Positions 1 to 39,699 of a stretch of DNA of 39,699 nt are shown in pieces. The stretch comes from Clostridia bacterium (GTDB lineage Bacteria > Bacillota > Clostridia > Oscillospirales > Acutalibacteraceae). The stretch lies in the NCBI GenBank assembly GCA_017474125.1, contig JAFVIF010000019.1, positions 1-39,699 of the forward strand. Direction: 5' to 3'. Both the position numbers and the translations under genes were made by a program. Under the pieces are notes generated by a model. That model did no database searches and was not told where the DNA came from. It saw nothing but the letters and a program-made list of their open reading frames with translations. Positions within the stretch are counted from its first letter, which is position 1; each line of letters begins with the position of its first letter.

Positions 1-229
1 ATAAAACCGCCATTGCTTTTTTTACCGTGTTGGGGATATCGTGAAGCTTTAAATCAAGGAAAATTTTATGTCCTCGAGCCTTAATTTCCTTTACAATTTG
101 GGGGCCTTCTGCATAAAAAAGCTCCATACCGATTTTAACAAAGGGTTTTCTTCCTGTGAATTTATCAAGAAAGGTCATTACCTGCTCTCTTGAAGCGAAA
201 TCACACGCAATAATTACATCCTTACCCAT
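1..229 (-). CDS. pyrF: Orotidine 5'-phosphate decarboxylase, N-terminal part (cut by window edge)
   Basis: Decarboxylates OMP to UMP, the last step of de novo pyrimidine synthesis, in the cytosol. Only the first 76 codons are present. They contain the TIM-barrel start of the family: [11 protein letters not shown] with the substrate-binding Asp at residue 10, the lysine of VKIGMEL, and the catalytic [10 protein letters not shown] segment (D-x-K-x-x-D). The start ATG shares one base with the TAA stop of pyrD (TAATG), and GGAGGT lies 8-9 bases upstream inside the end of pyrD, so the two are translationally coupled. Last visible gene of the pyr operon; the operon may continue outside the window. 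The family assignment is secure. Confidence 0.95.
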
Positions 230-1140
230 TAGTGAGCACCTCCGATAATATCTTTTAAACTATTAATCCCGTACTTTTCCATTACACGGGGTAAATCGTT
301 AATTATATCTCTGCAGGCAAAGGGGTCAACAAGGTTTGCCGCGCCCACCTCTACGGCAGTTGCACCTGCAAGCATCATTTCAATAACATCCTCTGCGCTT
401 GAGATACCGCCCATACCCACAATAGGTATTTCAACGGCTTCAAAAACCTGATAAACCATTCTTAAAGCCACGGGCTTAATTGCAGGACCCGAGAAGCCGC
501 CCATTTTATTGGCGATAACGGGCTTTTTGGTTTTTAAATCAATTCGCATTCCAAGTAATGTGTTAATCATACTGATACCGTCTGCTCCCGCTTCCTCGCA
601 AGCCTTTGCAATGGAAACGATATCGGTAACGTTGGGGGAAAGCTTTATAATAACAGGCTTCGTTGTCACACCTTTAACAGCTTTGGTAACCTCTGCGGCC
701 GCCTCGGGAGAGGTGCCGAAGCTCATTCCACCGCCGTGTACGTTGGGGCAGGAAACGTTAACCTCAAACCAGCCGATTTGCTCGCAGGAATCAAGCCTTT
801 CGCAGGTATACGCATAATCCTCTACCGAAAAGCCGCTTACGTTAGCCATTACCGGCTTATTAAAGCAAGCCTTAAGCTTTGGAAGCTCGGTGCTGATTAC
901 TGCATCAACACCCGGATTTTGAAGACCTACGGCATTAATCATACCCATTTCACATTCTGCGATTCTCGGGGTAGGATTACCGAAACGCGGTTCTTTGGTA
1001 GTACCCTTAAAGGAAAAGGTGCCAAGGCAGTTGATATCGTAAAGCTCGGCAAACTCATAGCCGAAGCCGAAGGTACCGGAAGCAGGAACAACGGGGTTGT
1101 CCATAGTAATACCGCAAAGCTCTACTTTTGTGTTTACCAT
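229..1140 (-). CDS. pyrD: Dihydroorotate dehydrogenase, catalytic subunit (class 1B)
   Basis: FMN enzyme oxidising dihydroorotate to orotate; as a class 1B enzyme it passes electrons through PyrK to NAD+. The 303-residue product has the N-terminal [13 protein letters not shown] segment, the active-site Cys131 in [11 protein letters not shown] (cysteine in place of the serine of class 2 enzymes) and the C-terminal FMN-phosphate loops ([23 protein letters not shown]). A longer frame opens at 1179, but I chose ATG 1140 because GGGAGGAG sits immediately upstream and the family normally starts with [10 protein letters not shown]-like sequence. The start overlaps the end of pyrK by 7 bases. The PyrK partner next door supports class 1B. 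Confidence 0.97.
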
Positions 1141-1883
1141 ATTATCTCCTCCCTTATAAGCACGGGACCGTCCTTGCAAATACGCTTATTTCCGTATTTT
1201 GTTTTGCAGGAGCAACCCATACAAGCGCCAAAGCCACAGCCCATTCTTTCTTCAAAGCTGTACTGTCCGCTTGTTTTGGCAACACCCTCAACAGCCTTAA
1301 ACATAGGCATAGGTCCGCAGGTAAAAAAGTAGGAGTAATCAAGGCCCTTTAAAACGTCGGTAACAAAACCCTTAGTACCCATACTGCCGTCGGCGGTGGT
1401 AATAAATACTTCAGCGCCGAGTCTTTCAAATTCCTCTTTATAAAAAACGTCATCCTTAGAATTAAAGCCTAAAATAACCTTAACTCTTTTACCGTTTTTA
1501 ATAAGCTCCTTACAAACGCCGTACATAGGAGGAACACCTACACCGCCGCCTATAAGCACGGGGTTTTCACCCGAAAGCGAGGTATCGAAGCCGTTGCCGA
1601 GTCCGTTTAAAACGTCAAGGGTATCCCCTGCCGTCATTTCTGCCATTTGCTCGGTACCCACGCCAACTATTTTATAAATAATGGTTATGGTATTTTCGTT
1701 ATAATCACATACCGAAATAGGTCTGCGAAGGTATTTTCCGCTAAGCTTAATATTAATAAACTGTCCCGGCTTTGTAAGGGACGAGGTGTCCCCTTCCAAA
1801 ACCATTTTCATAATATCCTTTGCTATTTTTTCATTAGAAAGGATTTTCATTATTTGCTGTTTCAACTCATTTACCTCAAGCAT
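1134..1883 (-). CDS. pyrK: Dihydroorotate dehydrogenase electron-transfer subunit (FAD/2Fe-2S)
   Basis: Transfers electrons from the FMN of PyrD through FAD and a [2Fe-2S] cluster to NAD+. The 249-residue protein has the ferredoxin-reductase layout: an N-terminal FAD-binding barrel with RRPISVCD, an NAD-binding part beginning at IGGGVGVPP, a CGPMPMFKAV motif, and a C-terminal cluster site of Cys216, Cys221, Cys224 and Cys236 (C-x4-C-x2-C-x11-C). It overlaps the end of carB by 8 bases and pyrD by 7, so carB-pyrK-pyrD form a tightly coupled translation unit. Length and motifs are normal for the family. Confidence 0.97.
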   Translation of the reverse strand: MLEVNELKQQIMKILSNEKIAKDIMKMVLEGDTSSLTKPGQFINIKLSGKYLRRPISVCDYNENTITIIYKIVGVGTEQMAEMTAGDTLDVLNGLGNGFDTSLSGENPVLIGGGVGVPPMYGVCKELIKNGKRVKVILGFNSKDDVFYKEEFERLGAEVFITTADGSMGTKGFVTDVLKGLDYSYFFTCGPMPMFKAVEGVAKTSGQYSFEERMGCGFGACMGCSCKTKYGNKRICKDGPVLIREEIIW

Positions 1884-4800
1884 CTATAGTAGAAATTGTA
1901 AGGGTTGTTTCTTCCAATACGTCAAGTAAAACCTTAACGGTATCAAGGGCGGTAAATATGGTTACGTTATTCTCGGTGGCAAGCATTCTGATTTCGGCGC
2001 CGTCACTGTTTTCGCCCTGAGAGGAAATATCCTTAGTATTAATAACGTAGGCTATATGACCCTGACGAAGGGCGTTGGGGATTTCCTCGCTGCCCTCGTT
2101 AATCTTTTTAAGAGCATGGGTACGAATACCGTTCTTTTTAAGGAATTCCGCAGTACCCGTAGTAGCTTCAATGTTAAAGCCGAGCTCGTAGAAGCGTCTG
2201 ATAAGAGGCAAAGCCTCCTCCTTGTCCTTATCGGCTATGGTAGCAAATACGGTACCGTAGTTTTGAAGCTTCATACCCGAAGCCTGAAGTGCCTTATAAA
2301 GTGCACGGTTAAGCTTGTCGTCGTATCCGATAGCTTCACCTGTAGACTTCATTTCGGGAGAAAGGTAAGCATCAAGTCCGCGAAGCTTATTAAAGGAGAA
2401 TACGGGAACCTTTACGTACCAACGGTTTTTCTCCTGAGGATAAAGATCGAATATACCAAGTTCCTTAAGGCTCTTTCCTAAAATAACCTCGGTAGCAATA
2501 TCTGCAAGGCTGTAGCCGGTAGATTTAGAGAGGAAGGGTACGGTACGGGAGGAACGGGGATTAACCTCGATAATATAAACGTCATCGTTTTCGTCAACTA
2601 TGAACTGAATATTATAAAGGCCGACAATTCCGATTCCTACACCAAGCTTTTTGGCATACTGAAGAATAATTCCCTTAACCTTGTTGGAAATACTGAAGGT
2701 GGGATATACGCTTATTGAGTCACCCGAATGGATACCCGTTCTTTCAACAAGCTCCATAATACCGGGAACGAAAACGTCCTTGCCGTCGCAAATAGCGTCA
2801 ACCTCAACCTCTTTACCCTGAATGTATTTATCAACAAGAACAGGCTTGTCCTCATCAATTTCAACGGCGGTTTTAAGGTAATGACGAAGCTGCTCCTCGT
2901 TAGCAACAATCTGCATAGCTCTGCCGCCCAAAACGAAGCTGGGGCGAACAAGCACGGGATAGCCAATATCTGCAGCGGCCTCAAGACCCGCCTCAATGCT
3001 GGTAACTGCCTTACCCTTAGGCTGAGGAATATTAAGCTCGGTAAGAAGCTTTTCAAAGCTGTCGCGGTTTTCTGCGCGGTCAATAGCGGCGCAGTCGGTA
3101 CCGATTATCTTAACTCCGCGCTTCATAAGAGGCTCGGCAAGGTTAATTGCGGTTTGACCGCCGAGAGAAGCAACAACACCTTCGGGCTTTTCAAACTCAA
3201 TAATATTCATTACGTCCTCGGGAGTAAGAGGCTCGAAATAAAGCTTATCGGCAGTAGTATAGTCGGTAGAAACGGTTTCGGGGTTATTGTTTATAATAAT
3301 AGCCTCGTAGCCCGAATTTTTAATGGTGGTTACAGCGTGAACGGTGGAATAGTCGAATTCAACACCCTGACCTATACGGATAGGACCTGCACCTAAAACA
3401 ACTATCTTCTTTTTATCGGTGAGTACCGAAGTGTTTTCACCCGTATAAGAAGAGTAGAAGTAAGGAATGTAAGCACCGGTGTGACAGGTATCAACCATAC
3501 GGAATACGGGGAAAAGCTTGTTTTCCTTTCTGAAGCCATAAACTTCAAGCTCGTCGCACTTCCACATTCTGGCAACGTACTTATCGGAGAAGCCCATTTT
3601 CTTGGCGGAAGTTAAAACCTCAAGATTAAAGGGATTGGACTTAAGGTTTTCCTCCATATCAATAATGTGCTTTATAGCCTCAAGGAAAAACTCAGTGATT
3701 TTAGTTATATTATGGATTTCCTCTACCGTTGCACCGCGATAAAGAAGCTCGGCAATAGCAAAAATGTTATCATCTCTGAATTCGCCGATATATTCTCTGA
3801 GCTGGTCGTCGGTCATATCGTCAAACTTATGGTGATAAAGGTGGTTAACACCAACCTCAAGGGAACGAATACCCTTAAGTAAGCACTCCTCAAGGTTAGA
3901 GCCTATACCCATAACCTCACCCGTTGCCTTCATTTGCGTACCCAAAAGATTTGAAGCACTGGTAAACTTATCAAAGGGGAAACGGGGCAATTTGGCAATT
4001 ACATAATCAAGCTTAGGCTCAAAAGCGGCATTGGTATTGGCAATAGCAATTTCCTCAAGCGCCATACCCAAAGCAATTTTTGCAGTTACACGTGCAATAG
4101 GATAGCCCGAAGCCTTGGAAGCAAGCGCAGAAGAACGGGAAACACGGGGATTAACCTCGATAAGGAAGTATTCACTGCTGTTGGGGTTAAGGGCAAACTG
4201 TACGTTACAGCCGCCTTCAATCTTTAATTCCTTAATAAGCTTAATGGCGGAATCATTAAGCATTTTTTCATCCTCTTTGCTAAGAGTCATAATAGGAGCA
4301 ACAACAAGGGAGTCGCCGGTATGAACACCGACAGGATCAATATTTTCCATACCGCAAATGGTTATGGCATGGTCGTTAGAGTCACGCATAACCTCGAACT
4401 CAATTTCCTTATAGCCCTTAACACTCTTTTCAACAAGCACCTGATGAACGGGAGAAAGCTTAAAAGCATTCATACCGATTTCAATAAGCTCAGCTTCATT
4501 ATTGGCAAAGCCGCCACCGGTACCACCCAAGGTAAAAGCAGGGCGAAGCACTACGGGGTAGCCGATTTTTTCGGCGGCAATTTTAGCCTCGTCAAGGCTA
4601 TAGGTAATTTCGGAAGGAATAGTAGGCTCACCAATAGACTGACAAAGCTCCTTAAACAGCTCTCTGTCCTCGGCGCGTTCAATACTTTCGCTTGAAGTAC
4701 CAAGCAGCTCTACTCCGCATTCCTTGAGAATGCCCTTCTTTTCAAGCTGCATAGCAATATTAAGACCTGTTTGTCCGCCTATACCGGGAACAATTGCATC

Positions 4801-5049
4801 AGGGCGCTCGTAACGTAGGATTTTAGCAATATACTCAAGGGTAAGCGGCTCCATATAAACCTTATCGGCTATAGTGGTATCGGTCATTATGGTTGCAGGG
4901 TTAGAGTTACATAAAATAACCTCGTAGCCTTCCTCCTTAAGCGCAAGGCAGGCCTGAGTGCCTGCATAGTCGAACTCGGCGGCCTGTCCTATTACGATAG
5001 GACCCGAGCCTATAATTAATACCTTTTTAATGTCTGTTCTTTTTGCCAT
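1876..5049 (-). CDS. carB: Carbamoyl-phosphate synthase, large subunit
   Basis: Makes carbamoyl phosphate from bicarbonate, ATP and ammonia delivered by the glutaminase subunit CarA. The 1,057-residue protein shows the duplicated architecture: two homologous halves, each opening with a GPI/R-IGQ-EFDY motif (IIGSGPIVIGQAAEFDY near residue 13, VLGAGPIRIGQGVEFDY near 555) and each with an ATP-grasp domain (EVNPRVSRSSALASKA; EVNPRSSRTVPFLSK), followed by a C-terminal MGS-like regulatory domain. GGAGG lies 8 bases before the ATG. It follows pyrC by 20 bases. The small subunit gene carA is absent from this operon segment and must lie elsewhere if the enzyme uses glutamine. Confidence 0.98.
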   Translation of the reverse strand: MAKRTDIKKVLIIGSGPIVIGQAAEFDYAGTQACLALKEEGYEVILCNSNPATIMTDTTIADKVYMEPLTLEYIAKILRYERPDAIVPGIGGQTGLNIAMQLEKKGILKECGVELLGTSSESIERAEDRELFKELCQSIGEPTIPSEITYSLDEAKIAAEKIGYPVVLRPAFTLGGTGGGFANNEAELIEIGMNAFKLSPVHQVLVEKSVKGYKEIEFEVMRDSNDHAITICGMENIDPVGVHTGDSLVVAPIMTLSKEDEKMLNDSAIKLIKELKIEGGCNVQFALNPNSSEYFLIEVNPRVSRSSALASKASGYPIARVTAKIALGMALEEIAIANTNAAFEPKLDYVIAKLPRFPFDKFTSASNLLGTQMKATGEVMGIGSNLEECLLKGIRSLEVGVNHLYHHKFDDMTDDQLREYIGEFRDDNIFAIAELLYRGATVEEIHNITKITEFFLEAIKHIIDMEENLKSNPFNLEVLTSAKKMGFSDKYVARMWKCDELEVYGFRKENKLFPVFRMVDTCHTGAYIPYFYSSYTGENTSVLTDKKKIVVLGAGPIRIGQGVEFDYSTVHAVTTIKNSGYEAIIINNNPETVSTDYTTADKLYFEPLTPEDVMNIIEFEKPEGVVASLGGQTAINLAEPLMKRGVKIIGTDCAAIDRAENRDSFEKLLTELNIPQPKGKAVTSIEAGLEAAADIGYPVLVRPSFVLGGRAMQIVANEEQLRHYLKTAVEIDEDKPVLVDKYIQGKEVEVDAICDGKDVFVPGIMELVERTGIHSGDSISVYPTFSISNKVKGIILQYAKKLGVGIGIVGLYNIQFIVDENDDVYIIEVNPRSSRTVPFLSKSTGYSLADIATEVILGKSLKELGIFDLYPQEKNRWYVKVPVFSFNKLRGLDAYLSPEMKSTGEAIGYDDKLNRALYKALQASGMKLQNYGTVFATIADKDKEEALPLIRRFYELGFNIEATTGTAEFLKKNGIRTHALKKINEGSEEIPNALRQGHIAYVINTKDISSQGENSDGAEIRMLATENNVTIFTALDTVKVLLDVLEETTLTISTIDA

Positions 5050-5069
5050 TTCTTCTTCCTCCGTATATA

Positions 5070-6332
5070 TTAAAAATCTTTATATGCTATTTTTCCGTCG
5101 CAAAGCGTAAGCTTACATTTGCCGTAAACCGTATCCCCCGCAAAAGGAGTTGCCTTTCCCTTTGAAAGGAAGTCGTCGGGATTAATTACGTACCTTTCAT
5201 TAAGGTCGAAAACCGTTAGGTCTGCACTTTGCCCCACCTTAATTTCACTTCCTATATTAAAGCGACTGCGCGGATTATCGTTTAAAAGCTCAATTAAATG
5301 CTCAAGGGTTATTATTCCCGTTTTAACAAGCCTTGTATAGCAAACGGCAAAAGCCGTTTCAATTCCAACAACACCCATAAGGCTGTCCTTTAAGCCCTTG
5401 GATTTTTCTTCGGACGAATGAGGAGCGTGGTCGGTAGCTATCATATCAATAGTGCCGTCCTTAATGCCTTCAATTAGGGCAAGGCGGTCCTGCTCGCTTC
5501 TTATGGGCGGATTCATTTTAAAGCGTCCGTCCTCTTGAAGCATCATATCGTTCATAGTAAGATAATGCGGTCCCGTTTCGCAGGTAATATCGACACCCTG
5601 CGCCTTAGCGCTTCGTATTAAATCAACACTTTCCTTTGTTGAAATATGGCAAACGTGGTACCTACAGCCCGTTTTTTTAACAAGCTCAATATCCCTTTTA
5701 ATGGGGCCCCATTCGCTTTCACTGCATATTCCCTTATGTCCGTGAAGCTTGGCATACTCACCGTCGTGAACGTAGCCGCCCAACAGCAGGCTGTTATCCT
5801 CGCAATGAGCCGAAATTATTTTACCGAGCTTTTTGGCTTTTTCCATAGCCTGCTCCATCATTGCTTCGTTTTGCACGCCCTTACCGTCATCGGAAAAGCC
5901 GCAAACAAAGCTGCTCATAGCCTCCATATCGGAAAGGGTTTCCCCTGCCTGCCCCTTAGTAATGGTACCGAAGGGGTAAACCTTTATAACCGCATCGCTT
6001 TCAATAATATTAAGTTGTTCCTTAAGGTTTTCTAAACTATCGGGACAAGGCTTTAAATTAGGCATACTGCAAACTGCGGTATAGCCGCCTCGGGCGCAGG
6101 CCTTAGTGCCGCTTTCTATAGTTTCCTTATAAAAAAAGCCCGGCTCTCGAAGATGAACGTGAACATCAACGAAACCGGGGAAAATAGTAAGCCCTTGACA
6201 ATCAATAATTTCTGCCGCATTTGAAAATAAAGACTTTCCAACAGCTTTTATAACGCCGTCGGAAACAATTATATCTTGGGTTGAGAACTGATGACCTGTA
6301 TAAACCATAGCGTTTTTCAGTAGCATTTCCAT
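5070..6332 (-). CDS. pyrC: Dihydroorotase
   Basis: Zinc amidohydrolase that cyclises carbamoyl aspartate to dihydroorotate. The 420-residue product has the metal-binding DVHVHLREPG motif (His58, His60), GPHYLT in the middle and ATDHAPHSSEEK near residue 300, all typical of the bacterial class I enzyme. The start at 6332 is chosen over an in-frame ATG two codons downstream because AGGAGG lies 7 bases upstream of it. It is the first gene after the promoter and attenuator at 6361-6463, so pyrimidine control acts before this gene. Length is typical. Confidence 0.97.
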   Translation of the reverse strand: MEMLLKNAMVYTGHQFSTQDIIVSDGVIKAVGKSLFSNAAEIIDCQGLTIFPGFVDVHVHLREPGFFYKETIESGTKACARGGYTAVCSMPNLKPCPDSLENLKEQLNIIESDAVIKVYPFGTITKGQAGETLSDMEAMSSFVCGFSDDGKGVQNEAMMEQAMEKAKKLGKIISAHCEDNSLLLGGYVHDGEYAKLHGHKGICSESEWGPIKRDIELVKKTGCRYHVCHISTKESVDLIRSAKAQGVDITCETGPHYLTMNDMMLQEDGRFKMNPPIRSEQDRLALIEGIKDGTIDMIATDHAPHSSEEKSKGLKDSLMGVVGIETAFAVCYTRLVKTGIITLEHLIELLNDNPRSRFNIGSEIKVGQSADLTVFDLNERYVINPDDFLSKGKATPFAGDTVYGKCKLTLCDGKIAYKDF

Positions 6333-6360
6333 CAGTTTTCCTCCTTTTCATATTTACACA

Positions 6361-6417
6361 AAAAAACAGCCCCGCCGACCGGCAAGGTGTCTGTTTAGCC
6401 TGCCGGCAAAAGCCGAC
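6361..6417 (-). promoter_or_regulatory. Pyrimidine operon attenuator with three competing hairpins
   Basis: In the transcript sense three hairpins can be drawn. P1 at 6417-6402 pairs GUCGGC with GCCGGC across a UUUU loop. An alternative stem at 6407-6378 pairs GCCGGCAGG with CCUUGCCGGU and uses the 3' half of P1. An intrinsic terminator at 6393-6367 pairs CAG...CCUUGCC with GGCGGGG...CUG around a GGUC tetraloop, followed by a run of about seven U. The second and third stems share CCUUGCC, so they exclude each other, as in anti-antiterminator/antiterminator/terminator systems. I do not see the conserved PyrR loop (AGUCCAGAGAGGCU-like), so the ligand is unknown. The pairing is read directly from the sequence; the regulatory role is inferred. 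Confidence 0.75.
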
Positions 6418-6434
6418 TTAAATTTATTTTTATT

Positions 6435-6463
6435 ATGATACCATACCGCAGGTTGTTTGTCAA
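6435..6463 (-). promoter_or_regulatory. Promoter of the pyr operon
   Basis: TTGACA (6463-6458) and TATCAT (6440-6435) are separated by exactly 17 bases, a near-perfect vegetative sigma-A promoter. Transcription would begin near 6428, giving a leader of only about 95 bases before pyrC that contains the attenuator. Confidence 0.88.
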
Positions 6464-6570
6464 TAAAATTAATATTAATAAATAATAAAAAATTCATAAT
6501 TTTTTAAAACATTTATTATATATATTTAATAAAATATAGTTACTGACTTTTAAGTTTTGGAGGCGGCTTT

Positions 6571-6981
6571 ATGTTTTACAGATTAAAGCAAGCGTTTTAC
6601 CGCTTTATGTACGGTAGATACGGCAACGATGCTCTTAATAATTTTCTTACTGTTTTTTATTTAATATTGGTGGTTTTTAATCTTTTACTCGGCAGTTATA
6701 CGGTTTATCTTTTAAGCCTTGTTCTTATTTTCATCATTTTCTTTAGAATGCTCTCAAGGAATATAGACAAAAGAAGAAAAGAAAACCAAAAATTTTTAAA
6801 TATAAAGTATCGCTTTACACAGTTTTTCAAAGAGCGCTCCCGCCGTTTTAAGGAACGCAAAACCCACGTTTACAAAAAATGTCCCGCCTGCAAGGCAACC
6901 CTTCGCCTGCCGCGAAAAAAGGGCAAGCACACCTGCTGTTGTCCCAAATGTAAAAACAGCTTTAAGGTAAGGGTTTTTTAA
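6571..6981 (+). CDS. Small membrane protein with C-terminal zinc ribbon
   Basis: 136 residues. Residues 24-60 form two closely spaced hydrophobic segments, followed by a strongly basic stretch (residues 63-100, rich in Lys/Arg) and a zinc ribbon with Cys104-x2-Cys107 and Cys124-x2-Cys127 (two additional cysteines at 122-123). The layout suggests a membrane-anchored protein with a cytosolic zinc-binding tail, resembling small zinc-ribbon membrane proteins annotated as hypothetical in Clostridia. The start has GGAGG 7 bases upstream. It stands alone upstream of the DUF2953-ytfJ group, separated by 74 bases holding that group's promoter. The function is not known to me. Confidence 0.8.
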   Translation: MFYRLKQAFYRFMYGRYGNDALNNFLTVFYLILVVFNLLLGSYTVYLLSLVLIFIIFFRMLSRNIDKRRKENQKFLNIKYRFTQFFKERSRRFKERKTHVYKKCPACKATLRLPRKKGKHTCCCPKCKNSFKVRVF

Positions 6982-6996
6982 GCACTTAACTTTTTC

Positions 6997-7025
6997 TTGC
7001 ATTCTATAAATATATGTAATAAAAT
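6997..7025 (+). promoter_or_regulatory. Candidate promoter of the DUF2953-ytfJ group
   Basis: TTGCAT (6997-7002) and TAAAAT (7020-7025) are spaced by 17 bases, about 30 bases before the DUF2953 start. Both boxes are one mismatch or so from consensus. The region is AT-rich, so a chance match is possible. Confidence 0.5.
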
Positions 7026-7055
7026 GAGTAAAGATAAATATAAAGGACTTATTTT

Positions 7056-7619
7056 ATGAAAATATTTTTTATTGTTTTAGGCGTGCTTGCTTTAATAGTA
7101 ATCGGCGTTTTGCTTTTTTCGGTAAGGGTATCCGTTACCCTTTGTTTTGGAAAAGAAAACAAAGCTGAATTTTTACTGTTTGGCAAAAAACTTAAAAAGA
7201 AAGAAAAAAAGGAAAAGACACAGCCCGATTTAATTAAAAAGCTGGGACTAAAACGGGTTATTCAGTTTCTTTTTTCAAAGGAAGCGGGTATTCCCGGACG
7301 TATTGGTTATATTATAAGAAAAACCGTTATTAATAAATTTCAGTTAAACGTAACGGTTGCCTCTCCCGATGCCGCCCAAACCGCCCTTACCTACGGCGGA
7401 GTTTGTGCCCTTCTTTATCCCGTTGTCGGTTATCTTGAAACGGTTATGAATTTTAAAGAGGACAATATGAAAATTGTCTGCGACTATGAAAGTAAAGACA
7501 GCTCCATTTATTTTTTCACCGAAATAAAAATCCGCATACTTTATCTGATTATTGCGGTATTTACCCTTATTCCCGAAGTAGTAAAGCTTTTAAAAGAGGT
7601 AAAAAACAATGAACAATAG
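7056..7619 (+). CDS. DUF2953 family membrane protein (YtfI-like)
   Basis: 187 residues: an N-terminal transmembrane helix (residues 2-25), a basic linker (KKLKKKEKKEK, near residue 48), then a soluble domain with a TALTYGGVCALLYPVVGYLE segment typical of DUF2953, and a hydrophobic C-terminal stretch near 160-178. In Bacillus subtilis the DUF2953 gene ytfI sits directly before ytfJ, and the same order is seen here with an 11-base overlap, which strengthens the assignment. AAGGA lies 8 bases before the ATG. A role in spore formation is plausible from the neighbour only. Confidence 0.85.
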   Translation: MKIFFIVLGVLALIVIGVLLFSVRVSVTLCFGKENKAEFLLFGKKLKKKEKKEKTQPDLIKKLGLKRVIQFLFSKEAGIPGRIGYIIRKTVINKFQLNVTVASPDAAQTALTYGGVCALLYPVVGYLETVMNFKEDNMKIVCDYESKDSSIYFFTEIKIRILYLIIAVFTLIPEVVKLLKEVKNNEQ

Positions 7620-7941
7620 TATTTCAAATATTATAACTGCTACCGCTGATAAGGCGGAGGGTGCCTTAAAGGAAAACTCGGTTTTCGGCGAACCCATAAC
7701 CGTTGACGGCGCAACCATTATTCCTGTATATAAGCTTTCCTTCGGCTTCGGAGGCGGCGCTTTTGACGGAATGAATTCAAAAAACAAGGCTTCTGTAGCA
7801 GGCGGCGCAGGTGCGGGAGTAACCAAGCTTCCGATTTCCTTTGTTACAATAAAAGAAGGCGAAATTTCGGTGCTCAGCGCTGAAGACCCAAATAAACAGA
7901 GCTTTATTTCCACAGTTTTATCCCTTATAAAAAAGAAGTGA
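7609..7941 (+). CDS. ytfJ: YtfJ (GerW) family sporulation protein
   Basis: 110 residues matching the YtfJ/GerW family: SVFGEPITVDG, VIP-like VYKLSFGFGGG, a glycine/alanine-rich VAGGAGAGVTKLPISFVTI core and a C-terminal LS-LIKK tail. B. subtilis YtfJ is a forespore-made protein needed for normal germination. The start has GAGGT 8 bases upstream and overlaps the DUF2953 gene by 11 bases. The family also occurs in non-sporulating bacteria, so the gene alone does not prove sporulation. Length is slightly shorter than the Bacillus protein, mainly at the C-terminus. Confidence 0.92.
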   Translation: MNNSISNIITATADKAEGALKENSVFGEPITVDGATIIPVYKLSFGFGGGAFDGMNSKNKASVAGGAGAGVTKLPISFVTIKEGEISVLSAEDPNKQSFISTVLSLIKKK

Positions 7942-7948
7942 AGTATTT

Positions 7949-8455
7949 ATGAAAAAGAATTCGCTGAAAACAATGGTATTTGCGGCTTTATTCGCGGCCC
8001 TTACCGTTGTTGCCACATGTATAAGCATTCCCCTGCCGGGCAACGGCTACGCTAATTTAGGCGATTGCTTTGTCATTATTTCGGGCGCACTGCTCGGCCC
8101 CTACGGTGTTTTGGCCGCTTCCCTCGGAAGCAGTATTGCCGACGTTATTTTGGGCTTTACAATCTATGCGCCTGCAACGTTTTTTATAAAAGGCGTTATG
8201 GCGTTGGTTGCCTTTTTAATATCGGGCAGAAAGCAAAGAAAATTATTACACTTTATTATTGCTTCGGTTTTGTGCGAAATAATAATGGTAGGCGGATACT
8301 TTGTTTTTGAAATACCGCTGTACGGCATTATACCTGCCGCCGGCAATATTATAGGAAACGGTATGCAGGCACTATTCGGAGCGGTTGCCGCACCCATTAT
8401 TTTAACATTACTTAAAAAATACGGAATAATAAACAAAATCAAAGGTGAATTATGA
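7949..8455 (+). CDS. ECF transporter S component (substrate-binding membrane subunit)
   Basis: 168 residues with about five or six hydrophobic segments. The N-terminal FAALFAALTVVAT helix, the GYANLGDCFVIISGALLGP loop and the GSSIADVILGFTIYAPATFFIK segment are hallmarks of the energy-coupling factor S-component family (PF07155-like). It would bind a vitamin or precursor and dock on a shared EcfA/EcfT module encoded elsewhere. The substrate cannot be named from sequence; related proteins include hydroxymethylpyrimidine-type carriers. It starts 7 bases after ytfJ and shares an ATGA overlap with the next gene, so all four genes appear co-transcribed. Confidence 0.88.
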   Translation: MKKNSLKTMVFAALFAALTVVATCISIPLPGNGYANLGDCFVIISGALLGPYGVLAASLGSSIADVILGFTIYAPATFFIKGVMALVAFLISGRKQRKLLHFIIASVLCEIIMVGGYFVFEIPLYGIIPAAGNIIGNGMQALFGAVAAPIILTLLKKYGIINKIKGEL

Positions 8456-8826
8456 GCTTAACCCTAAAACCGGTTTACATAAAGGAGCCCACCGAGCTTC
8501 AATGCGGTCAGGCCGTGCTTGCAATGCTGAGCGATAAAAGCGTTGACGAAATAATCAGTCAATGCGGCACCGAAAAGGAAACAACCTTAAAGCAAATGAA
8601 AAAGGTTTTGACCTTAAACGGCATAGCTTACGAAAATGAAAGAAAAGAAGCATTCACAAAAAGCGATTTGCCGAGCATTGCTGTTTTAAGCCTCGAAACA
8701 CCACGCTGTTGGCATTGGTCGTTGTATTTTGAAGGTACCTTTTACGACCCCGAGCACGGAGTTATGGATGATTTTCCTTTATGTAACAGAAAATATTATT
8801 GGGAAATAAAAAAGCAGTCGATTTGA
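8452..8826 (+). CDS. C39-like papain-fold protein
   Basis: 124 residues. ELQCGQAVLAML (Cys18) is the usual active-site helix of C39/papain-like peptidases; HWSLYFEGTFYDPEHG gives a candidate His88 and Asp99 for the rest of the triad. The chain is short for a full peptidase and has no signal peptide, so it may be a minimal cytosolic cysteine-peptidase-like domain. It is coupled by ATGA to the ECF S component, which could mean a link to the transported compound, but nothing in the sequence names a substrate. The last codons form the left arm of the terminator. Confidence 0.65.
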   Translation: MSLTLKPVYIKEPTELQCGQAVLAMLSDKSVDEIISQCGTEKETTLKQMKKVLTLNGIAYENERKEAFTKSDLPSIAVLSLETPRCWHWSLYFEGTFYDPEHGVMDDFPLCNRKYYWEIKKQSI

Positions 8827-8867
8827 TATGAGCCCCAAACGGAGCATTCACTTCAAATTGACTGCTT
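8812..8867. terminator. Bidirectional terminator between convergent genes
   Basis: AAGCAGTCGATTTGA (8812-8826) pairs with TCAAATTGACTGCTT (8853-8867) with a single G-T wobble. T-rich sequence follows on the plus strand, and A-rich sequence precedes it, giving U-runs in both directions. The left arm includes the last codons of the C39-like gene. Confidence 0.85.
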
Positions 8868-8871
8868 TTCC

Positions 8872-9546
8872 TTATTTTTTAAAGCCTTTTACATAATCTT
8901 CAATTTCAGCCCAAAAACGGTCGGCGATTATCTGCATACCGTAATCACCGGGGTGATTGAATTTACCGTGAGTTTCCTCTAACACTCGCATATCCTCAAG
9001 ATTAACCAAGACTTCGTTATACTTTTCGGCAACCTTTTGCTTTTCGGCATCAAGCACGGGACGGATATAAAAGCCCTGAGAATGAACAACCTTTACGTCT
9101 CTGCCGTCAACAAGGAAGTTGCGTAGGTCTTCGTAGGCCTTTCCAAAGGTTTTAGGCGGATTTTCGGTAACGTCGTATTCCTTATTTACGTTTGCTCCGA
9201 AGAACATTATAATTACGTCGGGTTTAAAATTTTTAGCACCGACGTAATAGTTTTCGGGCTCTCTTACGTAAAACTCACGCTCATAATTTGCAACCTGAAG
9301 AATACTGAATGCGGCATTGGGGCAAATTTCCTTCACCCTTGCCTGAACGAGATGAACGTAATCCTTTTCAATACTGCTTGCGGCCATACCGCAATCGTTT
9401 GTCCATCCCACCTCGGGCTTGGGCGCATGCTTGGTTATGGAGTTACCCACATAAAGCACCCTTATACCGTCACCCTTGTCAAATTCATAATAATCGTATG
9501 TATTTTGATTGGTGGAGGGGATAATATTCTTCTGCAAATCCTTCAT
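8872..9546 (-). CDS. SGNH/GDSL-family hydrolase
   Basis: About 224 residues. Block I is VLYVGNSIT with candidate nucleophile Ser36; block III is FFGANVNKE with the oxyanion-hole Asn; the C-terminal FNHPGDYGMQIIAD supplies the catalytic His. The usual D-x-x-H is replaced by N-H-P-G-D. Likely a cytosolic esterase or carbohydrate deacetylase, as no signal peptide is seen. An ATG at 9552 overlaps the upstream stop (ATGA), but the ATG at 9546 is preferred because GGAG lies 7 bases before it and only 1-2 bases before the upstream one. Downstream of the mtgA-type gene, possibly acting on envelope glycans; that is inference. Confidence 0.85.
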   Translation of the reverse strand: MKDLQKNIIPSTNQNTYDYYEFDKGDGIRVLYVGNSITKHAPKPEVGWTNDCGMAASSIEKDYVHLVQARVKEICPNAAFSILQVANYEREFYVREPENYYVGAKNFKPDVIIMFFGANVNKEYDVTENPPKTFGKAYEDLRNFLVDGRDVKVVHSQGFYIRPVLDAEKQKVAEKYNEVLVNLEDMRVLEETHGKFNHPGDYGMQIIADRFWAEIEDYVKGFKK

Positions 9547-9548
9547 AA

Positions 9549-10274
9549 TCATTCTCCTTTACCGGCTAATATTTCCTCTGCCTTATCCTTTTCAATATAA
9601 CCATATTTAACCATTTTGTCAATAACCTGTTGTTGGCGCTGTGCAGTAAGAGGAGTGTTATTGTCAGGCGAATAAACCGACGGTGCATTGGGCACGCCTG
9701 CAAGCTCGGTTGCGTCAAAATCGGACAAATCCTTGGGATGAACGTCATAATAGCCCATAGCGGCATCGTAAATACAGTAATAACCGCTTCCGTAGTAAAT
9801 ATTATTTACGTAAAACTCAAAAATTTCATCCTTTGAATAATTACGCTCAAGCTCAATAGCCATAAACATTTCGGCAACCTTGCGCACAAGCTTTTTTTCC
9901 TGCGTAAAATAAAGGTTTTTTGCCACCTGCTGTGTTATGGTGCTTCCGCCCTCGGTATATTCCCTTGCCTTTATGTTTTTGAGTATTGCCCGTGCCGTAG
10001 AGACAATACTTATAGGACCGTGTCCGTAATAATTATGGTCCTCGGCGGCTAAAACCGCATTAACGTAAATTTCGGGAAGCTGGTCCTTCGTAATAAAATT
10101 ATCTCTTCCGCGAAGCTCGGCAATTTTAGTTTCAAGAGGACATTCCTCCAAAACTGCCTTATATTCGTTATAGCCTGTTATACCAAGATAGGCTACAGCA
10201 AAACAGCCTACAACTATAACGGTAATCAGTAAAGCGGCAATAATTCTGCCAATCAACCTAAAAACACTTTTCAT
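9549..10274 (-). CDS. mtgA: Monofunctional peptidoglycan glycosyltransferase (GT51)
   Basis: Polymerises lipid II into glycan strands at the outer face of the membrane. The 241-residue protein has one N-terminal transmembrane helix (residues 10-32) and the GT51 motifs: LAAEDHNYYGHG with catalytic Glu78, EGGSTITQQVAKN (108-120), and RKVAEMFMAIELERNYSKDEI with the second glutamate near 135. There is no transpeptidase domain, which separates it from class A penicillin-binding proteins. It follows greA by one base and has no strong ribosome binding site of its own, suggesting coupled translation. In Firmicutes the symbol is sometimes sgtB. Confidence 0.92.
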   Translation of the reverse strand: MKSVFRLIGRIIAALLITVIVVGCFAVAYLGITGYNEYKAVLEECPLETKIAELRGRDNFITKDQLPEIYVNAVLAAEDHNYYGHGPISIVSTARAILKNIKAREYTEGGSTITQQVAKNLYFTQEKKLVRKVAEMFMAIELERNYSKDEIFEFYVNNIYYGSGYYCIYDAAMGYYDVHPKDLSDFDATELAGVPNAPSVYSPDNNTPLTAQRQQQVIDKMVKYGYIEKDKAEEILAGKGE

Positions 10275-10275
10275 A

Positions 10276-10779
10276 TCAGTAAGCTCTTATTCCGAGCGTT
10301 CCGTCGTCCTTTCCCTTTTCAATTTTCCTTATAACCACGTCGTAGCTAAAGCCGTTGTCGGCAGTCACGGTAACTCTATCGCCAAGCTTTTTGCCAAAAA
10401 GAGCTTTACCTAACGGAGATTCCTTACTAACAATATTGCTGAGGGCATCGTGGCGCATTGTAGTAACGATTTGTACCGTTTCCTCCTCGTCATCCTCTTC
10501 AATATAATAGGTAACCTTATCGTAAAGGCCAACGGCATCGGCTTCAGATTCGTCGCTTATTATAACGGCAGTTTTTATCATATTGCGAAGAAAACGAATA
10601 CGGCTTTCATTCTTGCCGCGCTCCTGCTTTGCCGCCTTATATTCAAAGTTTTCGCTTAAATCTCCGTGGCTGCGGGCAAATTTAACCTCTTCCAAAATTT
10701 TGGGGCGCAGAACACCGATACGGTATTCCATTTCCTCCTGCATTTTTTCAATATCCTTTTTAGTAAGCTCGTTGTGCAT
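10276..10779 (-). CDS. greA: Transcription elongation factor GreA/GreB family
   Basis: Rescues backtracked RNA polymerase by stimulating transcript cleavage. The 167-residue product has the N-terminal coiled coil with ARSHGDLSENFEYKAAKQ, including the acidic tip residues (D-L-S-E) that enter the polymerase channel, and a C-terminal FKBP-like domain with SPLGKALFGKKLGD. GAGG lies 8 bases before the ATG. It is preceded on the same transcript by a truncated nicotinamidase-like reading frame, so its upstream region has been rearranged. GreA is the best name, but I cannot separate it from GreB-like paralogues on sequence alone. Confidence 0.93.
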   Translation of the reverse strand: MHNELTKKDIEKMQEEMEYRIGVLRPKILEEVKFARSHGDLSENFEYKAAKQERGKNESRIRFLRNMIKTAVIISDESEADAVGLYDKVTYYIEEDDEEETVQIVTTMRHDALSNIVSKESPLGKALFGKKLGDRVTVTADNGFSYDVVIRKIEKGKDDGTLGIRAY

Positions 10780-10805
10780 TTATAAAACCTCAATCTGGCA
10801 CATTT

Positions 10806-10934
10806 TCATTGTAGTAAGCGCGGCATTATGGCTTTTTCGGCTGCGGCAGGAATAATGCCTACGGCTTCCTCGGTGCCCGGCGCACCGTCAACAAAATCGT
10901 TTTGTATATCAACAACAACCAAAAAATGCTTCAT
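10806..10934 (-). pseudogene. Truncated nicotinamidase/isochorismatase-like cysteine hydrolase
   Basis: The frame reads MKHFLVVVDIQNDFVDG, then PGTEEAV and GIIPAAAEK, which is the start of a nicotinamidase-like cysteine hydrolase including the catalytic Asp of DIQNDF. After about 30 residues the match ends (AIMPRLLQ) and a TGA follows at codon 43. Full family members have about 170-200 residues, with the catalytic Lys and Cys much later; none of that remains before greA begins 27 bases on. A good promoter still drives it, so it now serves as a leader to greA. A short translated product is possible but could not be an active hydrolase. Confidence 0.8.
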
Positions 10935-10954
10935 AACACCGACTCTTTAAAAGT

Positions 10955-10983
10955 ATTATATCAACCATTTATTAAAAGTGCAA
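10955..10983 (-). promoter_or_regulatory. Promoter of the greA-mtgA-SGNH transcript
   Basis: TTGCAC (10983-10978) and TATAAT (10960-10955) are separated by 17 bases, upstream of the nicotinamidase remnant and greA. The -10 box is perfect. Confidence 0.75.
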
Positions 10984-11000
10984 TTACAATTTGGTAATAA

Positions 11001-11077
11001 AAAAGCTGATAGTCCAGACTCCCCGTAAGGAAGGCTACTCTGCTATCAGCTTTTGTGGAAGCGCAAAGCGTTTCCAC
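11001..11077 (-). terminator. Double hairpin terminator after the larA-lipoprotein transcript
   Basis: Two adjacent stems lie downstream of the lipoprotein gene. The first pairs GTGGAAGCG with CGTTTCCAC (11055-11077). The second pairs AAAAGCTGATAG (11001-11012) with CTATCAGCTTTT (11043-11054) and ends in a T-run on the minus strand. The 30-base loop of the second holds further pairing (CAGA with TCTG, and a small CTTCC/GGGGAG stem), so it is larger than an ordinary terminator. Confidence 0.75.
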
Positions 11078-11097
11078 GTTCTATAATCATTATATTA

Positions 11098-11784
11098 TTA
11101 ATCGCGAATAATTCCGTAAGTTTCGGCGTTTAGGTAAAGTGTTCCGCCGTTTCCGTCTTCGCTTGAGTCAAAGGTAACGGCAATTTTTCTGCCCTCCAGC
11201 GCTATATCGCGCGCACCCCAATAATTATTGTCAAGGGTTGCTATTCGTTTAAGGGTTGCTCCGCCGTAAGAAACGGCAAAAAAGTCAGGACCGAAATAAC
11301 CGCAAAGATAAATTGCGTCTTCTCCGAATACGTGCTTTACGGCAAAGCCGTCAAAGTCGCTGTTTTTCCAAAGAAGTTCTCCCGTAACACAGCTTAAGGC
11401 TACTATTTTTCCGCCCTCGCTGTAAAAATATTTATCGCCTTTTTTTCCGATTTCGGTAAAGTTTTCAAGCTGCATTGCAGGATAGCTTCCGCAATTATGG
11501 GTCCACAGCACCTTGCCGTCCTTGTCCTTGGCAATAACGCTTGCCGTCTCATTACCGCTCGCCTCATCAAAGTCAGCCTTTAGCTCCAAATCAACCGCAG
11601 AAGGGTCAAATTCCTCCTCTTTACCGCTCTCGTTTTCTGAAGATTCGGGTTTGCCTATCACGTCACTATTTTCGGCACCGGGTCTGTCAGGTAAAATATC
11701 GGGCAAAAATTTCGGCAATAATGAACAGGAGCAAAGAGAAAGCATTACCATTAAAGCCATAAATAATACTATAAACCGTTTCAT
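11098..11784 (-). CDS. Predicted lipoprotein with PQQ-like propeller repeats
   Basis: 228 residues. The N-terminal signal peptide ends in a lipobox (LSLCSC, Cys20, or Cys18 as alternative). An acidic, low-complexity linker follows (residues 30-62), then a domain with recurring DKDGKVLWTHNCGSYPA, GGKIVALSCVTGELLWKNS and GGTLYLNAETYGII segments, the pattern of PQQ/quinoprotein-type beta-propeller blades. With about 160 residues it has room for three or four blades, fewer than a closed propeller. Probably outer-surface membrane-anchored. It starts 3 bases after larA and ends the transcript. Function unknown; the larA link suggests nothing firm. Confidence 0.75.
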   Translation of the reverse strand: MKRFIVLFMALMVMLSLCSCSLLPKFLPDILPDRPGAENSDVIGKPESSENESGKEEEFDPSAVDLELKADFDEASGNETASVIAKDKDGKVLWTHNCGSYPAMQLENFTEIGKKGDKYFYSEGGKIVALSCVTGELLWKNSDFDGFAVKHVFGEDAIYLCGYFGPDFFAVSYGGATLKRIATLDNNYWGARDIALEGRKIAVTFDSSEDGNGGTLYLNAETYGIIRD

Positions 11785-11787
11785 AGC

Positions 11788-13059
11788 TTACCTCACCATT
11801 ACCGATACGCCGTCGGGAATAGCAACAACGCTCGGTTTATCGTTATTCAAAAGTGCTTTAGCCTTTGTTAATGCTTCCTCAAGGGAATGAGCAGGAAGCA
11901 TATGCATTTTTTCTATTATTTCATCGGGCATATCGGATACGTAAATCACCCTTGCCTTCAATAATATTCTGATAAGAATTTGTGCCTGCCATTGGTCGGG
12001 CACTGTTTCGTTTCTTTTACGGCTTAAAAACAGCTCCATAGTTTTATTAATGTCGGCTTCATCGGCAAGCTGATGATAAAAATGGTCGCCGCCCGTACCG
12101 TCGTCGGAAGCGGCAAGCATAATTATAACGCCGCCCTCCTTAACGGTTGCTTCAGCCGCCGTCATCCCCTTTACGGCCTGATAAACATTTTGGTCTAAGG
12201 GGTAACCGCCGTTTGTGGAAATAACCACGTCAGCCGGAACAGCCTTAACACCGCAAAGGCTTGACAGAAAATCGGTTCCCTTTTTATGCGCGGCCTCCAC
12301 GTCACCTGCAACGGCATAAATAACCTGCTTTTTTTCGTTAAGCACCACGTTGACAACATAGCAAAGCTTAGCCCTTTTAGCCGCCCAAAGCATATCGTTA
12401 TGTATGGGATTATTTACAAGGTTACCCGTTCTTGAATAAGGACTTGCAATAAACTCGCTGCAGTGATTACTAAGCACGGTGGTTCTGCCCGCAATACCGG
12501 GGAGAACGCTCTTTCTGCCACCCGAAAAGCCTGCAAAAAAGTGAGGCTCAATAAAGCCCTCGGCTATAAGCAAATCGGCATCATTTGCTATTTTATTTAT
12601 TTCACAAGCGCCTCCCGAAGGGAGAGTACCTATATTAACGAGCATATCATTATCAAGACAATCGTGAATATAAATGCTTTCGCTGTTAACTATTTCCTCA
12701 CCGAATTTTGCAATAAGCTCAGCCTTAGTGGTGCCTCTGTGACAGCCCGTAGCTATAAGAATGGTAATTTTAGCATCCCTGTTCACGCTTCTTATTTCAT
12801 TAAGCATCGGCGGAATAATCACCTTACTGGGCACGGGACGGGTATGGTCGCTGGCGATTATTACAATATTCCTTTTATCCTTTGCCAAAACGCTTAAGGG
12901 CTCACTCCCCTCGGGTTTAGCCATTGCGTTTTTAACCAACTCAATCTCCCCTGCTTCGGGCTTATAATCGTTAATGGATGATTCCAAAACCCCTGCAAGG
13001 CAATCATCGAAGGTATATTGAAGTTTTTCCTTTCCAAAAGGAAAATTTAAAGTTTTCAT
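11788..13059 (-). CDS. larA: LarA-type nickel-pincer racemase family protein
   Basis: LarA interconverts L- and D-lactate (or other 2-hydroxyacids in homologues) with a covalently bound nickel-pincer nucleotide. The 423-residue protein carries the family motifs: DHTRP at 71-75, GCHRGT with His107, and HFFAGFSGGRK with His173 and cofactor-anchoring Lys183, at positions close to the known His108/His174/Lys184. The maturation genes larB, larC and larE are not in the window, so activity depends on them being elsewhere. Because many LarA homologues act on other hydroxyacids, lactate is only the default substrate. It lies 19 bases after the membrane-protein gene and is probably co-transcribed with it. 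Confidence 0.85.
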   Translation of the reverse strand: MKTLNFPFGKEKLQYTFDDCLAGVLESSINDYKPEAGEIELVKNAMAKPEGSEPLSVLAKDKRNIVIIASDHTRPVPSKVIIPPMLNEIRSVNRDAKITILIATGCHRGTTKAELIAKFGEEIVNSESIYIHDCLDNDMLVNIGTLPSGGACEINKIANDADLLIAEGFIEPHFFAGFSGGRKSVLPGIAGRTTVLSNHCSEFIASPYSRTGNLVNNPIHNDMLWAAKRAKLCYVVNVVLNEKKQVIYAVAGDVEAAHKKGTDFLSSLCGVKAVPADVVISTNGGYPLDQNVYQAVKGMTAAEATVKEGGVIIMLAASDDGTGGDHFYHQLADEADINKTMELFLSRKRNETVPDQWQAQILIRILLKARVIYVSDMPDEIIEKMHMLPAHSLEEALTKAKALLNNDKPSVVAIPDGVSVMVR

Positions 13060-13078
13060 AACATCAACCTTTTATATA

Positions 13079-13693
13079 TTAGTTTTGGTCGTTATCATCG
13101 TTAAGGCTTACTGCCTCGCCGTTAAGGGTTACCGAAGCTCCGTTCAAATCGGTTTGTGCTTCTTCGTTCTGCTCTGTAACAGGTAATTTTTTAAGGTCGG
13201 CATGCGCCTTTATACCCATAGCAAGGCTTACTATTACCCAAACGTGGAAAATAATATCAACAATACCTTCTGCAGAAAAACCGTTAAGAGATAAATACGC
13301 AAGGAAATCCAGCGAAAAGAAAACAAGCGCAAAAACGAGCCAGCCAACCTTTCCCTTGCGCGCAAAAATCCAGCTAAACAAATAAAGCGCCAAAATAACC
13401 GCAGCAATTATAACTGCACCTACGAAAATACCGTCACCGTAGAAAAGCATATTTTCCCCGCCGTAAACCTCGGCAGGATACTTACCGCAAACGTACATTG
13501 CCAAATCGGTTATAGCATAAGGCACGTAAGCAGAAAACAGAAAATAAGTATAGCTGTTTGTAAACAGCAAAATAATATTAAGAAGTGTAAAGGCAAGCAC
13601 CAATAAAATATTTGATACCGAGCTTGAATACTTTTTATTAAGCACCTCGCTTGAAGCCTTTACGGGTTGATGGATGTCTTTTAACCTACTCAT
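13079..13693 (-). CDS. Polytopic membrane protein of unknown function
   Basis: 204 residues with about four or five hydrophobic segments between residues 25 and 160 (SNILLVLAFTLLNIILLF, FVGAVIIAAVILALYLFSWI and VGWLVFALVFFSLDFLAYLSL are the clearest) and a polar tail containing three similar short units (LNGASVT, LNGEAVS, LNDDN). The frame opens at 13759, but the first 22 codons overlap the promoter, and AAGGAG lies before the ATG at 13693, which I take as the start. First gene of the transcript with larA and the lipoprotein. I do not recognise a family. Confidence 0.75.
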   Translation of the reverse strand: MSRLKDIHQPVKASSEVLNKKYSSSVSNILLVLAFTLLNIILLFTNSYTYFLFSAYVPYAITDLAMYVCGKYPAEVYGGENMLFYGDGIFVGAVIIAAVILALYLFSWIFARKGKVGWLVFALVFFSLDFLAYLSLNGFSAEGIVDIIFHVWVIVSLAMGIKAHADLKKLPVTEQNEEAQTDLNGASVTLNGEAVSLNDDNDQN

Positions 13694-13730
13694 AATAATT
13701 CTCCTTTTTAGAGTTTTTTTGACAATAAGC

Positions 13731-13759
13731 ATTATAACAGATAAACGCAATAAAATCAA
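13731..13759 (-). promoter_or_regulatory. Promoter of the membrane protein-larA-lipoprotein transcript
   Basis: TTGATT (13759-13754) and a perfect TATAAT (13736-13731) with a 17-base spacer. It sits directly after the terminator of the upstream esterase gene and rules out the longer start at 13759. Confidence 0.8.
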
Positions 13760-13762
13760 TTT

Positions 13763-13798
13763 AAAAATCCTCCAACATCTGCGTGTTGAAGGATTTTT
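13763..13798. terminator. Terminator after the large esterase gene
   Basis: AAAAATCCTCCAACA (13763-13777) pairs with TGTTGAAGGATTTTT (13784-13798) around a TCTGCG loop, with one G-T pair. The stop codon of the esterase gene is 5 bases upstream on the minus strand. The A/T arms make it work in both directions. Confidence 0.88.
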
Positions 13799-13802
13799 AT
13801 TA

Positions 13803-16800
13803 TTATAAATAGTCGCTTAACTTAAAGGTTGCAAGCCGTATATGGCTTCTGTTTACGGTATACGACATAGCGAGCTCACCGCTTGACGTATACTGCACAA
13901 AGGGATAGAAGCAGCTTCCCTTCATATCAGCCTGTAATACCACTTCGGTTTCGGCAAGGTTTTCGGTACCTATTTTAAGAATACCTATATGGTTTCTGTC
14001 GGTAGGAGCGTAGAACACATACAGCTCGCCATTATAGAATATAAAGTCGCTTCGTGACTGACAGTCGCCCACAAGCACGGGCTTTGCCCATTCTTTTGTT
14101 ATTAAATCGTAATAAGTAAGTATTCCGTAGGGACTGCCTTCGGTTAAAACTCCGTCCTTATACACAGGATCGTTCTGACGTACAAAGTAGTAAACCTTAT
14201 CGTTTAAAACGTATACGGCATTTTCCCACTTAGTATCGTTTTCAAAGCCGTCGTTAGGCTGCGATACGTATTCCCACGTAATAAGGTCTTTACTCTTTAT
14301 AATTGCGGTAAAATAACCGGAATAAGTTCCGGAGTAATAATAAGTTTCTCCGTTTTCAACTCGACTTGACAGCTTTTGCATAATACCTATATCGCTGAAC
14401 ATAGCTTTATAGCCTATACCGTTAACCGTTAGAGCGTTTTTAATACCGGTTGTAGAAAAATCGTTAACCGTATCATTAACCTTAAAGCGGTTTACACCTA
14501 TTTCGCCCAAGGTTTCGGTTTCGGTATTGAATATTCTGTATAAGCGGTAATACTTCCCTTCGATATTCGCGGTCCACAAAATGTAAATATTTTGCGGCTC
14601 ATCAGGCTTTTGCATAATTATGGTATCGTATACACCTACAACACGCTTACCGTACAAATCGTCACCTACCGACTGTATATCCAAAATAACCTTGTTATCG
14701 GGGGTGTTCTCGTCACAGTAAGCCATACGAGCCACCTGATAGGCGGGATTTTCTGCCCCGGACATAGTGTTTGCGTAATAAGACATATAGATTTTGCCGC
14801 CGCTGTATATAAATGTGGAAACGTGGCACATTTTATCAATACCCGTCTTTTCAAAGTCGGACACCTTGTTTTTGCTTATATCGGCAGCAAAATCAACTGC
14901 ATTTTGGTTACTGTTAAGCGAAGTATCTGCTTCAATTATTTTTTGATAATCGGTTACCGCAACGTTTCCGTATACAATAGGCTCCTTATCGGTGATTACG
15001 TCGGGAGAGAAAATTTCCTTAAACTCTTTTTCTTCTATCATAGGCAGCTCAACCTCTTTTACACCTGCAAGTATCAGCTTTAAATTAGCAAGGCCGGTTG
15101 TGTTATATTCTTTATAATCGCTGACTGCATCAGCTCTCAGTTTTTCCTGCTTATTAATTGTTTTCACCCCCGCCAACGCAAGCTTAAGATTTGCAAGGTC
15201 GGTAGTGGTAAGATTGGTGTCCAAATCCAAATCTCCCGGCAAAACAGTTACCGAAGTGCTTTCTAAGGTTGCCGCATTTTTCAAAACGTTTACGTCGCCG
15301 TCCTTTAAAATGCTGTAAAAAGCGCCGATAACAAAATCTTCTTTTTCGCCGTTAAAATTATTCACACCTATGCTTAATGAGCTTATACTGTATATTTTTG
15401 AAAAATCAATTAATTTGATACCGTCAACATTCTTGAAGTATTTAATATCAAACTTTACGTATCCCTTAAAGCCGGATTTCAAATCAAACAGTTCGCCGTC
15501 GGCACCTGCACGCGCGTTTTGCCAAACACCGTAATTTACATCCATAAATTTATAGTTGCTGTTGGAAAACAGCGCTGTTTCGGTATTAATGCCCTGTTTT
15601 AACACTACGTTAAGTAATTTAAGCGAGCAGGTTTCTTTAGAAAACGACGGAATTTCAACGTAGAACATAAAGGAATCCACAAGTGGTTGAAGCGCCACGT
15701 TTAAATCTTTAAGGTTATAGGTGTTCATATAGCCCATATCGGAAACAGTTTCACCGTTCAAGGAAGCAAATCCAACGGGGTTCTTTGCCCAATGTGCTGA
15801 GGTTTCGGCAATTTGAGGCTTTAAATTCACCTTACCCGACGTGCCGTTATAACGAATTGAAATATCGTAGTTTTCGCTATACGCATCATAAGGCAAAACC
15901 ACCATTTCTTTACTTACTAAATCAATGCTGTAATACTTATTAAGATATTTCATAATAAGGGAGTCGGAATTTTCGGTAACACTGTAGAACACGTTACCTA
16001 CCGCAGCGTTTCCGCATTCACCGCCAACCGCATTAAATTTCAAATTGGCGCAGTTAAACACGTACTGTTTATCAAAATCAACCTCTTGCAAATAAGTGAG
16101 CTCGGAGCAGTCGAATTTAATAATACCCTTATAGCCCGAAGGAATACTGAAAATGCCGCTGTCTTTTTCTATAGTGCCCTTTTTCCACTTTGAATTCTCC
16201 AGATAATAAAAAACGTTATTTTCCGCCGCAAGCTTAGACCAACACCATTTATTATCCTGATAAAGCACCATACCATTATCGCAGAATGCCATTCCCCAGC
16301 TCGCTCCCGCTTTTTGGAAGTCTGGAACCTCTACGTAAAACATAACCTCATCATTTTCACAGTTTACGTTTAGGCGCATATTGTCAATGCTTATCTTTTC
16401 GGTACTGCCCGTTACAACCTTTTCACTGCTTAAAACACAAGCGCCCTTATAACTTGCTATAGCATTTTCACGATGAGTTTCAGCAGCAGGCTGACTAACA
16501 GAATAATCTAAAGAAAAGGTTGTTTTATTTATAGTGGGAATAGTCGACGGAGCCGATTTAAGGTCATATGGAGTAAAATATTCTGTAATATCGGTAGCCG
16601 TAATTGAAGTTCCGTCACCCAGCCATTTAACGTAAACGGCATCATAATTGCTTACGAGCTCATTTTCTTTTGCTTCCCTTGTAAAAGCTTTATCGGTGTA
16701 AAAGCCTCCAAAATAATAGCCCTTTCTGTATGGCTTCGAAAGCTCTTCAAATACGGTTGATTTGAAAACGTTTATTTCTTTGTCGGCACCGTCGTAGTTA

Positions 16801-18905
16801 TAAAAGGTAACCGATTGCTGAACGTCTTCTTCCACGCTTATATTATCAATTAAAACCGAAGCAAAGTCTTTGTTGCTGTGTCCCGATACGGTAATGCTAT
16901 CGTTCGCTGAAAGGATTATAAGGGGTGTATCGCTTCCGTTTCCCGTAAATCTTGCTGAAACACGAGTGTACCCTGAGGTTACGTCATAAAAGGTATCCCC
17001 CATTTGTTTATAAACGAAATCGGTAGCTTTCATTGAACTGTTGTTAAGGTTACAGTCGGTACCGTTCAGTCCCAAGCCCTGTGTATATCTTCCGCAGTTC
17101 ACAAGGTATAGCTTAAGGTGGGTAGAATCGGTATTTTCTATTTTGACGTCAAAGCTTATAAGATACGACTTACCGTCAACCCCTGCAAATCTCGACAGGC
17201 TGTCGGGGTCGTATATACTTAAAGCAGGATTATCCTTATAATTAACGTCTCGTCCCAATTTATAGGTCATTCTTAATGCATTATTACCGTCTGCTTCTTT
17301 TATAAGTTCAACCTTGCTTGACCTTCCCGTATCATTTGTCCAGTTTAAAGAGCTTCCTTCACCGTAATATTCGCTTCCGCCTGACTCAACGTACTTTTCT
17401 TCAAAATCAAGAGTATAGGAAGTTACCCGTTCGGGGGCAACGTATTCATAAACAAAAACGTCATCTATCAAAACACTTGCATATTCATCGGCACCGCTGT
17501 CGGTCGTTCTCGAATTCGTAACAAGTGCAATTATAGGGTAATCTATACCGTTAGCCGTAAATATTGCTTTTGCCGCAGTAAAAGACGTTTTTTCGGAAAT
17601 ATCGGTTGCGGCGGCTACCACCTGAATATTTGAAGTATTCATAGCGGTAGAATGGTCAAGCTGCAAATTGGTGCTTTGGAAAGCCGTCTGATTAGCATAA
17701 GGGATACCGAAGGAACGGTTACAAGCGGCAACAAATAAGCTTAGCGATTTACCGCAACTGTTTTCAACCTTGTACGAAAATTCAATTACGTACTTTTTAC
17801 CGGCTTCACCAATAAACTTTAAGCTGCTTTGCGGGTCATAAATATTTATTGCAGGATTGGCGGCATAATTTTCATTATTATTTCCGTTATCGTATGTAAG
17901 GCGCACCGCCGTATTGCCGTCTGTTTCCGTAATTATTTCGGCATGGCTTCCTCTGCTGTTTGCGCTTGTCAGATTTTCAGCTTTTGTATCAGAATAATAC
18001 ACTTCGCCGTTTGAATACGCATAATCTTCTTCAAAGTCAAGGAATATATCCTTAAACTCGATGCGTTCAATTTTATCAATGGTATTTGTAGTAGGAAGCC
18101 ACTCTGCAATATAAGGTGTGATTACGTCATAACCCGCCGCATTAAGATGAATACAGTCGTTTCCTCCGGGGAAATTTTCGGTTGTATCAACCTTTAAAAT
18201 ATCATAACTATAGGATTTTCCGTCTTTTGTTTTTCCGTCAAAAAGATCAAGATAAGAAACTTCCCATTTATCACATACAGCCTTTGCCATATTCCAATAC
18301 TCTCTCATAGAATCTTCTTCGGCAGTATATCCGCCATAGGTTGAAAGAGGAGTAGCGTAGGTTATTATAAATCCGACCTTTGCTTCGGGAAAATATTCAT
18401 TAGTATAATAAAATAAGGTTTCCAAAGCGCCTGCAAAGGTGCTTTCATCGTAATCGTTAAGGTTAAAACTTTCGGTCAGATTTCCTATTTTAGCCGCCGT
18501 TTCTTTAGTTGGATTACTGTTAGTGCCCATTGCATCGTTAAAGCCGCCCTGAAGAACAACATAATCGTATTTTCCGTTTCTGTTATCATGAAGTTGTTGG
18601 ATAACAGAAGGTCTGCCTTCCGATTCACGTATAGTGGAAAGAGGTGCGCCCGCATTAGCGGCAAGCGTAGCAGTTGCTCCGTAATTATCAACAATTCGTT
18701 TATGCCAACCGCCTGAATTTGAATAATCGCTTACCGAAGCATTATCTCTCCAGCCCGCTCCAATACTGTCACCGAAAAATATTATACTTTTACCGTTTAA
18801 AGAATCGGCTGTTGAAACACTGAACGCGTTAAGCGGTATAATCGCAAAAACCAACGCAAAAACTATTAAAGCCGAAACTATTTTTTTAAAACATTTTCCA
18901 AACAT
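13803..18905 (-). CDS. Secreted multidomain SGNH esterase with internal dockerin and C-terminal propeller-like domain
   Basis: 1,700 residues. Signal peptide 1-29. SGNH domain about 38-275 with FFGDSIGAGW (Ser47), GGFND (120-124) and DCIHLN (Asp250, His253). Two related sandwich modules follow (about 285-485 and 490-700), each opening with LDFEE and containing DGN-A-R-TY. A Listeria/InlB-like repeat lies near 705-765 (YRKGYYFGGFYTDK), then two longer uncharacterised modules. A dockerin-type pair lies near 1222-1290: GDLDLDTNLTTTDL is a good calcium loop; the second (DAVSDYKEYNTTGL) has lost the last Asp. Residues about 1300-1700 resemble a sialidase/GH43-type propeller. ATG 18905 is used because AAGGAG precedes it. 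Likely a glycan-active esterase; the substrate is unknown. Confidence 0.85.
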   Translation of the reverse strand: MFGKCFKKIVSALIVFALVFAIIPLNAFSVSTADSLNGKSIIFFGDSIGAGWRDNASVSDYSNSGGWHKRIVDNYGATATLAANAGAPLSTIRESEGRPSVIQQLHDNRNGKYDYVVLQGGFNDAMGTNSNPTKETAAKIGNLTESFNLNDYDESTFAGALETLFYYTNEYFPEAKVGFIITYATPLSTYGGYTAEEDSMREYWNMAKAVCDKWEVSYLDLFDGKTKDGKSYSYDILKVDTTENFPGGNDCIHLNAAGYDVITPYIAEWLPTTNTIDKIERIEFKDIFLDFEEDYAYSNGEVYYSDTKAENLTSANSRGSHAEIITETDGNTAVRLTYDNGNNNENYAANPAINIYDPQSSLKFIGEAGKKYVIEFSYKVENSCGKSLSLFVAACNRSFGIPYANQTAFQSTNLQLDHSTAMNTSNIQVVAAATDISEKTSFTAAKAIFTANGIDYPIIALVTNSRTTDSGADEYASVLIDDVFVYEYVAPERVTSYTLDFEEKYVESGGSEYYGEGSSLNWTNDTGRSSKVELIKEADGNNALRMTYKLGRDVNYKDNPALSIYDPDSLSRFAGVDGKSYLISFDVKIENTDSTHLKLYLVNCGRYTQGLGLNGTDCNLNNSSMKATDFVYKQMGDTFYDVTSGYTRVSARFTGNGSDTPLIILSANDSITVSGHSNKDFASVLIDNISVEEDVQQSVTFYNYDGADKEINVFKSTVFEELSKPYRKGYYFGGFYTDKAFTREAKENELVSNYDAVYVKWLGDGTSITATDITEYFTPYDLKSAPSTIPTINKTTFSLDYSVSQPAAETHRENAIASYKGACVLSSEKVVTGSTEKISIDNMRLNVNCENDEVMFYVEVPDFQKAGASWGMAFCDNGMVLYQDNKWCWSKLAAENNVFYYLENSKWKKGTIEKDSGIFSIPSGYKGIIKFDCSELTYLQEVDFDKQYVFNCANLKFNAVGGECGNAAVGNVFYSVTENSDSLIMKYLNKYYSIDLVSKEMVVLPYDAYSENYDISIRYNGTSGKVNLKPQIAETSAHWAKNPVGFASLNGETVSDMGYMNTYNLKDLNVALQPLVDSFMFYVEIPSFSKETCSLKLLNVVLKQGINTETALFSNSNYKFMDVNYGVWQNARAGADGELFDLKSGFKGYVKFDIKYFKNVDGIKLIDFSKIYSISSLSIGVNNFNGEKEDFVIGAFYSILKDGDVNVLKNAATLESTSVTVLPGDLDLDTNLTTTDLANLKLALAGVKTINKQEKLRADAVSDYKEYNTTGLANLKLILAGVKEVELPMIEEKEFKEIFSPDVITDKEPIVYGNVAVTDYQKIIEADTSLNSNQNAVDFAADISKNKVSDFEKTGIDKMCHVSTFIYSGGKIYMSYYANTMSGAENPAYQVARMAYCDENTPDNKVILDIQSVGDDLYGKRVVGVYDTIIMQKPDEPQNIYILWTANIEGKYYRLYRIFNTETETLGEIGVNRFKVNDTVNDFSTTGIKNALTVNGIGYKAMFSDIGIMQKLSSRVENGETYYYSGTYSGYFTAIIKSKDLITWEYVSQPNDGFENDTKWENAVYVLNDKVYYFVRQNDPVYKDGVLTEGSPYGILTYYDLITKEWAKPVLVGDCQSRSDFIFYNGELYVFYAPTDRNHIGILKIGTENLAETEVVLQADMKGSCFYPFVQYTSSGELAMSYTVNRSHIRLATFKLSDYL

Positions 18906-18928
18906 AAAAATCTCCTTATTCGTATTGC

Positions 18929-19003
18929 TTTTTGCCAAAAACATCGTATAATAATACTATATATCAATTTTTTGGTCTATACAATGTCAAATGTTGGCAA
19001 AAA
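18929..19003. promoter_or_regulatory. Divergent promoter region with inverted repeat (candidate AraC operator)
   Basis: TTTTTGCCAA (18929-18938) and TTGGCAAAAA (18994-19003) are a perfect 10-base inverted repeat 55 bases apart. Between and over them lie a plus-strand promoter for the AraC gene (TTGCTT 18925-18930, 16 bases, TATAAT 18947-18952) and a weaker minus-strand promoter for the esterase gene (TTGACA 18990-18985, 17 bases, TTGATA 18967-18962). Each repeat arm touches or flanks a -35 box, as expected for an operator serving both genes. That the neighbouring AraC protein binds here is inference. Confidence 0.6.
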
Positions 19004-19029
19004 ATAACACTATCTTGGGAGTGATAAAA

Positions 19030-19866
19030 ATGTTAGGCACTCGTTACGAGGTCTATCCACATATTAAAGGAAGCCTTCCTTTTAGTTTTAACCAAAGCAT
19101 AAAAAAGAATCCGTTAAACTTTACTACCTCAGCCAATTGGCATGAAAACCTTGAAATTCAGTTTTGTCTTTACGGAGAAGGTATTGTACTATTAGACGGT
19201 ACTGAATACAACATAACTGTAGGAGATATAATCGTTGCCAATTCTAACGTAATTCACCATATGAATACTAAAAGCAACGTAGAATATGCCTGTATTATAA
19301 TTGATACTGACTTTTGCAAACAATGTGATATTGACCCTACCCTGATTTTCTTTGAAGCGCATTTTAAAAGTAAAAAAATCTTTGATTTATTCCTTGAATT
19401 CAAAGAAGTATATAACGATACCCAAAACCCTTGCCGTTGCGCCAAGCTTCTTTCGCTGCTTCTTGAAATCCTTATAGAGTTGCGCCAAAATCATACAAAA
19501 ACCTTTAACAGCAAAGATGCAAAAAGTCCTTATTTCGAAAAAATAAAAGACGCAATAAATATAATAAGGCAAAATTTCAACGAAAAACTCACGTTAGAAA
19601 AAATTGCCAAGCAGGTTTTTATTAACAAATTTACTCTTTCTAAAGAGTTTAAAAAATTGACGCAAATGACGGTTACAGAATATATTAACAGCTATCGCTG
19701 CAGAAAAGCCGTAGATTACATAAAAGAAGGACTAACCGTAAGCGAAGCGGCGCACAAATGCGGCTTTAACAATATGTCTTTCTTCACAAAAACCTTTAAA
19801 AACCTTATGGGCCAATTACCATCCAAATACAAAAGCCGAAGCGCGTTATCGCACCATTCTCAGTAA
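19030..19866 (+). CDS. AraC-family transcriptional regulator
   Basis: 278 residues: an N-terminal cupin-like sensor domain (NWHENLEIQFCLYGEGIVLLDG, then IVANSNVIHHM near 75-90) and a C-terminal AraC double helix-turn-helix (about 180-275) with LTLEKIAKQVFINKFTLSKEFKK and VSEAAHKCGFNNMSFFTKTFKNLMG. An in-frame ATG lies at 18991, but it is inside the promoter region and the inverted repeat; ATG 19030 follows GGGAGTG by 6-7 bases and begins the family-like MLGTRYEVYP. Divergent from the secreted esterase gene, which it probably controls in response to a sugar. Confidence 0.9.
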   Translation: MLGTRYEVYPHIKGSLPFSFNQSIKKNPLNFTTSANWHENLEIQFCLYGEGIVLLDGTEYNITVGDIIVANSNVIHHMNTKSNVEYACIIIDTDFCKQCDIDPTLIFFEAHFKSKKIFDLFLEFKEVYNDTQNPCRCAKLLSLLLEILIELRQNHTKTFNSKDAKSPYFEKIKDAINIIRQNFNEKLTLEKIAKQVFINKFTLSKEFKKLTQMTVTEYINSYRCRKAVDYIKEGLTVSEAAHKCGFNNMSFFTKTFKNLMGQLPSKYKSRSALSHHSQ

Positions 19867-19900
19867 AAAAGCTGTGCAGAAAACTTCTGCACAGCTTTTT
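19866..19900. terminator. Bidirectional terminator
   Basis: AAAAAGCTGTGCAGA (19866-19880) and TCTGCACAGCTTTTT (19886-19900) form a perfect 15-base-pair stem with a 5-base loop between the convergent AraC and PHP-domain genes. Confidence 0.93.
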
Positions 19901-19903
19901 GTT

Positions 19904-20773
19904 TTATACCCTTATTATATTACTCCAAGCATAATTACCGTCTTTGTCGTGTACCTCTACGCGCACCCATTTATCAAAAGCTTTAATGGTATATTCAGCG
20001 TGGGTGAGATTTTCGCCGCGGTAAATTTTATCGGGACACCAAGCAGCATTTGATAAAAAGTCTATCATTACACATTCACTGCAGTCGGCAATAATCTTGT
20101 TGCCTTCTTTTTTAACAGCGAGCTGAGGGCCTTGGCTTGCATAAAAGTCGCCATTTCTTATTGCCTCTAAAATATCCTTTTGGCTGTTGCTTTCAGCCTT
20201 TACGTAAATAAAGGATTTTGTATCATCCTCGCCGTTATAATAGTGTACGTCGTCGGTTGCAACAAGCGGTATGATAACGTTCTTATTGGCAAGCAAATCA
20301 ACAAAATAGCCCGAATAGGGTCGACTGCTTTGGTTAACGGTAGAAACGGTGTTATATATTTCTACAGCCGCAAAGCCGTTAAGAGCCATTGCCTCCTCGG
20401 GAGAGTTAAGAGACCAAGCGGGATGAGCCAAAATAGCAATGCCGCCCTTTTGGTTGATTGCATCTATAACGCTTTGTCTTGAAGCTTTATTAGTAAGCTC
20501 AGGGTCGCTTTCCATACCAACACCGACAATATGCATAACGTCAACGCTTGTGTCGCTTGCGCCCATATTATATTCACAGCCCGAAAAAATCTTAAGGCCT
20601 TCTATTTCCCCTTCCTCACCGAATACCCAATGGTCGGTAATAGCAATGGCATCGAAGCCTGCTTCCTTATAAATACGGGCCGATTCCTCGGGTGTGACAA
20701 CACCGTCGGAACGGGTTGTATGTATATGAAGTCCAACCTTATATCTTTTACTTCCGTCTAAATCAATAATCAT
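19904..20773 (-). CDS. PHP-domain metal-dependent phosphoesterase
   Basis: 289 residues. The PHP metal ligands are visible in order: HIHTTRSDG (residues 16-24), ITDHW (45-49), the Glu of CEYN, ILAHPAW near 130 and TDDVHYY near 190. The closest general type is the TrpH-like/PHP phosphatase group (3',5'-nucleotide or sugar-phosphate phosphatases). The C-terminal 60 residues form an extra beta-rich domain (VMIDFLSN, KAFDKWVRVEVHDKDGNYAWSN) seen in some Firmicute PHP proteins. Cytosolic, with no signal peptide. Seven bases after the small membrane protein gene and on the same transcript. Confidence 0.88.
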   Translation of the reverse strand: MIIDLDGSKRYKVGLHIHTTRSDGVVTPEESARIYKEAGFDAIAITDHWVFGEEGEIEGLKIFSGCEYNMGASDTSVDVMHIVGVGMESDPELTNKASRQSVIDAINQKGGIAILAHPAWSLNSPEEAMALNGFAAVEIYNTVSTVNQSSRPYSGYFVDLLANKNVIIPLVATDDVHYYNGEDDTKSFIYVKAESNSQKDILEAIRNGDFYASQGPQLAVKKEGNKIIADCSECVMIDFLSNAAWCPDKIYRGENLTHAEYTIKAFDKWVRVEVHDKDGNYAWSNIIRV

Positions 20774-20780
20774 TAATAAG

Positions 20781-21068
20781 CTACCTTCTTTTTATTGTAA
20801 TATAAACTGCGGCGGCAATATAAACAAAGCTTATAATTAGCGGTAACCAGCCCCAAAATATTTTGCATTTGCTTTCAACGAGCACAACAACGCCTATTAT
20901 ATCGGCCAGAAACAGTACCGCGGAAAAAGCACACGAGCAAGCGCGGATAACCTTTCGTTTTTTCTTTGAAAGCTTCTTTTCGGGAATAAAAACCTCGCTA
21001 AGACTTATAAAAGCCTCGCCGACAAGCTCCCCGACAAGCTCGAAGAAAAATTCCGCTAAGCACCCCAT
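20781..21068 (-). CDS. Small two-helix membrane protein
   Basis: 95 residues. Residues 1-30 are amphipathic (FFFELVGELVGEAFISLSE), 31-40 are strongly basic (KKLSKKKRKV), and two transmembrane segments follow (about 43-64 and 71-92), ending in KRR. AGGGTG lies 6-7 bases before the ATG; an out-of-frame ATG overlaps it four bases earlier. A strong promoter lies directly upstream, and the PHP gene follows on the same transcript. I do not recognise a family. Confidence 0.7.
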   Translation of the reverse strand: MGCLAEFFFELVGELVGEAFISLSEVFIPEKKLSKKKRKVIRACSCAFSAVLFLADIIGVVVLVESKCKIFWGWLPLIISFVYIAAAVYITIKRR

Positions 21069-21094
21069 TCATATCACCCTAAACAATAATAATT

Positions 21095-21123
21095 ATTATA
21101 GCACAAACCACTTTTCTAATCAA
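21095..21123 (-). promoter_or_regulatory. Promoter of the small membrane protein-PHP transcript
   Basis: TTGATT (21123-21118), a 17-base spacer and a perfect TATAAT (21100-21095). It lies 3 bases after the stop codon of the AraC gene. Confidence 0.8.
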
Positions 21124-21125
21124 GC

Positions 21126-21980
21126 CTAAAAACCGTTTTCACTTTTTCCGTATTGAACGGGGGTAAGCCCCGTTTCCTTTATAAACGCCTTATAAAAATG
21201 GCTGTAATCGTAATAACCCAAAGCGGCGGCAACCTGCGACAGCGGAAGCTCCCCTTCAACAATAAGTGTTTTGGCATACCGAATTTTAACCTGTCGTACG
21301 TAATCCGAAAGACTGAGCCCCGTCCCTTTTTTCAAAAGATAATTTATATGATTTTTATGATAGGAAAATTTTTTTGACAGTATATCCGCGGATAAATCCT
21401 TATCGGGATTAAGATTAATATAAGAAATTATTTCCTCTACCCTTATATTTCTTACTTCGCTTCTTTGACAGCCTGCAGAAAACTGTGACAGCAAATTATA
21501 AATCATCGCTTTTCCTGAAAGGTCGCGGTTATAATCGTTTTTTTCGAAAAGCAGAGCCCTTTTTATTTCATTCCCTTCAAACACTCCGCTTATAATGCCG
21601 CTTTTATTAAAAACAACCGCGTCGCTAAAGCTTTGTGTTTTTGAGCAAAGACTATTATCATACTCATTGGTAAATACACAGCCGTTGGTGTTCCGTTTTT
21701 TATCAAACGGAACAAAATCAAAATAAACGCTGTAAAGAGAAAGCTCATAGTTATTGATAACAAGGCGGTACCGCTGACCCGGTGTTAAATATAACAAATC
21801 CCCTGCCGAACAGGTATAACGCACATTATCAAAATAAATATCAAAGCCGCCCTTTTCCACAACGATAAAGCGATAAACGTATTGGCTTTTTTCCGAAAGA
21901 ATTCCTGCATAGCTATTATTTTGATTATATTTAAAATAGCTGACCCCATAAAAAACGGGGGAAATATCTGTAATAAGCAT
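21126..21980 (-). CDS. AraC-family transcriptional regulator
   Basis: 284 residues with an N-terminal cupin-like domain (SAGDLLYLTPGQRYRLV near residues 58-72) and a C-terminal AraC domain (about 185-280): DLSADILSKKFSYHKNHINYLLKKGTGLSLSDYV and LPLSQVAAALGYYDYSHFYKAFIKETGLTP. It is divergent from the two FAD-oxidoreductase genes and shares their AT-rich 113-base control region, so it probably regulates them. AAAGGA precedes the ATG by 5 bases. The inducer is not evident. Confidence 0.9.
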   Translation of the reverse strand: MLITDISPVFYGVSYFKYNQNNSYAGILSEKSQYVYRFIVVEKGGFDIYFDNVRYTCSAGDLLYLTPGQRYRLVINNYELSLYSVYFDFVPFDKKRNTNGCVFTNEYDNSLCSKTQSFSDAVVFNKSGIISGVFEGNEIKRALLFEKNDYNRDLSGKAMIYNLLSQFSAGCQRSEVRNIRVEEIISYINLNPDKDLSADILSKKFSYHKNHINYLLKKGTGLSLSDYVRQVKIRYAKTLIVEGELPLSQVAAALGYYDYSHFYKAFIKETGLTPVQYGKSENGF

Positions 21981-22031
21981 TTTTGTCCTTTCTTTGAATT
22001 TTACATATTCAAATTTATATTTTACAATACA

Positions 22032-22061
22032 ATTAAAGCATAAAATTGATATAATTTCAAT
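22032..22061. promoter_or_regulatory. Overlapping divergent promoter elements with palindrome
   Basis: On the minus strand TTGAAA (22060-22055) and TTTAAT (22037-22032) have a 17-base spacer and would drive the AraC gene. On the plus strand a TATAAT (22050-22055) lies before the oxidoreductase genes but has no good -35 box. The imperfect palindrome ATTGA-TATAATT-TCAAT (22045-22061) covers the plus -10 and the minus -35, so one bound protein could affect both. The region is very AT-rich and the calls are tentative. Confidence 0.4.
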
Positions 22062-22093
22062 ATAAAATATTTGTTTTTTACAAAGGTGATAAA

Positions 22094-22825
22094 ATGCATA
22101 TTTACGACACTTTAATAATCGGAAGCGGTTATTCCTCCTTAGGCTACGCGTTGAAAAACGAAAATTCCATTATTTGCGAGGAAAACCAAATCTGCGACAC
22201 CCATTTTTATTTACCCCTTAAAACCTTTAGCTATAAGGAATACACGCCAAAAACCGAATACGCAAAAAAGCTTTTAGGTATATTTAATTCCCTATCCGTA
22301 ATTAACGGCGATATGCTGAACACCAACGCTCTTGAGTGCGGCATTTGTAAATTTATTACCGAAACGAAGGTGAAAATTTTACTGAAGTGCCGAGTAATAA
22401 AAGCCGAAAAAGAAAACGGGATTTTCAAAGCTACCATACAAACAAATCAAGGGCTTTCCTTTATTTATGCTAAAAAAGTTTTAAATACATTAAGCTCTGA
22501 CACAGACCCCTTTTTCACCACGCTTTTTATAACCGACAATATTGAAAAGGACAAGGCGGCTTTACTAAATGAATTTAAAGACGGCAATATTTGTCCTGCC
22601 TTTTACCGCAATCGCTACGCATTACAGATTAATGCAAAGGGCTTTGACGAAAACACTGTCAAGACATTTATATACGAAAAATGGAAAAAGCTTAAACTAA
22701 ACGCAAAAATACTTTATATGGCGCCCGTTTTTTATTATAATAACGCAACCGACGGACTTAGCGACCGCAACTACCAAAATCCCATTGAAGCCTTTGAAGC
22801 AGGATATTTTTATAAGGAGGGTTAA
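22094..22825 (+). CDS. FAD-dependent oxidoreductase-like protein (Rossmann domain)
   Basis: 243 residues. The N-terminus is a dinucleotide-binding fold, DTLIIGSGYSSLGYAL (G-x-G-x-x-x-x-G), with an acidic residue at the end of strand 2 (IICEEN). The rest has the size of a substrate domain, but I see no C-terminal FAD motif (GD box) that would complete a classical oxidoreductase, so it may be an incomplete or partner subunit. AAAGGTGAT precedes the start. It ends 2 bases before the larger oxidoreductase gene, and the pair is divergent from an AraC regulator. Confidence 0.7.
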   Translation: MHIYDTLIIGSGYSSLGYALKNENSIICEENQICDTHFYLPLKTFSYKEYTPKTEYAKKLLGIFNSLSVINGDMLNTNALECGICKFITETKVKILLKCRVIKAEKENGIFKATIQTNQGLSFIYAKKVLNTLSSDTDPFFTTLFITDNIEKDKAALLNEFKDGNICPAFYRNRYALQINAKGFDENTVKTFIYEKWKKLKLNAKILYMAPVFYYNNATDGLSDRNYQNPIEAFEAGYFYKEG

Positions 22826-22827
22826 AG

Positions 22828-24750
22828 ATGGTATTATCCTATTTATTAAACGGAAAAATTATAAGGGAGCAAACCAATAATATTAATTTTGACCTTTCCT
22901 GCGACGTATTGTGCGTTGGCGCAGGTGCGGCAGGCGTTTATGCCGCCGATTCTGCCGCTTCTATGGGCGCTGACGTTATTTTGTTAGAGCTTGGCTCCAA
23001 TATAGGCGGTATGCACGTTTGCGGAAACGTAACCGGCTATTACCACGGCTCACGGGGAGGTGCTCACGAGGAGGAGCACAAAAAAACATTGGAGGATACC
23101 GTATTTCTTTCCTCGGGCGCTCATTGGGAGCAAAAGCAAATTCATATTACCAATCGTTTAAAAAACAGCAGTGTAAGGCTTTTTTGTCATTCAAGTGCAA
23201 CGGGAATATACTTTGAGGATAACCGTGCGGTAGGGCTCAAAGTTTTCAACGGCGAAAAAGAAGTTAATGTAAGAGCCGAAATTATAATCGACGCCACCAG
23301 CGACGGCCATTTAATAAGAATGACCGACACCGTAAAATACTACGGCAGAAGTGCCGACAAGCGAACCGTTCCCTTCACCGTTCGCACTCAGTACTATAAA
23401 AACAAAAGCCTTATATCCAATAACGAGGACTCAGGCTATACCGACCAATATGATGAAACCGATTTCAGCGAAAAAACCATTATGGCCCATGCCTTTGCTT
23501 CACGCTTTTTAAAAGAGGGTGAATTTATAAGCGTTGCCCTGCATACGGGAATACGCGAGGGCTTGTCGTTTGCGGGAGAGGAATGTGCTTCCTATAAGGA
23601 TATTATTATGGGCAAGGTACCGAAAAAGGTGCTTTTTTGGGCATATTCCGACCTTGATCGCCACGGCAACGACCGAAGCTGTGACGATGAGCTTTTCCAA
23701 AATTGGTGGGTTATTTCTAACCTTGCAACCGTTACCATTAACATCCCCGTACCTATGGGAAGCGTTGTTCCGAAAGGCGTAAAGGGGCTTGTCACTGCAG
23801 GCAGGTGCCTTTGCTGTGATACCTATTCGCAATCTGCAATACGAATGAACCGTGATATGTTCCGTATGGGCGAATGCGTTGGTATTGCCGCCGCCTTAGC
23901 CGTTAAAAGCAAGGTTGATTTTTTAAATATTGATTATAACGAATATTTAAAAACAGTTAAAGAAAAGGGCTGCTTTAATCAAGATGAAAACCGTTTCTTC
24001 GGTTATGAAAATTTTTATGCGGCATATCTAAAAAAAATGAAGACTCTTAACAGAATTCCCGACCCTAAGTATGCCCATTTGGCACCGTACGACACAATTT
24101 ATACCCCCGTTGAATTCAGCGTAGAGAAAACCTTTCAAAGTCTTAAAACCGATGCCCCCGCTACGGCTATATGGTCCTGCTATATTCACGAAGATAAAAA
24201 CGCAATTAAAGAAAAGCTATTTGCCGAAATGGAAAATGCCGACACACCGATTTATAAAAACAACTGCGCTATTGCCTTAGGCCTTTTAAAGGACGAAAGA
24301 GCCTTACCCGTATTACGCAGTATAGTGGATAACCGTGATTGTTTCTATTTTACCGATAACCGCCGTTCAAATCAGTTTAGAAGCGTTATCGCTGTTTGCC
24401 TTTTGGGACGTTTCGGTAAAAAAGAGGATTTAAACAGGCTTTTTGATATTTTAGGTGACTCGGAAGCAGAAAAGGAAATGTATCATACTCTAAAGGCAGA
24501 TTACCTTTATCACGAGCAAAATGACCGTAATTTCCTTTATTTTTACATTTTCACCCACGCCTGCGCTTCCATAATTAAAATATACAAAAAAAGCGCTATG
24601 CCCCTTAGTGAGCTTAACGCTTTCTTCACCGATTTGTTCAGCGGCAATAAAATACTGCGCCGTATTACGAGTGCCGAAAAAGGCGAGCCTGCCTATAACG
24701 AGGTTGTTGATTTTATAAACAACACCTTGAACGAGGTAGCCGAAAATTAA
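22828..24750 (+). CDS. FAD-dependent oxidoreductase (PF12831-type) with C-terminal HEAT-like region
   Basis: 640 residues. FAD-binding Rossmann motif VLCVGAGAAGVYAADSAASMGADVILLE (about 31-58), then GGMHVCGNVTGYY and IIDATSDGHLIRM, and the second FAD contact LVTAGRCLCCDTYSQSAIRMNRDMFRMGECVGIAAA (about 318-353), the pattern of the FAD-dependent oxidoreductase family often found in sugar-utilisation loci. Residues about 440-640 are helical and contain repeated NNCAIALGLLKDERALPVLRSI-type HEAT units (split here for length: NNCAIALGLLK, DERALPVLRSI). GGAGGG lies 6 bases upstream. Its last four bases overlap the end of the convergent PcfJ-like gene, with no terminator between them. The substrate is unknown. 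Confidence 0.85.
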   Translation: MVLSYLLNGKIIREQTNNINFDLSCDVLCVGAGAAGVYAADSAASMGADVILLELGSNIGGMHVCGNVTGYYHGSRGGAHEEEHKKTLEDTVFLSSGAHWEQKQIHITNRLKNSSVRLFCHSSATGIYFEDNRAVGLKVFNGEKEVNVRAEIIIDATSDGHLIRMTDTVKYYGRSADKRTVPFTVRTQYYKNKSLISNNEDSGYTDQYDETDFSEKTIMAHAFASRFLKEGEFISVALHTGIREGLSFAGEECASYKDIIMGKVPKKVLFWAYSDLDRHGNDRSCDDELFQNWWVISNLATVTINIPVPMGSVVPKGVKGLVTAGRCLCCDTYSQSAIRMNRDMFRMGECVGIAAALAVKSKVDFLNIDYNEYLKTVKEKGCFNQDENRFFGYENFYAAYLKKMKTLNRIPDPKYAHLAPYDTIYTPVEFSVEKTFQSLKTDAPATAIWSCYIHEDKNAIKEKLFAEMENADTPIYKNNCAIALGLLKDERALPVLRSIVDNRDCFYFTDNRRSNQFRSVIAVCLLGRFGKKEDLNRLFDILGDSEAEKEMYHTLKADYLYHEQNDRNFLYFYIFTHACASIIKIYKKSAMPLSELNAFFTDLFSGNKILRRITSAEKGEPAYNEVVDFINNTLNEVAEN

Positions 24751-26450
24751 AACGGCAGGTCCTCGTCATCGTCGTCAAAATCGAAATTTCCCTCATCGGG
24801 TGTTTCGGCAAGATTAAAGCGGTTGCACCATTTAACAAAGGCCGCCTCAAGCCCTACAACGGTGCTAAGCCCCCCATTATTATAGCATCTTGCCTGTGCT
24901 ACAAAGCTTCCTGCAACCTCAATAGCCGCAACGGTTTTGCCGTTTTTAAGCACCGCAACTACGGGATAGCTTATAATTTCATAGCTTTCTTTAAGGCAGT
25001 TATTAAGCGCTTTTCCCACTTCCATATAATCGGTGCTCGTTTTAAGGAAACGAAACTTAAAGCCGTCAATAATACAATTATGTATACTTTTCGGCTGTTC
25101 CATAACGGGAATGGAATAATTTGGATAGGGCGTTATCACGTCAAAGCGAAAATGTGAGCCTATTTGTTCTTCTCCTTTGTTCCACTTTTTAATTTCGGCT
25201 AAGCGAGCATACTTTGACAAGCTTGAGTAATTAACGGCATAATTCAGCAGGCTGTAAAAATCAAAGTTTAAAAGCTTTATAAGCTTTTTTGCTTTACCCG
25301 CCTGCACGTAAGCCTTGAAGAAGGTAAGCACGGTCGGCCGTGTATGAATTTCTGTAAGTAAGCGGTATTTATTATTGCTTTTAAGCAGCTTTATAAATCT
25401 GTTAGGGTCGCCTATAATATGCCACAGTGCTTCGCATTCGCGAATATAAAACAGCATACCCTGCTCTTCAAAAAACAGTTTCCTTACCGATTTTATTTGA
25501 GGAAGCGAGGATGCCTCGTATAATTTCACGGCATTATCGGCTCGGTGTAATCCTTTAGCCGTTCTTTTAAAGCTTCCGTCAAGCTGAAGAGTGCCGATAT
25601 TATACGGAATAGCCGAATAAAAATCACCGTTATACCCTATAAATGCCGTAAGCATTCTCAGCTCATTTACCGTTATTTCTGACTGACAGAAAGGAATTTT
25701 TCCGCCATGCTCCGCGGCAAACATTTTTCTCAAATACCTTCGCACGTATTTGTATTTCAAAACAGTATCGTAAGCAACCCCCGAGCTCCAAGCCTTTTTG
25801 TCGTTCGTTACATCTCTTTTGGCAAGGCTTTTTCCGTCCCTATCCAAAAGCCTTATAAAGGTATGTCCGTTGCCGAAATTAAAGACAACCTCCTCGTAAA
25901 GCGGAAAATCAACCTTAACCTTTTCTCCCGATAACACAGGCAAGGAGAAAAGCTCGGAAATATCAAGAATTTCACAACGCAAATAAACCTTATGCTCACA
26001 TCGGGAAATGTCAACCCGCCGTTTTTTTGCCGACGGATGCATAATACCGTTGCATTTTGGGCAAACAAGCACAGAATCAACCTTCACCTTACGGCTTAAG
26101 GGCAAAAGAGCAGGGATTTCATCAAACAAATTCCGTTGCTGTGAAAGCCAACAGCAAACTGCCTCCTTCCCCTTCCTCTCGTCGTTATATATGTGAAAAT
26201 TAAAGCTTTTGTTAAAATCCTTAGCATAGGCATATATTTTATTGTTGCAGTACGGACAAGCAATATAATGAGAGGTTAGCTCTACACCGTTTTCGCAAAT
26301 AAGGGCGCTCGTATTTCTGAGCTGAGCCTTACCGCCAAGAATTTCAATAGCCTTTTGCTTTGATACCGTTCTTTTTTGTTCTTCAATTATGTAACCAAGC
26401 CGCAATTCAAGGCTGACAAGATTTTTGTTTTCCGCGTTATAGTTTTTCAT
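24747..26450 (-). CDS. PcfJ-like protein
   Basis: 567 residues. Two zinc-knuckle pairs in the N-terminal third (CPYC at 65-68 and CPKC near 130) and a C-terminal PcfJ-type domain (about 480-550): the A-L-x-x-C-L-x-x-S/Y segment, a strand pair with AVLKNGKTVAAIEV, QARCYNN and the final VKWCNRFNL helix. The tail is acidic (DFDDDDEDLPF). PcfJ was named on an enterococcal conjugative plasmid, and homologues are common on mobile elements and in Clostridia chromosomes; the function is unknown. It overlaps the upstream unknown gene by 14 bases, so the two are a unit. Confidence 0.8.
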   Translation of the reverse strand: MKNYNAENKNLVSLELRLGYIIEEQKRTVSKQKAIEILGGKAQLRNTSALICENGVELTSHYIACPYCNNKIYAYAKDFNKSFNFHIYNDERKGKEAVCCWLSQQRNLFDEIPALLPLSRKVKVDSVLVCPKCNGIMHPSAKKRRVDISRCEHKVYLRCEILDISELFSLPVLSGEKVKVDFPLYEEVVFNFGNGHTFIRLLDRDGKSLAKRDVTNDKKAWSSGVAYDTVLKYKYVRRYLRKMFAAEHGGKIPFCQSEITVNELRMLTAFIGYNGDFYSAIPYNIGTLQLDGSFKRTAKGLHRADNAVKLYEASSLPQIKSVRKLFFEEQGMLFYIRECEALWHIIGDPNRFIKLLKSNNKYRLLTEIHTRPTVLTFFKAYVQAGKAKKLIKLLNFDFYSLLNYAVNYSSLSKYARLAEIKKWNKGEEQIGSHFRFDVITPYPNYSIPVMEQPKSIHNCIIDGFKFRFLKTSTDYMEVGKALNNCLKESYEIISYPVVAVLKNGKTVAAIEVAGSFVAQARCYNNGGLSTVVGLEAAFVKWCNRFNLAETPDEGNFDFDDDDEDLPF

Positions 26451-27474
26451 TTATAATCCTTTCAAAGGCGGCCTCAAAGGCGCCGTTATCAAACAGTAAA
26501 TAATTAAAATCGGGGCTGTTAATCAACAGTGCGGCAATTTCACACATATTCTTTTCAAAGCATGAATTTATTTTTGTGTAACGCTCCAAAATTTCCCTCA
26601 TTTCCTTTTCGCTTTTATTCTTTAAAATATTAATTTTTATCCACTCTTTCTGCCCCGAGCTTCTGTTAAGAGCTGCAAAAAGCAGCTCCATAAAACGGGT
26701 AAAATAATCCTTTAATCCCTTTTGACTCAGCGTTTTAATAATAAAAGCCATTTTTTTACTCGCCTCTTTATCAAGCATATTACATTTTTTAGTAGCGCTT
26801 ATAAGGCGGAGCACGTCATCGGCTGTCGCACTTTTTGCCTCCCAGGTAAGGCTGTTTATTTCCTCGGTTGCCTCTTCGTCAAGCTCATCATCAAAGCCGA
26901 CAGATATAAAGGAGCCGATTCTGTTCATTATCTCGCGGGCAATTTTTAATTCTTTATATTCCTCATTTAAGCTTCCGTCGTAATTATAATATAAAAACGG
27001 AACCAATTCCTTTGAGCAAGAAGGAATTCCGAAGCACTCATCATTAAAAAACAGTTTTCCCTCGTAGCCTCGGTGCTTTAGCTGTTCGTTATTAAAAATA
27101 CAGTCGTAGCTGCCGTTTGGCTCTCGGCTTATTCTAAGGCTTTCTCTATAGGTATATACCAGCTTATTATCGCTTATAATATAACCGTCTTCGGTTTTTA
27201 TGCCCTCTCCTATAAAAAAGTAAAGAATAATTCGTCTGTCACCCAAGGGATAATAGGTTTGGCAAGCAATACCGTTATCACCGAACGGTGCAATTCTGCG
27301 AATGTTTGCATTTAAAAAGCATTCTTCTGTGTTATTTTCCTTTACAGCGTAAAGAAAACGCTTATCACCGCGTAAATCTTCCTTTTTACCGTGCCTCAGC
27401 ACAAAGCTTCCGCCCTTAACCGTAATATTATCATAATTATTAAAGTGTCCGAAAAAGCCGTTAAATCTATTCAT
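26437..27474 (-). CDS. Unknown protein coupled to the PcfJ-like gene
   Basis: 345 residues, soluble, no signal peptide. The N-terminal half is beta-rich and aromatic (FLYAVKENN, CQTYYPLGDRRIILYFF, DGYIISDNKLVYTYRES); the C-terminal half (about 190-345) is charged and helical (DDELDEEATEEI, KNKSEKEMREILERY). GGGAGA lies 7 bases before the start. The 14-base overlap with the PcfJ-like gene indicates coupled translation and a shared task. PcfJ genes on mobile elements are often paired with a PcfK-like gene; this protein is much larger than PcfK, and I do not recognise its family. Confidence 0.75.
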   Translation of the reverse strand: MNRFNGFFGHFNNYDNITVKGGSFVLRHGKKEDLRGDKRFLYAVKENNTEECFLNANIRRIAPFGDNGIACQTYYPLGDRRIILYFFIGEGIKTEDGYIISDNKLVYTYRESLRISREPNGSYDCIFNNEQLKHRGYEGKLFFNDECFGIPSCSKELVPFLYYNYDGSLNEEYKELKIAREIMNRIGSFISVGFDDELDEEATEEINSLTWEAKSATADDVLRLISATKKCNMLDKEASKKMAFIIKTLSQKGLKDYFTRFMELLFAALNRSSGQKEWIKINILKNKSEKEMREILERYTKINSCFEKNMCEIAALLINSPDFNYLLFDNGAFEAAFERIINEKL

Positions 27475-27548
27475 AATTTTTTCTCCCGATAATACAGTTC
27501 TTCATTATGCATAACCCCCGTATGACCTATATTTTCGCAACGGTAAAT

Positions 27549-27581
27549 AAAAAAGCTTATGCTTAATAGCATAAGCTTTTT
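27549..27581 (-). terminator. Terminator after the nuclease lipoprotein gene
   Basis: AAAAAGCTTATGCT and AGCATAAGCTTTTT form a perfect stem around a TAAT loop, with T-runs on either strand, 3-4 bases after the stop of the nuclease gene. It marks the end of the long transcript of region 7 or of its last part. Confidence 0.9.
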
Positions 27582-27584
27582 ACT

Positions 27585-28484
27585 TTACGGGTTACATTGC
27601 TTGCAGGGCTGGTAGCCGTTTGAAATCAGATTACTTCTTAAGGTTTTTACGGTTTTCTTATTTTGCGGTTTTATGCTCTTTACTCCACTGCAATCGGGCA
27701 AATGGAATTTGCCCGAGCTTATGTTAACAACGTATTCTCTTTTTTCGGTATCAGAGCTTACGTTATCAGCCTTTTCAAGTCGGCTTTCACCGGTACGGTA
27801 ATCAATAATAACACCGGGCTGTGCGTTATAGGCATATACGTTAAAGCAAATACCCTCACCGTTATCCTCTACCGAATACGCTTCAAGCTGTACTCCGCTT
27901 GCTAAAAGATTTTTGTCCTCAAAATATGGCGTAACCCTATACAAAACGTGATTGTCGGTTTCTTTAACGTAGTCGGCAATCATATTTTCAAAGGGGAGCA
28001 TCCCTTCAATATTAAGGTAGCGGGTGCCCGTTATCAAATTTCTTTCGTTGGCATTTTCACCCGTAAGCTGAAAGCCTATAAGGTGACAGCGATTATAAAG
28101 GTATTTACCGTCTACAATATCGTATTTAACGGTATGCCAGCCCGTGGGCTTAACACTTCCAATGCTTCCTCTATCCTCGGTAGGCATTATATCGGTACCC
28201 ACAACAGCAATAGCAACGGTACACCTGCCAAGGTAGTCAAGCCGTTCATATTTTTCGTAGGATTTTGTTTTTAGCTGTTGCTCGGTAAATACCGGCTGAT
28301 TGCCGTTGATGGCAACGAAGGGCGTTTTTCCGTCGAATTTTGGAACATCCTTAACAGAAGCTATAACGTTACCGTTTTGATTATCGGGCTGCGAGGGCGA
28401 CACCAAATCACCGCCGCAGGCAGACAGTAAAAGGGAGCAAATAAGTAAAAGTGACAACAAAGCCGCCGTTAATCTTTTATTCAT
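27585..28484 (-). CDS. DNA/RNA non-specific endonuclease lipoprotein with Ada-like zinc domain
   Basis: 299 residues. Lipobox LSAC (Cys23). The nuclease domain (about 45-235) carries NRCHLIGFQLTGENANERN (given as NRCHLIG and NANERNLITGTRYLN), the beta-beta-alpha-metal site of the EndA/NucA type, with His as general base and Asn as Mg ligand. The C-terminal 45 residues (KFHLPDCSGVKSI, then GYQPCKQCNP) match the Ada-type metal-binding fold with four cysteine/histidine-type ligands, a common C-terminal addition in secreted Firmicute nucleases. Membrane-anchored outside the cell. AGGAGG precedes the ATG, which overlaps the upstream stop (ATGA). Confidence 0.88.
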   Translation of the reverse strand: MNKRLTAALLSLLLICSLLLSACGGDLVSPSQPDNQNGNVIASVKDVPKFDGKTPFVAINGNQPVFTEQQLKTKSYEKYERLDYLGRCTVAIAVVGTDIMPTEDRGSIGSVKPTGWHTVKYDIVDGKYLYNRCHLIGFQLTGENANERNLITGTRYLNIEGMLPFENMIADYVKETDNHVLYRVTPYFEDKNLLASGVQLEAYSVEDNGEGICFNVYAYNAQPGVIIDYRTGESRLEKADNVSSDTEKREYVVNISSGKFHLPDCSGVKSIKPQNKKTVKTLRSNLISNGYQPCKQCNP

Positions 28485-28879
28485 TCGTAAACCTCCTCGG
28501 TAATTCTTTCGTGAGAATTTCCAACAAAATCACACCTGCTTTTTATAGTTTTTCCGTAAAAAACATCGGCATTTATCACCTTGTCACGGGGATAAGCTTT
28601 ATTCCAACGATAAACGATAAGCCTTGTGATTTTTCCTAAATATAAAAGAAAGCTGTCGTCCTCACAAAAGCAAAAATCCCCTGCTTCCGCCTTAGTCAAA
28701 AAATCATTATCAACCACTTTTAAATCGCTTTGGAATATTTTGGCAGAATATTCGTTCATAAAAAGCTTACCGCCTTTAGATAAATCGACTATTCGCTCAG
28801 AAACAACCCTATCGCGACTTTGTCGGCGGCCGTTAAATGCAATACCGTTTTTATCGTCAAGACAAATAATAACAGTCAT
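28481..28879 (-). CDS. Small conserved protein of unknown function
   Basis: 132 residues, soluble. It begins TVIICLDDKNGIAFNGRRQ and continues with RVVSERIVDLSKGGKLFMNEY. The N-terminal IICLDDKNGI is faintly like dihydrofolate reductase (V-D-x-N-x-G-I), but the rest is short and lacks the NADPH motifs, so I do not assign that. Similar proteins in Clostridia have been labelled 'ribonuclease Z' without metallo-beta-lactamase motifs; none (HxHxDH) are present here. It lies 6 bases after the HD-hydrolase gene and overlaps the nuclease gene by 4 bases, so it belongs to the same transcript. Confidence 0.7.
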   Translation of the reverse strand: MTVIICLDDKNGIAFNGRRQSRDRVVSERIVDLSKGGKLFMNEYSAKIFQSDLKVVDNDFLTKAEAGDFCFCEDDSFLLYLGKITRLIVYRWNKAYPRDKVINADVFYGKTIKSRCDFVGNSHERITEEVYE

Positions 28880-28885
28880 TAAGAA

Positions 28886-29314
28886 TTATCCCTCCAAGAG
28901 CTTTATAGCCTCTCTGTACTTTTCGGTTTTAGCAATATACCACTCGTTAATGGTGTCCATTCTGGTTACATCGCTGTTATGACGCAAATCGGCAAGCTTA
29001 ACCGCTCTGGCAATGGGGTTGGGTTTAATTCTTGCCACGTACTCAAGGTAAGGGGTATCATCGTTATGAGTTAAAAGGCGCAAGGCGTCAATTATTTCGC
29101 CGCCAAAGCCCATTTTAGTTAAATCCTCAAAGGTATAATCGGTATCCTCAATAACGTCGTGCAAAAGAGCAACGACGGTGGTCACTTCATCGGTCATTTG
29201 CTCGGCCAAATGAAAGGGATGAAATACGTATGGAATACCGCTTTTGTCAAGCTGGTCCTTATGGGCTTCAAAGCAAAGTTTTAAAGCGGCCTTTGTTTTA
29301 TCGGTATATATCAT
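28886..29314 (-). CDS. HD-domain protein, SpoT/Mesh1-like (small alarmone hydrolase candidate)
   Basis: 142 residues forming a single HD domain of the RelA/SpoT type: YVFHPFHLAEQM (His32), VVALLHDVIEDTDYTFEDL (His52-Asp53, Glu56-Asp57), FGGEIIDALRLLTH and VKLADLRHNSD (Asp109). The spacing and the LLHDVIEDT signature are those of the (p)ppGpp 3'-pyrophosphohydrolase domain, here without synthetase, TGS or ACT domains. The reaction is likely removal of a 3'-pyrophosphate or phosphate from a guanosine or related nucleotide; the true substrate is unproven. It follows the Rossmann-RyR gene by 14 bases. Confidence 0.85.
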   Translation of the reverse strand: MIYTDKTKAALKLCFEAHKDQLDKSGIPYVFHPFHLAEQMTDEVTTVVALLHDVIEDTDYTFEDLTKMGFGGEIIDALRLLTHNDDTPYLEYVARIKPNPIARAVKLADLRHNSDVTRMDTINEWYIAKTEKYREAIKLLEG

Positions 29315-29328
29315 AGTTTAATTCTCCT

Positions 29329-30693
29329 TTAATCGTCGTCCTTTTCCTGCTCTTGCAACGGAAGCTCACCGAATGGCACGAGACAGTTATGAAGCTTTTT
29401 GGCATCGTTTCTGCTGCTTTTCAAAAGCGAGCCGCTATAGGAATACCCTTCACTTCTCACAAAAGCATTCCAACGGCGGTGCTCAAGAATTCGTATACTC
29501 ATCAGCTCCGCCTCATTTCGCTCCTTTGAAGGCTTATCGGCGCCCAAAATACCGCAAAGCAGTCTCGCTTTTTTGTGAATGGTCGATGCTAACGAGGAAT
29601 TATAGCAATACCTGTTAAGGTAAAATTCCTTTTCTTCTCCCCATTTAAGGTGGCGGGATAAAGCAAGGGCTTCTAATTCGCAATCGGTTATTGCACTTTC
29701 ACAAAATACCGAAGGTATATCACCTATACATTCTGTTTTTGAATCATTTTCAAAAGAATATTTATAAGGCAAGCCCTCAGCCGCGACCACAACCGAAGGA
29801 CTACAGCCGTTTTCCTTTAACTGACTATAAAGCCTTTCGGCCTCGGTTAGGTTTTCCGTACAATTGCCTGCGGAAACGAAAAGAAAGGTGGTTTTGGGCA
29901 GTGTCGGTAAAAGGTCTTTAAAATCGGATAACAGATGAATATTAATCTTATACCTTGCTTCGCCCTCTATATCGTACCTGCCGTTAAGCTGCTCCGACAT
30001 AAGCTCAGGGCAAAGAGAAATAAAATCCTCCCTTGCCTTTTGCGAATCGGAAAATACGTCAAGCTGTAATCTGTAGCCGTCCATTTGACAATACCAGCTC
30101 AGTGCCTTAAGCATTTCCGTGCCAAAGCTATTTAAGCCTAAAATAACGGCATTTATTTCTTTAACGCTACCGTTAACCGCCTTTTTAAAAATAAGCTCAT
30201 AGCCCTTTTCATAAAGAAGCTGATATATGGGAAGTCTTACTAAATCAATCAGGCGGATACTGTTTTTTTCATCCTTCTCAGAAGAAAGACTTTTCGTAAT
30301 AGCCTCATAGTTTTTTTCGTTATCATAAAAACCGAATAACGTTGCATTTTCAAAGCTTGACAGCTTTTCTTTTAAGCTGCGCAGAATATCGGCATTATCT
30401 TCGGTGTCCTTATTAAGTGCAAAAACAAAAAGCCGAGTTTTATTATTAATTTCATTAAAGTCAAAATTACGAATATCGCAGGTTAAAAATTCGGTATTGG
30501 CCTTTTCGGTATTTTTAATAAGCTCTTCGGGAACGTTAAAGAACACAAAGGCTCTTCCCTGCTTTTTATCAAGGCTGTCGGCTAAAGCTATTGAGTTTTC
30601 ATTATAACTTGAAAAAAGGTATACCTCACGGAAAGAACCGCAAATAAGCTCGGCATTCCCGGTTATGTTTTTTAAAAGCGAGGTTAATTCCAT
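29329..30693 (-). CDS. Rossmann-fold (TrkA-N-like) protein with C-terminal RyR domain
   Basis: 454 residues, soluble. Residues 20-135 form one Rossmann-like unit (VYLFSSYNENSIALA, RAFVFFNV). Residues 180-310 form a second with INAVILGLNSFGTEMLKAL, a TrkA-N-type glycine loop, and TFLFVSAGNCTENL. Residues 398-446 carry an RyR domain: LEHRRWNAFVRSEGYSYSG, then KKLHNCLVPFGELP. RyR domains in bacteria are proposed ligand-binding modules in nucleotide-centred conflict systems. GGAGG is 5 bases before the ATG. A strong hairpin separates it from the AAA gene upstream, but no new promoter is obvious. A sensor role is inferred. Confidence 0.75.
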   Translation of the reverse strand: MELTSLLKNITGNAELICGSFREVYLFSSYNENSIALADSLDKKQGRAFVFFNVPEELIKNTEKANTEFLTCDIRNFDFNEINNKTRLFVFALNKDTEDNADILRSLKEKLSSFENATLFGFYDNEKNYEAITKSLSSEKDEKNSIRLIDLVRLPIYQLLYEKGYELIFKKAVNGSVKEINAVILGLNSFGTEMLKALSWYCQMDGYRLQLDVFSDSQKAREDFISLCPELMSEQLNGRYDIEGEARYKINIHLLSDFKDLLPTLPKTTFLFVSAGNCTENLTEAERLYSQLKENGCSPSVVVAAEGLPYKYSFENDSKTECIGDIPSVFCESAITDCELEALALSRHLKWGEEKEFYLNRYCYNSSLASTIHKKARLLCGILGADKPSKERNEAELMSIRILEHRRWNAFVRSEGYSYSGSLLKSSRNDAKKLHNCLVPFGELPLQEQEKDDD

Positions 30694-30723
30694 AGCTTCC
30701 TCCGAAAAAATGATTTATAGAAC

Positions 30724-30753
30724 GCAAGCGTGCCGCAACTACGGCACGCTTGC
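30724..30753 (-). other. Strong hairpin between the CbxX-type and RyR genes
   Basis: GCAAGCGTGCCG (30724-30735) and CGGCACGCTTGC (30742-30753) form a perfect 12-base-pair GC-rich stem with a 6-base loop. On the minus strand it is followed by GTTCTATAAATC and only later by a T-run, so it is not a classical terminator. It could be a weak terminator, an mRNA stabiliser or a processing site that sets different levels for the genes on either side. Confidence 0.6.
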
Positions 30754-30766
30754 CAATAGGTTAAAC

Positions 30767-32764
30767 TCAAATGAAGCCTAAAGAACTCTTTTTAGGCTTG
30801 CTCATAAGCTTTTTAAATTCCTGATCGCAAACGGCAAGGTTAAAGTCTTCCTTTATAAGCACGGTAGGCTCCTCTTTATTAAGCTGAGCGCGACGGAAAG
30901 CCTTTCCGTAAGTTCTCTCAAAAATATTACGAACAAATCTTGCGTTGCTGAAATCCTTTGCATTAATAACCTCATCGGGCAGATTTTCAAAATAAGCCTT
31001 TGCAGTTTCCTCAAAGCCTTCCTTATAGGTGAAGGACTTATTCACCATACGCATATAAATTTCAAAAAGTTGATTTTTGGTATAATTAGGAAACTCGATT
31101 ACATATGGCATACGGCTTTCAAGACCGGGATTTGCTCCCATAAGCTCCTTCATTTCTTTCGGATAACCTGCCATTATAACCACAAGGTCAGAACGGTGAT
31201 TTTCCATTTCGGCAATTAATGCCTCAATAGCCTCTCTGCCGAAATCCTTTCCTCCCATATCATCGCTATACAAGGAATACGCCTCATCAATAAACAGCAC
31301 CGAGCCGTAAGCATCACGACAAATTGCCGCTGTCTGAGGTGCAGTATGTCCAACGTATTTACCGCACAAATCACGTCCCATGTATTCGAAAAAGCTACCG
31401 TTCCTTAATACACCCTTTTCCTTAAGAATTTTACCGATAATTCTTGCAACGGTGGTTTTACCCGTACCGGGGTTACCCACGAAACGCATATGAATACAAG
31501 GTGAACCAAGCTCTTTTAAACAACGGCTGATTTCTATTTGACCTATAATTTCTTCAATGCGCTCCTTTATAGGCTGCATACCTACCATTGTATCAAGAAA
31601 ATCAATACCTGCTATTTCTTCCATATTCAAGGTCGGCGCTATTTCAACAATATCATTTTTATTAACGTCAACACTATCGATTCCCTTTGCCGAATCGTTA
31701 AGCTGCTTGTGGTAAATTATATCGTTTACAATCTTTTCAACGGTATTCAGCCCGTAGAATCTTCCGTCGTTCTTCTCGGCGTTAACCCTTGCTTCAAATA
31801 CCTCCCAAGCTTCATCACTCATACTAAAACCGAATTTTTCAATCAAAGAGCTTGCATACGCTTTAAGCTCGGAGTAATCAAACGGAATAAACGAAAGACT
31901 TTGTACCTGAAGTACGTCGTTTAAGGCAGAGCTGATATCGTCTACAACCTCCTTATCAACAAAAGGAATACGGAAGATGTAAACGGCCTTTTCTGTATAA
32001 TTATCAAGAGTATAAAGGAAGTCTCTGAATTTAACGTCATAAACCTTAGACATCCATTCACACATATCTATGATAATTACGCCCGACGTATTCTTATTGG
32101 TTATTTCTTCTAGTGCATCATAAACGAAAGCAAATGGACTTTTACCTATTTCCTTTGCCATTTCTTCACTTAAAAGCTTGGTTTCACGCAATATTTTTTT
32201 ATTGGAGCCGGGCAAAAGTTCATTTTCAATAAGCAGCTCCGTAAACAATCTGGCATAGGTGCTTGCTCCGTCACCGTTGTTAATAGCGAAAAGATAATCG
32301 CGTGAAATCAAGGCTTTCTCGGTATTGTGTTTTTTTAAGCTCGGTGCAATCCGAACTATTTCATCGGCAAGATTTTTAAATTCCTCAACACCTATAAGAG
32401 CCTTTATTTTATCGGCAACCGTACCGCTTTTTTTAGCAGCTTCGTTTTCCGACTTTGCCGAAGACTCCGCTTTTTCTTCCACCTTTTCTTCGGGATTATA
32501 ATCGGTTACCTCACAATTAAATACCTTTCTGTCAAAATCCATACCGAAGGCTTCGTCAATAATCTCGTTAACACAGTCAAAGAGTTCATTTTCATTTACT
32601 TCGCAGTCGCGAATAAGCAGTTCGCAAACCGTAAACGAAGAATACAAAACCTCTGCCTTCAAATACTCTTCTGCATATTTAATAAATTTTTCAACGGGAA
32701 GCTGATCGCTTCCCTTATTACTTAATACCCATTTTCCATCGAACGATACGGTTATCTTTTTCAT
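30767..32764 (-). CDS. CbxX/CfqX-type AAA+ ATPase with degenerate N-terminal AAA domain
   Basis: 665 residues. An N-terminal domain (1-120) and acidic/basic linker precede a first AAA-like domain (about 140-375) whose Walker A is lost (INNGDGAS) but whose Walker B remains (GVIIIDMCEW). The second AAA domain (about 385-640) is complete: GNPGTGKTT near 430, the pore-type FFEYMGRDLCGKYVGHT, Walker B VLFIDEAYSLY and sensor residues up to GLESRMP. The EAYSLY and GLxSR motifs are those of the CbxX/CfqX group (rubisco activase CbbX, SpoVK, type VII EccA). Such ATPases remodel a partner protein. AGGAG is 8 bases before the start. Confidence 0.88.
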   Translation of the reverse strand: MKKITVSFDGKWVLSNKGSDQLPVEKFIKYAEEYLKAEVLYSSFTVCELLIRDCEVNENELFDCVNEIIDEAFGMDFDRKVFNCEVTDYNPEEKVEEKAESSAKSENEAAKKSGTVADKIKALIGVEEFKNLADEIVRIAPSLKKHNTEKALISRDYLFAINNGDGASTYARLFTELLIENELLPGSNKKILRETKLLSEEMAKEIGKSPFAFVYDALEEITNKNTSGVIIIDMCEWMSKVYDVKFRDFLYTLDNYTEKAVYIFRIPFVDKEVVDDISSALNDVLQVQSLSFIPFDYSELKAYASSLIEKFGFSMSDEAWEVFEARVNAEKNDGRFYGLNTVEKIVNDIIYHKQLNDSAKGIDSVDVNKNDIVEIAPTLNMEEIAGIDFLDTMVGMQPIKERIEEIIGQIEISRCLKELGSPCIHMRFVGNPGTGKTTVARIIGKILKEKGVLRNGSFFEYMGRDLCGKYVGHTAPQTAAICRDAYGSVLFIDEAYSLYSDDMGGKDFGREAIEALIAEMENHRSDLVVIMAGYPKEMKELMGANPGLESRMPYVIEFPNYTKNQLFEIYMRMVNKSFTYKEGFEETAKAYFENLPDEVINAKDFSNARFVRNIFERTYGKAFRRAQLNKEEPTVLIKEDFNLAVCDQEFKKLMSKPKKSSLGFI

Positions 32765-32775
32765 TACGCAGACTC

Positions 32776-33072
32776 CTATCTGGACAATTTTCCATCCTCA
32801 GAAATTAAACGCATCTCCGCTTCAAGTTCATTCGCATTTATTTCCTGCAATTTTTCATCATCAATAATTTTATAAACAAATTTTTGCAGATTTGCCTCTC
32901 TGCCGATTTTTGTAAGCTCATCATATACCGTTTGAAAAGCACACACCTTTTCAAAGCACTGTGAACAAGAGCAAATATGTCCGTTAACCTTAGAAGCCAA
33001 TCTAACGGTACTTTCGTTTTCCTCCTCAAAGGATACAAATGCTATAATTTCGTCAACTGTCAGATGTTTCAT
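32776..33072 (-). CDS. Soluble zinc-binding anti-sigma-like protein
   Basis: 98 residues, no membrane segment. HLTVDEIIAFVS resembles the opening of zinc-finger anti-sigma factors, and His32-x3-Cys36-x2-Cys39 in GHICSCSQCFEKV is the ZAS motif; a helical tail follows. It overlaps the sigma-like gene by 20 bases. The gene order sigma then anti-sigma and the ZAS motif together support a regulator that holds the adjacent sigma factor inactive, possibly released by redox or by the CbxX-type ATPase downstream. This role is inferred; the protein is too short for a firm family call. Confidence 0.65.
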   Translation of the reverse strand: MKHLTVDEIIAFVSFEEENESTVRLASKVNGHICSCSQCFEKVCAFQTVYDELTKIGREANLQKFVYKIIDDEKLQEINANELEAEMRLISEDGKLSR

Positions 33073-33871
33073 TGTGCTTTTCCTCTTTTGCTATTAAATC
33101 ATTCATTCGGTTTACCCAGTCGCTTACCGAAGCCTTTCCGCCCTTCTTCATAAAGAAGTCGCCATACCTTTTTTCGCCCATTCGTTTCCCGTCCGAGCAA
33201 ATTTTGTTAAGGCTCATTTCAACCTTTGCAAACTGTTTATCGTTAAACCTTAACCACGGCACGTTACAGGACATATCAAGAATAGAACGCAGCATTTCGT
33301 CAAGGCTCATATTTTCAAATGTGTTCACCAAAATTTCGTTTGATTCAATTTTAGTAACGTTTGTATTCGCAATTATAAGCATTTGCGCCATCCAGGTCAA
33401 AACCTTATAAACCTTCGAATCGGATTTTAGCACTATTAAGAAGGCATTGCTCAAACGGTTTAAAGCGGAATAAGAAGTAAAAACCTCGGGCTGATGGCTC
33501 GGTAGGTTGGTTAAATCTGCGTCCTCCGCTTCCATAAACTGAATACGCCGTTGCTTTTTCGCAAAATCGTTTTTAACGTTTACAGCAACGGTGAAAAGCC
33601 AGTTTTTAAACCCATTCGGGTCATAATTTTCCTTATCGTTGCGCTTAAAAAATCCGGTAACGCACACCTTCATTAAGCGCGCACGAATATCCTGCATTAA
33701 ATCCTCTTCAAATTGCCTGTTTTTTAACGCCGAGTCGTTGTTGCACCATTTTTTAACAGGGCCTTTAAGAACTCTTTCGGCAATTATCATCAGTGTGTCA
33801 ACGCAAGAACCGTTAGAATTAATTATCTCATGAAACATTTTATCGAATTCATCATGAGTAAAATACTGCAT
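33053..33871 (-). CDS. Divergent sigma-70 family (ECF-like) RNA polymerase sigma factor
   Basis: 272 residues. Residues 52-115 match sigma region 2: FEEDLMQDIRARLMKV, then FKNWLFTVAVNVKNDFAKKQRR, with the W-L-x-x-V-x-x-N pattern and basic end of region 2.3/2.4. The C-terminal part is longer than in normal ECF factors, and I cannot see a clear region 4 helix-turn-helix, although a helical segment near 165-195 (VLTWMAQMLIIA) could replace it. It is translationally coupled to the anti-sigma-like gene. AGGAGA lies 7 bases before the ATG. The divergence makes the assignment moderate; a region-2-only regulator is the main alternative. Confidence 0.65.
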   Translation of the reverse strand: MQYFTHDEFDKMFHEIINSNGSCVDTLMIIAERVLKGPVKKWCNNDSALKNRQFEEDLMQDIRARLMKVCVTGFFKRNDKENYDPNGFKNWLFTVAVNVKNDFAKKQRRIQFMEAEDADLTNLPSHQPEVFTSYSALNRLSNAFLIVLKSDSKVYKVLTWMAQMLIIANTNVTKIESNEILVNTFENMSLDEMLRSILDMSCNVPWLRFNDKQFAKVEMSLNKICSDGKRMGEKRYGDFFMKKGGKASVSDWVNRMNDLIAKEEKHNETSDS

Positions 33872-33882
33872 AAGCTTGTCTC

Positions 33883-35163
33883 CTAAAATTCAATCATTTG
33901 TGCTCTGGTGCCTTTACCTGTAAGGGATCTAAGCATTTCGGCAAACTTTGAATCATCATCGATTTTGTGAACGCCGCGCAAAATGCTGATATCCATATCA
34001 ACTGCACGCTGAGACAAAGCCTCCTTTGTTTTATCGCTAAGACTGCCCAAATCGGTAGCAATCAAAACCTTTTTAACATATTTTCCGCCAAAACGGGAAG
34101 CAACAGCGTCAAGCTTATAAAGCTCCTCCTCTTCAAACTTTCCGTTTTTGCAGGAAATAAAAACAGGCACAAGCCCCTTCATCAGCACAACGTCAATTTC
34201 ATTTTCAGTATCGGCCTTTTCGTCCCTTGCACCGTGAAAAGCACCGTCCCAATCAATAAATACACCGCTGAGCGCATCGTTATAATAAGGCTTGCCGTTT
34301 TCATCTTTTAATTCTGCAGCCGTTACAAGTACCTTAAGCTCAAGCATGGCACCCGCCGTTTTAATGCATTTTGCCGTAAGACCGTCCTTATAGCTGAAGC
34401 TGATAACACTTCCCTTATGGGAATACTCACTTATAACGTCATTTTCAAAAAGCAATTTAAGTAAGGGCTTTACGTCAACGTATTTTGTTGTAAAGCCTTC
34501 AAATTTAGCCTCTACCTCCGCAAGGTCAACCGATATGGAAAGCGGCTCATTATCAGAAGCATAATTATTAAGATAAGCAAGAACTGCGCTTTGGTTATTC
34601 CATTTTTGGGGGTCCTTGCGTGCAATTTCCCAAAGAAATTTAACGGTTTTTACAAAATCATCAGTCAATTCCCAGCGTACGGTTTTAACCATTTCGTCCT
34701 TTTTATATCTTACCGCACCACCGTGTATTAAAATGTGATCGTCAACCGATAATAAGGGAGCGCCGCTGTATATAACTCTTTGGTCGTTATCGCAGTCGGT
34801 AACAACACCGTTTTCAATTATAAAACGTTGAAGCTGAATATCCTTATGACTGTATTTTTCGTAAACGATACCCATAGCCACAAGAGCCAAATCCTCGCCG
34901 CCGGTAAGGTCAAAAACGCAGGAGTCCTCTTTTTCAACAATATCCGACAGCGTTTCGACTATACTGCTAAGGTCATTCTTTTTAATACTTTTAAAATCAA
35001 TGGTAATTCCGAGCTTTTTATCTTCTATGTAAGCCTTATGAGCGTTAAAAAAACGTTTGGCCGCCTTTCCCTCACCCACAAAAATTATTTTGTCGGGTGC
35101 TGTCGTAAGGGTACTTATTACGTTTTCAATTGGCGCACGGTCGCAAAACTCTATAGCGGTCAA
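33883..35163 (-). CDS. CARF-domain PD-(D/E)xK nuclease, Card1/Can2 (DUF1887) type
   Basis: 426 residues. A CARF-like Rossmann domain (about 25-135) includes KIIFVGEG and VFDLTGGEDLALVAMG (85-98). A winged-helix-like linker follows (165-260), then a restriction-endonuclease fold (268-371) with LELKVL (Glu275), NEIDVVL (Asp324) and FISCKNG (Lys339), and SRFGGKYVKKVLIAT. This order is that of Card1/Can2 proteins, which are switched on by cyclic tetra-adenylate and cut single-stranded nucleic acids. The start is TTG at 35163: GGAGG is 8 bases upstream, an in-frame TGA lies two codons before, and no ATG fits. No type III CRISPR gene is in the window. Confidence 0.8.
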   Translation of the reverse strand: MTAIEFCDRAPIENVISTLTTAPDKIIFVGEGKAAKRFFNAHKAYIEDKKLGITIDFKSIKKNDLSSIVETLSDIVEKEDSCVFDLTGGEDLALVAMGIVYEKYSHKDIQLQRFIIENGVVTDCDNDQRVIYSGAPLLSVDDHILIHGGAVRYKKDEMVKTVRWELTDDFVKTVKFLWEIARKDPQKWNNQSAVLAYLNNYASDNEPLSISVDLAEVEAKFEGFTTKYVDVKPLLKLLFENDVISEYSHKGSVISFSYKDGLTAKCIKTAGAMLELKVLVTAAELKDENGKPYYNDALSGVFIDWDGAFHGARDEKADTENEIDVVLMKGLVPVFISCKNGKFEEEELYKLDAVASRFGGKYVKKVLIATDLGSLSDKTKEALSQRAVDMDISILRGVHKIDDDSKFAEMLRSLTGKGTRAQMIEF

Positions 35164-35199
35164 GCCTCATTCCTCCAAACTAAAACCTGTGAAGGCATA

Positions 35200-36672
35200 T
35201 TAAGTAAAGGGACACTCCTTGGTACCTTCAACAACAGCGGCGGCAAATTCCTTTACGGGGAATATGCTGACGCTGGGCAAATCAAATTCTTTCAAGGGAA
35301 CGGTTTCGTAACCCTTAAAGCATTCGTACATGTCAATATCGGCCATCTCGGTTATAATAGGATACTGACGAGAATGCATTATAAGTGCTTCGCCCTTTTC
35401 CTTATCAAAACGCTGAAGCTCCGAAATAGAAATAAGCTTTCTCGTTCTGTTATCAGAAGTGGTTGTTTCACCGCAAAGACTGCTTATTTCGTTAAGAAGG
35501 TCTAATTCCTTAGAGGTAAGGAATACCCAGTTATCACAGTTACCCTTAATCGTATCGGCATCCTCGCCGTATTTTCCGCGAAGCTGATGCATACTTTGAG
35601 CAATAAGATAATATCGCATATTTCTGCTTCGTGCCGCCGATATCATTGACGGCATATCGGGGATTTTGGGCATATTGCAGAACTCATCAAGAAGAAAGTT
35701 TACTCTTACGGGCAGAGTGAAATTATCCTCCTTCTGAGCTTCACTTATAAGCACCTCGTAAGCCTGCTTTATAAAGGTTGTAACCAAGAAGTGATAGGTA
35801 GTTTTTTCATCGGGCACAATTACGTAAACGGCAGTTTTTTCTCTGCCTATTTTACGCATATCAACGGTATTTCCCGAAAGCATTTTTGTAAGCTTTTCCT
35901 GTGTGTTGAAAATACGAAGCATACTGTAAAGAGAAATATAAATACTTCTTTTCGTGTTTTCTGCGCCTACAAATACACCTCGGTAGTTCATACCCGCAAT
36001 AGTATCCTCGCGCATTCTTTGTGAAAGGAAGGTAAGCGGTCTTTCGTTTTCAAAAGCGCACATTTGCGCAAGGCTTGCAACGTTAACCTCATCCTTTTTG
36101 CCTGCCTCCATAAGAAGCATAAGGTTAGCAAGAGCAAAGGAAGCCGCCATTTCAACCCAAAACACGTCCTTTGTGCTTTGGCGCTGAGGCTCGGAAACGG
36201 TTGAAATAAAGTCGTTAAGCATCGAAATGCCCATTTCCTTATCTCCCGAATGATACAATTCATAAGGAAGGAAAAGAGGATTCCACATATTGCCGCGGCC
36301 AATATCTCTGAAATTAAGAACGATAGTATTATAGCCCTTCGACTTTACAAGGCCCGAGGTTTTTGCATAAAGCTCGCCTTTAGGGTCAGACACAATAAAT
36401 GACTCCCCCGCTTTAGCAAACATATTTATCATAGGCATACAGAAAAGGCGGGTTTTTTTAGAGCCTGTTGCACCGAAAATAAGGGTATGGGTGTCCTTAT
36501 CGTCAACGTAAGCCTCTCTGCCGTTAGAAAGCAACGGCAGACCGGCAGACGGATAGTCCTCACTGCTGAGGTTAATATATCTGCTTGAAGCCTTTATTTC
36601 GTCAACGGTTGCCCAGCGTGCTTCCTGATTTGTAGATATATAACGTCCGAATTTGTAATTTTCCTTACTCAT
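35200..36672 (-). CDS. VirD4/TraG-like ATPase without membrane segments
   Basis: 490 residues. Walker A is GATGSKKTR (67-75), where Lys72 replaces the last Gly of the usual GxxxxGK[ST]; SDPKGELYAKTSG (near 95) and Walker B NFLLDEFCNMPKI (near 325) are the TraG/VirD4 coupling-protein motifs, with a sensor-like YLIAQSMHQLRGKYG. True coupling proteins begin with membrane helices; this one starts directly with the RWATVDEIK segment that follows them in the family. No relaxase or other type IV secretion gene is nearby. It begins 3 bases after the first AAA gene. Probably a DNA- or protein-translocating motor; the role is unknown. Confidence 0.82.
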   Translation of the reverse strand: MSKENYKFGRYISTNQEARWATVDEIKASSRYINLSSEDYPSAGLPLLSNGREAYVDDKDTHTLIFGATGSKKTRLFCMPMINMFAKAGESFIVSDPKGELYAKTSGLVKSKGYNTIVLNFRDIGRGNMWNPLFLPYELYHSGDKEMGISMLNDFISTVSEPQRQSTKDVFWVEMAASFALANLMLLMEAGKKDEVNVASLAQMCAFENERPLTFLSQRMREDTIAGMNYRGVFVGAENTKRSIYISLYSMLRIFNTQEKLTKMLSGNTVDMRKIGREKTAVYVIVPDEKTTYHFLVTTFIKQAYEVLISEAQKEDNFTLPVRVNFLLDEFCNMPKIPDMPSMISAARSRNMRYYLIAQSMHQLRGKYGEDADTIKGNCDNWVFLTSKELDLLNEISSLCGETTTSDNRTRKLISISELQRFDKEKGEALIMHSRQYPIITEMADIDMYECFKGYETVPLKEFDLPSVSIFPVKEFAAAVVEGTKECPFT

Positions 36673-36675
36673 TTT

Positions 36676-37539
36676 TTACCTCTTACTTTCAAAGCCTATT
36701 TGTCGTACCTTTTCAATATTGGCTATCATACGGTTAACGTATTCGCTGTCTGCTGAAAAATCCGCAAGAGCTTCGGCGGTAAGCACAAAGGAGTCCACCG
36801 ATTTGTTCGAAAAGGTTTTATAAACTATATCCTGACATAAAAGCTTAATAGTTTTAAAGCCGTCGAAATGCTTATTTTTTCTTAAGCGTTCTATAGTTTC
36901 GAAAAGTACGGCTTTACCGCCCTCATCAAGGGCAAGTCCGTAATCGTGGAGGTTTTTTTCAATATACTCGAAAAGATTTGCTGTTTTGGGAAGAGAAAGA
37001 GCCACTCTTTCAATTCTTAAGTACATTGATAAAAATGCATTCAAATTATGAAGCTTTGTTTTGTTTTCGGAATATACCGACAGCACAACGAGCCACTTAT
37101 CACTATGAGCAGATAAGTATTCCATAAAGGTTACGAAATGCTTTTCTTCATAATGGTCAAGCCATTCGTTAATATCAATATGAATAATACCCTTAAACTC
37201 ACTTCTGAAGCCTGCGGCATTATTAACCTCGTCAATCAGGCGCTGAAGCTCGCTGAATTGATCCCGTGGACTGCAATATCCGAGCAGGAACTCAAAAAAC
37301 TTAACGTCGCCGTAAAATTCCATAAGGTTACCCTGCTGTGCAAGATACTCGGAAATTAAATTAAGAAGCACTGTTTTTCCGACACCCGACTTTGCTATCC
37401 ACAGCATATCGGGTAAAAGCACGGGAGCATCAATAGGACGGGTTGTGATATTAGCCGATAATACATCCCAACGCTTAACGATTTTTTTAACCTCATCGGC
37501 TTCCTTTATTTCCATAATTCGATCGTAAAACTGATTCAT
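36676..37539 (-). CDS. AAA/STAND-like P-loop ATPase
   Basis: 287 residues. Walker A is AKSGVGKT (49-56) and Walker B is GIIHIDINEW (near 120), followed by strand segments WLVVLSVYSENK and an IERVALSLP sensor-like region, with a helical C-terminus. The I-I-x-I-D-x-x-E-W Walker B and downstream layout resemble the degenerate first AAA domain of the CbxX-type protein downstream. The frame opens at 37557, but GAGGAG covers those codons and lies 6 bases before ATG 37539, which I take as the start. It is the first gene after a consensus promoter. Confidence 0.78.
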   Translation of the reverse strand: MNQFYDRIMEIKEADEVKKIVKRWDVLSANITTRPIDAPVLLPDMLWIAKSGVGKTVLLNLISEYLAQQGNLMEFYGDVKFFEFLLGYCSPRDQFSELQRLIDEVNNAAGFRSEFKGIIHIDINEWLDHYEEKHFVTFMEYLSAHSDKWLVVLSVYSENKTKLHNLNAFLSMYLRIERVALSLPKTANLFEYIEKNLHDYGLALDEGGKAVLFETIERLRKNKHFDGFKTIKLLCQDIVYKTFSNKSVDSFVLTAEALADFSADSEYVNRMIANIEKVRQIGFESKR

Positions 37540-37597
37540 TTGCAACTCCTCGTTCAATATAAATCGGCAAAAAGATACACTTTCGCTTATAAAAAAT

Positions 37598-37626
37598 ATT
37601 ATACTATTTAACTAACTCATTGTCAA
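37598..37626 (-). promoter_or_regulatory. Consensus promoter of the CARF-sigma-AAA operon
   Basis: TTGACA (37626-37621), exactly 17 bases, TATAAT (37603-37598): both boxes are perfect. It should be read by the housekeeping sigma factor, so the operon is not solely dependent on its own sigma. The leader to the first gene is about 50 bases. Confidence 0.92.
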
Positions 37627-37668
37627 CGACATAAGGCGACGCTTAATAAGTTTATTCGGCAATAAACC

Positions 37669-37710
37669 AAAAAAGAAAGCAGAGTTTTTAAAAACTCTGC
37701 TTTCTTTTTT
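37669..37710 (-). terminator. Terminator after the small lipoprotein gene
   Basis: A 42-base perfect palindrome centred at 37689/37690: AAAAAAGAAAGCAGAG...CTCTGCTTTCTTTTTT, with TTTTTAAAAA at its centre. It touches the stop codon of the lipoprotein gene and insulates it from the operon promoter 43 bases further on. Confidence 0.92.
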
Positions 37711-38044
37711 ATTTCACTTTTTCAAGCGTAATGGAACCATCGGAATCGGTCAGAATAAGGGAATTGCCCTTAAATTCGTAATCATATTCCTCGGTATTTT
37801 CAATGCCGAAGGTAGTAATGGTTAAACACAGCTTGTCGTTTTCAAATTTATAGGTAAATGCAACGTCAAGCACAGTTGAAACCTTTCCTGTTCCATCCTC
37901 GTTGAAGGTATATGAGGTTTCGGTAACAACACCCAAAACCGTAGTTTGGTATTTCCAGGTACCTATTATTGACTTTTCGGCTGAGCAAGCGCAAACGCCG
38001 AACACAATAAGCACGCTTAAAAAAATTGCGAGAAACTTTTTCAT
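37709..38044 (-). CDS. Small lipoprotein with lipocalin-like (DUF5640-type) domain
   Basis: 111 residues. Signal peptide with lipobox VCAC (Cys20), then a compact beta-rich domain: IIGTWKYQTTVLGVVTETSY, TFNEDGTGKV, FEFENDK-like FENDKLCLTIT and GNSLILTDSDGSITLEKV. The G-T-W, E-D-G-T-G and final I-T-L-x-K pattern is that of DUF5640/lipocalin-like lipoproteins common in gut Clostridia. The open frame extends to 38107, but AAGGGG precedes ATG 38044 and only that start gives a signal peptide at the N-terminus. It lies 16 bases after the broken transglutaminase. The ligand is unknown. Confidence 0.82.
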   Translation of the reverse strand: MKKFLAIFLSVLIVFGVCACSAEKSIIGTWKYQTTVLGVVTETSYTFNEDGTGKVSTVLDVAFTYKFENDKLCLTITTFGIENTEEYDYEFKGNSLILTDSDGSITLEKVK

Positions 38045-38060
38045 ACAAACGCCCCTTTTT

Positions 38061-38699
38061 TTATTTGTATTTAAACTTAACCGTGATAGTAAATAAATTT
38101 TTATCATAGGAGTAGAAATAGGAATCGGTAATTATTTTCCTATCCAGCTTTGCCGCAGCCTTAAGAATGTCGTAGCTATCCTGTCCCGATACGCAAATTT
38201 CGGCCAACACCTTATCATACAAAGGCTTATTTTTACACTTAAAGGTAAAGGATTTACATTTAGCTTCTACCGCCGCGCGAGCTATTACTTTAAGCTGATT
38301 TAAATCATATTCAGCAATAACTGCAGAATTATGATAATAATAATTTCCTTTGGTGGCTTCGCATATGGGAAGGTCGGTGGGAACATACTCTGTATCACGC
38401 GTACGGGTAAGCTCCTCGGTGGTTATACAGAAATAATCAAAGCCAAAGCCGGTATTTTTAACCGCCTGTATAGTATTAGAGCTATCATCCCGGGTGGTGT
38501 CAAGATAATAATAATCACCGTCGACCTTAATAATGTTCCAAGCGTGAGTGCCGTCGCGCTCACCGCTTTCCTTGATTACGTTTCCGACAACCTCTGCGCT
38601 TTCTATTCCGCATTTTTGCAGTAAATAGGCCATTGCTCTGGCATAGCCCTCGCAAACGGCTTTACGGTTAAGGAATACGCCGCAGATTGTTCTATGATT
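38061..38699 (-). pseudogene. Transglutaminase-like protein, 5'-truncated
   Basis: The open frame from 38699 encodes CGVFLNRKAVCEGYARAM, which holds the catalytic Cys of the transglutaminase-like core, then the His segment GTHAWNII and the Asp of YYYLDTTRDD. A TAG at 38702-38700 interrupts the frame just before it, and the first ATG in frame (38633) lies after the catalytic Cys. No ATG, GTG or TTG precedes the Cys within the open stretch. The N-terminal domain, signal peptide and start of normal members are missing, with only a hairpin and the neighbouring gene upstream. Most likely a decayed surface protein gene; use of ATG 38633 would give an inactive 190-residue product. Confidence 0.8.
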
Positions 38700-38765
38700 C
38701 TAATTTAAAGCATTGCTGAAAATGCACCAAAAAAGGCTTTTTTACATACCCTTAACAAGCAGTTT

Positions 38766-38789
38766 AAGCCCCGAAAAAAATCGGGGCTT
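38766..38789 (-). terminator. Hairpin after the first YbjN-like gene, probable terminator
   Basis: AAGCCCCGA (38766-38774) pairs with TCGGGGCTT (38781-38789), with the T-run in the loop rather than after the stem. It lies 7 bases after the stop codon of the YbjN-like gene. The missing trailing U-run makes termination uncertain. Confidence 0.55.
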
Positions 38790-38796
38790 CTTAATA

Positions 38797-39276
38797 TTAT
38801 TCGTTTTCTATAAAATCAGCAACAGATAATTTGCCTTCGTTGATATCATAAAACTTATCGTTGTACTTATCAACGGTATAGCAAGAACAGCCAATCAAAT
38901 AATCAATCAGGCCTTCGCCTATAAGACTTCCGATAAAGGAAACCGTCATTGAAAATCTAATTGTTCCGTCCGACATATCATAATCGAAATTACCGTCAAC
39001 CATACCGAAGTTAGCGGCACCGGTTGCTATAGCACCGTCAACACGTTTATCCTCATTCATTTTAAAGGGAAGAACAGAATCAAGACGAACAAGCTGTCTG
39101 TCTACGTCAACGCTGATAAAGGTATGTAAAGGTATGTTTTCTTCGCTACCTTTAATTCCGAAAAAAACAAAAAGCTTATCCTCTTCTTTGTTATAATTTA
39201 AGCCCTTTGCGTCAAGTGAATCACAAATTGTTTTATATACGTTAACCGCATTATAAAGTTTTTTATCATCAGTCAT
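38797..39276 (-). CDS. YbjN-like protein
   Basis: 159 residues, cytosolic. The alpha/beta layout with KGLNYNKEEDKLFVFFGIKG, ISVDVDRQLVRLDSVLPFKM, a DGAIATGAANFGMVDGNFDYDMSDGTI segment (shown in parts: ANFGMVDGNFDYD, GTIRFSM) and a helical C-terminus is that of the YbjN/type III secretion chaperone-like fold. These proteins are thought to help other proteins fold or assemble; the partner is unknown. The C-terminal half is clearly paralogous to the next gene (SFIGSLIGEGLIDYLIGCSC against SYIESIIGEELIEYMIDCSC). GGGG/AAGGGG-type sequence precedes the ATG. Confidence 0.78.
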   Translation of the reverse strand: MTDDKKLYNAVNVYKTICDSLDAKGLNYNKEEDKLFVFFGIKGSEENIPLHTFISVDVDRQLVRLDSVLPFKMNEDKRVDGAIATGAANFGMVDGNFDYDMSDGTIRFSMTVSFIGSLIGEGLIDYLIGCSCYTVDKYNDKFYDINEGKLSVADFIENE

Positions 39277-39291
39277 TTTATTATCCCCCTT

Positions 39292-39699
39292 TTACTTACC
39301 GATAGACTGAACAAACTGTTCAAGAGTAATAAGTCCGGATGAAAGACCCATAAGCTTTTCATTAAACTCATCTACAGTAGAGCAAGAGCAATCAATCATA
39401 TACTCAATTAATTCTTCGCCTATAATGCTTTCAATATAGCTGTTGGTCATACGGAAGTGCATTCTTCCGTTTTTAATATCAAAATCAAAGCAGCCGTCAA
39501 CAATTACGTTATTAATAATGCTTACGGCAACAGCCATTTCAACGGCCTTTTCCTTTTTAATGTTCATAGATAAAACCGAGAACAGCAAAAGTACACCGCG
39601 TTCAGCGTCAACATTGAATACAAATTCCATAGGCAGATCATCGCCGTTAACACCATATCTAACCGTAAACTGACTGTCATCGCGCTGGAATCTCCAGCC
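39292..39699 (-). CDS. YbjN-like protein, paralogue (5' end outside window)
   Basis: At least 135 residues; the frame is open to the window edge (WRFQRDDSQFTVRYG) and so starts outside. It has the same elements as the preceding YbjN-like gene: FVFNVDAERGVLLLFSVLS, a VDGCFDFDIKNGRMHFRM strand pair, the IGEELIEYMIDCSCSTVDEF helix and a final TLEQFVQS. Tandem duplication, with the pair 15 bases apart and on one transcript. The internal ATG at 39630 is not the true start. Confidence 0.78.
   Translation of the reverse strand, partial: GWRFQRDDSQFTVRYGVNGDDLPMEFVFNVDAERGVLLLFSVLSMNIKKEKAVEMAVAVSIINNVIVDGCFDFDIKNGRMHFRMTNSYIESIIGEELIEYMIDCSCSTVDEFNEKLMGLSSGLITLEQFVQSIGK

Follow-up and report, generated by a model that had tools for sequence, protein, structure and literature searches.

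Organization of the operon

A run of minus-strand genes in a Clostridia bacterium (contig JAFVIF010000019.1; assembly GCA_017474125.1) combines a CARF nuclease with AAA-type and VirD4-like ATPases, a sigma-like protein, and a RyR protein, raising the question of what kind of system such genes could form. We refer to the whole stretch of DNA that was analyzed (39,699 nucleotides) as the window. With about even confidence, we read the genes as a chromosomal, CRISPR-independent, and modular nucleotide-signaled stress or immune operon of a gut Clostridium, defense being the function that we infer. The features are as follows.

39292..39699, minus strand: YbjN-like protein 2, same family as protein 1, reaching the window end
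38797..39276, minus strand: YbjN-like protein 1, assigned by family alignment; recurs near CARF genes
37598..37626, minus strand: promoter TTGACA-N17-TATAAT (12/12 match), heading A
37539-29329, minus strand: span of A to G (CbxX-related AAA protein, VirD4-like ATPase, CARF nuclease, sigma-like protein, ZAS-type protein, CbxX ATPase, and RyR protein)
36676..37539, minus strand: A, AAA-like protein (287 aa), homologous to F in the latter's N-terminal AAA half
35200..36672, minus strand: B, VirD4/TraG-like ATPase with P-loop GATGSKKT
33883..35163, minus strand: C, CARF-PD-(D/E)xK nuclease; catalytic E322, D324, and K339 by homology
33053..33871, minus strand: D, diverged sigma-like protein; sigma region 2 by profile and fold
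32776..33072, minus strand: E, small ZAS-type putative anti-sigma; Hx3Cx2C motif at residue 32
30767..32764, minus strand: F, CbxX/SpoVK-like double AAA protein; Walker A and B both intact in the C-terminal half
30724..30753, minus strand: hairpin in the F-G gap; stem of 12 bp (30753-30742/30735-30724), read by eye
29329..30693, minus strand: G, Rossmann-RyR protein (H405, W408, H435, and D452), without the N-terminal part of its relatives
28886..29314, minus strand: H, small alarmone-hydrolase-like HD protein (accessory), relative of the (p)ppApp hydrolase 7smg

All ten genes (A to J) described in an earlier note on this DNA are present where that note placed them. The note had taken them for a single operon, a view supported by tight spacing and one perfect promoter. 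The gaps are 3 (A-B), 36 (B-C), 11 (C-D), -20 (D-E), 11 (E-F), and 73 (F-G) bases, and the coordinates give 14 (G-H) and 6 (H-I) bases and a 4-base overlap (I-J) downstream. The start of A is most likely the ATG at 37539 and not the TTG at 37557, in agreement with the starts of its relatives. The consensus promoter in the earlier description was confirmed, with one 12/12 match found in the 15.2-kb region versus 0.017 expected under a first-order Markov model. Because the hairpin, a possible attenuator, is located between F and G, genes G to J may be partly uncoupled from the upstream genes. Judged from the sequence, A to G form a genuine operon with a conserved core. Two YbjN-like genes farther upstream (38797-39699), which the earlier description omits, belong to the recurring set; the YbjN label derives from one relative's sub-cutoff Pfam match (0.046).

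Over the Pfam cutoffs among the ten products were T4SS-DNA_transf (5e-44; VirD4-like protein), AAA (3e-17; CbxX protein), HD_4 (2e-6), and NS endonuclease (2e-21), while Card1_endonuc (6e-4), RyR (0.03), sigma region 2 (0.006), and KAP_NTPase (0.02; in A) remained below them in this single-sequence scan, which returned nothing for E and I.

The CARF nuclease and type III CRISPR systems

C matches the PADLOC model CARF4--CARF_PDDEXK (2e-24), and its profile matches the solved structures of VC1899 (3e-10) and Can2 (2e-8). Like Can2 and Card1 (i.e., type III CARF nucleases with the VC1899 fold), C has a CARF domain followed by a PD-(D/E)xK domain, a full-length profile match, and the E-x-D and K residues. 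E322, D324, and K339 are invariant in 21 sequences, and E322/D324 correspond to E276/D278 of Can2 (PMC7969007). Unlike Can2/Card1, C shares its operon with RyR, AAA, VirD4-like, and sigma-like genes and belongs to a genome whose assembly (86% complete) has no Cas10 over the cutoff. The nucleotide-activated nuclease proposed earlier is plausible, and this Can2/Card1-like protein is likely switched by a nucleotide signal.

In the window's genome, the Csm1 model touches only an HD stretch (positions 7 to 105; 31 bits versus a cutoff of 170). Given that no Cas10 exceeded the cutoff there, the window copy looks CRISPR-independent. Cas10 and SMODS cyclases were searched for in 30 of the 50 CARF-positive genomes and in one genome without a CARF match, G107. 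Cas10 was present in three of the 30 CARF-positive genomes (i.e., G045, over the Csm1 cutoff; G024, from which the Cmr2 query was taken; and G288). The SMODS model, which represents only the SMODS clade of the CD-NTases that define CBASS, had no match over the cutoff in the window's genome and was present in 2 of the 31 genomes. CRISPR independence does not extend to the whole family: one relative of the same nuclease family (locus L043) immediately follows a type III-B cmr operon that has a repeat array, and another (L130) lies near cmr4-6, which are upstream. These two loci and the 86% completeness of the assembly favor an orphan set of type III CRISPR accessory genes that would work in trans with a Cas10 absent from the assembly. 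The scarcity of Cas10 in the tested CARF-positive genomes and the low Csm1 score speak against this explanation, which we regard as highly improbable and the least likely of those weighed here.

Related loci in other genomes

The earlier note had proposed conserved gene order in other genomes as a check; the parts do recur together, but all ten genes were seen side by side only in the window. Locus L121 has the order A-B-CARF-CbxX-RyR and locus L122 the order A-B-CARF-RyR, both behind a 12/12 promoter preceding A (0 of 300 shuffles as good in each case). The order in L196 is A-B-277 aa-sigma-like-ZAS-RyR-CARF, the sigma-like and ZAS assignments being uncertain. Among the best 80 of 350 CARF relatives, with genes called by a custom ORF script, 42 loci had a same-strand partner within 8 kb and 38 had none. 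The partners were RyR (32 loci), ClpA-FtsH protease (23), YbjN-like (13), VirD4-like (8), ZAS (8), sigma-like (7), A-like (4), and CbxX (1); these 80 loci include two identical CARF genes from one genome (L127 and L128) and a close pair (L132 and L135). Three candidates were left out of this final tally, namely, a 334-aa AAA gene as a ClpA-FtsH fusion (L134), a 188-aa ECF sigma of ordinary length as a D relative (L139), and a DUF5640 gene that was the sole partner (L151). On the CARF tree, for which earlier and more generous partner calls including these three were used, we counted 24 gains or losses for RyR, 19 for ClpA-FtsH, 11 for YbjN, 9 for VirD4, 7 for sigma, and 5 for A. I and J, which the earlier note had counted in, were dropped from the recurring set, since no relatives were found in the loci searched. 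The named relatives are mostly from Oscillospiraceae and other Clostridia MAGs.

The CARF nuclease was detected in 50 of 398 family genomes and a close A-B pair in 6. All six genomes with a close A-B pair have the CARF nuclease, versus 44 of the 392 others (P = 3e-6), and sigma matches were found in three of the six versus 5 of the 392 (P = 1e-4). The long RyR protein was present in 5/5 tested close A-B genomes versus 5/69 others (P = 2e-5), in a sample of 30 of the 50 CARF-positive genomes, G107, and 43 CARF-negative genomes. In four of the six close A-B genomes, the parts lie on separate contigs. At the level of sequence comparison, we conclude that CARF, RyR, CbxX-family AAA, VirD4-like ATPase, the sigma-like/ZAS pair, and YbjN-like genes are a shared, recombining toolkit, which elsewhere also includes the ClpA-FtsH protease and TIR proteins.

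No TIR was detected by Pfam among the ten genes. TIR genes lie near RyR or CARF in L121 and L108 (Pfam), L120 and L144 (profile of four TIRs), and L247 and L251 (by eye). TIR-kinase neighbors also occur in relatives. A phage or plasmid location was rejected, because neither A nor CARF relatives were found in viral contigs and no CARF relatives were found in plasmid or phage collections.

The ATPases and a possible conjugative origin

In line with the relation of A to F, profile A9 matches residues 117-356 of F (E values of 9e-25 in a one-sequence search and 1e-21 in a genome search). A is 62%, 59%, and 35% identical to its counterparts in L121, L122, and L196, respectively; its Walker A motif is intact in the window copy and degenerate in several relatives. 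F, which is 47% identical to its L121 counterpart, exceeded the Pfam AAA cutoff and matched NCBIfam SpoVK (1e-74) and CbbX (4e-63), both below the cutoffs of those families. B is 78%, 73%, and 53% identical to its counterparts in L121, L122, and L196. By its NCBIfam score (CD1115; 3e-88, over the cutoff), it belongs to the ATPase family of VirD4/TraG coupling proteins and shares their fold. It differs from them in its altered P-loop (GSKK[ST], kept among close alignment rows), in a profile match that opens internally (at position 14 or 38; Pfam, NCBIfam), and in its fixed pairing with A. No hydrophobic N-terminus was seen in B by eye.

The CD1115 match raises the possibility that B is the coupling protein of an integrative conjugative element, or of its remnant, and the rest is passenger DNA. 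ClpP/TepA-like genes are common in integrative conjugative elements; genes with this label (assigned by eye) adjoin VirD4-like genes in L105, L107, L130, and L179, and the window has a gene at 24747-26450 that we take to be PcfJ-like. However, B and A are tightly paired (78% and 62% identical, respectively, to their L121 counterparts), with CARF as the next gene in the window, L121, and L122. In addition, the unusual P-loop of B is conserved in close rows, and a Pfam scan of twenty proteins from the part of the window past 18 kb detected no relaxase or mating-pore gene. We consider conjugative cargo or a conjugative remnant very unlikely.

The RyR and HD proteins

The profile of G matches the ryanodine-receptor RyR domain (PF02026) at 6e-11. 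By spacing, H405, W408, H435, and D452 match the H, W, H, and D ligand residues of phage RyDEP (PMC13232231), as mapped through chain 4n05 and not through an alignment of RyDEP itself, and an H..W-H-D pattern is kept in 40 of 46 long RyR proteins. By both the homology and these residues, G carries an RyR domain. In RyDEP, in the context of Thoeris signals, this domain is a hydrolase or sponge of cADPR (PMC13232231). G shares its ligand residues, and some relatives have TIR genes near RyR or CARF; in contrast to RyDEP, the RyR protein here is host encoded and fused to Rossmann-like domains, and the ten genes lack a TIR.

The best solved relative of H is the (p)ppApp hydrolase 7smg (E value, 5e-30; residues 8-140), and H has the features of a small alarmone hydrolase (i.e., a stand-alone HD domain, HDxxED, and a near-full-length match). 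Its homologs (E value below 1e-24) are common: 36 of 250 family genomes have one, eight of the 36 being CARF positive, and HD lies near CARF in only two of the eight (the window's genome and G064). Besides the window, L047 is the only locus in which HD and CARF were seen in one gene run; HD directly follows the CARF gene there. Since HD is widespread and seldom near CARF, we demoted it from an integral part to an accessory.

The sigma-like and ZAS-type proteins

Profile comparison and fold show region 2 of an ECF sigma factor in D, with a single-sequence Pfam score below the cutoff. For region 4, there was no Pfam match; two-domain sigma chains align with residues 2-269, but at an rmsd of 13 to 20. 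In E, which is assigned to ZAS by motif only, H32, C36, and C39 are invariant in four aligned sequences, and E-type genes pair with D-type genes in other loci. Calp (CalpL/CalpT/CalpS) is a type III system with cA4-controlled sigma release (PMC11417357). As in Calp, a predicted second-messenger receptor is encoded here with a putative sigma/anti-sigma pair; the differences are that the receptor is a nuclease, that no SAVED-Lon protease was found among the ten genes by Pfam, PADLOC, and NCBIfam scans, and that D is longer than an ECF sigma, with no region 4 evident from the sequence.

The sigma pair does recur with CARF, but the operon itself has a housekeeping-type promoter, so the regulon proposed earlier for the pair is hypothetical. 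We surveyed 32 upstream regions by eye and scored 14, including genomes with dispersed genes. Four had 12/12 sigma-A matches (A of the window, L121, and L122, and RyR of G190; 0 of 300 shuffles as good each), one had 11/12 (G240 sigma), four had 10/12 (13 to 36 of 300 shuffles as good), and the other five had 9 or fewer. An alternative-sigma promoter shared by the A, CARF, RyR, sigma, and HD genes is thus unsupported.

The sigma-like and ZAS proteins are also of the stress type, as are the FtsH-type protease in relatives, SpoVK/CbxX, and the (p)ppApp-type hydrolase. In a general stress or cell envelope response, as opposed to immunity, protein or nucleotide stress would be handled by the sigma pair together with AAA chaperones, YbjN-like proteins, and an alarmone hydrolase, with the CARF nuclease causing growth arrest, and the lack of relatives in phage or plasmid collections fits such a response. 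The TIR, TIR-kinase, and type III CRISPR neighbors in relatives and the patchy spread (CARF in 50/398 and close A-B in 6/398 genomes), with repeated gain and loss, argue against it, and we judge it unlikely.

Proposed mechanism and implications

No paper describing this gene set was found by title or abstract in the literature searched, which is no proof of absence. Bacterial RyR domains are reportedly covered by Burroughs (2015), and some of the CARF-RyR link may thus already have been published there. MoxR-vWA and FtsH ternary conflict systems are likewise AAA-chaperone centered and modular with exchangeable parts (PMC7159879), whereas this operon differs in its AAA families and in having CARF/RyR sensors. 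VirD4, sigma, YbjN, and CbxX did not turn up when the available part of PMC7159879 was searched for these terms.

Under the nucleotide-signaled reading, an infection or stress cue would elicit a nucleotide signal, made by an enzyme not found in the operon. A cyclic nucleotide would bind the CARF domain and turn on the PD-(D/E)xK nuclease, and the resulting DNA or RNA damage would stop growth or phage. The RyR protein may sense or destroy a cyclic-ADP-ribose-type signal, and A, VirD4-like B, and F may assemble into NTP-driven complexes gating the system, aided by YbjN-like chaperones. The ZAS protein would hold the sigma-like protein until the alarm, whereupon a gene set would be transcribed, as in Calp, and the HD protein may clear a (p)ppApp-type alarmone. 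A more specific version, possible but in our view not probable, is a CRISPR-independent immune family in gut Clostridia with two alarms (cyclic oligonucleotide via CARF and cyclic-ADP-ribose type via RyR), CbxX/VirD4-like gating, a sigma/ZAS transcriptional arm, and exchangeable effectors (CARF nuclease or TIR) on a common chassis.

The recurring parts hint at an undescribed alarm or immune system in gut bacteria. Phage RyR proteins have been shown to cut cyclic ADP-ribose signals (PMC13232231); if our reading is true, host-encoded RyR proteins would gain a signaling role. CARF nucleases would likewise be freed from the CRISPR context, and nucleotide signaling would be linked to a CbxX/VirD4-like motor as well as to a sigma switch.

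Operon structure

The genome that holds the window is 2.0 Mb in 79 contigs and 86% complete, the window lying on its contig C8. The earlier note's observation of an operon of eight to ten genes holds: a minus-strand run of ten genes stands behind a perfect promoter, with genes A through F tightly packed (intergenic spacing, -20 to 36 bases).

37557 to 27585, minus strand: run of ten genes, A to J (A, AAA-like; B, VirD4-like; C, CARF-PD-(D/E)xK nuclease; D, sigma-like; E, ZAS; F, CbxX-type double AAA; G, Rossmann-RyR; H, HD alarmone-hydrolase-like; I and J, the last two)
37626-37598, minus strand: sigma-A-type promoter, perfect match, 5' of the first gene

Under a Markov model, 0.017 perfect sites of this type are expected in the 15.2-kb region. 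The most likely start codon of gene A is ATG 37539, which is preceded by a good ribosome site. A 73-base gap, which contains a 12-bp hairpin (read by eye), separates genes F and G.

Several neighboring genes have counterparts near CARF genes elsewhere. The gene at 38061-38693 comprises only the last ~210 residues of a transglutaminase-like protein of 1731-1737 aa (62% to L151); loci L144 and L151 carry the complete gene upstream of DUF5640 and CARF. The window's DUF5640 lipoprotein-like gene lies at 37709-38107, and in both loci its counterpart separates the transglutaminase-like gene from CARF. The 567-aa protein at 24747-26450, which has no Pfam match and which we take to be PcfJ-like, is homologous (E, 1.7e-93) to the genes that immediately precede CARF in L127 and L128, a pair of contigs from a single genome.

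Gene order in relatives

A core of the operon is kept in related genomes: L121, from a roe deer Clostridia MAG, reads A-B-(XRE-like)-C-F-G, followed by a TIR-kinase, and L122 reads A-B-C-G. The window and L121 share 62% (A), 78% (B), 48% (C), 47% (F), and 39% (G) identity, and the perfect promoter is also present in both relatives. L196 belongs to the family Lachnospiraceae, since it is from a Roseburia MAG; its order is A-B-277 aa-sigma-like-ZAS-RyR-CARF, in which the sigma-like and ZAS assignments are weak. In L158, L152, and L110, genes for VirD4-like, small, sigma-like, and ZAS proteins accompany CARF or CbxX, but the VirD4 of these loci is a separate branch (26% for L152 and L158). ClpP/TepA-like protease genes (labeled by eye) adjoin VirD4-like genes in L105, L107, L130, and L179 and also A-like genes in the first three.

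Partner exchange and co-occurrence

Among the best 80 of 350 CARF relatives from a scan of GTDB species genomes, partners were counted on the same strand within 8 kb of the CARF gene. At least one was found at 42 loci and none at 38, 22 of which reach the locus end inside 8 kb.

Partners at 80 CARF loci
RyR: 32 (long, 28; short, 15)
ClpA-FtsH fusion, at least 900 aa: 23
YbjN-like: 13
VirD4-like: 8
ZAS: 8
Long sigma-like: 7
A-like: 4
CbxX: 1
HD: 0

The ClpA-FtsH protein that accompanies CARF and RyR is an unusual fusion (L033, 3226-6594) in which a ClpA-like AAA domain is joined through a middle region to an FtsH AAA plus M41 peptidase.

In a phylogeny of 81 CARF proteins, the window fell within a supported nine-member clade with L118-L125, L121 and L122 included. 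State changes, based on an earlier and more generous partner count, numbered 24 for RyR, 19 for ClpA-FtsH, 11 for YbjN, 9 for VirD4, 7 for sigma, and 5 for A; paired tests for joint changes of RyR and other partners on this tree gave a median result short of significance.

Of 398 same-family genomes, 50 had CARF relatives, 8 had sigma matches (several weak), and 21 had A-like matches. Six of the last are close, and the genomes with this close A-B pair fall in six different genera. CARF occurred in 6/6 of these versus 44/392 others (p, 3e-6), and long RyR in 5/5 tested (G290 left out) versus 5/69 (p, 2e-5); across the tested CARF genomes the RyR link was weaker (10/30 versus 5/43; p, 0.04). CARF, long RyR, and A-B lie on separate contigs in four other genomes with the close pair (G148, G190, G222, and G240). 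One long locus in genome G107 (contig C47; L253 and L108) holds RyR, a 1760-aa protein, vWA-like, ZAS, sigma-like, TIR, YbjN-like, CbxX, and ClpA-FtsH, with CARF missing; it is the same chassis with TIR replacing the nuclease.

Candidate signals

Neither Cas10 nor a SMODS cyclase was found over the cut-off in the window's genome; among 31 genomes, Cas10 occurred in 3 (including the genome that supplied the query) and SMODS in 2. A cyclic oligonucleotide may nonetheless be what the CARF domain senses, because L043 (856-9350) has a type III-B cmr operon followed directly by a CARF nuclease of the window's family, with a CRISPR-like repeat array, and L130 carries cmr4-6.

For G, our best guess from sequence is an ADP-ribose-type ligand, given its H, W, H, and D residues and the TIR proteins near RyR or CARF in other loci. 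In an alignment, the bacterial RyR protein chain 4n05 has H-W-H-D spacing of 3, 22, and 17, as do the ligand residues of RyDEP, a phage RyR protein acting on cyclic ADP-ribose signals (PMC13232231). G residues H405, W408, H435, and D452 align to 4n05 with a five-residue insertion, and the H..W-H-D pattern is kept in 40/46 long RyR proteins versus 3/20 short ones. TIR proteins were identified in the vicinity of RyR or CARF by Pfam (L108 and L121), by profile (L120 and L144), and by eye (L247 and L251). Stand-alone RyR proteins of ~93-136 aa occur alongside the long RyR proteins, in L132, L135, L138, L150, L160, L174, and others; most have the first H..W and lack the second H.

Interpretation

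The conflict or stress system proposed in the earlier note stands in outline for A-G, to which upstream YbjN-like genes are added; H is accessory, and I and J do not belong. The gene combination was not found in the literature searched, the coverage of which was incomplete. Modular nucleotide-signaled systems are an already known kind, and immunity is the likeliest reading inferred for the operon's function.
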